A stretch of DNA of 47,040 nucleotides. It comes from Lachnoanaerobaculum orale (GTDB lineage Bacteria > Bacillota > Clostridia > Lachnospirales > Lachnospiraceae). Where the stretch lies: positions 356,367-403,406 of the forward strand of contig NZ_RRCM01000002.1 in NCBI RefSeq assembly GCF_003862485.1. Reading direction: 5' to 3'. The notes beneath the pieces were generated by a model. It searched no databases. It was not told the origin of the DNA and worked only from the letters and a program-made list of their open reading frames with translations. The stretch's first letter is position 1, and every line of letters begins with the position of its first letter. This document shows positions 1 through 47,040 of the stretch, one piece after another. The translations under genes and the position numbers were made by a program.

Positions 1-270
1 AAATAGATAATAAATTGACAAAAAAATAAGACTGAAATCCAGTCTTTATAAGGGTTTGAGGTTTATAAAGGGAATCGGTAGCTGTCAAACTCCCGTATGT
101 TGAGATGGTGTGTACTTTTTTGGGGAAATTTCACAATTTAAAAATAATATATTTTATTAATATTAAACACTTACAGATAAGGAAATTGGAGTGAAAACAT
201 TTACAGATTTACCGGTTTGTGGCACAATTAAAAGTACTAATGCAAATATTATGTAGAGAGGAGTTAAAAA
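1..270. other. Left-edge intergenic stretch, no gene recognised
   Basis: No convincing coding region is seen upstream of the ATPase gene. The minus strand holds a short open stretch ending at a stop near position 75 and followed by a terminator-like hairpin, so the edge may keep the last codons of a decayed gene, but nothing identifiable. The stretch 120-270 is very AT-rich and presumably carries the promoter of the next gene; I could not pick a convincing -35/-10 pair. Confidence 0.4.
20..46 (-). terminator. Rho-independent terminator, minus strand
   Basis: A 7-bp perfect stem (AAGACTG at 28-34, CAGTCTT at 40-46) with a 5-nt loop is followed, reading on the minus strand, by a run of seven T (20-26 as A on the plus strand). 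It would end transcription coming leftward from about position 120, where no intact gene remains. Confidence 0.55.
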
Positions 271-2271
271 TTGTATATAAGTAGAATAATAGATAAAAAT
301 ATAGGACCGATTTCTAAAATTGATATAAGCCCTTCTTTTATGGATGATGGAAAACCTAAGCCTCTTATAATAGTAGGTGAAAACGGTAGTGGAAAATCAA
401 CAATGATATCTAATATTGTAGATTCATTATATGAGCTTGCAGGAAGAGTATTTAGTAATGCATTACATCATGATAAAGAAAGTTATAATTATTCATACTA
501 TAAGGTTATCAGTAGTAATGAGATAAAAGTAGGAGAAAGATATCTTTTTTCTAGAGTGATATTTGATAATAGAGTGGAATATTTATTTAAAACTGGTGAT
601 TGTTCATTTGAACAATTTAAGAATGAGAGTGGTTATGATGGAGATATCACAAACTGGGATACAAATACCGGAATAAAGGAAATTTATGGTTTAGATAACG
701 AAGAAATAAAGGAAGTATTTTCTGAATATGTAATATGTTATTTTGGACCTGAACGCTATGAAAAGCCTAGTTGGTTAGGTGATACATATTATGATGATTT
801 GTCAACACATTTATATGTTGAACCTAAATTTAATAATAAGCTAAAGAATCCAATAATGGCATATAATATTGGTAAAGGTAATTTTAGATGGTTACTTGAT
901 GTAATTGCTGACTCAAGGACAGATATAGGTATAGAAAAAAATAATACTCTGAAAACAGTTCACACAAATATACAGGAATTAATAGCAATGTCATCAGCAC
1001 GACGAAATATTGAGAAAGTTATGAGTATTATACTAAATGAAGAGGTATATTTTGGACTTAACTTGAGAGTTCATGAAGGAGCAAGATTTAATATAAAAAG
1101 AGTTAAAGATGATTCAATAATTGCCTTATCAATGGATTCGTTGTCTACAGGACAATTGGCTCTTTTTAATATTTTTACAACTATAATTCGTTATGCAGAT
1201 AATAATGATATCAATAAGAGTGTATATCCGGAGAGTATAATGGGAATAGTAATTATCGATGAGATAGAATTACATCTTCATTCAATACATCAAAAAGATA
1301 TATTACCAAGATTGATGAAAGCGTTTCCATATGTTCAATTTATCGTAACAACACATTCACCATTATTTTTATTGGGACTGGAGGAGATATATGGTGATGA
1401 TGGTTTTGATATTTACCAAATGCCTGACGGAAACAGAATTGGTGTTGAAAGTTTTTCGGAATTTAAAAGAGCCTATGAATACTTTACTGAGACTGAAACA
1501 CATAATAAAAAGTTGAGGGAAGCAATTGATAAATCTGAATCAAGTAAACCGATTATTATAACTGAAGGAGCAACAGATTGGAAGCACATGCTTGCTGCGT
1601 ATAATAAACTATCAAAAATCGACAAGTATAAAGAAGTATTTAATGATTTAGATTTTGAATTTTTTGAGTATGAAGCAAAGAATAGTAATAAAAACACAGA
1701 AAATAAGATAGATATGGGTAACACTGCATTATCAACCATGTGTGAGAGCTACTCTAAAATGCCCAATAGTAGGAGAATGATTTTTATTGCAGATTGTGAT
1801 GATGATAGGACAAATAACAAGATGTCTTTACAAGGTGTTAAATATAAAACTTGGGGAAATAATGTATTTTCTTTTATTTTACCTATTCCTGACTTTAGAA
1901 AAGATACTCCAGAAATTTGTATAGAACATCTTTATAGTGATGATGAAATTAAAACTGAACACAAAGAAGGAGATATTTCACGTAGATTATATTTAGGTAA
2001 TGAATTTAATAGTCATGGATATATGACAAAAGAGGATAAATGTTGTGAAAAGAAAAAATTGTGTGGAAGTGATAAGATTTCAATTATTGATGGATCATTT
2101 GGAGAGAGAGTAATTAATCCTAAAGAAGACAACAGTCCGAACTTTGCACTTTCAAAAATGGATTTTGCAGAATGTGTATTGAATGAAAAATCTGGATTTG
2201 AAAATTTTGATTTTTCTAATTTTGTTCCTATATTTGAAATTATTAAAGAGATAATTGAAAATGAGAATTGA
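271..2271 (+). CDS. OLD-like ATPase with C-terminal TOPRIM domain
   Basis: A 666-residue protein with an ABC/SMC-type ATPase followed by a TOPRIM nuclease domain, the arrangement of OLD (overcoming lysogenization defect) nucleases. Seen: Walker A GENGSGKST at about 36-44; a signature-like LSTGQ near 291-295; Walker B IVIIDE near 326-331; a switch histidine in TTHSP near 362. The TOPRIM part has ITEGATD (acidic residues near 432 and 436) and IADCDDD near 505-511, as expected for metal binding. The start is TTG at 271, with GAGGAG 8 bases upstream. OLD family proteins are ATP-dependent nucleases, several with anti-phage activity. No UvrD-like partner (as in Gabija) and no reverse transcriptase lies next to it, so it appears to act alone. 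Codon use is strongly AT-biased, suggesting acquisition by transfer. A role in phage defence is inferred. Confidence 0.8.
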   Translation: MYISRIIDKNIGPISKIDISPSFMDDGKPKPLIIVGENGSGKSTMISNIVDSLYELAGRVFSNALHHDKESYNYSYYKVISSNEIKVGERYLFSRVIFDNRVEYLFKTGDCSFEQFKNESGYDGDITNWDTNTGIKEIYGLDNEEIKEVFSEYVICYFGPERYEKPSWLGDTYYDDLSTHLYVEPKFNNKLKNPIMAYNIGKGNFRWLLDVIADSRTDIGIEKNNTLKTVHTNIQELIAMSSARRNIEKVMSIILNEEVYFGLNLRVHEGARFNIKRVKDDSIIALSMDSLSTGQLALFNIFTTIIRYADNNDINKSVYPESIMGIVIIDEIELHLHSIHQKDILPRLMKAFPYVQFIVTTHSPLFLLGLEEIYGDDGFDIYQMPDGNRIGVESFSEFKRAYEYFTETETHNKKLREAIDKSESSKPIIITEGATDWKHMLAAYNKLSKIDKYKEVFNDLDFEFFEYEAKNSNKNTENKIDMGNTALSTMCESYSKMPNSRRMIFIADCDDDRTNNKMSLQGVKYKTWGNNVFSFILPIPDFRKDTPEICIEHLYSDDEIKTEHKEGDISRRLYLGNEFNSHGYMTKEDKCCEKKKLCGSDKISIIDGSFGERVINPKEDNSPNFALSKMDFAECVLNEKSGFENFDFSNFVPIFEIIKEIIENEN

Positions 2272-2304
2272 TATAAAGATAAATTAAACATACAAAAACA
2301 CTTG

Positions 2305-2349
2305 ATTTTCACCTCTAAGTACAATGAAATGATACTTAGAGGTGAAAAT
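2305..2349. terminator. Bidirectional terminator between convergent genes
   Basis: A perfect 17-bp inverted repeat (2305-2321 and 2333-2349) with an 11-base loop sits between the stop of the ATPase gene and the stop of the convergent MerR gene. The arms begin with A/T runs on both sides, so it can serve as an intrinsic terminator for both strands. Confidence 0.8.
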
Positions 2350-2369
2350 ATATTAAAAAGATTTATAAA

Positions 2370-3104
2370 TTAAATCTCTTTTACATACTGTTGAATTGCA
2401 TTACATAGATACTGTGCCATACCTTCTCCGAATTTGTCCATATTATCTTTAAATTCCGGATTTTTAACATATCCATAGCCTATGCTTGAAAATACATCCG
2501 CACTACAGTCAAATGAGTATTCACAAATATGTTTATGAAGCTTTTTTGCCAGTTCTGTATTTTCTTTTGATGTAGCCTTCAGTCCCTTTGACATATTATT
2601 CGATATGGCAAAAAAGATATTATTAAAACCATCGGTAATTTCCTGTTCTCTTCCTTTTTGCTTTTTAACAGCTTCTTCAATAACTTCCTTTCCATAAAGG
2701 TCTATTGCTTTTTGTTTATATTTTTCATTGTCCTGATATGTAAAACCTTTGAATTTTTCTTTTGTTGACATAGTAATTCTCCTTTCTCTTGACTCAATAG
2801 TCTTTTCCAATGTATCAATAAGTGTTAAGAGTTTTTGCTTTTCTTTTTGCATCAAAACGAGTTGTTTCTTTAGATGATGGAGTATTTCCGAATCTTCCTG
2901 TTTTAATAAATCCTTTATCTGTTTTAAAGGAAATCCCAGATATTTATAAAACAATATCATTTGCAAAAAAGACATATCATCCTCGGAATAATATCTGTAC
3001 CCGTTTTCATGCTTTTTAGGTGAAAGTAAACCTAGTTCATCATAATGGTGTAAAGTGCGCACCGATACACCGCTTATTTCACTAACCTTTTTAATTAAAA
3101 ACAT
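2370..3104 (-). CDS. MerR family regulator with TipAS-type effector domain
   Basis: A 244-residue MerR-type transcription factor. The N-terminal winged helix (about 1-70) shows the family pattern SVRTLHHYDELGLL followed by NGYRYYSEDD; a long dimerisation helix rich in K/E/L follows (about 75-115). Residues about 120-244 resemble the TipAS domain, which binds thiopeptide and other drugs in TipA-like activators. The start chosen is the ATG at 3104 because AGGAGG lies just upstream and the MerR fold begins there; an upstream in-frame extension adds 18 residues that match nothing. The gene is divergent from the IS remnant and has its own promoter with a 19-bp spacer, so autoregulation is likely. 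No drug-efflux target lies directly downstream. The ligand is unknown. Confidence 0.85.
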   Translation of the reverse strand: MFLIKKVSEISGVSVRTLHHYDELGLLSPKKHENGYRYYSEDDMSFLQMILFYKYLGFPLKQIKDLLKQEDSEILHHLKKQLVLMQKEKQKLLTLIDTLEKTIESRERRITMSTKEKFKGFTYQDNEKYKQKAIDLYGKEVIEEAVKKQKGREQEITDGFNNIFFAISNNMSKGLKATSKENTELAKKLHKHICEYSFDCSADVFSSIGYGYVKNPEFKDNMDKFGEGMAQYLCNAIQQYVKEI

Positions 3105-3127
3105 TTGAGAACCTCCTAACAAGGATA

Positions 3128-3158
3128 AGTATAAACTATGACGCAATGTTATAGTCAA
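3128..3158 (-). promoter_or_regulatory. MerR-type promoter with 19-bp spacer and operator dyad
   Basis: On the minus strand, TTGACT (3153-3158) and TATACT (3128-3133) are separated by 19 bp, the overlong spacing typical of MerR-activated promoters. The spacer region carries an imperfect dyad (ACTATAAC / GTCATAGT, 7 of 8 pairs), the expected binding site of the regulator encoded directly downstream. Confidence 0.7.
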
Positions 3159-3199
3159 TACTTAAAATTAAAGATTATTCATATTAACAAAATATTTAT

Positions 3200-3216
3200 C
3201 CTGAATTATTCACGGT
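3200..3216 (+). repeat. IS1380 terminal inverted repeat (left)
   Basis: CCTGAATTATTCACGGT; it pairs with the copy at 4190-4206 with two mismatches. Confidence 0.75.
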
Positions 3217-3289
3217 GCAATATTTAAATTAAGTACCGTGCTATAAATCTCTAAACTTAATCCATGAAGCTATAACTGACTTAATACAC

Positions 3290-4041
3290 CTAAAAATGGG
3301 CTGACTCCATGTTTGTAACAATGAATGTATACATGTATGTCATTTGGTTTTCAGGCTTTTCAACTTTACAGACAACACGTCTTTCATAAGGCCAAGGTCC
3401 GGCTTGATACATGAATTCACCATAAACTACAGCATAATCTACTTTGTTGTTTTTTGTAATTTCATCAAGTTCATCTACAAGGTAAGATGCCTTATCATGA
3501 AGTACAGCATTTTCTTTCAAACGAATTACATAACCGGTATCGTTTTCTTCACACTGTTTATAAAACTTAGTGTTGCAAAACCGCTATCAACACGAAGAAG
3601 AAGTTTAACTTCCGGAAAATCTTCAAGTATAGGCTGAAGAAAGTCCACAACCCCTGTACTTGAATACTGAGTTCCATCCCGGAGCTGAATTTTAATTAAA
3701 TCTCCGGTAATTCATCATAGCAAACAAGCGGATGCTAAAGTACCTTTATTAAGCACTGCTTTAAACGCAGGATCATTTGTAAGTTCATATGAAGTGTCAT
3801 CTTCAAAATAGCCTGCAATGATCATATATATCATCTGAAGAAAGTTTTATTTATCAGTATGATAACAAAATAATGCAGAATCATTGGTTTTAAATGATTG
3901 ACCGAAAAGTTTATCAATGCCAAGTTTACTTACGAATTCTTTTATAAGAAGTAAGCCGGCATCGGAGGATAAATCGCCTCCATCGAAATTAATTTTAATT
4001 TTTCTATTGCTTTCAAGTGATAAGGTGTTTACAATACTCAT
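3290..4041 (-). pseudogene. IS1380-family transposase, frameshifted and truncated
   Basis: The N-terminus begins at 4041 (after GAGGG) and reads as an IS1380 transposase start, with INFDGGDLSSDAGLLLIKEF. After HTDK a stop codon interrupts it, but homologous sequence continues in other frames (MIYMIIAGYFEDD, then LTNDPAFKAVLNKGTLAS), then after further frameshifts through DFLQPILEDFPEVKLLLRVD into the open segment at 3290-3520, which includes a YGEFMYQAGPWPYERRVV-like stretch. It then stops at 3290, well short of a full transposase C-terminus. At least three disruptions are visible, so the gene is dead. Confidence 0.8.
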
Positions 4042-4189
4042 AGAGGGCTCCTTTGTGTAATTTTGTTAAGTTTAAAGCACTTTAAATTTACCACAAATGG
4101 ACGCTCTTTTTTTATTCACTTGATAAGTGAATGGTAATATTTAGTAATAACATAGTAATAATGTGGCTTTCAGCCACTTTCATGGTGTT

Positions 4190-4206
4190 ACCGTGAATAA
4201 TCTAGG
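4190..4206 (-). repeat. IS1380 terminal inverted repeat (right)
   Basis: Read on the minus strand this is CCTAGATTATTCACGGT, matching the left end at 15 of 17 positions. Confidence 0.75.
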
Positions 4207-4237
4207 TTAAATATAAAAAAATGAGGTGAGAAAAGAA

Positions 4238-5197
4238 ATGGAGTTAAATGAAAACAATGTTATTGAAAATACTTATGATAAACTCTTTTTTACAGAAAAA
4301 AAGCAGACAAAGGATATACAAATATATTGCTTAAAAAATGATACAGGAACAGGTGAAATGCGCTGCTATAATCTTTTGGAGGGAATTCAACTTTCTTACA
4401 ATACTTTGAATATGCAAACTACTTATCAAAAGGTAGAGCCTAAGGAGGGTATGTTACAGATTGATCATTGTTTAGAAGGTTGTTATGAATTTATTTTAGA
4501 AAATAACGAGCATGCCTTTTTAGGGAGAGGAGATTTAAGTATTGTTGATCTTGGAAAAGCTATATTTAAAAATTCATGTATTCCAATGAAAAAATATGTT
4601 GGGCTTTCACTTTTTATTGATATAAATGTGGCTCAAAAATCAATTGATAAATATTTCCCATATGGAGACATCAATCTGAGCAGATTACGAGATAGACTGT
4701 GTAAAAATGGAGCATCTTTGATTATACGTTCTCGTGATGGAATAAATCATATTATCAACGAATTGTATGAGGTAGATGAAAGAGTAAGACTTCCATACTC
4801 TATTATAAAAACGATAGAGTTACTTTTATTTTTAAGATTGATAGAATCAAAAGATACAGAACAGTTTTCATCATTTTCCGAACCGGTATACAGAGCAACT
4901 CAAGAGTGTTATAAAATGATTATAGAAAATCCTTTTGAATGGCTGAAGATAAAAGATTTAGCGAAAAAGTTTGCGGTTTCCGAATCAAGTCTTAAAAATT
5001 GCTTTCAATGTATTTCGGGGCAATCGATAGGTGCTTTTATGAGGACAAACAGAATAAAAGAAGCAGCAATTCTTTTGAGTAAAAAACCATACTTAAGTAT
5101 AGGGAAACTTGCCGAGATGGCCGGTTATGAAAATCAAAGCAAGTTTTCAAAGGCGTTTAAAAGTATTATGGGTAAATCTCCAAGTGAATTTAAGTGA
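4238..5197 (+). CDS. AraC family transcriptional regulator
   Basis: A 319-residue regulator with a variable N-terminal domain (about 1-215) and a C-terminal double helix-turn-helix of the AraC/XylS type (about 220-319): IKDLAKKFAVSESSLKNCF, then GKLAEMAGYENQSKFSKAFK and the usual MGKSPSEFK end. I chose the ATG at 4238 because GAGGTGAG sits 8 bases upstream; a GTG at 4226 falls inside that ribosome binding site. It lies immediately upstream of, and in the same direction as, an ECF/ABC import cluster. AraC regulators such as YbtA control siderophore uptake loci with YbtPQ-type transporters, so regulation of the downstream genes in response to the imported ligand is the likely role (inferred). 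Confidence 0.85.
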   Translation: MELNENNVIENTYDKLFFTEKKQTKDIQIYCLKNDTGTGEMRCYNLLEGIQLSYNTLNMQTTYQKVEPKEGMLQIDHCLEGCYEFILENNEHAFLGRGDLSIVDLGKAIFKNSCIPMKKYVGLSLFIDINVAQKSIDKYFPYGDINLSRLRDRLCKNGASLIIRSRDGINHIINELYEVDERVRLPYSIIKTIELLLFLRLIESKDTEQFSSFSEPVYRATQECYKMIIENPFEWLKIKDLAKKFAVSESSLKNCFQCISGQSIGAFMRTNRIKEAAILLSKKPYLSIGKLAEMAGYENQSKFSKAFKSIMGKSPSEFK

Positions 5198-5287
5198 GAG
5201 CAATTTGTCTTTTTGGAGTTAAAAAATACCCAATTGGTTATAGAGAACTTCTAACATTGCAGGTACACTTAACATAGATGGTGATAT

Positions 5288-5319
5288 AAGGCACCGGTAC
5301 ACCGGTGCCTTAATTTTTT
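5288..5319 (+). terminator. Terminator or attenuator ahead of the import operon
   Basis: An 11-bp perfect stem (AAGGCACCGGT at 5288-5298, ACCGGTGCCTT at 5301-5311) is followed by AATTTTTT. It lies 90 bases after the AraC stop and 58 bases before the next start, so it could end the AraC transcript or act as a conditional attenuator for the operon. The gap 5198-5377 holds no gene. Confidence 0.8.
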
Positions 5320-5377
5320 CATCAGGGTTAGTTGAAGCTAACAAATAAAGAACCGGAATTTAGGAGGGAAGTTTATT

Positions 5378-5956
5378 ATGAAATTAAAAGACATTATTCA
5401 AATCACTGTATTTACAGTTATTGCTTTTGTTTTAGGTATGGCTGTATCAATGGGAACAGGAATGTTGGGAACAGTTTCTCTTTATGTTGCAAGTGGATTT
5501 TCTGCACTTGTAATTGCACCGCCATTTGTTGTAATGGCAAAAAAGATTAAGAAAAAACCTTCAGCATTTATATTTTTCATGTTGTTGGCTATTTTTTGGT
5601 CATTAATGGGATATTGGCCGATGCTTATTATAAATTTAATAGCAGGTATTGTGGCCGAAATTATCATAGGAAATTATGAAGATGATAAACGAGTTGCAGC
5701 GGCAGTGGCGACCGGAATGTTTATCATTTCAATGCACGCTATGACTTTTGTAAAAATTTTAGGCCCTGAAAAATTAGTGGAAGTATTTACTGTTTTTTCT
5801 CCGGAGCAAGCTCAATATATGTACACATTTTTTACACCTAAAGCAATGTTGATTTCGATTGCTATAAATATCGTTTTAGTTATTGTGGCCGGCATGTTCG
5901 GAATGTATATCAATAATAAATTTTTTGAAAAAAGAGAAGAGAAAGGGATACTTTAA
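5378..5956 (+). CDS. MptD-family ECF transporter S component
   Basis: A 192-residue, very hydrophobic protein with about five to six membrane segments. It resembles the Trep_Strep/MptD family of putative substrate-binding (S) subunits of energy-coupling factor importers. ATG at 5378 follows AGGAGGGA. The stop overlaps the next start by one base, so it is translationally coupled to the T component, followed by the ATPase: a complete ECF transporter (S-T-A). The S subunit determines the substrate; in this gene neighbourhood, with IrtAB/YbtPQ-like ABC proteins and an AraC regulator, a metal chelate or related cofactor is the most plausible ligand, but the sequence alone cannot tell. Confidence 0.8.
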   Translation: MKLKDIIQITVFTVIAFVLGMAVSMGTGMLGTVSLYVASGFSALVIAPPFVVMAKKIKKKPSAFIFFMLLAIFWSLMGYWPMLIINLIAGIVAEIIIGNYEDDKRVAAAVATGMFIISMHAMTFVKILGPEKLVEVFTVFSPEQAQYMYTFFTPKAMLISIAINIVLVIVAGMFGMYINNKFFEKREEKGIL

Positions 5957-6636
5957 TGCAAAAAAACACAGTAAAAGAGACTTGCATAGTTAATAGTATA
6001 GTTTTGTTTATCCTCATCGTTTCATTTTCCATTACACTTTTTATTACTGATAAACTTGGCTATTATATTATGATGTCCGTTTCATTTATTTTGTTACTAA
6101 CGCATTCAAAAAAAGCATTTCTTAGTGTGTCTGTAAAGTACCTGTTTCTTTTATTGCTTTTGCATTTGTTGGGGAAACTTCCTTATGAACTTGGAGTGGC
6201 GTCTTTTATAGGTTTACTCTTAATTGGGATAAAACTTTTTCCTATTTTTGTTTTAGGTAGGATACTGATTTCTTTATCGCCACTTACTATAATGAGTTCC
6301 TTAAGGAAAATTGGAATTACAAATAACTTTAACCTTAGTATTGCTACGGGACTTAGATTTATGAGTGAAATGGAAATAAGGATTAAAGAAATACGAAATG
6401 GTATGAAAGTAAGGGGTTTAAAAATAAGCCTCTTACATCCTGTCCGTTCATTTGAACTTTATCTTATTCCATTGATGTATAAGTGTCTTCATGTAAGCGA
6501 AACTTTAACATCTTCCATTATTTCAAAAGGTGCAGAGTATAAAATAAAAAAAACAAGTTACAATCCAACTAAATATAATATTTTTGACTTGATTTGTTTG
6601 GTTGTTTCTTTTTATTTAGTATGGAGATTGTTTTAG
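5956..6636 (+). CDS. ECF transporter T component (EcfT-like)
   Basis: A 226-residue integral membrane protein with several transmembrane segments in the first half and a cytoplasmic coupling region. The EcfT coupling helices carry short xRG-type motifs that dock into the ATPases: here GMKVRGL (about 150-156) fits, while the second site appears as ISKGAEY (about 189-195), a variant with K in place of R. It shares one base with the S component stop and is followed 16 bases later by the ATPase gene. Role: transmit ATP hydrolysis to toppling of the S component in the membrane. Confidence 0.8.
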   Translation: MQKNTVKETCIVNSIVLFILIVSFSITLFITDKLGYYIMMSVSFILLLTHSKKAFLSVSVKYLFLLLLLHLLGKLPYELGVASFIGLLLIGIKLFPIFVLGRILISLSPLTIMSSLRKIGITNNFNLSIATGLRFMSEMEIRIKEIRNGMKVRGLKISLLHPVRSFELYLIPLMYKCLHVSETLTSSIISKGAEYKIKKTSYNPTKYNIFDLICLVVSFYLVWRLF

Positions 6637-6652
6637 ATACAGAGGATTATAA

Positions 6653-8098
6653 ATGAAAATTTTAGAAGTCAAAATCAACAAATTTAAGTATAAAAACAGC
6701 AAAGAGATTATCTTAAAAAATTTAAGTTTAAGTGTTGAGCCGGGTGAATTGATTGTTATAACAGGACTTTCAGGATGTGGAAAAACGACTTTGACAAGAA
6801 TATTAAATGGCTTAATTCCCAATCACTATGAGGGTGATTTAGACGGAGAAGTAAAATTATTTGATAAAAATTTGCCGGACTATGAAAAAGGTGAGCTTGC
6901 AAAATATATCGGCAATGTGTTTCAAAATCCGTCGGATCAGTTTTTTGCTACCATTGCGGAGGAAGAAGTTGCCTTTGTTGGAGAAAGTTTAGGAATGCCT
7001 CTTGAGGAATTAAAGCAAAAAACAAAAGAAGCCTTTGAGAAAATGGGGATTTCTGACTTGATGGATAAGAAACTTTCTGAACTTTCCGGAGGACAGAAAC
7101 AAAAAGTGGCGATCGCTTCCACTTTACTATATGATACGAAAATTATTTTCTTTGACGAGCCTTCCTCCAATTTGGATTATCAAGGGATTGCTCAGTTTAG
7201 AGATATTGTCCGCACTTTAAAAGAAATGGGAAAGGCGATTATTATTGCGGAACATCGATTGTTTTTTTTGAATGATTTATATGACCGGTTAATCTATATG
7301 AAAGATGGGACAATCGAGAGGGTGTTTTCTCAAGGAGAACTCACAGAGGATGACTGTAAAAAATATGGATTACGAGCAATCAGTTATCAGTCTCTGAAAG
7401 CACAAAACTCGGATGAAGAGCAAGAAAAGGTTGCCGAGATCGTGGATTTAAGTATCAATATCGGGAAACAGGAACTTATAAAGAATCTTTCTTTTAATCT
7501 TCATTATGGAGAAATAATGGCAATCATCGGGGAAAATGGAATCGGAAAAACAACATTAGGAAGAACTTTGGCAGGTTTAATTAAAAATAAAGGGAAAATA
7601 AGCTATGGAAAAACAACGAAAGAAAGATTGAAGCAATCGTATTATATGATGCAGGATGTGGATTATCAAATTTTCTTTGATACGGTGGAAAATGAACTGA
7701 TTCCTAAAAATAAAGTGAAAGATAGTGAATACTTAAAAGAAGTCACTACCTATATTCATGCAATTGATTTGTGGGATAAAAAAATGGATCACCCACAAGA
7801 GCTTTCCGGCGGGCAAAAGCAAAGGCTTGCACTTGCGACTGCCTTTTTAAGTGAAAGAAAAATCATTATATTGGACGAGCCGACTTCAGGGCTTGATTAT
7901 AAGAGAATGAAAGAAATAGGAGCTATGATAAGGAGATATGCCGCCAAGAGACCGGTGGTTATTATTACTCATGATTTAGAACTTCTCTTTGAGGTGTGTA
8001 ATACGGTGTTGATGCTGGATGACAAGACTCATAAAAAGATAGCTGTAAAAGGAAATGAAGATAAAATATCGGATTTCTTATTTGCTCCCATAAGATAA
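6653..8098 (+). CDS. ECF transporter ATPase, two nucleotide-binding domains fused
   Basis: A 481-residue protein joining EcfA1- and EcfA2-like ATPases in one chain. Domain 1: Walker A GLSGCGKTT near 38-46, a Q-loop in VFQNPSDQFF, signature LSGGQKQ near 144-150, Walker B FFDEPSSNLD near 168. Domain 2: Walker A GENGIGKTT near 293-301, signature LSGGQKQR near 384-391, Walker B ILDEPTSGLD, switch histidine in ITHD. Both sites look intact. It energises the S and T components encoded directly upstream. Fused dimer ATPases of this kind are common in MptD-type clusters. RBS is weak (a purine-rich AGAGGA lies before the ATG). Confidence 0.9.
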   Translation: MKILEVKINKFKYKNSKEIILKNLSLSVEPGELIVITGLSGCGKTTLTRILNGLIPNHYEGDLDGEVKLFDKNLPDYEKGELAKYIGNVFQNPSDQFFATIAEEEVAFVGESLGMPLEELKQKTKEAFEKMGISDLMDKKLSELSGGQKQKVAIASTLLYDTKIIFFDEPSSNLDYQGIAQFRDIVRTLKEMGKAIIIAEHRLFFLNDLYDRLIYMKDGTIERVFSQGELTEDDCKKYGLRAISYQSLKAQNSDEEQEKVAEIVDLSINIGKQELIKNLSFNLHYGEIMAIIGENGIGKTTLGRTLAGLIKNKGKISYGKTTKERLKQSYYMMQDVDYQIFFDTVENELIPKNKVKDSEYLKEVTTYIHAIDLWDKKMDHPQELSGGQKQRLALATAFLSERKIIILDEPTSGLDYKRMKEIGAMIRRYAAKRPVVIITHDLELLFEVCNTVLMLDDKTHKKIAVKGNEDKISDFLFAPIR

Positions 8099-8129
8099 AA
8101 ATTTTTGGTATAAGAGGAGGATTTAAATT

Positions 8130-9857
8130 ATGAATTTAATCAAACAGTATGTAAAAGAACAGAAGAACACTTACATTCAATCCGTTCTATTGGCAATTTT
8201 AGGAGTGGTATCCGGTCTTGCCGCATATATCATATTAGCAAAAATGATTGTAGGACTGATCGGAAAAAACACAGAATTTGGATTTTATTTGCAATATGGT
8301 CTTATGATATTAGCCGCAATGGTCTTGAAAGAAATCTTTGCGGCGGCTTCCACTTCCATATCGCATCAGGCAACGTTTTATTCCTTAAAAAAGATAAGGG
8401 AAGAAATTTCTAAAAAACTGTTTCGGATGCCCCTTGGAAAGGTTATGAATATTTCTTCCGGTAAGCTCAAGAATATTATTGTAGATCAGGTGGATTCCAT
8501 GGAAACGATCTTAGCACATATTATTCCTGAAATGACTGCCAATATCATCGCCCCGATTCTCTTGCTGATTTATATGTTTATTTTGGATTGGAGATTGGCA
8601 CTTGTTTCCTTGATTCCTCTTGTGATTGGAATGTTCTGTATGAAATCGGTGATGGCATCTTATGGGAAAAAGTATCAGCAATCGGTGGAAATCAATCAGA
8701 AAATGAATAACGCAGTGGTGGAATACATTGGTGGAATTGAGGTCATCAAGATGTTCAATCAAAGCGAAACTTCCTACCAGAAATACAGTGAAGCAGTCCA
8801 TGAAAATGCGGCATTTTATTATCATTGGATGAAAGAAACGATGATTGGTGTATCTGCATACAGAAAAATTTCACCTATGTCCTTGCTTACAATCCTGCCG
8901 TTAGGAGTTTATTTCTATTTAAATGGTTCCTTAACAATAGCTACTTTTATAACCATCATTGTACTTTCATTCGGAACGGTGGAAAATATATTGACGGCGA
9001 CCAATTATATGGATGATCTGTCCAGAATAGGAACGATTACAAAGGAAATCGGATTGATTTTGGATGCCCCTGATCTTGAGCATGGTAAAGAGAATGTTTC
9101 GTTATCCGGTAGTGATATTGAACTGAAAAATGTGGATTTTTCCTATTCGGAAGATAAGAAAGTATTAGAAGGGGTCAGTTTGACGATTGGGGAAAATCAG
9201 GTAACGGCATTTGTCGGTCCGTCAGGAGGTGGAAAATCAACCATTACGAAGCTGATCGCAGGTTTTTGGAATGCAGATGCCGGAGAAGTAAGTATCGGAG
9301 GAAAAAATATCAAAGAGATTCCGCTGGAACAGTTATCCGAAACCATCTCTTATGTATCACAGGACAACTATCTATTTGATATGTCTGTCAGAGAAAATAT
9401 AAGAATCGGAAAGCCGTCGGCAAGTGATAAAGAAGTAGAAGAAATAGCAAAATTATCCGGCTGTGATGAATTTATCCGAGGGTTATCCGCCGGGTATGAC
9501 ACGATTGTGGGAGAAGGCGGAGGACATTTGTCCGGAGGAGAAAAGCAACGAATTTCTATCGCAAGAGCCATGCTGAAAAATGCACCGATCGTTATTTTAG
9601 ATGAAGCCACCTCCTATATGGATACCGAAAACGAAAGCATTGTGCAGGAAGCCATCAGTAATTTGGTGAAAGGAAAAACATTGATTTTAATTGCACATAG
9701 GCTTAGAACCATTGTCAATGCAGATAAAATATTTGTGGTCGAAAACGGGAAGATTGAAAGTTGTGGACAGAATGAGGAACTTTTAGAAACGTCAAAAGTC
9801 TATTCCTCTTTATGGAAAGCTGCGGGAAAGGAGGAGCGTTATGATTACAGTATTTAA
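8130..9857 (+). CDS. ABC transporter half, permease-ATPase (IrtA/YbtP-like)
   Basis: A 575-residue half-transporter with an N-terminal six-helix exporter-fold membrane domain (about 1-310) and a C-terminal ATPase: Walker A VGPSGGGKST near 361-370, signature LSGGEKQR near 467-474, Walker B VILDEATSYMD near 487-497, switch histidine in LIAHR. GAGGAGG precedes the ATG at 8130 and it follows the ECF ATPase after 31 bases. It overlaps the next gene by 17 bases, so the two halves form a heterodimer. Paired exporter-fold ABC proteins beside AraC regulators include the siderophore importers YbtPQ and IrtAB; import rather than export is inferred from that context. Confidence 0.85.
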   Translation: MNLIKQYVKEQKNTYIQSVLLAILGVVSGLAAYIILAKMIVGLIGKNTEFGFYLQYGLMILAAMVLKEIFAAASTSISHQATFYSLKKIREEISKKLFRMPLGKVMNISSGKLKNIIVDQVDSMETILAHIIPEMTANIIAPILLLIYMFILDWRLALVSLIPLVIGMFCMKSVMASYGKKYQQSVEINQKMNNAVVEYIGGIEVIKMFNQSETSYQKYSEAVHENAAFYYHWMKETMIGVSAYRKISPMSLLTILPLGVYFYLNGSLTIATFITIIVLSFGTVENILTATNYMDDLSRIGTITKEIGLILDAPDLEHGKENVSLSGSDIELKNVDFSYSEDKKVLEGVSLTIGENQVTAFVGPSGGGKSTITKLIAGFWNADAGEVSIGGKNIKEIPLEQLSETISYVSQDNYLFDMSVRENIRIGKPSASDKEVEEIAKLSGCDEFIRGLSAGYDTIVGEGGGHLSGGEKQRISIARAMLKNAPIVILDEATSYMDTENESIVQEAISNLVKGKTLILIAHRLRTIVNADKIFVVENGKIESCGQNEELLETSKVYSSLWKAAGKEERYDYSI

Positions 9858-11577
9858 GAAAATATGGAACTTTGCGGAAAAGGAACAGCCGAATATACAA
9901 AATTCCATTATTGTCGGCTTCCTTTGTGCGGCATTTAATGCAATGCAAATGGGTGGTGTGTATTATGTTCTCGTTAAAATATTTGACGAAACTCTTTCCA
10001 TGAAGGATATAGCCATTGTCTTAGGGATTCTTCTTGTCAGCTTAGTCGGAAAGATTATCACGCAATATATATCTCAGCTGGAGCAAACACATGCTGGCTA
10101 TTTTATGGCGGCGGATAAAAGAATCCGTATCGGAAACAAGCTGAAAAGAGTACCGATGGGATTTTTCAGTGAATTCAGTTTAGGAAAGATTACAACAATG
10201 AGTACCACCACTCTCAGCCAGATTGAAATGCAGGTACCGATGCTACTTGTGCTTGTTTTAGGCGGATTACTCAATACTTTCGTCTTTGCCTTAGCCTTAT
10301 TTTATTTGCACATAATGGCAGGAATTACCGCATTTTTGGGTATCCTTGCTTTTTTTATTATCACCTATTTTATGGAAAAAAAGTCAAGAGAAAATGCAAG
10401 CGAAATCGGTATTGCTCAAACACATTTGACAAAACAGGTACTGGAAACCGTACAAGGAATGCAGGTGATTAAATCATACAATTTAGGCGGCAAGAATAAT
10501 AAAGAACTGAGCAATGCGTTTGAAGAAAACTGCAATATTACAATGAAACTGGAAAAAACCATGACGCCATATATCGCCTTACAGCGAATTGTTCTTGGAA
10601 TCAGTATTGCCGCTATTATTATTTTATCTGCCAAGTATTACATTGAAGGAGATATGCTTTTGGCAGATGCGATTATGTCTATGATTGCCGGCTTTATTAT
10701 TTTTGAAGGAATTAAGGCGGCAGGAAGCTCTATGGCGATACTGAGAATTGCAGAGAACTCCATCGACAGCTTGAAATATTTGGAAAAGATTCCTGAAATA
10801 AAAGAAGGAGCTGAAACAAGTCCAATCCGTCACCCGGATATTGAATTTAAAGATGTTTCTTTCGCTTATGATGAAAAGACAATTTTAGATCATATTTCCT
10901 GTGAGATGAAGAAGAACACCATGACCGCCATTGTCGGTCCGTCCGGAAGCGGAAAGACGACCTTTTGCAATCTGATTGCAAGATTTTGGGATGTAAACGC
11001 AGGAGAAATCTTAATGGGCGACAAAAACATTAAAGAGTATACCCTGCCCAATCTGATGAGTCATATCGCTATGGTATTTCAGAATGTATATCTCTTTGAG
11101 GATACAATTGAAAATAATATCAAGTTCGGTGTGCCAAGTGCCACAAGAGAAGAGGTCATAGAAGCTGCTAAAAAGGCGATGTGTCATGATTTTATAGAAG
11201 CCTTGCCAAATGGTTACGATACGTTGATTGGAGAAGGCGGAGCCACTCTTTCCGGAGGACAAAAACAGAGAATTTCCATTGCCAGAGCTATGTTAAAAGA
11301 TGCCCCGATTGTCATTTTTGACGAAGCCACAGCAAATATTGATCCGGAAAATGAAGATAAACTAAAGGCTGCCATTGAAGAACTGACAAAGAACAAGACC
11401 ATCATTATGATTGCTCATAGGCTTTCTACCATACGAAACGCCGATCAGATTTTAGTTTTAAATAACGGGAAAATAGAACAACGAGGAAATCATGAAGGAC
11501 TGATGAAGCAGGGAGGTTTGTATAAAACCTTGATAAGCATGAAAAATAAAGCAACTATTTGGAAGATTGCCAATTAG
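9841..11577 (+). CDS. ABC transporter half, permease-ATPase (IrtB/YbtQ-like)
   Basis: The 578-residue partner of the preceding gene. The membrane domain covers about 1-320. The ATPase has Walker A VGPSGSGKTT near 364-373, signature LSGGQKQR near 470-477, Walker B VIFDEATANID near 491-501, and switch histidine in MIAHRLS. Start ATG at 9841 lies inside the upstream reading frame, with AAAGGAGGAG just before it, a clear case of translational coupling. It is the last gene of the AraC-ECF-ABC cluster; no obvious strong terminator follows. Confidence 0.85.
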   Translation: MITVFKKIWNFAEKEQPNIQNSIIVGFLCAAFNAMQMGGVYYVLVKIFDETLSMKDIAIVLGILLVSLVGKIITQYISQLEQTHAGYFMAADKRIRIGNKLKRVPMGFFSEFSLGKITTMSTTTLSQIEMQVPMLLVLVLGGLLNTFVFALALFYLHIMAGITAFLGILAFFIITYFMEKKSRENASEIGIAQTHLTKQVLETVQGMQVIKSYNLGGKNNKELSNAFEENCNITMKLEKTMTPYIALQRIVLGISIAAIIILSAKYYIEGDMLLADAIMSMIAGFIIFEGIKAAGSSMAILRIAENSIDSLKYLEKIPEIKEGAETSPIRHPDIEFKDVSFAYDEKTILDHISCEMKKNTMTAIVGPSGSGKTTFCNLIARFWDVNAGEILMGDKNIKEYTLPNLMSHIAMVFQNVYLFEDTIENNIKFGVPSATREEVIEAAKKAMCHDFIEALPNGYDTLIGEGGATLSGGQKQRISIARAMLKDAPIVIFDEATANIDPENEDKLKAAIEELTKNKTIIMIAHRLSTIRNADQILVLNNGKIEQRGNHEGLMKQGGLYKTLISMKNKATIWKIAN

Positions 11578-11916
11578 TGTGAAGAAGAAGGTTAAGATGA
11601 AACTAGTGGGACATCACCTATAATATTCTGTATTATTTTATATTTATCCGGATTCAGATTAGATAAAAAAGAGGATTTACAATTATCATCAAGTAAAATG
11701 ACTACATATGACAGTATGTTAATATGATGAAACAAATACAACTTGATTAAAGAATGTTTTAATGCATAACATAGAATTCTTTTATGAAATATGCTATAAT
11801 ATTTTACATTTGATTTAACAAGTTATTGGGGTAAAGCGTTTTCTATGGTGCCGATTGTTTCGCACTGATTGTTCTCGCAATCCTCAAAAATATCAAGTGT
11901 TTATTAGGAGGATATT
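11578..11916. other. Intergenic gap and leader of the NSS transporter gene
   Basis: A gap of 339 bases without a supported gene. It ends the import cluster on the left and carries a candidate extended -10 promoter at 11792-11800, leaving a leader of roughly 110 bases before the transporter start. The leader contains a small hairpin (GATTG/CAATC around 11867-11882). I recognise no known riboswitch class in it. Confidence 0.4.
11792..11800 (+). promoter_or_regulatory. Extended -10 promoter for NSS transporter gene
   Basis: TGCTATAAT is a perfect extended -10 element (TGnTATAAT). The -35 region is poor, as is allowed for extended -10 promoters. It is about 117 bases upstream of the transporter start. 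Confidence 0.5.
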
Positions 11917-13287
11917 TTGGAAAGAGAAAGGTTAAAGTCCAGGCTCGGGTTTATACTCATTTCAGCCGGATGTGCGATAGGTATCGGTAATGTATGGAAG
12001 TTTCCGTACATGACAGGAAAAGGCGGAGGCGGTGCATTTGTACTGCTGTATCTGATATTTTTGGTAATGCTCGGTCTGCCGATAATGACAATGGAGTTTT
12101 CTATAGGAAGAGCTGCAAGAAAGAGTCCGGTATTGGCATACCAAAAGTTGGAACCCGCCGGAAGTAAATGGCATATACATGGAATAGTGGCATTTATAGG
12201 TAATTATCTTTTAATGATGTTTTATACCACTGTAACAGGGTGGATGCTTCATTATTTTTACCTGACTGTAACAGGAAGATTTGAAGGACTTGATTCAGAC
12301 GGTGTTTTGGATGTATTCAATACTATGCTTACACAACCGGGAATAATGATATTTTGGATGGTTGTTGTAGTAGTAGTGGGAATGTTTATAGTATCAAGAG
12401 GACTTGAAGCGGGGCTTGAAAATATCACAAAGATAGTTATGGTTACACTGCTTGTGGTAATGATTATACTTGCTGTAAATTCATTCTTCTTAAAAGGTGC
12501 TGCAGAAGGGCTTAAATATTATCTTGTACCGAACATAGGCAGAATAGAAGAAACAGGTATAGGTAATGTTATAACCGGTGCAATGAATCAGGCATTCTTT
12601 ACATTAAGCCTTGGAATAGGTGCAATGCTTATATTCGGAAGCTATATAAGCAATGACAGAAGTATGCTTGGAGAGTCGGTGACAATAGTTATACTGGATA
12701 CTTTCGTAGCTATAGTATCAGGACTTATTATTTTCCCGGCTACATTTACATATGGTGTGGATCAGACATCAGGTCCGGCACTTATATTTATCACATTGCC
12801 GAACATCTTCAATAAGATGCCGCTTGGAAGACTTTGGGGAAGTTTCTTCTTTATATTTATGTCATTTGCGGCATTCTCTACAGTGCTTGCAGTATTTGAA
12901 AATATAGTTTCCTGCGGCATGGACCTTACAAAGAAGTCAAGAAAACAGGTGAGCCTTTTCAATATGATTATTATAATAGTACTTTCACTTCCATGTGTAT
13001 TCGGATTCAATATCTGGAGTTTCGGATGGTTAAAGCCTTTTGGAGGAAGCATACTTGATCTTGAAGATTTCCTTGTAAGTAATATAATATTGCCGCTTGG
13101 ATCTTTGGTATATCTTTTGTTTTGTGTCAGCAGATACGGATGGGGATGGGATAATTATATGAAGGAGTGTAATAAAGGTGAAGGCCTTAAGATGAAGAAT
13201 TGGATGAGATTCTATCTTACATATATACTTCCGATAATTGTTTTATTCATATTTGTATTTGGAATATATGATAAGTTTTTTAAATAA
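11917..13287 (+). CDS. Sodium-dependent transporter, NSS family
   Basis: A 456-residue membrane protein of the neurotransmitter:sodium symporter (LeuT-like) family, which imports amino acids or related compounds with sodium. The first helix has the family hallmark AGCAIGIGNVWKFPYM (about 17-32), which forms part of the sodium and substrate site. About 11-12 transmembrane segments are visible, the usual number for bacterial members. The start is TTG at 11917, with TTAGGAGGA upstream. It stands alone, between a candidate promoter and a weak terminator. The substrate cannot be read from the sequence. Confidence 0.9.
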   Translation: MERERLKSRLGFILISAGCAIGIGNVWKFPYMTGKGGGGAFVLLYLIFLVMLGLPIMTMEFSIGRAARKSPVLAYQKLEPAGSKWHIHGIVAFIGNYLLMMFYTTVTGWMLHYFYLTVTGRFEGLDSDGVLDVFNTMLTQPGIMIFWMVVVVVVGMFIVSRGLEAGLENITKIVMVTLLVVMIILAVNSFFLKGAAEGLKYYLVPNIGRIEETGIGNVITGAMNQAFFTLSLGIGAMLIFGSYISNDRSMLGESVTIVILDTFVAIVSGLIIFPATFTYGVDQTSGPALIFITLPNIFNKMPLGRLWGSFFFIFMSFAAFSTVLAVFENIVSCGMDLTKKSRKQVSLFNMIIIIVLSLPCVFGFNIWSFGWLKPFGGSILDLEDFLVSNIILPLGSLVYLLFCVSRYGWGWDNYMKECNKGEGLKMKNWMRFYLTYILPIIVLFIFVFGIYDKFFK

Positions 13288-13301
13288 TAATCGTTATAAA
13301 T

Positions 13302-13335
13302 CAGCCATTAACTGTTAAAGTTGTGGCTGTTTTTT
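13302..13335 (+). terminator. Weak intrinsic terminator after the NSS transporter
   Basis: A 6-bp stem (CAGCCA at 13302-13307, TGGCTG at 13324-13329) with a long loop, followed directly by six T (13330-13335). Confidence 0.55.
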
Positions 13336-13350
13336 AAATTATTTAGAAAA

Positions 13351-13377
13351 TTAGCACTCAAGCCTTGACACTGCTAA
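13351..13377 (+). promoter_or_regulatory. CIRCE operator (HrcA binding site) of groESL
   Basis: TTAGCACTC at 13351-13359, a 9-base spacer, then CACTGCTAA at 13369-13377. The CIRCE consensus is TTAGCACTC-N9-GAGTGCTAA, so the left arm is perfect and the right arm matches at 7 of 9. The element overlaps the -35 box of the groESL promoter, so HrcA would block RNA polymerase until heat shock. Confidence 0.85.
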
Positions 13378-13393
13378 TAAAAAGTGGTATAAA
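13365..13393 (+). promoter_or_regulatory. groESL promoter
   Basis: TTGACA (13365-13370), a 17-base spacer and TATAAA (13388-13393): a near-consensus housekeeping promoter. The -35 box straddles the spacer and right arm of CIRCE; the two altered CIRCE bases are within or next to it. Confidence 0.85.
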
Positions 13394-13433
13394 CTTACAT
13401 AGTTGATTATATAACTATTAGGAGGAATACAAA

Positions 13434-13718
13434 ATGAAGTTGGTACCTTTATTTGATAGAGTAGTTTTAAAGCAATTGGTTGCTGAAGAGACAACCGCAT
13501 CCGGTATAGTACTTCCGGGACAGGCAAAGGAAAAGCCTTCACAGGCAGAGGTTGTTGCTGTAGGTCCGGGCGGAGTTGTAGACGGAAAAGAAATAAAGAT
13601 GCAGGTTAAAGTCGGAGATAAGGTAATTTATTCAAAGTATGCCGGCACAGAGGTGGAGCTTGACAAGGAAGAATATATCGTTGTTAAGCAGAATGATATT
13701 TTGGCGGTAATAGAATAA
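13434..13718 (+). CDS. groES: Co-chaperonin GroES
   Basis: A 94-residue protein of normal GroES length, starting MKLVPLFDRVVLKQL and carrying the mobile-loop region with TTASGIVLPG (about 21-30) that contacts GroEL. It forms the heptameric lid of the folding chamber in the cytoplasm. AGGAGG precedes the ATG. It is the first gene of the CIRCE-controlled operon, 32 bases before groEL. Confidence 0.97.
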   Translation: MKLVPLFDRVVLKQLVAEETTASGIVLPGQAKEKPSQAEVVAVGPGGVVDGKEIKMQVKVGDKVIYSKYAGTEVELDKEEYIVVKQNDILAVIE

Positions 13719-13738
13719 TACATAATATATAAATTTAG

Positions 13739-15370
<1,632 letters not shown>

Positions 15371-15394
15371 TAAAACTTTATAATAAAGCTTATA

Positions 15395-15426
15395 GGCACA
15401 CTTTGGAAACAGAGTGTGCCTTTTTT
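15395..15426 (+). terminator. groESL terminator
   Basis: An 8-bp stem (GGCACACT at 15395-15402, AGTGTGCC at 15413-15420) followed by six T. Confidence 0.9.
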
Positions 15427-15522
15427 GTGTTTAAAAATCAAATTTTTATATAATAAGCTGTGCTTAAAATAATGCTATAGTAATATCTTATAAAAACAAT
15501 GACGTATTTTCGTTACTATGCA

Positions 15523-15579
15523 TAATATATTTTTGTGTTAATGAAGATTATAATTTTAGTAAAATATATTTTATCAATA
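15523..15579 (+). repeat. Upstream block A, copy 1 (before lipoprotein array)
   Basis: A 57-base AT-rich segment that matches 18352-18408 at 51 of 57 positions. Both copies lie the same way relative to a downstream lipoprotein gene with a related domain order, and both include an ATTATAAT core (TATAAT at 15549-15554), so the block may hold a promoter or regulator site copied along with the gene. No clear -35 box is visible. Confidence 0.7.
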
Positions 15580-15618
15580 TAAAAAATTTATCAAACTTTG
15601 TACATCAAGGAGGAGCTT

Positions 15619-16905
15619 ATGAAGAGAGTATTTAAAGTTTCTGTTATGGGATTAATGGTTATATCTATGTTATCTATGAACGCTTGTGGAAAGAAAAACA
15701 GTGAAGATTTGGAACCGAAAGTAGAAGCCACACAAAAAGTGGAGTCAAATTATGTGGTAGATTCAGATTCTTATAAAGATTTTGCTGTTGGAAAGATAGA
15801 AAATGGTGTATACACCAATAAGATGTTTAATATAAAGGTTAACGGAATAGAAAACAATTATAATTTTGAGAGTGATGATTCAATTAAAAAGCAGTTCGGA
15901 TATAATGATTCGGACAGAACAAATATTGATTCAATAAAAGCAGTTTTAGATAAAGGTGATACATTTGTAGATATGTATGCAACTACAAGAAAAAATAAAA
16001 GAGCTGTTGCAATGATGCTTTTTAAGTCTGATTCCGACCTTGATACTTTTTTGGAGAAACAATTGACAAAATTGGATTCGGATTTGGGTGCAAGTAAAAC
16101 AACCATAAATGTGCTTGGAAAAGAAGTTAAAGGTATAAGATACACAATAAATGGAAAAGATTCAAAAGTATATCAGAAACTGGCTTTTATAAGAAGGGGA
16201 GAATATATAATGGTTATTCTTTCAGGCGGGACTTATGCAGCTGCTCCACAAACAGGTTTTGATTCAATTGAAATATTGGACGATAAGGAAGAAATAGAAA
16301 GTGCAGAGACAAAGGCTAATTCAAATGAAATAAAAAGCACCGCTGAAAGTGTGGAAACTTCCGGTGAAGATGCTGAACTCCAAATAGGTGAGACAGACAG
16401 TGATGTATATACAAATAAGATGTTCGGATTAAAGTTTGACGCAAAGTCAAATAATATGACATTTGTAAGTAAAAAAGAGTCAAATAAAAACTTTTATGAT
16501 ACAGGAAAAGAAGAATCGGATATTACAGCAGTAAAAGAATATCTTGATTCGGGTAAAAAATTTTCAGATATGTATGCTACAGGTGAAAAAGGATCTGTAA
16601 GTGTAATGATAAAGAAGGAAGAAAATATAAAGGATGTAGATACTTATGCAAATAGAGCTGTTGTAGGAATAAAAGAGGGTATACAGGGTATGGGTATGGA
16701 AGTCGAAACACAAAAAGGTAGCGGAGAGTTTTTGGGTGAAACTATGCCTTATGTAACAGTCAGTGCAACTGAAAACGGAGAGACTATGTATCAAAAGATA
16801 GTATTTTTAAAAGTCGGAAATTATGTAGCAGAGATAACATCATATGCAGAAAGTGAAGAAAAGGCAAGTGAATGCATAGATATGTTTACAAAGCTTGAGG
16901 AATAA
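15619..16905 (+). CDS. Lipoprotein with two copies of array domain (paralogue 1)
   Basis: A 428-residue predicted lipoprotein of unknown function. The signal peptide ends in SMNAC with the lipidated cysteine at 23. Two copies of a ~175-residue domain follow, starting near residues 57 (GKIENGVYTNKMFNIK) and 256 (GETDSDVYTNKMFGLKFDAK), joined by a Ser/Glu-rich linker. Each has a VYTNKMF-type opening strand, an FxDMxA turn in the middle, and a closing IVFLKVGNYVAEI-like hydrophobic strand. ATG at 15619 follows AAGGAGGAG; a TTG further up is ignored. First of eight related genes. Its two domains are each closest, by eye, to domains 2 and 3 of the gene at 18442. The fold could be PsbP/Mog1-like, but this is a guess. 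Confidence 0.85.
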   Translation: MKRVFKVSVMGLMVISMLSMNACGKKNSEDLEPKVEATQKVESNYVVDSDSYKDFAVGKIENGVYTNKMFNIKVNGIENNYNFESDDSIKKQFGYNDSDRTNIDSIKAVLDKGDTFVDMYATTRKNKRAVAMMLFKSDSDLDTFLEKQLTKLDSDLGASKTTINVLGKEVKGIRYTINGKDSKVYQKLAFIRRGEYIMVILSGGTYAAAPQTGFDSIEILDDKEEIESAETKANSNEIKSTAESVETSGEDAELQIGETDSDVYTNKMFGLKFDAKSNNMTFVSKKESNKNFYDTGKEESDITAVKEYLDSGKKFSDMYATGEKGSVSVMIKKEENIKDVDTYANRAVVGIKEGIQGMGMEVETQKGSGEFLGETMPYVTVSATENGETMYQKIVFLKVGNYVAEITSYAESEEKASECIDMFTKLEE

Positions 16906-16926
16906 TTAAAATATAAAAGGGGAAAT

Positions 16927-18354
16927 ATGGGAAGAAATTTAAATGGAATCATAAGCGGTATATTACTTGTATCTATGCTGTCTGTGGCAGGATGTAATAA
17001 AGGTGAGAGTAATGAAGGTAAAAGTAATGAGAGCGTATCTGTTGAAGATACAAAGAAAGAAAAAAAGAAAGATAAATTTGAGCTTTCATTAGGTGAGATA
17101 AGTGATGATGTGTATCTTAGTAAGATGCTTGATTTGAAGTTTGACGCGAAGTCCCACGATATGGATATATATTATGAGGAAGGTCTTATCGGAGAAAATG
17201 ACGACGCAGTATATGACAGAACCGATATGGATGAGGTAAAAGAAAAGATAGCTGACGGTGCGGTAATCAGCGATATGGGAGCAAGTGATACGGACGGCCT
17301 AAGAAGTGTCAGTATAACGATACGAAAGGCTCCGGACTCTAAGACTTTAAACAATTATATATTTGACCAAATACGTGATTATGAGGATATGTTTAAAGAG
17401 GATGAGGAAGAATTTGATATGATGGAAAAGTCATATGTTAATCTTACAGACGGAAAGGTTACAGGTAAGAAAATACCGGGTATTGAAATAAAGTCTGTAT
17501 GGGAACATGACGGTGTCAGGGATATGATGTTTTATGAGAAGCAGCTGTTTTTAAAATACGGAGATTATATAGTGACTATAGATGTATCCGCATACGATGC
17601 CGATGATGCACAGAGTTTACTGGATATATTTGAAAAGCCTGACGAGTCGGATTTTGAAAAAGCAAAGAACTCACCTAAAGAAGATGAAACAAGAGAAAGT
17701 AAGTCTGAAAGAAGAGACAGAAGAAAAAGACAGGAAGAAAACAGGAAAGAAACTGAAGAAAGCAGTGAAGAAACTACAGAAGAAAGCAGTACCGCAGAAA
17801 GCAGTGTTGAAGAAAGTAAAGAAGATAAAGTATCAACAGGAGATTTTTGTGCAGGCGTAACAGATGGAAATGTGTATACAAACAGTGCGCTTAATATAAA
17901 AATTGATATTACAGGTAAACATATGGTCTTTGCATCGAATTATGAAATGGAGCTTCTCGGAAGGCCGTCAGGTATAGTGTCGGAAGAAGATAAAAAATAT
18001 TATGTAGATAAAGGTAAGCCTGTGCTTGATATGGTTGCACATGATGTAACATTTGACAATACAATTCTTGTTTTGCTGGACGGTGATGTGGACTTATCAA
18101 AAGTGGATGCCGGTGAGGATTCATATTTTGATAAGGGCGAAAATGCACATGTAGAACGAAAAAAAGAAAAGATTAACTTTAACGGTAAGGAACTGTTATG
18201 TCTAAGTAAGGTGGAGACTAAAGATAACGGCAGCAAGTATTATGAAAAATATCTTATCATACCTTATGGAAAATACACGGCAACCATCGGAGCAATGGGG
18301 AACGATGAAAACTTTGTAAAAAATGCATTTAAGATGTTTACAATTGCGGAATAA
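16927..18354 (+). CDS. Lipoprotein with two copies of array domain (paralogue 2)
   Basis: A 475-residue predicted lipoprotein: signal peptide with SVAGC, cysteine at 23. Domain copies begin near residues 53 (GEISDDVYLSKMLDLKFDAK) and 308 (GNVYTNSALNIKID). They are separated by a long charged and probably disordered linker (about 240-305) rich in Lys, Arg, Glu and Ser, e.g. ERRDRRKRQEENRKE. It follows paralogue 1 after 21 bases with AAAAGGGG as RBS, so the two are co-transcribed. The stop codon falls next to the second copy of upstream block A. Function unknown; surface or membrane-anchored location is inferred from the lipobox. Confidence 0.85.
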   Translation: MGRNLNGIISGILLVSMLSVAGCNKGESNEGKSNESVSVEDTKKEKKKDKFELSLGEISDDVYLSKMLDLKFDAKSHDMDIYYEEGLIGENDDAVYDRTDMDEVKEKIADGAVISDMGASDTDGLRSVSITIRKAPDSKTLNNYIFDQIRDYEDMFKEDEEEFDMMEKSYVNLTDGKVTGKKIPGIEIKSVWEHDGVRDMMFYEKQLFLKYGDYIVTIDVSAYDADDAQSLLDIFEKPDESDFEKAKNSPKEDETRESKSERRDRRKRQEENRKETEESSEETTEESSTAESSVEESKEDKVSTGDFCAGVTDGNVYTNSALNIKIDITGKHMVFASNYEMELLGRPSGIVSEEDKKYYVDKGKPVLDMVAHDVTFDNTILVLLDGDVDLSKVDAGEDSYFDKGENAHVERKKEKINFNGKELLCLSKVETKDNGSKYYEKYLIIPYGKYTATIGAMGNDENFVKNAFKMFTIAE

Positions 18355-18408
18355 TATATTTTTGTGTTAATGAATATTATAATCTTAATAAGATATATTT
18401 GAGCAATA
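18352..18408 (+). repeat. Upstream block A, copy 2
   Basis: 51 of 57 bases match 15523-15579. It begins in the stop codon of paralogue 2 and runs to 34 bases before the start of paralogue 3. It includes ATTATAAT, a possible -10 element. Confidence 0.7.
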
Positions 18409-18441
18409 GAGAACTTGTATTTTTCAAATAGGGAGAAGATT

Positions 18442-20304
18442 ATGAAAAGAATTTTAAAATTAATAATTATATGGCTTATTACGGTAATCATATTGCTTGT
18501 TTCAGGGTGTGGAAATAAATCGAAAAAAGTAGAACACACAGATTTAGAAAACACAGATTTAGAAAACACAGATTTAGAAAATACAGATTTAGAAAATATA
18601 GATTTAGAATATTCAAATCTTTATTTGGGAGAAGTCAATAAAGATATATATGTAAATAAAATGTTTCAGTTGAAACTTAACGGAAAAGCACATGATATGT
18701 ATGTGATTAGTAGAGAAGAATTAGGAGATATGAAAGAATACTCGGATACGGACTCTATACAGACAGGTAAAGATAAGAAAAATTATGTAAATGATATGGA
18801 AGCCTTTGATAAGTCAGGTGCACACAGATATGTCAGTATAAAAATATATAGAGAAATCGAAGAAAAAGGCATGGAAAAATATATTGAAACTGAGCTACAA
18901 AAACAAAAAAAAGAATATGAAGGAGAATATGATAATGCTGAAGTGAAATTGTCAACGCAAACATTGACGGATAAAGAAGTACAGAGCATAGATATTCGCT
19001 TAAACGGAGAAAGAATAGAATATGCTGAAAGTATTTTATATATGAAAGTTGATGATTATTTTATTGAGATAAAAGTTGAGGGCAAAGACAGCAAGGATAT
19101 TCAGGAAGTTTTGAGTATGTTTGTAGCTCCGGATTATGAAGAGCATGTAGAGCCAAAATATATTTTTGATTTAGATGCAAATGTAAAGTTCACCGTCGGT
19201 GAAATTGAAAACGGTATATATACAAATAAGATGCTTAACTTAAAAGTTGACGGTAAAGCTAATGATTTAAGGTTTAGAAATGATGAGGAAATTAAAAAGA
19301 AGTTTGGATATAATGATTCGAACAGAGCAGATATAGAATCTGTAAAAGAAGTTTTAAATAAAGGTGATTATTTTGTAGATATGCATGCGACTACACCTGA
19401 TAATAAATTAGCTATTGCGATATTTGTCTATAAGTCCGAGTATGATTTGAATACATTTCTTGAAAAAGAACTTAATAAACTAAAAAAGGAATTCAATGCA
19501 AGTAAAAAAACAATAGAGTTATTTGGAGAAGAGATTCCGGGTATAGAATTTAAAAAGGTTTATTATGACGGAACAGCAACCATAGATTTAGCATTTATAA
19601 AAAGAGGAAAATATATAACCGTTATTTCTTCAGGGGGAGAATATTCATCGGCACCAAAAGACGGATTTAAATTATTTGAAGTATTAGATAAACAAGTTGA
19701 GATTGATAGTGATGAAACAACAGATTCATCAGAGAGTATAAATGAGGGGGAGGAAGTTGATAATAATTTTGAGTTTTCTATCGGTGAGATAAATAACGGT
19801 ATCTATACAAACAAGATGTTCGGAATCAGATTTGATGAAAAAACACTTGGAATGAAGATAAAAAGTAGGGAAGAAGAAAATAATAGATTTTATAGTACCG
19901 ATGAAAAAAAGTGGGATATTGATGAGGTATCGCAACTTCTGGAAAATGGTGACAAGTTTGTGGATATGCGTGCAGATATTGAAAATAAAAGTATATTAAG
20001 CGTCCTTATAAAAAAGGAGGATACACTAAAGGACCTAGACAGTTATATAAACAGGCAAATGGCAGGCTTAAAGGATAAATATGACATGAAGGGTATATAC
20101 TCGGAGATAAAAAAAGGTGAGGATGAATTTTTGGGAGAAACCAGACCATATATAAGTGTATATACTAATATATATGGTGTTGATATGTATCAAAGGAGTG
20201 AATATTTAAAAGTTGGAAATTATATTGCTGAGATATCTGCATATGCCGGTGATGAGTTATCAGCAAAGCAAATGATTGATGCAATCAGTAAAATTGAGGA
20301 ATAA
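18442..20304 (+). CDS. Lipoprotein with three copies of array domain (paralogue 3)
   Basis: A 620-residue predicted lipoprotein, the longest of the array. The signal peptide ends in LVSGC (cysteine 23). Residues 33-57 are five tandem pentapeptides TDLEN (last one IDLEY), encoded by five 15-base repeats. Domains start near 60 (GEVNKDIYVNKMFQLKLNGK), 251 (GEIENGIYTNKMLNLKVDGK) and 445 (GEINNGIYTNKMFGIRFDEK). Domain 1 resembles domain 1 of the gene at 20323; domains 2-3 resemble the whole of paralogue 1, so this looks like a fusion of two array members. Start ATG at 18442 with GGGAGA upstream; the TTG at 18415 is less likely. Function unknown. Confidence 0.85.
   Translation: MKRILKLIIIWLITVIILLVSGCGNKSKKVEHTDLENTDLENTDLENTDLENIDLEYSNLYLGEVNKDIYVNKMFQLKLNGKAHDMYVISREELGDMKEYSDTDSIQTGKDKKNYVNDMEAFDKSGAHRYVSIKIYREIEEKGMEKYIETELQKQKKEYEGEYDNAEVKLSTQTLTDKEVQSIDIRLNGERIEYAESILYMKVDDYFIEIKVEGKDSKDIQEVLSMFVAPDYEEHVEPKYIFDLDANVKFTVGEIENGIYTNKMLNLKVDGKANDLRFRNDEEIKKKFGYNDSNRADIESVKEVLNKGDYFVDMHATTPDNKLAIAIFVYKSEYDLNTFLEKELNKLKKEFNASKKTIELFGEEIPGIEFKKVYYDGTATIDLAFIKRGKYITVISSGGEYSSAPKDGFKLFEVLDKQVEIDSDETTDSSESINEGEEVDNNFEFSIGEINNGIYTNKMFGIRFDEKTLGMKIKSREEENNRFYSTDEKKWDIDEVSQLLENGDKFVDMRADIENKSILSVLIKKEDTLKDLDSYINRQMAGLKDKYDMKGIYSEIKKGEDEFLGETRPYISVYTNIYGVDMYQRSEYLKVGNYIAEISAYAGDELSAKQMIDAISKIEE
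18538..18612 (+). repeat. Five 15-base tandem repeats inside a lipoprotein gene
   Basis: Five copies of a 15-base unit (consensus ACAGATTTAGAAAAC) in frame, coding TDLEN. The first four differ from each other at only the last base; the fifth is diverged. Being a multiple of three, changes in copy number would lengthen or shorten the linker after the lipid anchor without breaking the frame. Confidence 0.9.
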
Positions 20305-20322
20305 ATATATTTGGAGGAGACT

Positions 20323-21663
20323 ATGAAGAGAATTTTTAAATTGGGAATACTGGCTGCTGCTTTATCACTTTGTTTTTCAGGATGTGCTTCAAAATCCGAT
20401 AAAAAATCCGATGAGACTGTAAGTGAGTTCAAAGATGACGACATTGTATTGGGTGAAGTGGTTGACGGAGTATATACAAGCAAAATGCTTGACTTAAAGT
20501 TTGACGGAAATGTAAATGATATGGATGTAACTGCGGAAGAGGAATTTACAAACAGGCTTGACGGCAAAGTGGTAAAAAGGTCGGATATGGAAGCCGTACA
20601 TGACAGACTGGATAAGGGCTATTATATAGGTGATATGGAGGCTTATGATAATAAGAACAAGGGAAATCATGTGGAGGTGGAGATATATAAGGATATACAC
20701 CATGAGATGAAAGACGGCTTGGAAAATTATATTGATAAAGAGGTAAAAAAGCAAAGAAGTGAGCAAAAAGAGAGATTTAAAAACCCTAAAGTAGAAAAGA
20801 CAACAAGAGATTTTCTGGGAGACAAGTTACTTAGTGTGGATGTTATCATAGATGAGGACGGTATAGAATCTGCCGATACCACATTATATAAGAAAATGGG
20901 TGAATACTTTATGGAAATTCATGTAAGAGGTGATAATGCCGAGGATATTGACAGGTATTTGGGAATGTTTGAAAAGTATTCGGACTCAGGTAACAATGCA
21001 AAAAGCAGTAAAGCGGATAAGTCAGATAAAGCAGATACAAAATCAGATACAGATAAAAAGGCCGATACGGATACAAAAGCCGTTGAAGAGACATCCGAGG
21101 TTAACGGCTCTGAAGATACGCTTGAGCTTGGTAGTGTAAGTGATAAAGTTTATTCAAATAAGATGCTTAATATAAAGTTTGATATAAGCAAAACAGGTCT
21201 GGATTTTGTAAGCGAAGAAGGACTTAAAAATTTGGGAAATGACGGTATAGATAAATCGGATTTAGATGCTGTAAAGAAGCATATCGAAGACGGTAAATCA
21301 TTTACAGATATGTTTGCGGTTGATAATAACGACACTACAAAGAAAATCAGCGTTTCATTGGCAAAAAACGATATGTTGATGCCTATGGATGAATATTTGG
21401 ATGCACATAAAGCGGTAATGGAAAGTCAACTTAGTAAAGTCCCAAAAGATCAGCTAAAAAGTTCAAGGGTAAAGAAATCGGATGCACATTTTCTCGGTAA
21501 TGAATTATCATGTTTGGATATTTACGTGGATACAACGGTTGGAAAACAGTGTCAGAAATATCTCTTTGTAGTAAAGGATCATTACATGATGATTATAGTA
21601 TCAAGCGGTAAGGACGAAAAAGAGGCACAGAAAGGACTTGATTTATTTCAGCAATATCAGTAA
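20323..21663 (+). CDS. Lipoprotein with two copies of array domain (paralogue 4)
   Basis: A 446-residue predicted lipoprotein. The signal peptide ends in CFSGC (cysteine 21). Domain copies begin near residues 47 (GEVVDGVYTSKMLDLKFDG) and 268 (GSVSDKVYSNKMLNIKFD). The linker between them (about 225-262) is Lys/Asp/Ser/Thr-rich with KADKSDKADTKSDTDKKAD, likely disordered. Start ATG at 20323 follows GGAGGAG, only 18 bases after paralogue 3, so they share a transcript. Domain 1 lacks the exact FxDMxA turn but keeps IGDMEAYD at that place. Function unknown. Confidence 0.85.
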   Translation: MKRIFKLGILAAALSLCFSGCASKSDKKSDETVSEFKDDDIVLGEVVDGVYTSKMLDLKFDGNVNDMDVTAEEEFTNRLDGKVVKRSDMEAVHDRLDKGYYIGDMEAYDNKNKGNHVEVEIYKDIHHEMKDGLENYIDKEVKKQRSEQKERFKNPKVEKTTRDFLGDKLLSVDVIIDEDGIESADTTLYKKMGEYFMEIHVRGDNAEDIDRYLGMFEKYSDSGNNAKSSKADKSDKADTKSDTDKKADTDTKAVEETSEVNGSEDTLELGSVSDKVYSNKMLNIKFDISKTGLDFVSEEGLKNLGNDGIDKSDLDAVKKHIEDGKSFTDMFAVDNNDTTKKISVSLAKNDMLMPMDEYLDAHKAVMESQLSKVPKDQLKSSRVKKSDAHFLGNELSCLDIYVDTTVGKQCQKYLFVVKDHYMMIIVSSGKDEKEAQKGLDLFQQYQ

Positions 21664-21724
21664 ATAAAATAAAAATTATGTGGTATACTAAGACAAAAGT
21701 ATATTCCGGATATAGGAGGAAAAA

Positions 21725-22357
21725 ATGAAGAAAAATTTTAAACTTATAATTATGGGTGTTGCAGTTTTGTCTGTGCTTTATATAACGGCTTGCGCCCGTA
21801 AAGATAAAGCAAAAGAGAGTGCACAGGCGGATAAGGATATAGTGGTGAAGTCTTTTGCAGATGACAAAAAGGATACTGAGCTTGACGGTAAACTCGACGG
21901 GGATGTGTATACCAACAGCGTATTTAATATTAAGTTTGATGCAAAAGCTGCAAATATGGAGATGACCAGTGCAGCAGAGATTAATGCTATGAGTATCAGC
22001 CACAATGATTACTCGTTAAAGATGGAGGCAAAAAGCAGAGATTCGGGAAGTAGGGTGAATTTTACAGTCCTGGATGACGGTACCGATGTAAAGTCGTACA
22101 TAGATGAAGATAGTGCTACAATAAAAGAGGAAAATAAAGGTCTTGGTGATGAGAATGTTAAAGTGGAAAGCTCTACAATAAACTTCCTCGGTGGGGATGT
22201 AGAGTCTCTTCACGCAGAGCTGACTTCGGGAAGTGTAACATATTATCGTACAAAAGTATTCTTACAGTCGGACAATCATGTGGCTGTAATAGAAGTAAAT
22301 TCACAAGATGCACAGAGTATTGATAATTGCCTTGGCGCATTTACAAAGGCTGAGTAA
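21725..22357 (+). CDS. Single-domain lipoprotein of the array (paralogue 5)
   Basis: A 210-residue predicted lipoprotein with one array domain. The signal peptide ends in YITAC (cysteine 23). After a short charged spacer the domain begins GKLDGDVYTNSVFNIKFDAK (about 56) and ends with a helix like SIDNCLGAFTKAE. It is close to the genes at 22379 and 24201 in both signal peptide and domain, forming a recent sub-family. AGGAGG precedes the ATG. A weak promoter-like GGTATACT lies about 40 bases upstream. Function unknown. Confidence 0.85.
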   Translation: MKKNFKLIIMGVAVLSVLYITACARKDKAKESAQADKDIVVKSFADDKKDTELDGKLDGDVYTNSVFNIKFDAKAANMEMTSAAEINAMSISHNDYSLKMEAKSRDSGSRVNFTVLDDGTDVKSYIDEDSATIKEENKGLGDENVKVESSTINFLGGDVESLHAELTSGSVTYYRTKVFLQSDNHVAVIEVNSQDAQSIDNCLGAFTKAE

Positions 22358-22378
22358 ATTATTATATAAAGGAGAAAG

Positions 22379-23014
22379 ATGAAGAAGAATATTAAACTTA
22401 TAATGGCAGGTATTGTGGTTTTGTCGGCACTTTCCATAACTGCTTGTAAAGATAACAAGACCGAGAGTAAAGCTGAAAGTAAGACGGAGAGTCCTGTTGC
22501 AAGTACTGTAGAAAGCACTGCTGAGCGTGCAAACAATGAAGATATGAACGGTACATATGACGGCAGTGTATATACCAATAAAGTATTTAATATAAAGTTT
22601 GATGCCAAAACAGTAAATATGGAGATGGTAAGTACCGAGGATCTTAGCGATATGCAAAAAAAGACACATGATGATACATTGAAGATGTATGCACATGACA
22701 CTGCAAACAGCAGCTCGGTACTGTTCGGACTTGTAAATATAACCTCGGATTTAAAGGCCTATATTGACGGAAATATAGCAAGAATTAATAAGGATAATGA
22801 GGGTGCAGGAGATATTAAGGCGGAAAGTACCACTATAAAATTTTTGGGTCAGGATGCTCCTTGTATAAATGCAAAGTTGACTGCAAACGGTGTAACACAG
22901 TATCATACAGAGGTATTTTTAGAGTCCGGAAAGGATGTATCCGTTATAGTTATAAATGCTAAAGATGAAAAGGTTGTTAAAGACTGCTTGAACGCCTTTA
23001 CAAAAGCGAAGTAA
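22379..23014 (+). CDS. Single-domain lipoprotein of the array (paralogue 6)
   Basis: A 211-residue predicted lipoprotein; lipobox SITAC with cysteine at 23, then a Ser/Thr/Glu spacer (about 25-55) and one domain opening with DGSVYTNKVFNIKFDAK and closing with VVKDCLNAFTKAK. It starts 21 bases after paralogue 5 with AAAGGAG as RBS and is followed 13 bases later by the SseB-like gene, so the group 21725-24887 looks like one operon. Function unknown. Confidence 0.85.
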   Translation: MKKNIKLIMAGIVVLSALSITACKDNKTESKAESKTESPVASTVESTAERANNEDMNGTYDGSVYTNKVFNIKFDAKTVNMEMVSTEDLSDMQKKTHDDTLKMYAHDTANSSSVLFGLVNITSDLKAYIDGNIARINKDNEGAGDIKAESTTIKFLGQDAPCINAKLTANGVTQYHTEVFLESGKDVSVIVINAKDEKVVKDCLNAFTKAK

Positions 23015-23027
23015 CTTTGGAGTATAT

Positions 23028-24182
23028 ATGTTTTGGGATAAGATAAAAGATGCTTTTTCATCTGAAAAAAGTGTTGATGATAATAAAGAAAACAAAGTAG
23101 TTAAGGGCAGATTTACCATGTTGGTAAAGGGCAGTAAAGACGAGGGAAGTATACTGCTTGAAGGTGATGTTTACGGTACTGTAAAAAAAGAGGATGTTAC
23201 CGTACTGTTTAAAGACGGAAAAGTATCTCATCTAAAGATAGCAAGGCTTATAGACAGTGCAGGCAATGATTGCGAATCTGTTACGGATGCATATGCAAAT
23301 ATAGGGTTTGAAAGTATAGATAAGGGTGATGATTTTAAATACGCCTTGATTACAAATATAGACTTTCAAATAGAATCCGATGTGAACAAGGCTGTAGAAA
23401 ATCCTTATATACTCGGTCTTTTATACGAATATGATAATAACTACAATGATGAAGACTTTATAAATCTGTTTTTCCGAGAGATGGTAATGTCACATTATCT
23501 GTTGCCTGTGAGAATGTCTGAAGATTTTAAAGGCAGCGGCAGTACGGTTTTGAAAAAAGATACAAAGATAGATATCTACGGTATCGAACTTCAAGGCGGA
23601 ATAAATGCACTTCCTGTATTTACAGACTGGGTCGCCTTGAAAAAATGGTCGGATATGGGAGTTGCAAATTGGAAAATGGAAACAATTATTGAAAGCTTTC
23701 CCGATATTGTGGGATTTTTAAAAGGTGAAGGCGGATTTATTATCAATCCTTACGGTCCGCAGTCGTTCTATATGAATTCGGAAAATATCAATAATATAGT
23801 GAATTCATCCGGATATCAAAGTCAGTTCGGTGATGCCAAAATAGAAACAAAGGTCGCAAAGGGCGGAGAGAAAAATTTTTTGGGGTATCCGCCTGATAAT
23901 GAAGAAGTGGCGGCTATAAAAAGGAGATTGGTCGCATTCGGAAATGCTCACAGCGAGATAAATTTAATAGATATGATGCTTAGAGTGGATGAGACAGGTA
24001 CAAAGTCATATCTTATAATAACGGATATAGATGACAGCGATGTAAGAAAGTATTATAAAGATATTTATAACAGTTGCAGAGACCTTTTAAGAGAAGTGGT
24101 ATATCTGGATTTTGCCACCTTAAAGCAGGCGGATTTTGCTAAAGATAAAATGAATCCGACGCCACTGTATAAAAAGAGTTGA
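23028..24182 (+). CDS. SseB-like protein with extra N-terminal domain
   Basis: A 384-residue cytoplasmic protein with no signal peptide. Residues about 25-75 form a small beta-rich domain (GRFTMLVKGSKDEGSILLEG). Residues about 125-270 resemble the SseB N-terminal domain, with INALPVFTDWVALKKWSDM and GGFIINPYGPQSFYMN, and about 290-370 resemble the SseB C-terminal domain. SseB was named for an effect on serine sensitivity in E. coli; its biochemical role is not known, and related domains also occur in other contexts. It is the only member of this operon not built from the array domain, set between paralogues 6 and 7, which hints at a shared process. RBS is weak (TTGGAG). Confidence 0.75.
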   Translation: MFWDKIKDAFSSEKSVDDNKENKVVKGRFTMLVKGSKDEGSILLEGDVYGTVKKEDVTVLFKDGKVSHLKIARLIDSAGNDCESVTDAYANIGFESIDKGDDFKYALITNIDFQIESDVNKAVENPYILGLLYEYDNNYNDEDFINLFFREMVMSHYLLPVRMSEDFKGSGSTVLKKDTKIDIYGIELQGGINALPVFTDWVALKKWSDMGVANWKMETIIESFPDIVGFLKGEGGFIINPYGPQSFYMNSENINNIVNSSGYQSQFGDAKIETKVAKGGEKNFLGYPPDNEEVAAIKRRLVAFGNAHSEINLIDMMLRVDETGTKSYLIITDIDDSDVRKYYKDIYNSCRDLLREVVYLDFATLKQADFAKDKMNPTPLYKKS

Positions 24183-24200
24183 TTATATTCAGGAGGAAAA

Positions 24201-24887
24201 ATGAGAAAAAATTTTAAACTTATAATGATCGGTATTTTGACAGTGTCCGCACTGTCTTTTACAGCTTGCGGCGGTAAAGCAAACAAGGCGGAGACTACAG
24301 CTGAAAGTACTGTAGAGAGCACTGCGGCAACTACTGAAGAAAGCAGTGAGACTGCTGCCGAGAGCACTACGGAAAGTGCCGGTGAGACTTCAAGTGCAGC
24401 AGCCGCTGATATAAAGGGTTCACTTAACGGTGATGTGTATACAAATGACGAATTCAATATAAAGTTTGATGCCAAGGCAGGCGGTATGGTAATGGCAGGA
24501 TCTGAAGAGTTCAACGCTATGAGATCAATGTCAAGTGATGATACATTGGAGATGTATGCATATGACGACAGTTATACAAAAATAGCGATGTTCGGTGTTT
24601 TGAAGGATAACACGGATATTAAATCTTATATAGATGAGAATATAGCTACAATAAAGAAGGACAATGAGGGAATAGGCGAGAACAATATAAAAGTGGAAAG
24701 TTCTACTCTAAAGTTCTTGGGAGAAGATGCTCCATGTCTTAATGCACAGTTGACTTCAGGCGGTGTAACACAGTACCATACACAGGTATTTATAAAGTCC
24801 GGAGACCATGTAGCGGTAATAGCCGTAAACGGTTTGGATGAGCAGAGTATAAAGGACTGCTTAGCAATGTTTACAAAGGCAAAATAA
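24201..24887 (+). CDS. Single-domain lipoprotein of the array (paralogue 7)
   Basis: A 228-residue predicted lipoprotein. Lipobox SFTAC (cysteine 23). A long Thr/Ser/Glu/Ala spacer (about 27-70), such as TTAESTVESTAATTEESSE, probably spans the cell wall. One domain follows, opening LNGDVYTNDEFNIKFDAK and ending SIKDCLAMFTKAK, nearly the same as in paralogues 5 and 6. AGGAGG precedes the ATG, 18 bases after the SseB-like gene. Function unknown. Confidence 0.85.
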   Translation: MRKNFKLIMIGILTVSALSFTACGGKANKAETTAESTVESTAATTEESSETAAESTTESAGETSSAAAADIKGSLNGDVYTNDEFNIKFDAKAGGMVMAGSEEFNAMRSMSSDDTLEMYAYDDSYTKIAMFGVLKDNTDIKSYIDENIATIKKDNEGIGENNIKVESSTLKFLGEDAPCLNAQLTSGGVTQYHTQVFIKSGDHVAVIAVNGLDEQSIKDCLAMFTKAK

Positions 24888-24959
24888 AGTTTTAAAGGGT
24901 AAATTTTAAGTTTTTGCATTAGTATCTTAACAATTAAACAAAGGCAGGTTAAAAAAATA

Positions 24960-24988
24960 TTTACATTTTAATCACATTGTTGTAATAT
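24960..24988 (+). promoter_or_regulatory. Promoter for paralogue 8
   Basis: TTTACA (24960-24965), 17 bases, TAATAT (24983-24988), within a 168-base AT-rich gap that has no gene. It suggests that the last lipoprotein is transcribed on its own. Confidence 0.5.
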
Positions 24989-25055
24989 TTTATCATAAAG
25001 CAATCACACAAAAATTTTACTATATGTAAAAAAGTATATTACATGGAGTATTGAT

Positions 25056-25796
25056 ATGAAAAAAAATATTTTTATACCTTTATTGTTTTTAACAGTGGTG
25101 ATGACTGCCTGCAGTAACGGTGCCAAGAGTGAAACTACGGCAAGTACAACTGCGGCTGCAGAGACTACCACAGTTGCGACTACGACTACCGAAGCTCCTA
25201 CTACAGCTGAGACTACAACTCAGGCTGCGGTAATTGAGGAAGAGAGTCATGCGGAGGACGATATACAGTTTTACAGAGGAAAAAAAGAAAACAATGTATA
25301 TACCAACAGCGTCTTCAATATCAAGTTTGATGCACCTGCCAACGGCTACAAGATGCAAAGCAGAGACAATATCGCACAGATGAGAGATATTTTCATCAAA
25401 CAGTCAGGTATGTCACAGGAAGAGGCGGACAGCAGTATATATATGGATGTATATGCTACCAGTGAGAACGGCAAGGGTGTCAGCAGTGTGAATGTAGTCA
25501 TAGAGAAGATGGGTACACCTTTTGAAAATGAGACCGAACTTGCAAAGGTTGTGGACAAGCTGCAAAATCAGTATAAGGCTGCAGGTATGGTAAATGTCAG
25601 CGTCGAGAGCGATAAGGCAAGGTTCAACGGAAAGGAGACCATTGCACTGAACGCTACCGATACAAGCGGAAATTATACCGTATACAGAAAGCAGATTTAT
25701 ATTAAGTCCGGAAACTTTATGGCTATTATTACAGCGAGCAGTACTTCCGAGGAGAAGGCACAGAAAGCGCTTGACGGATTTACAAGTTTGAACTAA
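25056..25796 (+). CDS. Single-domain lipoprotein of the array (paralogue 8, diverged)
   Basis: A 246-residue predicted lipoprotein: lipobox VMTAC, cysteine 19. The spacer (about 25-65) is almost pure Thr/Ala/Glu, e.g. TTTVATTTTEAPTTAETTTQ, typical of a cell-wall-spanning stretch. One array domain opens KENNVYTNSVFNIKFDAP, has YMDVYATSE in the middle, and closes QIYIKSGNFMAIITASSTS then EEKAQKALDGFTSLN. It has its own promoter and terminator, and is the most diverged single-domain member. Function unknown. Confidence 0.85.
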   Translation: MKKNIFIPLLFLTVVMTACSNGAKSETTASTTAAAETTTVATTTTEAPTTAETTTQAAVIEEESHAEDDIQFYRGKKENNVYTNSVFNIKFDAPANGYKMQSRDNIAQMRDIFIKQSGMSQEEADSSIYMDVYATSENGKGVSSVNVVIEKMGTPFENETELAKVVDKLQNQYKAAGMVNVSVESDKARFNGKETIALNATDTSGNYTVYRKQIYIKSGNFMAIITASSTSEEKAQKALDGFTSLN

Positions 25797-25802
25797 ACAA
25801 AG

Positions 25803-25833
25803 AAAGTATAGTCTTTTGCGGCTATACTTTTTT
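25803..25833 (+). terminator. Terminator closing the lipoprotein array
   Basis: A 9-bp stem (25803-25811 with 25822-25830) and T-rich tail, seven bases after the paralogue 8 stop codon. Confidence 0.85.
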
Positions 25834-25897
25834 ATTGCTTTTATTTATTTGAAATTTGTTCTAAAATAAAGTGATGTGTATAAAGAGGAAAAAAACT

Positions 25898-26557
25898 ATG
25901 AATAAAAGGCAGATTTCAGAGTCCATAGAGGTCGGCATATTTTTGGCACTTTCAGGCGGATTTATGGATGCATATTCATATATAAACCGTGGAAAGGTTT
26001 TTGCAAATGCCGAGACGGGAAATATTATATTGATGGCACTTAAGGTATGTGAGGGCAAGTTTTTTGAAGCTGTCAATTATCTTATACCGATAATATCATT
26101 TGCTGTAGGCGTGGCCATATGTGAGATAATAAAATATAGAAAAGAAAGAATAAATATGATACATTGGAGGCAGATACTGGTGATGTTTGAGATATTCGCA
26201 TTTATAGTAGTAGGATTTTTGCCTCAGGAAATGAACAGGGTTGCCAATTCCATAATATCTATGATATCGGGAATACAGTTTGCCACATTTCCGAAGATAA
26301 GAGGTACAGCCATTGCTACCACCATGTGTACAGGTAATCTAAAGACCGGAACCCAGAATATGTATCGCGGAATAAAGACGGGGGACAGGTCCGCCATAGA
26401 AAAAGGATTATATTATTATGTATGTATATTAGTTTTTATAGCAGGTACGGCGATAGGATATTTTGCAGTGAAGCTTATGGCTGAAAAGGCAATTTTTCTT
26501 GCAGCACTTGCAATGATAAATATTTTTATAATGATGTTCAAAGAATTTGAAGATTGA
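25898..26557 (+). CDS. YoaK family membrane protein (DUF1275)
   Basis: A 219-residue membrane protein with about six hydrophobic segments. The family signature is present near the N-terminus: LALSGGFMDAYSYINRG then NAETGNIILM, and a second internal motif TTMCTGNLKTG near 155-165. The molecular function of this family is not established. ATG at 25898 chosen because AGAGGAA lies upstream; a GTG at 25871 has no such site. It is followed 17 bases later by the aldo/keto reductase gene. Confidence 0.85.
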   Translation: MNKRQISESIEVGIFLALSGGFMDAYSYINRGKVFANAETGNIILMALKVCEGKFFEAVNYLIPIISFAVGVAICEIIKYRKERINMIHWRQILVMFEIFAFIVVGFLPQEMNRVANSIISMISGIQFATFPKIRGTAIATTMCTGNLKTGTQNMYRGIKTGDRSAIEKGLYYYVCILVFIAGTAIGYFAVKLMAEKAIFLAALAMINIFIMMFKEFED

Positions 26558-26574
26558 TTTGAAAGGAGATCTTT

Positions 26575-27573
26575 ATGTATCATGCAAATGAAGACAGATA
26601 TGAGAAGATGAGATACGCATACTGCGGAAACAGCGGACTGAAGTTACCGCTTGTATCTTTGGGACTTTGGCACAATTTCGGTGATCACTCAAATCTTGAA
26701 AATATGAAGAAAATCATATTTACGGCGTTTGACAACGGTATCACACATTTTGACCTTGCCAACAACTACGGTCCGGCTCCGGGAAGTGCTGAAAAAAATT
26801 TCGGCATTATCCTGAAAGAAGACATGGGAAAGTACAGAGATGAGCTGCTAATCAGTACAAAGGCGGGCTACACCATGTGGGACGGTCCTTACGGGGATTT
26901 CGGCAGCAGGAAGTATCTTATTGCAAGTATTGACCAAAGCTTAAAGAGAATGGGACTTGAGTATGTGGACATATTCTATCACCACAGAATGGATAAGAAC
27001 ACACCGCTTGAAGAGACCTGTGGAGCATTAGCACAGATAGTAAACAGCGGTAAAGCACTTTATGTGGGACTTTCAAACTATGACGGTGAGACCTTGGAGC
27101 AGGCTACAAAGATCCTTGGTGAGCTTCATGTGCCTTTCATTATCAATCAAAACAGATATTCAATCTTTGACAGAACTGTTGAGAACAACGGTCTTAAGGA
27201 TATGTCGGCAAAGCTGAATAAGGGAATTATTTCATTCAGTCCGCTTGCGCAGGGACTTCTGACAGACAGATACTTAAACGGCGTACCGAGTGACAGCAGA
27301 ATAGCAACCGACGGAAGATTCTTAAAGACTGATAATCTTACAGAAAAGAAATTAAACGCCATAAGAGAGCTTAACGAGACGGCAAAGAAAAGAGAGCAAA
27401 GCCTTGCACAGATGGCTCTTGCTTGGGTATTAAAAGACGGTATTGTGACATCCGTACTTATAGGCGCATCAAAGGCTGAGCAGGTGCTTGACAATATAGC
27501 TGCTATAAAGAATACAGAGTTTAGTGATGAGGAATTAAAAAAGATAGATAAGATCGTTAAGGACAATGAATAA
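26575..27573 (+). CDS. Aldo/keto reductase, YghZ-like
   Basis: A 332-residue NADPH-dependent oxidoreductase with a TIM-barrel fold. Catalytic tetrad candidates are visible: Asp and Tyr in FDLANNYGPAPGSAE, Lys in LISTKAGY, His in FYHHRMD. C-terminal LIGASKAEQVLDNI is the coenzyme-binding segment. It most resembles the YghZ/Gpr group, known for reducing L-glyceraldehyde 3-phosphate and other aldehydes. AAAGGAG precedes the ATG; the stop overlaps the chromate transporter start by 8 bases. Confidence 0.9.
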   Translation: MYHANEDRYEKMRYAYCGNSGLKLPLVSLGLWHNFGDHSNLENMKKIIFTAFDNGITHFDLANNYGPAPGSAEKNFGIILKEDMGKYRDELLISTKAGYTMWDGPYGDFGSRKYLIASIDQSLKRMGLEYVDIFYHHRMDKNTPLEETCGALAQIVNSGKALYVGLSNYDGETLEQATKILGELHVPFIINQNRYSIFDRTVENNGLKDMSAKLNKGIISFSPLAQGLLTDRYLNGVPSDSRIATDGRFLKTDNLTEKKLNAIRELNETAKKREQSLAQMALAWVLKDGIVTSVLIGASKAEQVLDNIAAIKNTEFSDEELKKIDKIVKDNE

Positions 27574-28123
27574 AAAAGTTCTTATCAAGCTTTTTTTGTC
27601 AACGCTGTATCTAAGTGCATTCACCTTCGGAGGCGGATATGTTATAGTCACTTTGATGAAAAACAAATTTGTAGACGAATGTCATTGGATTGAAGAAAAA
27701 GAGATGCTTGACCTTGTGGCAATTGCACAGTCAGCTCCGGGAGCTATTGCAGTAAACGGTGCAATAGTGGTGGGATATAAGCTTGCAGGTATAATAGGAG
27801 TGTTGGTGGCGACCGTTGCCACTGTTATTCCGCCTTTTCTTATAATATCTGTTATCTCGGTGTTTTATACATTGTTTAGAGAGAACAGATTTATAGCTTA
27901 TATTCTTGACGGTATGCAGGCAGGTGTAGGAGCCGTGATAGCTTCAGTAAGCATTCAGATGGGATTTGGTATTGTAAAGGAAAACAAAATAAGTTTTGTG
28001 ATAATGGCTGCGGTTTTTGTGATGAGTCTGTATTTTAAAATAAATATAATATATATTATTTTGCTGTGCATTCTTATAGGCGTTATAAAGACTTTAGTAC
28101 AAGCCGGAAAGAAGGCGTTATGA
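27566..28123 (+). CDS. Chromate-type transporter, short subunit 1
   Basis: A 185-residue membrane protein of the CHR family in its short (single-domain) form. Hallmarks: FTFGGGYVIVTLM near residues 20-32 and AIAQSAPGAIAVNGAIVVG near 50-68. Short CHR proteins occur as adjacent pairs that act together, as here. It overlaps the reductase gene by 8 bases and the next CHR gene by 4. Some members export chromate; the natural substrate in anaerobes is unclear. Confidence 0.88.
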   Translation: MNKKVLIKLFLSTLYLSAFTFGGGYVIVTLMKNKFVDECHWIEEKEMLDLVAIAQSAPGAIAVNGAIVVGYKLAGIIGVLVATVATVIPPFLIISVISVFYTLFRENRFIAYILDGMQAGVGAVIASVSIQMGFGIVKENKISFVIMAAVFVMSLYFKINIIYIILLCILIGVIKTLVQAGKKAL

Positions 28124-28677
28124 TTTATCTGAAACTTTTTATAAGCTTTCTTAAGATAGGTGCATTCAGTTTCGGCGGAGGTTATGCCGCAATGCCGCTT
28201 ATAGAGAGCGAAGTGGTGAATACAAATCATTGGCTCAGTGCGGCCGAGTTCGGAGACCTTATTACAATATCACAGATGACGCCGGGACCGATTGCGATAA
28301 ATTCCGCTACATTTGTAGGCATAAGGATTGCAGGTATCTTCGGTGCAATGGCTGCGACTTTCGGATGTATATTGCCGGCTTTGATACTGGTGACTGTGAT
28401 AGCGTGGCTGTATACAAAGTACCAAAAGTTATCAATGCTGCAGTCAATACTGGCCGTCTTACGACCGGCTGTAGTTGCAATGATTGCAATATCGGGTGTG
28501 AAGATACTGATGCAGGCATTCGGACTTGATATGCTGACAATAAAGAGTATAAGATTGCATATGATTGTGATATTTTTTGTATGCATGATACTTTTGATAA
28601 AATATAATAAAAATCCGATAACGGTAATGGTTTTTGCAGGGGTGTTAAACCTCTTGTACAATGTTTTAACAGACTAA
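28120..28677 (+). CDS. Chromate-type transporter, short subunit 2
   Basis: A 185-residue partner of the preceding gene: FSFGGGYAAMPLIESEVV (about 18-35) and ITISQMTPGPIAINSATFVG are the CHR family motifs. The start ATG at 28120 overlaps the previous stop in an ATGA arrangement, which is why I prefer it to an in-frame ATG 54 bases upstream. Together the two form an antiparallel dimeric carrier. Confidence 0.88.
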   Translation: MIYLKLFISFLKIGAFSFGGGYAAMPLIESEVVNTNHWLSAAEFGDLITISQMTPGPIAINSATFVGIRIAGIFGAMAATFGCILPALILVTVIAWLYTKYQKLSMLQSILAVLRPAVVAMIAISGVKILMQAFGLDMLTIKSIRLHMIVIFFVCMILLIKYNKNPITVMVFAGVLNLLYNVLTD

Positions 28678-28706
28678 AAATATATGAGGAGCGGTTTAGA
28701 AACAAG

Positions 28707-30194
28707 ATGATAAACAGACTTATAAATGAGCTTATGTATTATGCTTTAAGTGAGCATTTGGTGGATGAAGATGACAAAGTATTTGTGACAAACAGTTTGC
28801 TGGCTTTGTTTAATCAGGTGGAGTTTCATGAAGAAGAAATCAAGGAAGAAAGAGTGCTTGCGGATATTCTAAAGGATATGTGCGACTTTGCTCTGAAAGA
28901 GGGAATTATAGAAGATGACAGTGTGACTGTGACAGACCTCTTTGATACAAAAATTATGGGACTTTTGACACCGATGCCGTCTACAGTAAGAAGAGTATTT
29001 AAGGAAATATACAGTGTGGACAGTAAGCTTGCAACGGATTATTTTTATAAGCTTAGTAAGAGGTCAAACTATATAAGAGTGGACCGTATAGCAAAGGATG
29101 AGAAGTGGGTGACAGATACAGCCTACGGACCTATTGATATTACTATAAATCTTTCAAAGCCAGAAAAGGATCCCAGAGATATTGCAAAAGCCGGAGCGGC
29201 AAAAAAGTCAGGCTATCCAAGCTGTTTACTCTGTATGGAGAACGAGGGCTATGCAGGAACATTCTCACATCCTGCAAGGCAAAATCTCAGACTGATTCCT
29301 ATAGCATTGGACGGTGAGGATTACTTTTTACAGTATTCACCATATGTGTACTACAATGAACACTGTATTATCTTCAACAAAGAACATAAACCGATGAAAA
29401 TTGACAGGGCTGTATTTAAGAAACTGCTTGAGTTTGTAAAGCTTTTCCCACATTATACTGCAGGTTCAAATGCCGACCTTCCTATAGTAGGAGGTTCCAT
29501 ACTAAGTCATGACCATTTCCAGGGAGGCGGATATGTTTTTGCAATGGCAAAGGCGCTTTATGACAGGAAATTTGTACTTAAAGGTTATGAGGATTTGAAT
29601 GCAGGTATTGTAAAATGGCCTATGTCCGTAATCAGACTTCAGGGAAAGGATATTGACAGGATAGTACAGGCGGCCGACCACATTTTATCAAGTTGGAGAG
29701 CATATAGTGATGAGGAAGCTTTTATCTTCAGTGAGACTGAAGGCACACCTCACAATACCATAACACCTATTGCAAGGATGCATAAAGATTTGTATGAACT
29801 TGACCTGGTGCTTAGAAATAATATCACTACAGAAAAGAGCCCTTGGGGTGTATACCATCCTTCTGCCGATCTTCACCATATAAAGAAAGAAAATATAGGT
29901 CTGATTGAGGTTATGGGACTTGCAGTACTTCCTGCCAGACTGAAAAGAGAGATGGAAGAACTTGAAGAGTATATACTTGAAAATAAGGACATCCGCAACA
30001 ATGAAGTATTAAAAAAGCATGCAGACTGGGTGGATGAGTGGATAAGCAACTACAATATAGAAAAAGAAAATATTCACAGCATTGTTCAGGCGGAAATCAG
30101 TAAGGTATTTGTAAAAGTACTTGAATGTGCCGGAGTTTATAAGAGGGACGAAGAAGGACAGGAAGCATTTGACAGGTTTATAAAGACATTGTAA
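28707..30194 (+). CDS. galT: Hexose-1-phosphate uridylyltransferase GalT (class II)
   Basis: A 495-residue enzyme of the Firmicute-type GalT family, transferring UMP between UDP-glucose and galactose 1-phosphate in the Leloir pathway. Seen: FSHPARQNLRLIP, YNEHCIIFNKEHKPM, and the active-site-like GGSILSHDHFQGG near 262-274. Length fits class II GalT (around 490-500). A GAGGAG motif lies 15 bases before the ATG, a rather long spacing, but no nearer start exists. No galK or galE is adjacent. Confidence 0.92.
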   Translation: MINRLINELMYYALSEHLVDEDDKVFVTNSLLALFNQVEFHEEEIKEERVLADILKDMCDFALKEGIIEDDSVTVTDLFDTKIMGLLTPMPSTVRRVFKEIYSVDSKLATDYFYKLSKRSNYIRVDRIAKDEKWVTDTAYGPIDITINLSKPEKDPRDIAKAGAAKKSGYPSCLLCMENEGYAGTFSHPARQNLRLIPIALDGEDYFLQYSPYVYYNEHCIIFNKEHKPMKIDRAVFKKLLEFVKLFPHYTAGSNADLPIVGGSILSHDHFQGGGYVFAMAKALYDRKFVLKGYEDLNAGIVKWPMSVIRLQGKDIDRIVQAADHILSSWRAYSDEEAFIFSETEGTPHNTITPIARMHKDLYELDLVLRNNITTEKSPWGVYHPSADLHHIKKENIGLIEVMGLAVLPARLKREMEELEEYILENKDIRNNEVLKKHADWVDEWISNYNIEKENIHSIVQAEISKVFVKVLECAGVYKRDEEGQEAFDRFIKTL

Positions 30195-30241
30195 ATCGTG
30201 AATAATAAAATATTAAGTTTATATTTATAAATCGTGATTGT

Positions 30242-30288
30242 AAGTCAATACTCTAATCATATATAATTAGAGTGTTGGCTTATTTTTT
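30242..30288 (+). terminator. Terminator after galT
   Basis: A 16-bp stem with two mismatched or wobble positions (30242-30257 with 30266-30281), loop of 8, then six T. Confidence 0.85.
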
Positions 30289-30326
30289 ATAAAAAATATG
30301 ATAAGCCGTTAAGAAGCGGAGCAATT

Positions 30327-32195
30327 ATGAAGGAAAATAGAAATTATTACAAGAAAAAGATTTATCTTGCCTTACTGATTATTACATTTATTTTAGGTTT
30401 TGTAAGCCTGTATGAATATTACAGGATGACGATTCACAATCCGTTCAGATTACTTTCCACTGTTTTATACGGAGTTATAAAGTTGTTTTTATTCACACCC
30501 CCTATATCGACGGATGATAAAACAAGTTTTTTATATGAGATTGCAAAGTGGCTTGCACCGATACTTACATCCACTTTTATATTTACCAAGATTTCAAATA
30601 CTTTGCTTCATATAAAAAATATATGGTTTAATAAGATAAGTGCAAATCATATCCTTGTCTTTGAAAACAGCGTTATGGGAGAGACATTGATTAACAATCT
30701 TATAGATGATAAAAATTCTTATAAGATATCACTTATATCAAAACATTTTATAGATGACAATCTGAAGAGTAAGTATGAGAAAAAGGGAGTGGCGACTTAT
30801 CAGATAGACTTTGAAAAAAGTGATAAGAATGAGATAAGAGAGTTTTTAAATACTGTAAATATCAATAATGTAAAATATATGTTTTTCTGTTCGGATACGG
30901 ATTTGGAAAACTATGCCCTTTATATAAATGTGATAAAAAGGATAAAGCCGCAAAGACATATAGGATGTTATATAAAGTGTGAGTCAAATACCGTATCATC
31001 GTATATTGAAGATATGATTGTCTATGAAAGAGAGAAAAAAGAAAATCTCAAAAAAATAGATACGACACATTTTAATCAGACAGATTTGACTGTAAGAAAA
31101 ATCATGTGTGAAAGTCTTGTAAATGAGAGTATATCAAAGAGTATGGATTCATTATCTTCTATGGGAGATATAATATCGGCAGAGCAGATAGATGAAAATA
31201 TCAAAAGAATGCATATAGTGGTGATTGGTATAAATGAACTTACAGGTACATTATTAAAGTTCATTGCAAATGATATGACTACAAAGCTTACTGAGGATAC
31301 GCTTATAAGTATAATGGATTATGATGCCGATACCAAGACGGAAAAGTTGTTTGCCGAAAATATAGGGTTAAAAAAGACTTTGGATTTTCATATAACGGAC
31401 TTTAATAAAGTGCCTTTATATGAGAGTTTAAGAATTATGAAGGAAAGACCTTCACTAATATTTTTGATGAATGAGGATGTGGTAAAAAGTCTTAAATACC
31501 TGAATATAATAAATAAGCAGTTCATTGATGTTGCAAAGATAATAAGAAATGTGTCAAATATTGATTTGACCTATGCACTGCCCAAGGATGAAAATATAAA
31601 GCTCTTCGGGGACGTTTCTCAGATTATGACAAGTGACATCCTTATAAGAGAGGCTCTTGATAATCATGCCAAGAAGTTCAATAACAGCTATAACGAGTAT
31701 TCACAGTTGCTTTTAATGGGCGGAGGCAGCAGCTGGAATGAGCTTTCCTATGTTAAGAAGACATCTTCAAGACTGTCGGCAATGCACGCAGGAGTGAAGG
31801 AAGATATATTAAGAAAAATATTCTTTGATAAGTCACAGGATTTTATAAAGGACTATTTGAATAAAAAGTTCGAAGAGTTTAAAAAATTGGAAGAAATCAT
31901 GAAAACGGATAGTGAGAAGTTTAAGACAGAGTTTCGTGAATTTTTGAAAGCCAATCCTATACTTGATTTTCTTTCAAGTCTTGAGCATAAAAGATGGTGT
32001 AACAGCTATTATACAATGAACTTTGTATACGGAGAAAAAAAGGACGAGAACTTAAAGACACATCCGTGTCTGATAGATGATTGGAACAGAGTGCTGGGTG
32101 ATAAGTTTGATGTATGTCATCCGGAGTATGATTTATTATCGGTGTTTACTTTGTTTTTGGGAGAGGATAATAATGGAAAAAGAAAAGAAGCATAG
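30327..32195 (+). CDS. Membrane TrkA-N / RyR domain protein
   Basis: A 622-residue protein. Two hydrophobic helices lie near 11-30 and 70-90. Two Rossmann-like TrkA-N domains follow: one from about 107 (HILVFENSVMGETLINNL, degenerate glycine motif) and one from about 293 (MHIVVIGINELTGTLL). The C-terminus (about 545-622) matches the RyR domain first described in ryanodine receptors: SLEHKRWCNSYYTMNFVYG, then KTHPCLIDDW. RyR and TrkA-N domains in bacteria have been linked to nucleotide-dependent conflict signalling. The ORF overlaps the TIR gene by 23 bases, so the two are translationally coupled. Proposed role: membrane-bound sensor or effector that binds a nucleotide; inferred. The ATG at 30327 has a weak RBS (AAGCGGAG). 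Confidence 0.8.
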   Translation: MKENRNYYKKKIYLALLIITFILGFVSLYEYYRMTIHNPFRLLSTVLYGVIKLFLFTPPISTDDKTSFLYEIAKWLAPILTSTFIFTKISNTLLHIKNIWFNKISANHILVFENSVMGETLINNLIDDKNSYKISLISKHFIDDNLKSKYEKKGVATYQIDFEKSDKNEIREFLNTVNINNVKYMFFCSDTDLENYALYINVIKRIKPQRHIGCYIKCESNTVSSYIEDMIVYEREKKENLKKIDTTHFNQTDLTVRKIMCESLVNESISKSMDSLSSMGDIISAEQIDENIKRMHIVVIGINELTGTLLKFIANDMTTKLTEDTLISIMDYDADTKTEKLFAENIGLKKTLDFHITDFNKVPLYESLRIMKERPSLIFLMNEDVVKSLKYLNIINKQFIDVAKIIRNVSNIDLTYALPKDENIKLFGDVSQIMTSDILIREALDNHAKKFNNSYNEYSQLLLMGGGSSWNELSYVKKTSSRLSAMHAGVKEDILRKIFFDKSQDFIKDYLNKKFEEFKKLEEIMKTDSEKFKTEFREFLKANPILDFLSSLEHKRWCNSYYTMNFVYGEKKDENLKTHPCLIDDWNRVLGDKFDVCHPEYDLLSVFTLFLGEDNNGKRKEA

Positions 32196-35100
32196 AACAT
32201 CGTCTGATGAAATGCTGAATGCATCGTATGAGTACAATGAAGTCAGCTATAAGTATGACGCTTTTATAAGCTACAGGCATGTGGAGCCGGATCAGACTGT
32301 AGCAAAATATGTTCATCAGATGATAGAGACATTTAAGGCTCCGAAGGAGTTTTATAAAGACGGTAAAAGACCTGTTTTCAGGGTATTTCGTGACAGGGAA
32401 GAACTTGCAGCCAGAGATCTCGGTGCATCTATAGAAGAAGCGCTTGCACAAAGCAGATATCTGGTAGTCATATGTTCAAAGAGAACTCCGCTGTCTGAGT
32501 GGTGTCAAAAAGAGATAGAGATATTCAAAGGCTTACATGGTGAAGAAAAGATAATACCTGTACTTATAGAGGGAGAACCCGATGAAGCCTTTCCAAGTCC
32601 TTTAAAAGAAATAAAAGATCAGGGTGACGGGCATGAGATATTGGCGGCGGATATAAGACCTGATGAGATATTCAGTGATGAATTTAAAGGATATGAAAGT
32701 ATACAGGATAAGCATAAATTAAATGAGCTTACGAAGCAGTCTATAAATCTTTTAAAGACCGAAAAGTACAGAATAATGGCAACTATACTGGGTTGCAGCT
32801 TCGGAGATTTGAAGCAAAGAGATAGGGAAAGAAAGAATAAAAGAATTTTAAACCTTTCATTATCGGCAGGCGCGGTATTTTTGGTATTCGGAATGTTTAT
32901 GGCGAGTGCTTATCACAAGGCGGAAGTTGCAAGGCAGGAGGCGGTGCAGTCAAATGCAAGTATTTTGATGAAGACTTCAAAGGACTATGCAGGTGACGGA
33001 GACTATTTAAAAGCCGCTCTTGTTGCAAAAGAGGCTATGAAACCTATAAGCAAAAATATGAAGCATTACAATACTTTAAAGGCTGAAGAGTTCTCCATAT
33101 TCAACAGTGTTATATATCACGGAGGGGCTTCCACACTTACAGTGATTCCCACAAAAAACAACATGACATTTATGGCATTAAGCAATGACGAGAAATATGT
33201 TGCATACGGTCTTGATAACAATAACACCGCTATAGCAAGTGTGGAAAACGGAGAAATAATAAAGGAATTTGAAGGGCACAGTCAGCAGGTAAAACTTTTA
33301 AGTTTTTCTGTGGACGATAAGTATCTGGCATCGGCTTCATTTGATAACACCTGTATCATATACGATATCAATACAGGCGAACAAAAGGCTGTACTTGATA
33401 TAGAAGGTATACCTATGCTGATGCGGTTCTCAACAGACGGTACAAAACTGTTCTATGCCGTATTATATAATGACAGTACCGTATTTTATGTATATGATAC
33501 CATAAACTGGGAGAAGAAATCTGAATTCACAGTTGAAGGTCAGGTAAAATCTGCAGATATAAAAAAAGACGGCAGTGAGATACTTATAACATTGAATACA
33601 AATACTGACGACCAGGTTACCAGAAGAAGTATGGAAGACGGAAGTATAATAGATGTTATACCGAAGATATCCGAAAAGAATATTATTACACAGGAAGATT
33701 CTTATAAGCCGTATAAGTCCGCCGCATATTCTGCCGACGGCCAAAATATACTGTTGCTTACAGATGCCGAAATAATAAAGATGTCTTTTGACAAGCAGGA
33801 AGTTTTCAGAAAAGATATGTATATAAATCCTGATGACAACAAGGTTATATATGAAAGTGACGACGGAGGAAAGATTGCCGTAAAGTCAAATACCAAAATA
33901 TATATATTGGACGGAAACAGCGGAGAAATATCGGATGAGATATATTTTGAAAAACTTAACCTGAAATATTATGTTTACAATCCCGATACAAATACCGTAG
34001 TAGGTTTTGGAGAAAACGGGAATTATTCTATATGGAAGGATAATGCGGTTGTAGAGGATAATCTGAAATACGGAAGCGGTACACCTGTCGAATTCAAGTT
34101 CTTAAAAGACGGAAGTAAGATATTGGCAAACTCACATGAGAGTCAGGCAATAAAGATAATTGATTTAAAATCCAGAGTCTCATCAGAATCGATATATGCA
34201 AGGATAATGGCAAATTCAAACGATTCTTCAAAGATGCTTTTGTCTGACGGAAAAGATGTTTTACTTTCAGGCGATGACGGAAAGACAAGCAGCAAGATAA
34301 ATGTGGACGAGTCTACAATAGACGGTGTCGCACCTGACAGTAAGTACTATAAGATATCAAATAACGGCAGGTACTATGCGACTGTTGTTACTGTATTAGA
34401 CAGTGATAAACCTGTACTGAAAGTATATGATTTACAGGAAAATGACAGTAAACAACTTGAGATGGACTCACTTTCATCTGTATTTAACTTTTCAAATGAC
34501 AGTGAGCAAATATTGTTGGCTGACGGTAAGAACGGACTTAGAGTATTTGATTCAAACAGTATGGAACAGGTGAAAAGCTACAGTGATATAAAAGACGATT
34601 CGGGAAAGATGATATTATCACCGGACTCGAAGATACTTGTTTTCAATAACATATCAGGCACGGCATCAATATGCGATATGGAAAACGGAGAGCATATTGA
34701 TGATGTGGCGGGAGAAGTACTGGATGTTCAAAATACCGGCGATGAGATAAAGCTTAAGGGAATAAAGAACAACACCGCATTCACATGGAGCAATAAGAGC
34801 GGTCTTGTCACATGGGATATGGATGATGCCTGCAGGCAGACTCCTCTAAGTTTTAACGATGTAAATATGTATAATGCAAATACAGATTTGCTGATGATGA
34901 TCAGAAATAATGAAAATGACAGAAAGTGTTATATAGTAGATTTTTCAACGGGAAAGGTCAGAATGACTTTAAATTCAGCAGTAAAAAAGTATACCGTCAA
35001 CGGTCATATCTCACCTGACGGTAAGCTTATAGCTATAGACCAGAACTACTATTCAAATTATGACAGTAAAAGTGCAAAGACCTCGTATTATACGGAGGCC

Positions 35101-35214
35101 AAGGTATATAAAATACTGAGTGAAGACGAAGTCTCAAAGGAAGTAGACAATATACTTGCAGGAAGAACACTCACACAGGATGAAAAAGTTCAAATCGGTA
35201 TAAGTGCAAAGTAA
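32173..35214 (+). CDS. TIR domain protein with transmembrane helix and WD40-like repeats
   Basis: A 1013-residue protein. Residues about 26-170 form a TIR domain: YDAFISYRHVEPDQ (27-40), VFRDREELAARDLG, and LSEWCQKEIEIF, where Glu114 (W-C-x-x-E) is at the position of the catalytic glutamate of NAD-cleaving TIR domains. One transmembrane helix lies at about 226-247. The remaining ~750 residues are beta-propeller-like WD40 repeats, e.g. GHSQQVKLLSFSVDDKYLAS then NTCIIYDINTG. Predicted topology: TIR in the cytoplasm and propeller outside, or the reverse. The ATG at 32173 has GGAGAGG 8 bases upstream and overlaps the previous gene; an upstream extension of 32 residues is disregarded. Possible roles: NAD-depleting immune effector with a propeller sensor, or a signalling scaffold. 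Confidence 0.85.
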   Translation: MEKEKKHRTSSDEMLNASYEYNEVSYKYDAFISYRHVEPDQTVAKYVHQMIETFKAPKEFYKDGKRPVFRVFRDREELAARDLGASIEEALAQSRYLVVICSKRTPLSEWCQKEIEIFKGLHGEEKIIPVLIEGEPDEAFPSPLKEIKDQGDGHEILAADIRPDEIFSDEFKGYESIQDKHKLNELTKQSINLLKTEKYRIMATILGCSFGDLKQRDRERKNKRILNLSLSAGAVFLVFGMFMASAYHKAEVARQEAVQSNASILMKTSKDYAGDGDYLKAALVAKEAMKPISKNMKHYNTLKAEEFSIFNSVIYHGGASTLTVIPTKNNMTFMALSNDEKYVAYGLDNNNTAIASVENGEIIKEFEGHSQQVKLLSFSVDDKYLASASFDNTCIIYDINTGEQKAVLDIEGIPMLMRFSTDGTKLFYAVLYNDSTVFYVYDTINWEKKSEFTVEGQVKSADIKKDGSEILITLNTNTDDQVTRRSMEDGSIIDVIPKISEKNIITQEDSYKPYKSAAYSADGQNILLLTDAEIIKMSFDKQEVFRKDMYINPDDNKVIYESDDGGKIAVKSNTKIYILDGNSGEISDEIYFEKLNLKYYVYNPDTNTVVGFGENGNYSIWKDNAVVEDNLKYGSGTPVEFKFLKDGSKILANSHESQAIKIIDLKSRVSSESIYARIMANSNDSSKMLLSDGKDVLLSGDDGKTSSKINVDESTIDGVAPDSKYYKISNNGRYYATVVTVLDSDKPVLKVYDLQENDSKQLEMDSLSSVFNFSNDSEQILLADGKNGLRVFDSNSMEQVKSYSDIKDDSGKMILSPDSKILVFNNISGTASICDMENGEHIDDVAGEVLDVQNTGDEIKLKGIKNNTAFTWSNKSGLVTWDMDDACRQTPLSFNDVNMYNANTDLLMMIRNNENDRKCYIVDFSTGKVRMTLNSAVKKYTVNGHISPDGKLIAIDQNYYSNYDSKSAKTSYYTEAKVYKILSEDEVSKEVDNILAGRTLTQDEKVQIGISAK

Positions 35215-35217
35215 AGA

Positions 35218-35249
35218 GCGGCTGTCGGGAAACGACAGCCGCCTTTTTT
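35218..35249 (+). terminator. Terminator after the TIR gene
   Basis: A perfect 10-bp GC-rich stem (GCGGCTGTCG at 35218-35227, CGACAGCCGC at 35233-35242) with a five-base loop and six T. Confidence 0.95.
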
Positions 35250-35283
35250 GGGTTCTTTGTCAAGTTTTTGGGTGAGTTTAATT

Positions 35284-36324
35284 TTACCATATGTGAAGTA
35301 TATGCTGCATCAAAAGACTTACTGCGGTAATTCCTATCCAACATATGCCACCTAGTATAATAGGTTTGCCACCGGATTTGATAAGCTTTATCAGATTACT
35401 GTTCAGTCCGATTGCAGCCATTGCCATAATGATACAGAACTTACTGAAATCCTTTAAAGGAGCAAAGGAATGTGAAGGAACACCTGCACTTAAAGCAACA
35501 GTAGTGATAACAGATGCGATAATAAAAAATATTATAAACATCGGAAATGATCTTTTAAGGCTGAAGCCGTTTTTATTATCATTTGACTTCTTTGCATTGA
35601 TTATTGCAAGCACCAAAGTAATGGGAATGATTGCAAGAGTTCTGGTAAGCTTTACCGTAACAGCCTTATCAAGAGTCTGAGTGCCCAGATTCCACATACT
35701 GTCCCAAGTGGAAGCGGCGGCGGTAACGGATGAAGTGTCATTTACTGCAGTTCCTGAAAATACTCCGAAAGCCTCTCCGCTTAGAGTATCAAAGCCAATC
35801 ATTTTTCCAAAAACGGGAAAGAGCAATGCAGCCAATACATTGAAAAAGAAAATAACGGATATGGCCTGTGCCACCTCGTCATCATCCGCATTTATTACAG
35901 GTGCTGTAGCCGCTATGGCGGAGCCTCCACATATGGAAGAACCTACTCCAACAAGAGTTGAAATATTGCCGGGGATCTTCATCAGCTTATGTAAAATAAA
36001 GGCAATTATAAGTGCGGTGGATATTGTGCATATGATTATAGGGAGCGACTGCCTGCCTGTTTGAAGTACAACGCTTAGATTAAGGCCGAACCCAAGGAAA
36101 ACAACAGCCGCCTGCAAAACATATTTTGAAGTGAACTTTATTCCGCTACCTGCCATGCCCTTATCATTCCAAACAAGAGTAATTATCATACCTGCAATAA
36201 TCGCAATCACCGGACCTCCGATTATAGGAAATCTCTTCCCCAGAAACCAAGCCGGCAGAGCAATGAGAAAGCATACAAGCATACCTATAAGATTTTTTGA
36301 TAAGAAAGATTTTATTGAATTCAT
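35284..36324 (-). CDS. YeiH family putative sulfate exporter
   Basis: A 346-residue integral membrane protein with about 10 hydrophobic segments, of the YeiH/UPF0324 family. The diagnostic stretch is [19 protein letters not shown] followed by [14 protein letters not shown] (about 125-165). Some members have been proposed to export sulfate or act in taurine/sulfur metabolism. The start is set at the ATG at 36324, preceded by AAAGGA; an earlier in-frame start adds 14 residues without such a site. It is convergent with the TIR gene and divergent from the restriction locus. A LysR regulator, often adjacent, is absent here. Confidence 0.88.
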
Positions 36325-36422
36325 CTTAATGTCCTTTCTGAATTTTATAGTATGATTATAGTACAATAGGGGGAATGTGGGAAGAAAAAATGTGTTTGAT
36401 AGAAAATATTTATAAATAATAT

Positions 36423-36440
36423 AAGGTTATTAAAAACCTT
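36423..36440. promoter_or_regulatory. Palindromic operator copy 1
   Basis: AAGGTT-ATTAAA-AACCTT, a perfect dyad of 6+6+6, 11 bases upstream of the -35 box of the restriction locus promoter. Confidence 0.75.
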
Positions 36441-36450
36441 AAAATAAAGC

Positions 36451-36479
36451 TTGACTCCCATGATTTTTAGGTTTATTAT
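36451..36479 (+). promoter_or_regulatory. Promoter of the type I restriction locus
   Basis: TTGACT (36451-36456), 17 bases, TATTAT (36474-36479). The -10 box is exactly the six-base spacer of operator copy 2, so a bound repressor would cover it. Confidence 0.8.
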
Positions 36480-36485
36480 AACCTT
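36468..36485. promoter_or_regulatory. Palindromic operator copy 2, over the -10 box
   Basis: TAGGTT-TATTAT-AACCTT: the same dyad with one altered base in the left arm; its centre is the -10 element. Confidence 0.75.
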
Positions 36486-36492
36486 AAAAATA

Positions 36493-36510
36493 AAGGTTGT
36501 TAAAAACCTA
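36493..36510. promoter_or_regulatory. Palindromic operator copy 3, in the leader
   Basis: AAGGTT-GTTAAA-AACCTA, directly in front of the ribosome binding site (AAAGGAGGG) of the first gene and downstream of the expected transcription start. Confidence 0.75.
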
Positions 36511-36521
36511 AAAGGAGGGAT

Positions 36522-38240
36522 ATGGATATAACATATCTTAAAAGATTGGAAAAGCTTGATACATCGGGTATTTCAGAAGCTATAGACAGAGAACTTAGGG
36601 TAATATCAGGTGATAATAAATCAAGATATTCAACCATATTAGCGTATATATTGTACAGAGCGTCCAAAGATAACATTAAAGACCTTGACAGTATTGAATT
36701 GTTTGAGAGCAGCTGCGATGTAGACAGCAGTATAAAAATGGAGTTGGATTATTATTGTCATGATATATGGCCTGTATTAGACAGATTAAAGATATATGGA
36801 TTTGATGAAGATAATCTGCTTGCCTATCTGTTATTTAACAATGATTTGGAAGACAGTTTAAGAGAGACATCTACTCCTAGAGGAATATTAAAGCTTGCAG
36901 CTAAGATATTGGATGTACAGGAAAATGAGAGTGTATTGGAGCTTTGTTCAGGCAAAGGGAATTTCTTTGTTGAGCTTGCATTGCTGAGAGAGAATATAAA
37001 ATATACCGGTATAGAGCTTAGTATGGCAAATAACTTTATTGCAAATATAAGGGCATCAGTATTGGAAAGGGATATATCTTCGGTTTTGAGTGATGCCATG
37101 ACATACAAAGCGGAAAATAAGGCGGATAAGCTGTTTGCCAATTATCCTTTTTTGATTAACTTTCCGGATATGGAAAATATTGTAAAAGATATGGAAATGT
37201 TGCCTGATAATATAAAGAGAGCTTCCTCAGACTGGATATTTAACTTGAAATTGGTTGAGCAGATGAAATCAGGCGGAAAGGCTGTAGCTGTCATGACAAA
37301 CGGAACAACATGGAATTCTACAGACAAAAAAATAAGAGAATACTTTGTTAAAAGCGGATTTATAGAGGCAACCATTTTGCTACCACCAAAGTTGTTTCCG
37401 GGAATATCTGTTGCAACAACCCTTGTGATTTTCAGTCATGGCAACACTAATATTAAGATGATTGATGCCGGTGAGAATTTTACAAAAGAAGGAAGAAGGA
37501 ATGTATTATCGGATAATGACATATCAGATATACTGGATTTATTACAAAAAGATGGTAAGAACTCTATCACAATAAGTATAAAGGAGATTGCAGAAAATGA
37601 TTATATAATCAATGCAAGAAGATACTTGGAGAAAGCACCTGAGATTAAAGACGGTGTTGCTATTGCGAACATTGTAAAGAGTATAACAAGGGGAGCACAG
37701 CTGAGGGCATCAGATTTGGATGAAAACAAATCAGCTGAGCCTACAAACTACAGATATATTATGTTGTCAAATATAAATGACGGAGATATCTATTTTACAG
37801 ATAATCAGTACTTGAAGGATATACAGCCTAATTTAAAGAAGTTTTATGCAAGGAATAATTCAATCATTTTGACAAAGACGGGATCACCGGACTTTAAATC
37901 GGCAGTTGTACAGGTGGCAGAAGGTATAGAAATATTGGCTACAGGAAATATGTTTATTCTTGAAATAGATGAGACGAAAGCTGATCCATATTATGTGCAG
38001 GCACTTTTTGACAGTGAACTTGGAAGAGCCTTATTTAAAAGTATATATGTCGGCAGTGCAATCCCGACAATTTCTTTAGAAAAGCTGAAAAAACTTGAGA
38101 TTCCTTTGCCTTCGCTGGAGGAACAGAATATAATAGGGGAGAAGTATAAAGAGGAACTTGGGAGGATAGCCGACTTAAAAGAAAAGCTTTTGACCTCAAG
38201 AGAAAAACTGAAGCGAATTTACAATATAAAAACAATTTGA
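36522..38240 (+). CDS. Type I methylase-specificity fusion, altered motif IV
   Basis: A 572-residue protein with an N-6 adenine methylase-like region (about 85-340) and an HsdS-like target recognition region with C-terminal coiled coil (about 365-572; ending PLPSLEEQNIIGEKYKEELG). AdoMet motif: VLELCSGKGNFF (about 139-150). Motif IV, which should read (N/D)PP(Y/F), is NYPF at 207-210, so catalysis is doubtful. A second, standard HsdM with NPPF follows 35 bases later. It starts at ATG 36522 after AAAGGAGGG, first in the operon under three operators. It may be an inactive regulator or an accessory methylase; which one cannot be told from sequence. No helix-turn-helix is evident that would make it the repressor. 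Confidence 0.75.
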   Translation: MDITYLKRLEKLDTSGISEAIDRELRVISGDNKSRYSTILAYILYRASKDNIKDLDSIELFESSCDVDSSIKMELDYYCHDIWPVLDRLKIYGFDEDNLLAYLLFNNDLEDSLRETSTPRGILKLAAKILDVQENESVLELCSGKGNFFVELALLRENIKYTGIELSMANNFIANIRASVLERDISSVLSDAMTYKAENKADKLFANYPFLINFPDMENIVKDMEMLPDNIKRASSDWIFNLKLVEQMKSGGKAVAVMTNGTTWNSTDKKIREYFVKSGFIEATILLPPKLFPGISVATTLVIFSHGNTNIKMIDAGENFTKEGRRNVLSDNDISDILDLLQKDGKNSITISIKEIAENDYIINARRYLEKAPEIKDGVAIANIVKSITRGAQLRASDLDENKSAEPTNYRYIMLSNINDGDIYFTDNQYLKDIQPNLKKFYARNNSIILTKTGSPDFKSAVVQVAEGIEILATGNMFILEIDETKADPYYVQALFDSELGRALFKSIYVGSAIPTISLEKLKKLEIPLPSLEEQNIIGEKYKEELGRIADLKEKLLTSREKLKRIYNIKTI

Positions 38241-38275
38241 AATAAAAGTATTTTGTGAAAACAGAAAGGGAGATT

Positions 38276-39784
38276 ATGACAGGCGAATTAAAAAATAAAA
38301 TCGACGGATTGTGGGAGATATTCTGGACAGGAGGTATTACAAACCCTTTAGAAGTCGTGGAGCAGATGACATATCTTATGTTTATCAGAGATATTGACAG
38401 TGCAGACAATATAAGAGCAAAAGAAGCGGCAATGCTTGGATTACCTTTTAAGAGTATATTTGACGGTGAGGTGGAGATAGATGGACGTAAAGTGGAAGGC
38501 GAACAGCTGAAATGGTCTGTTTTCCATGATTTTCCTGCGCAAAGGATGTACAGTATAGTGCAGGAATGGGTTTTCCCTTTTATAAAAAATCTGCATGGTG
38601 ATAAAAAAAGTGCATACAGTAAATATATGAGTGATGCTATTTTTAAAGTAAATACACCTCTAATGCTTTCAAAGATAGTAGATGCTATGGATGAAATATA
38701 CGCAATAATGGATAAGGAGCAAAGTACCGATGTCAGAGGAGATGTATATGAGTATTTGCTTTCAAAACTTGAAAAATCAGGTGTAAACGGTCAGTTCAGG
38801 ACACCAAGGCATATTATAAAAATGATGGTAGAAATAACGGACCCACAGCCAAATGAGACTATATGTGATCCGGCGTGCGGTACCTCAGGATTTCTTGTAA
38901 TCAGTGGTGAGTACTTAAAAGAAAAATATAAAAAAGAAGTACTTATGGACAAAAAGAATAAAGAGCATTTTATGAACAGTATGTTCCATGGATTTGATAT
39001 GGATAGAACCATGCTTCGTATAGGTGCTATGAATATGATGACTCATGGTATCGAAAATCCCTGCATAGAATATAGGGATAGTTTATCCGATCAAAATCCT
39101 GATAAGGATAAGTATTCTCTTATACTTGCAAATCCTCCATTTAAGGGTAGCCTTGATGCTGATATAGTATCTACAGATCTATTGAAAATATGCAAGACTA
39201 AAAAAACCGAGCTATTGTTTTTGGCACTCTTTATAAGAATGTTGAAGATTGGAGGAAGATGTGCCTGCATAGTACCTGACGGTGTGCTTTTCGGTTCATC
39301 CAATGCTCATAAGGCTATAAGAAAAGAATTGATAGAAAATCAAAAGCTGGAAGCAGTAATATCTATGCCGTCCGGAGTCTTTAAGCCATATGCGGGAGTA
39401 TCTACAGGTATACTTATATTTACAAAGACCAATCATGGTGGAACAGATAATGTCTGGTTTTATGATATGACAGCGGACGGCAAGAGTCTGGATGATAAGA
39501 GAACTCCGATAGCAGATAATGATATACCGGATATCATAGCCAGATTCAAAAATCTTGACGGGGAAAAGGACAGAAAGCGTACAGATAAATCCTTCATGGT
39601 ACCTAAGAGTGAAATCATAGAAAAAGATTATGACTTGTCTATCAATAAATATAAGGAAGTGGAGTATGTCCCTGTAGAATATCCGCCGACATCTGAGATC
39701 TTGGATGAAATAGAGAAGCTGAACGAACAGATAATGGAAGAGACCAGAGTATTAAGAGAATTATTGAAAGGGACCTCAAATTGA
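38276..39784 (+). CDS. hsdM: Type I restriction-modification methylase subunit HsdM
   Basis: A 502-residue N-6 adenine methyltransferase subunit. The N-terminal HsdM helical domain starts GLWEIFWTGGITNPLEVVEQ. The AdoMet site is DPACGTSGFLV (about 198-208), and motif IV is ANPPF near 285-289. With HsdS it methylates adenines in a split recognition site, protecting host DNA. ATG 38276 chosen since AAAGGGAG lies just upstream; a GTG at 38255 does not have one. It is followed by hsdS after an 18-base gap. Confidence 0.93.
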   Translation: MTGELKNKIDGLWEIFWTGGITNPLEVVEQMTYLMFIRDIDSADNIRAKEAAMLGLPFKSIFDGEVEIDGRKVEGEQLKWSVFHDFPAQRMYSIVQEWVFPFIKNLHGDKKSAYSKYMSDAIFKVNTPLMLSKIVDAMDEIYAIMDKEQSTDVRGDVYEYLLSKLEKSGVNGQFRTPRHIIKMMVEITDPQPNETICDPACGTSGFLVISGEYLKEKYKKEVLMDKKNKEHFMNSMFHGFDMDRTMLRIGAMNMMTHGIENPCIEYRDSLSDQNPDKDKYSLILANPPFKGSLDADIVSTDLLKICKTKKTELLFLALFIRMLKIGGRCACIVPDGVLFGSSNAHKAIRKELIENQKLEAVISMPSGVFKPYAGVSTGILIFTKTNHGGTDNVWFYDMTADGKSLDDKRTPIADNDIPDIIARFKNLDGEKDRKRTDKSFMVPKSEIIEKDYDLSINKYKEVEYVPVEYPPTSEILDEIEKLNEQIMEETRVLRELLKGTSN

Positions 39785-39797
39785 GGTTTGTGTGGGA
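39781..39797 (+). repeat. Direct repeat at the 5' end of hsdS copy 1
   Basis: TTGAGGTTTGTGTGGGA; it matches 42093-42109 at 16 of 17 bases. Both copies stand just before the start codon of an hsdS gene. Confidence 0.8.
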
Positions 39798-39802
39798 AAA
39801 TA

Positions 39803-40987
39803 ATGACTGAAAAAGTTAAGTTAAATGAGATTACAGATATATATTTAGGGGTAACTCATACACCAGAGTATGTATTAGATGGTGTTCCTTTTTTGTCAGT
39901 TAAGGATATTAGTGGTGGAAAGATATGTTTTGATGAGTGTAAATTTATTTCTCAAAAAGAATATAATTCACTTTCTGAAGGTGCTAAGCCTAAGGTTGGT
40001 GATATGTTATTTTGTCGTGTAGGTACTATAGGAAAACCTATAATTATTCCGGAAGGAACACCTTTGTTTGGTTCATTTGTTAGTTTGGGGTATTTACGCA
40101 ATAAAGCCAAAGATAGATGTAATTTAAACTACTTGAGATATTGGATGTACTCTAATTCGTTTTGGAAGCAAGTTAATAAAAATGTTAAAGGTGCATCACA
40201 AGTAAATTTGAATACTGGTTGGCTTTCCAATTTTGAGATTAGATTGCCCGATTTTTCTGAACAGACATATATAGTATCTATACTTGATAAATGTAAGTTA
40301 ATAATTGAAAGAAGAGAAGAAGAACTAAAAAAGTTTGATAATCTCATTAGAGCCCGATTTGTTGAGATGTTTGGAGATTTGGTAGAGGGTGATAAGATTA
40401 AAACTAATAGACAGAAAATTGGTACTATTGCTTCTGTAACAAAATTGGCAGGATTTGAGTTTACTAAGTATATAAAATATAAAGATATAGGCTCAGGAGA
40501 TGATGTTATAATGCTTAGAGGTTTGAACTGTAAGAGAGGACAACTTATCTTAGATAATATAAAATGGATTGACAGAGAAACTTCTAATCTTTTACCCAGA
40601 TCAAAGCTTTATATTGGAGATATTCTCATAACATATGCTGGTACAATTGGTGATGTTGCTTTAGTCGATGAAGATAATAAATATCATCTTGCACCTAATG
40701 TCGGGAAAATCACCTTAGTGGATAAGTCAAAATACAATCCAGTTTTTTTAGTGCACCTTTTAATGTATACAAACGAATATATAATGTCATTTGCATCTAA
40801 AGTAGCACAGGCTTCAATCAATATGCAGAAGATTAGAGATTTTGAATACTATTTTCCAAATTATGAAGAACAAAAATATTTTGCTAATTTTGCTACACAC
40901 GTCAACAAATCAAAAGTTGAGGTGAAAAGGGCACTTGATGAAGCACAGCTATTATTTGATAGTCTTATGCAAAAGTACTTTGGATAG
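39803..40987 (+). CDS. hsdS: Type I specificity subunit HsdS (copy 1)
   Basis: A 394-residue specificity subunit with two target recognition domains (about 5-165 and 205-370) and two conserved helical parts. The central one has NLIRARFVEMFGDL near 180-193; the C-terminal one has VNKSKVEVKRALDEAQLLFD. Full length for the family. It chooses the two halves of the DNA target. The start is the ATG at 39803 with only a weak purine run (TGGGAAAA) upstream. It is strongly AT-rich like the second copy, unlike hsdM and hsdR, which suggests exchange of the gene by recombination. Confidence 0.9.
   Translation: MTEKVKLNEITDIYLGVTHTPEYVLDGVPFLSVKDISGGKICFDECKFISQKEYNSLSEGAKPKVGDMLFCRVGTIGKPIIIPEGTPLFGSFVSLGYLRNKAKDRCNLNYLRYWMYSNSFWKQVNKNVKGASQVNLNTGWLSNFEIRLPDFSEQTYIVSILDKCKLIIERREEELKKFDNLIRARFVEMFGDLVEGDKIKTNRQKIGTIASVTKLAGFEFTKYIKYKDIGSGDDVIMLRGLNCKRGQLILDNIKWIDRETSNLLPRSKLYIGDILITYAGTIGDVALVDEDNKYHLAPNVGKITLVDKSKYNPVFLVHLLMYTNEYIMSFASKVAQASINMQKIRDFEYYFPNYEEQKYFANFATHVNKSKVEVKRALDEAQLLFDSLMQKYFG
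40349..40377 (+). repeat. Direct repeat in the middle of hsdS copy 1
   Basis: A 29-base segment covering the conserved RARFVEMFG codons that matches 42667-42695 with a single mismatch. This is the natural crossover point for swapping one target recognition domain. Confidence 0.8.
40901..40915 (+). repeat. Direct repeat near the 3' end of hsdS copy 1
   Basis: GTCAACAAATCAAAA, identical to 43192-43206 in the second hsdS gene. Confidence 0.75.
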
Positions 40988-41112
40988 GAAATAAATAATA
41001 AAAAACTGGGATAAATGTATGAAAAAGCGTCTATATTTGAGTATAAACAAATCAGGATATGTAAAAAGTATTGGTTGGTGTAGGATGATGGTATATAAAG
41101 GAGTATACTGTC

Positions 41113-42081
41113 ATGGAAGAAAAAATTGTAATCATACTAAACGAAATGTCTGAGTATTTATCTATTTCACAGATGAAAAAGCTTCAGGAGGTTATCTTGA
41201 AAGCTTTTTCTGATAATGTGGCTACTAAGCAAAACATATCGAATGAAGATTTCTTGCAACTCTTCTTAGATGCAAAGAAAGTGGAAGGATGTTCTGAAAG
41301 AACTATACAGTATTATAAGGTAACTATAGAACACTTGCTAAAGAATAAAGATACACCTGTGAGAAGAGTGACTACAGAAGAGATGAGGGAGTATCTCTCT
41401 GACTATCAAAAGATAAATAATTGCAGTAATACTACTATTGACAATATAAGGAGAAATATTTCCAGTTTCTTTTCTTGGCTTGAAGAGGAGGACTATATTC
41501 TAAAAAGTCCTATGAAGCGTATACATAAAATAAAGACCAGAACTGTGGTGAAGAGTGTTATTTCAGATGAGAGTATAGAAAGACTTAGAGACAATTGTGA
41601 ATCAAAAAGAGATAAGGCGATAATTGACCTATTATATTCCACAGGTATTAGAGTAGGTGAGCTTGTGAATCTGAATATCAGTGATATAGATCTTGAAGGT
41701 CGTGAATGTGTAGTATATGGTAAGGGAAATAAAGAGAGAAAAGTATACTTTGATGCCAAAGCAAAGGTACACCTTATTGATTATATTGAGAGTAGAGATG
41801 ATGATAAGGAAGCCCTTTTTGTAACTTTGGATGCACCACATGACAGATTGAAAATAAGTGGAGTGGAGATTAGATTGAGAGAACTTGGCAGAAAGTTGAA
41901 TCTTGAAAAAATCCACCCGCATAAGTTCCGTAGGAGTATGGCAACAAGAGCCATAGATAAGGGAATGCCAATAGAACAAGTGCAAAAGATACTTGGTCAC
42001 TCTCAAATAGATACTACAATGCAATACGCCATGGTAAACCAAAATAATGTAAAGAATTCCCATCAAAGATATATTGCTTAA
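41113..42081 (+). CDS. Tyrosine recombinase between two hsdS genes
   Basis: A 322-residue integrase of the XerC/D-like type. The N-terminal SAM-like DNA-binding part covers about 45-145; the catalytic domain has the Arg in TGIRVGELVNL (about 180), Lys in GKGNKERKV, HxxR in HPHKFRR (about 269-274), the His in LGHS and the nucleophile Tyr in MQYAMV near 306. All catalytic residues look intact. AAGGAG lies before the ATG. Recombinases in this position of type I loci invert or exchange hsdS segments and so switch DNA methylation patterns. The 125-base gap upstream holds no gene. Confidence 0.92.
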   Translation: MEEKIVIILNEMSEYLSISQMKKLQEVILKAFSDNVATKQNISNEDFLQLFLDAKKVEGCSERTIQYYKVTIEHLLKNKDTPVRRVTTEEMREYLSDYQKINNCSNTTIDNIRRNISSFFSWLEEEDYILKSPMKRIHKIKTRTVVKSVISDESIERLRDNCESKRDKAIIDLLYSTGIRVGELVNLNISDIDLEGRECVVYGKGNKERKVYFDAKAKVHLIDYIESRDDDKEALFVTLDAPHDRLKISGVEIRLRELGRKLNLEKIHPHKFRRSMATRAIDKGMPIEQVQKILGHSQIDTTMQYAMVNQNNVKNSHQRYIA

Positions 42082-42092
42082 AATTTTGCAAC

Positions 42093-42109
42093 TTGAGGTT
42101 TGTGAGGGA
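42093..42109 (+). repeat. Direct repeat at the 5' end of hsdS copy 2
   Basis: TTGAGGTTTGTGAGGGA, one mismatch to 39781-39797. A weaker inverted relative (TTGAGGTTGCGAGG) lies on the minus strand at 43217-43230 in the 3' end of the second hsdS. Confidence 0.75.
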
Positions 42110-42117
42110 TGGTTTAG

Positions 42118-43263
42118 ATGCAGAAATTGTGGGAATATAAAAAGCTTGGGGATGTATGTACTGTAGAACGAGGGGGGTCTCCAAGACCAATTGACAAGTT
42201 TATTACGAATGACGAAAATGGTATAAACTGGATTAAGATTGGTGATACTTCAGATTCAATGTACATAACCTCAACAGCTCAAAGAATTATGAAAGAAGGA
42301 ATGAAGAAATCAAGGTATGTTAAGCCTGGAGATTTTTTATTATCAAATTCTATGAGTTTTGGACGCCCATATATATTAAAAATAGATGGGTGTATTCATG
42401 ATGGATGGCTTGTATTAAGAGATGAGGAAAAGGTGTTTGATAAACGATTCCTTTACTACTATTTAAGCTCCAAAAGTACGTATAAAAAGTTTGAAGCTAT
42501 GGCTGTTGGTGGAGTAGTAAACAATCTAAATAGTGAGATGGTAAGAAATACATATGTGCCAATACCTAACAAAGATGTGCAGTTAAAAATTGCAAATCAG
42601 TTTGATATGGTAAGAAGTATATTAGAGAGTAGAAAAAAAGAATTATTATTATTAGAAAATCTTGTCAGAGCCCGATTTGTAGAGATGTTTGGAGAAGGAT
42701 TAAAAGATGATGGAAAGTTTAAGCTAAAACCAATTTCGGAAATAGGACAGGTTGTTTCAGGCGCTACTCCGAAGACATCTAGGTATGAGTATTGGAATGG
42801 AGATAATGTATGGATTACTCCGGCAGAACTATCAGATGAATCTTTTGTAATCTATGATTCTGAACGTAAGTTAACTTATGAAGGAGTAGATAGTTGTGCG
42901 GTAACTTTACTTCCCGTAGGTACTGTTATTCTTTCAAGTAGAGCACCGATAGGTAAGGTGGCAATAGCAGGTGTGGAAATGTATTGTAATCAAGGGTTTA
43001 AAAACATAATTCCAAGAAATGTAGTTAGTTCTATTTACCTTTATGAGTTGCTAAAAATGGAAACAGAGTATTTGAAATCTCTTGGTAGAGGAGCAACATT
43101 TAAAGAAATATCTAAGCAAATTGTTGAAAATATAAGAGTAAAAGTGCCACCAATAGAGTTACAAAATCAATTTGCTACATTTGTAGCCCAAGTCAACAAA
43201 TCAAAATTGTTAGCCGCCTCGCAACCTCAAATCCATATATACAAAACCCTAACTTTGCTGTAA
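42118..43263 (+). CDS. hsdS: Type I specificity subunit HsdS (copy 2), changed C-terminus
   Basis: A 381-residue specificity subunit in the same direction as copy 1. It has two target recognition domains unlike those of copy 1, and the same central segment (NLVRARFVEMFGEG near 181-194). After VNKSK the tail diverges into LLAASQPQIHIYKTLTLL and stops, without the conserved C-terminal coil seen in copy 1. Since that coil contacts HsdM, this copy may be a silent or less active partner and act as a donor of recognition domains. The frame is open throughout. RBS is modest (GAGGGA, 9 bases before ATG). Confidence 0.85.
   Translation: MQKLWEYKKLGDVCTVERGGSPRPIDKFITNDENGINWIKIGDTSDSMYITSTAQRIMKEGMKKSRYVKPGDFLLSNSMSFGRPYILKIDGCIHDGWLVLRDEEKVFDKRFLYYYLSSKSTYKKFEAMAVGGVVNNLNSEMVRNTYVPIPNKDVQLKIANQFDMVRSILESRKKELLLLENLVRARFVEMFGEGLKDDGKFKLKPISEIGQVVSGATPKTSRYEYWNGDNVWITPAELSDESFVIYDSERKLTYEGVDSCAVTLLPVGTVILSSRAPIGKVAIAGVEMYCNQGFKNIIPRNVVSSIYLYELLKMETEYLKSLGRGATFKEISKQIVENIRVKVPPIELQNQFATFVAQVNKSKLLAASQPQIHIYKTLTLL
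42667..42695 (+). repeat. Direct repeat in the middle of hsdS copy 2
   Basis: 28 of 29 bases match 40349-40377, 2318 bases apart. Confidence 0.8.
43192..43206 (+). repeat. Direct repeat near the 3' end of hsdS copy 2
   Basis: GTCAACAAATCAAAA, identical to 40901-40915. The two genes lose all similarity a few bases after it, marking a possible recombination joint. Confidence 0.75.
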
Positions 43264-43388
43264 AATAGCCATAGTTAACGATTTCCTTAATATAAAGGGC
43301 CTTATACAAATAAAACCTTAAGAATATGCTCCTAAGTTGAGATATTCTCTATTAAATACTACTTACTAAAACTATGGGGAGGTTTGCC

Positions 43389-46300
43389 ATGGGCAACTTT
43401 GACTATTTGAAAGAGGAAAAGAGGTTTGATACCTTTTCAAATGTTGCTATTGCGGCAGAAAAAGTTTTATATATAGATCCGGGACTATGCGTGATGAATT
43501 GTCGCAGAGCGATGGAGTTTGCTATTAAATGGATGTATTCGGTGGATGCTTCATTGACTAAGCCGTATCAGGACAATCTGATCAGCTTGATGAATACTGA
43601 AGAATTCAAAGATATTATTGATGCGGATCTGTTTAAGCGTATGGATTTTATACGTAAGATAGGTAATGACGGTACTCACAATGCAAGGAAGGTAACTGAG
43701 GAGCAGGCAATGCTTTGTCTTGAAAACCTGCATATATTCTTTGATTTTGTGAGTTATTGCTATGCTGATAATTATGTTGAACAAAGTTTTGATAAATCAC
43801 TTTTGAAAAAAGAGGTAGAGCCGCCGAAGACACCGGAAATTTCCGATATAGATTTGGATAAGCTGATAGCAGAGAATGCATCACTTAAGGCTTCACTTAC
43901 AGAGCAGAGAGAAGAAAAGATTCAAAGCTATGTTACAAAGCCGCTTGAACTGTCGGAATATTCAACAAGAAAAATATACATTGACACTATGCTTGCAGAT
44001 GCAGGATGGAGAGAAGGCTCCGACTGGTTAAACGAGGTAAAGATAGAGGGATTGTCTAGCGATTCAGGTAACGGATTTGCGGACTATGTACTTTATGATG
44101 ATGCCCATAGACCGCTTGCTGTAGTAGAGGCTAAGCGTACATGTGTGGATGTTGTTGCAGGAAGAAAACAGGCAAACGACTATGCAGACGCTATCGAGAA
44201 AAAAACAGGAAGAAGGCCTTGTATTTTCCTTACAAACGGATTTGAGACAAGAATAATAGACGGTGAATACCCTGAAAGAAAGGTAGCAAACGTATATTCA
44301 AAAGAAGACTTGGAAAAGATGTTCAACTTAAGAAAGATGAGAACATCTCTTGAAAATGTCGTTATAGATAAGAATATTGCAGGTAGGTATTACCAGGAGG
44401 CCGCAATCAAGGCGGTATGTAATTCTTTTGACAAAAAACATCGCAGGAAAGCATTGCTTGTCATGGCTACAGGTTCAGGAAAGACAAGAACTGTAATAGA
44501 GTTGTGTCATGTACTTCTTGATGCAGGTTGGATTAAGAATATCTTATTCCTTGCGGACAGAACGTCTTTGGTAATTCAGGCAAAGAGAGCGTTTAGAAAT
44601 AATTATCCTGACCTTTCGGTAACAAATCTTTGCGAAGAAAAAGATAATTACAATGCTCACTGTGTTTTTTCTACATATCAGACAATGATGAATTGTATAG
44701 ATTCGGCCAAGGAAGAGGATAGAAAGATATTCACCTGCGGACATTTTGATCTTGTGATATGTGATGAGGCACATAGGTCTATATATAATAAATACAAGAA
44801 TATTTTTACATATTTTGATTCTCATCTTGTAGGACTTACAGCTACACCAAAAGACGACATTGATAAAAATACTTATGAAAGATTTGACCTGGAGCAGGGA
44901 GTTCCGACATATGGATATGAACTCTCACAGGCTGTAAAGGACGGATATCTGGTTGACTTTTTATCAGTTGAAACGAAGCTTAAGTTTATTGAGGAAGGAA
45001 TTGTGTATGAAAATCTTTCCGATGAAGATAAGAGTATATATGAGAATACTTTTGAGACGGAGGATGGTGAAATACCTGACTCAATAAGCTCATCGGCACT
45101 TAATGAGTGGATATTTAATGCAGATACTATTCGCAAAGTGCTTGATACATTTATGAAAACCGGAATCAAAATAGAATATGGACAAAAGATTGGAAAGAGT
45201 ATTATCTTTGCAAAAAACCATGCACATGCTGAAAAAATTCTTGAAATCTTCAATAAAGAGTATCCGCATCTAACCGGCTATGCGCAGGTTATTGACAACA
45301 GGATTAAGTTTGCACAGCGTATTATTGATGATTTTTCTGAAGCAAATAAATTGCCACAGATAGCTATTTCTGTAGATATGCTTGATACAGGTATTGATGT
45401 ACCTGAGGTTGTTAATCTTGTCTTCTTTAAGAAGGTAATGAGCTATGCAAAGTTCTGGCAGATGGTGGGTCGTGGTACAAGATTGTGTCCGGGGCTTATT
45501 GACGGAGTTGATAAGTCTAAATTTTATATATTTGATTTTTGTGGAAACTTTGAGTTCTTCAGAATCAATAAGAATAAGGGTAAAGTCTCTGCAAATGATA
45601 TTTCGATACAGAGTGCTATCTTTAATTTAAAGTTTGAGATAGCATACAGATTACAGGATTTGGACTATCAGAGCGATGAACTTAGATCATTCAGGAAAAG
45701 ACTTGTCGAAGAGATGGCAGCAAAGGTATCAGAGCTTTCAAGAGAAAGATTTGATGTAAAGCAACATTTAAAGTTTGTGGAATTATATTCTACGGAGGAA
45801 GGATATAAGGCACTGACATTTGAAGATACTGTGTTGATAAGAGAAGAACTTTCACCTCTTATTTTACCTGAAGATGATGAAATCAGTGCAGTGCGTTTTG
45901 ATGCATTGATGTATGGCATAGAGCTTGCATGCCTTGCAGGCAAATCATATAAGAGATTTGTTACCGATTTGAGGAAGAATGCGAAAAAACTTGCAAGTAT
46001 TGCTAATATTACAGAGATAAATGAGCAATCAGACCTTATAGAGGATATATTACATACTGACTACATTGAGGGCTGTGGAGTAAACGAGTTTGAGATAATA
46101 AGAGAAAAGCTCCGTGGACTTATGAAGTATATTCCAAAAGGAGGTATTATATATGATACCAACTTTACTGACGATATTATTTCTATAGAATGGAACGACT
46201 CGGATCTTGAAAGTGATTCATTGAAGAATTATCGTGCAAAGGCTGAATATTATATTAAAGAGCATCAGGACAATGAGGCTATAAAAAAGTTAAAATCCAA

Positions 46301-46682
46301 TATTCCTTTAAGCAAAGATGATATAAAAGAACTTGAAAAAGTGCTTTGGTCAGAACTTGGAACAAAAGAGGAATATGAGAAGGAATATGGACAAAAGCCG
46401 CTGGGTGAGCTGGTACGAGAAATAGTCGGGCTTGATATGAATGCTGCAAAGGAGGCGTTTTCAGCATATCTTGAGAACAGCAATCTTGACAGCAGACAGA
46501 TTTACTTTGTAAATCAGATTGTAGAGTATATAGTTCACAATGGAATGATGAAGGATTTATCTGTATTACAAGATACCCCGTTTACAGATCAGGGAAGTAT
46601 AGTTGAGATATTTACAGACTTGGGAGTATGGGCAAATATCAAAGGTATTATTGACAGCATTAATGAGAATGCGGCTGCGTAG
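43389..46682 (+). CDS. hsdR: Type I restriction endonuclease subunit HsdR
   Basis: A 1097-residue restriction and DNA-translocation subunit of the EcoEI-like (type IB) kind. Order: DUF4145-like domain (about 15-120), coiled linker, nuclease domain with Asp in FADYVL (about 231) and VEAKR (about 245-249), then a superfamily 2 motor with Walker A MATGSGKT near 359, DEAH near 458, and GLTATP; helicase C-terminal VGRGTRLCPG, and an EcoEI-type C-terminal domain. Start: the ATG at 43389, because GGGGAGG just before it makes a good RBS; an ATG at 43374 overlaps that site. The 125-base gap before it has no gene. Together with hsdM and hsdS it forms a complete system. Confidence 0.93.
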   Translation: MGNFDYLKEEKRFDTFSNVAIAAEKVLYIDPGLCVMNCRRAMEFAIKWMYSVDASLTKPYQDNLISLMNTEEFKDIIDADLFKRMDFIRKIGNDGTHNARKVTEEQAMLCLENLHIFFDFVSYCYADNYVEQSFDKSLLKKEVEPPKTPEISDIDLDKLIAENASLKASLTEQREEKIQSYVTKPLELSEYSTRKIYIDTMLADAGWREGSDWLNEVKIEGLSSDSGNGFADYVLYDDAHRPLAVVEAKRTCVDVVAGRKQANDYADAIEKKTGRRPCIFLTNGFETRIIDGEYPERKVANVYSKEDLEKMFNLRKMRTSLENVVIDKNIAGRYYQEAAIKAVCNSFDKKHRRKALLVMATGSGKTRTVIELCHVLLDAGWIKNILFLADRTSLVIQAKRAFRNNYPDLSVTNLCEEKDNYNAHCVFSTYQTMMNCIDSAKEEDRKIFTCGHFDLVICDEAHRSIYNKYKNIFTYFDSHLVGLTATPKDDIDKNTYERFDLEQGVPTYGYELSQAVKDGYLVDFLSVETKLKFIEEGIVYENLSDEDKSIYENTFETEDGEIPDSISSSALNEWIFNADTIRKVLDTFMKTGIKIEYGQKIGKSIIFAKNHAHAEKILEIFNKEYPHLTGYAQVIDNRIKFAQRIIDDFSEANKLPQIAISVDMLDTGIDVPEVVNLVFFKKVMSYAKFWQMVGRGTRLCPGLIDGVDKSKFYIFDFCGNFEFFRINKNKGKVSANDISIQSAIFNLKFEIAYRLQDLDYQSDELRSFRKRLVEEMAAKVSELSRERFDVKQHLKFVELYSTEEGYKALTFEDTVLIREELSPLILPEDDEISAVRFDALMYGIELACLAGKSYKRFVTDLRKNAKKLASIANITEINEQSDLIEDILHTDYIEGCGVNEFEIIREKLRGLMKYIPKGGIIYDTNFTDDIISIEWNDSDLESDSLKNYRAKAEYYIKEHQDNEAIKKLKSNIPLSKDDIKELEKVLWSELGTKEEYEKEYGQKPLGELVREIVGLDMNAAKEAFSAYLENSNLDSRQIYFVNQIVEYIVHNGMMKDLSVLQDTPFTDQGSIVEIFTDLGVWANIKGIIDSINENAAA

Positions 46683-46688
46683 AAAGAT

Positions 46689-47040
46689 TTATACAATATA
46701 ACCTGACTTCTGTCGTTTCTCTCGAAACCCGGTACTCCAGGTATCCAAGAGCATGCAGTTTTGAAAGAAATTGTCGACTTCAGCTTTGTTTAAATAGAGG
46801 GCATCAAGGTTACTAAAACCAACCGGTTTTTTAACCTTTTCGTTAATGGCCTGATCTCTTGATATATTGATATATGTATTATCGCCTTTATTTACCACCC
46901 TAAAATCACGCATAAAGTTGATCAAGTCATAAGAGTTTATTTTATTCTTGAAGCACTTGATTTCTAATACTCTTAAAAGAAACAAGCTAAGGTAGCATAT
47001 CAAAAAATGCCCATAGATTGTTTCTTTTTTCTGTAAATAA
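46689..47040 (-). CDS. Transposase C-terminus (IS1634/IS4-like), cut by window edge
   Basis: An open frame enters from the right edge and ends at 46689. It contains IYGHFLICYLSLFLLRVLE, the membrane-like core helix typical of the end of IS1634-family DDE transposases, followed by a variable tail. The ATG-less stretch up to 47040 is open, so the gene continues beyond the window; whether it is whole is unknown. It ends only 6 bases from the convergent hsdR stop, with no terminator between, so the element lies right against the restriction locus. Confidence 0.75.
   Translation of the reverse strand, partial: YLQKKETIYGHFLICYLSLFLLRVLEIKCFKNKINSYDLINFMRDFRVVNKGDNTYINISRDQAINEKVKKPVGFSNLDALYLNKAEVDNFFQNCMLLDTWSTGFREKRQKSGYIV

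Follow-up and report, generated by a model that had tools for sequence, protein, structure and literature searches.

An overlapping gene pair encoding a RyR-TrkA-type membrane protein and a TIR-WD40 protein, a candidate nucleotide-signalling unit of Lachnoanaerobaculum orale

Organization of the locus

The window, by which we mean the whole 47,040-nucleotide stretch of L. orale DNA analysed here, contains two overlapping genes on the plus strand: gene A (30327..32195), encoding a RyR-TrkA-type membrane protein of 622 aa, and gene B (32173..35214), encoding a TIR-TM-WD40 protein of 1013 aa. The mechanical ORF of gene B starts at 32077; we took 32173 as the start because this position is kept in relatives and a Shine-Dalgarno-like ggagagg lies just before it at 32160..32166 (+), within gene A. 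With this start the two genes overlap by 23 bases, so both the coordinates and the overlap given in the original prediction were correct. Terminators had also been predicted on both sides of the unit, and terminator-like hairpins were indeed located at its upstream edge, 3' of galT (30240..30283, +), and at its downstream edge (35217..35243, both strands). Five terminator-like sites occur in 30100-35500 versus 1.9 expected from shuffles. Both genes are under purifying selection, with dN/dS of 0.07-0.20 in nine of ten comparisons, those in which dS was finite.

In the wider window, galT is preceded by a run of related genes (15598-25796) that appears to be a local gene family; several genes of this run matched the same relatives by tblastn. 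Downstream of the pair lies a type I restriction-modification locus (36522-46682). It comprises two hsdS genes separated by a Xer-like recombinase, an hsdM, an hsdR and an extra N6-methylase/specificity fusion. The two hsdS genes have direct repeats in common, and no inverted repeat of 25 bases or longer was found.

Gene B encodes a TIR domain, a single helix and a WD40 propeller

Residues 25-165 of B (32245..32667, +) matched the Pfam families TIR_2, TIR and ThsB_TIR above their cut-offs, the last of these (PF08937) with 33 bits against a cut-off of 21.2. A hydropathy scan placed one TM helix at residues 225-243 (32845..32901, +) with positive charge on the TIR side, and WD40 matches, also above cut-off, cover part of a beta-propeller region extending over residues ~325-990 (33145..35142, +), the end of which is an estimate. 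The TIR, single helix and WD40 architecture originally described for B was thus recovered in full. The putative catalytic residue Glu114 (32512-32514, +), assigned by alignment, was invariant in all eight TIR domains aligned. The best solved relatives of the B TIR are plant TIRs including Roq1, and HMM alignment pairs Glu114 with Roq1 position 86, which we take to be the catalytic glutamate of Roq1. The pocket glutamate on which the original prediction laid weight is therefore kept. Among PADLOC models, PDC-S66 (2.2e-6) and SAVED5 TIR (2.3e-4) resemble B, in the TIR part only.

In five of six B proteins, the segment preceding the helix is more positively charged than the one following it (+3 to +5 versus 0 to +2); in the sixth, L129, the two are equal (+2, +2). 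This pattern suggests from sequence that the TIR domain lies inside and the propeller outside the cytoplasm. Extra hydropathy segments occur in the TIR core of G504 and in the WD40 part of L129 and L150, and the outside placement of WD40 is for this reason not firm. Toll-like receptors likewise comprise a sensor (LRR), one TM helix and a cytosolic TIR; B differs in having the opposite N-C order and WD40 instead of LRR, and its TIR is likely enzymatic.

Gene A is related to channel-type proteins

A hydropathy scan of A identified a first TM helix at residues 12-30 with a positive N side (30360..30416, +) and a hydrophobic segment, STVLYGV...KLFLFTP, at residues 42-60 (30450..30506, +). A second TM region with the motif E-x-A-x-W-x-AP covers residues ~72-94 (30540..30608, +); among the four pair-type A copies scanned, only that of E. 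yurii passed the hydropathy cut-off at 76-94, and the window copy fails it. Two Rossmann-like regions follow, both with approximate limits: a TrkA-N-type region at residues ~106-235 (30642..31031, +), delimited by alignment with the relatives L089 and L091, and a second at residues ~294-500 (31206..31826, +) that is kept across the family. Pfam detected no TrkA-N in gene A itself at E<=1. We assign TrkA-N to A because L089 and L091 carry PF02254 (TrkA_N), together with RyR, above cut-off and because an hhalign comparison of the A family with five further members spans 459 columns (99.9%, E 5e-32). Of the membrane and TrkA-N features originally predicted for A, hydrophobic segments at 12-30 and 42-60 were recovered in the window sequence; TrkA-N is undetectable in A alone and emerges through its relatives.

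Two of the five aligned members, L018 and L019, have Ion_trans_2 above cut-off and the motif TTVGYGD, with RyR scoring 28.3 bits in L018 and 26.1 in L019, above and just below the cut-off of 27.4. In alignments with these two proteins, the canonical selectivity filter TxGYG is absent from gene A: the filter position reads STVLYGV in one alignment, and in a second it falls in a gap within the conserved KLFxFxP stretch of A. Judged by these alignments, gene A is a relative of bacterial channel-type proteins along most of its length. Lacking a canonical K+ filter, it is doubtful as an ion conductor, and conduction by A would be a guess. The L018 locus itself carries two overlapping tandem genes for TrkA-type membrane proteins (6560-8722 and 8685-10337), the first with a weak RyR match and the second with a K+ filter.

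A RyR domain at the C-terminal end of A

Residues 544-606 of A (31956..32144, +) were assigned to a RyR domain by Pfam and family profiles. In window A alone, Pfam PF02026 reached E 0.0035 and 18 bits against a cut-off of 27.4, and the Pfam RyR profile alone found nothing in the genome itself at E<=0.001. Since this profile was too insensitive here, we used family profiles. A phmmer search of window A against solved structures gave 4.6e-5 for a RyR1 chimera and 0.6 for 35TM_A. With a nine-sequence A family profile, which takes in clearer RyR relatives, these values were 6.5e-16 and 3.1e-5, and bacterial RyR structures were matched at about 5e-8; a wider family profile reached 4.3e-30 for the RyR1 chimera and 2.5e-7 for 35TM_A. 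The RyR match of the original prediction, sub-threshold in A on its own, thus became clear in family profiles and strengthened with wider searching instead of vanishing, and on these profile scores we regard the domain as real. The A profiles match the RyR1 chimera within the RyR domain only; A resembles animal ryanodine receptors in having a RyR domain in a channel context and differs from them in that the similarity is confined to this domain.

35TM corresponds to RyDEP, a phage protein, in complex with 3'cADPR (PMC13232231, partial text). RyDEP binds and cleaves 2'/3'cADPR; the terminal ribose of the ligand lies at His75 and Asp117, its adenine at Trp78 and its phosphates at His100. Six of eight RyDEP relatives also bound the signals, and cleavage was seen with none of the eight (PMC13232231, partial text). 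In A, His554 (31986), Trp557 (31995) and His579 (32061) are the equivalents of RyDEP His75, Trp78 and His100 and have the same spacing (0, +3, +25), a match that assumes that the 35TM chain index is the published number plus one. The column of Asp117 falls in a gap beside Asp595 of A. RyDEP and A are therefore alike by RyR profile and by these three residues, but RyDEP is a phage counter-defence enzyme whose relatives are sponges (PMC13232231, partial text), whereas A is a host membrane fusion paired with a TIR protein. Of the domains in A, RyR is a likelier sensor than TrkA-N.

Linkage of A and B across genomes

Whether A and B are neighbours elsewhere had been proposed as a check on the pair. 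We found them adjacent in 11 genomes from two phyla and in both gene orders. In a search for relatives in 145 genomes, A was matched in nine, three of these matches being weak and distant. All five congeners carry A, and B adjoins it in each of them as well as in the window genome; in G005 A has a frame break beside an intact B. The pair lies downstream of galT in five of the six genus members and at other genomic sites in E. yurii and G003. B comes first in F. vincentii, in G504 and on the Butyrivibrio fibrisolvens plasmid pNP243, where the A homologue is annotated as hypothetical; in G503 A comes first and both genes are in pieces. In the A tree, seven linked copies form one clade (95/88), and two others fall among unlinked copies with weaker support. 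The sequences leave room for a single origin, and the A/B linkage may have arisen once.

The plasmid search returned one record with A and eight with the B TIR part. Among the latter, a RyR neighbour is present in F. vincentii and Butyrivibrio, and no RyR was found in the two ORFs neighbouring the B-type TIR of Sinorhizobium K101. The F. vincentii record (L064, NZ_CP084075.1), titled as a plasmid, has a length of 2.1 Mb and a single annotated feature and is possibly a mislabelled chromosome. In viral contigs no relative of A or of the B TIR part was confirmed, and the A search found no relative of A in phages. Proximity to defence islands, also raised in the original prediction, proved weak: the restriction-modification locus lies downstream here and a GmrSD gene lies near the G003 copy, and the other surroundings are housekeeping-type or unclassified.

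Other members of the RyR family also have TIR neighbours. RyR proteins lie beside or near other TIRs at L091, L093 and L095. A TIR-LRR protein adjoins a RyR protein in G813, a TIR_2 protein is flanked by two RyR genes in G650, and in G623 a RyR-TrkA gene has TIR proteins two genes away on each side. DUF4062 proteins adjoin the RyR-TrkA gene in G220 and G734, and a 96-aa RyR protein is divergent beside a TIR-WD40 gene in G336. The search for neighbouring TIRs relied on a narrow home-made profile (E<=1e-4), which may miss distant ones; four TIR proteins at three loci were seen by eye and confirmed by Pfam.

Co-occurrence of A and B among genomes of the class

Among 391 genomes of the class, A was found in 26 (E<=1e-6) and the B TIR in 39 (TIR-TM profile, E<=1e-15), the latter count resting mainly on the TIR part and including some proteins without WD40. 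Both were present in 19 genomes versus 2.6 expected (Fisher 3e-16). As a control we used the defence family Abi_2 (57/391), which overlapped with A in 4 genomes versus 3.8 expected and with B in 9 versus 5.7 (p 0.09). The A, B and Abi_2 counts, each from 391 genomes with agreeing handles, were treated as one draw. Kinship was handled to genus level, at which A occurs in 15 and B in 18 of 223 genera, with 10 shared (p 1.6e-9), nine of them with both in one genome. A strict set was also formed by dropping the window's own genome and partial or weak A matches (G000, G187, G210, G309 and G407 from A; G000 from B). Of the 21 A-positive genomes left in this set, 17 carry the TIR and four have no B-type TIR.

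Only three of the 19 co-occurring genomes have the genes linked (the window, G503 and G504). In 15 of the 16 unlinked cases they are on different contigs, and in G170 they are 135 kb apart at the nearest. Because the assemblies are drafts, with A close to the end of a contig in some of them, part of these cases may in fact be linked. The unlinked co-occurrence fits a diffusible link between the two proteins and raises the possibility of a single receiver serving several TIR receptors per cell. In family f31, all nine A-positive genomes are B-positive, and the regions surrounding A in them yielded no TIR; the five of nine neighbourhoods inspected hold housekeeping-type genes. Some other RyR domain was present in 5 of 20 genomes with B but not A, G336 among them, versus 0 of 20 B-negative controls, the latter being printed non-matching genomes and non-random. 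The remaining 15 of the 20, including all nine of genus g193, had no RyR match.

Comparison with known systems

RyR domains have reportedly been treated by the Aravind group in nucleotide-centred conflict systems. ThsA, the effector of Thoeris, occurs in SIR2-SLOG, TM-macro and caspase types. Pfam found nothing of the SIR2, SLOG, macro or caspase kinds in gene A at E<=1, PADLOC returned no match for A, and no Thoeris model was among the matches of the pair. By this effector test the pair is not a Thoeris member, as the original prediction had anticipated in setting it apart from named TIR systems. Likeness to type I Thoeris (ThsB TIR with SIR2-SLOG ThsA) lies in the ThsB_TIR match and in the proposed cADPR-isomer signal. 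Two of the three effector types are named in the available part of PMC11204291. The TM-macro ThsA system described there resembles the pair in consisting of two genes, a TIR enzyme and a membrane effector with an ADP-ribose-type sensor. Here, in contrast, the sensor is RyR and not macro, the effector has Rossmann domains and a channel-like topology, and the TIR is itself membrane-anchored and carries a WD40 propeller (PMC11204291, partial text). Among the literature matches listed there was no described RyR-TrkA/TIR pair, and an earlier description is possible; the available parts of PMC9503650, PMC7159879 and PMC8195603 do not name a bacterial RyR-TrkA protein.

A proposed relay at the membrane and its alternatives

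We consider it reasonably probable that A and B work together at the membrane as a two-component nucleotide-signalling unit, a Thoeris-like relay. B would be a receptor-enzyme whose propeller senses something, probably outside the cytoplasm because one helix separates it from the TIR domain. The cytosolic TIR would use NAD+ to make a signal derived from ADP-ribose, for example a cyclic ADPR isomer. A would be the receiver-effector: its RyR domain would bind the signal, its Rossmann domains would relay the resulting change in the manner of the RCK domains of K+ channels, and the channel-like membrane portion would alter membrane permeability. What the sequences show directly is the two genes with their domains and conserved residues, their linkage and their co-occurrence; we infer TIR catalysis, the identity of the signal, ligand binding, topology, channel activity and a use in defence or stress; the case for the middle steps is circumstantial. 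The stimulus of B, the action of the membrane part of A and a role against phages are likewise what we infer. That one protein senses the product of the other, as first proposed, is favoured by the binding of 2'/3'cADPR by the RyR domain of RyDEP (PMC13232231, partial text) and by co-occurrence where the genes are unlinked, evidence that points to RyR more than to TrkA-N. Counting against the relay are the four strict-set genomes with A and no B-type TIR and the 15 genomes with a B-type TIR and no RyR match. So too do the clear channels L018 and L019, which are homologous to A over most of their length and keep the TTVGYGD that A lacks: unlike A, they had no TIR neighbour in the stretches inspected.

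TIR domains can deplete NAD+ directly, and B could on that account be a toxic NADase effector, with A as a sensor or brake: by binding NAD(H) or ADP-ribose through a Rossmann or RyR domain, A would hold B back or remove its product. For the sequestering or cleavage of cADPR by a RyR domain there is a precedent in RyDEP (PMC13232231, partial text). However, the 15 genomes without any RyR match argue that a B-type TIR has no obligatory antidote, and G005 keeps B intact beside a frame-broken A. A has no clear counterpart of the acid RyDEP Asp117, and a soluble RyR would be enough for clearing, yet A-type proteins retain their membrane part; we judge such a brake improbable. Somewhat less remote, though still unlikely, is a role in ion or osmotic homeostasis with no part in phage defence, in which A would act as a cation channel or transporter subunit under nucleotide control and B as a receptor for envelope stress. 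The relatives of A are ion channels or TrkA_N carriers, a propeller that is possibly outside would suit an envelope or ligand sensor, and both the position after galT in most of the genus and the housekeeping-type genes beside the inspected f31 copies would agree. Against this, the distribution is patchy (26 and 39 of 391 genomes), the occurrence in two phyla with changing order and place looks like that of a conflict system, and so do the TIR or DUF4062 neighbours of other family members. It is very improbable that the two are unrelated genes hitchhiking in a common transfer unit. Five of the seven window-clade copies share one locus and are therefore not independent, but there are two gene orders and different genomic sites, linked copies occupy two places of the A tree (though one origin is possible), and unlinked copies co-occur strongly.

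cADPR has long been proposed as a regulator of animal ryanodine receptors. A more tentative extension of the relay, which we hold to be possible but rather doubtful, is that a cADPR isomer made by bacterial TIRs gates RyR-domain ion channels, RyR being a host receptor related to the animal ryanodine receptor domain, which phages would later have taken over for use as a sponge or hydrolase. The family would then range from true channels (L018 and L019) to filter-less membrane effectors such as gene A. Under the relay, the pair would be a bacterial version of the signal-to-ryanodine-receptor link proposed in animals. It would offer a host receptor for TIR-made ADPR signals beyond the SLOG, macro and caspase-type receivers and a reason for phage-borne RyR-domain proteins, and would make the connection between cADPR and the ryanodine receptor domain testable in bacteria.

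Related domain combinations were observed at other loci. The TIR-WD40 genes of L141 and L142 (G206 and G305) adjoin a protein that carries a SLOG-like TGHRD motif close to the start and, in L142, a weak YAcAr match; this protein is possibly another type of receiver. In G623, RelA/SpoT, prokaryotic LSDAT (SLOG, below cut-off) and RyR are combined in one protein (L092:7817-10408, -) encoded ~12 kb from the RyR-TrkA gene. L097 (G256) encodes a 1507-aa protein with weak nuclease matches and a RyR-like stretch, the latter matched by a home-made profile and not by Pfam at E<=0.01; further genes within ~7 kb encode a RyR protein of 97 aa and a TIR protein of 399 aa.
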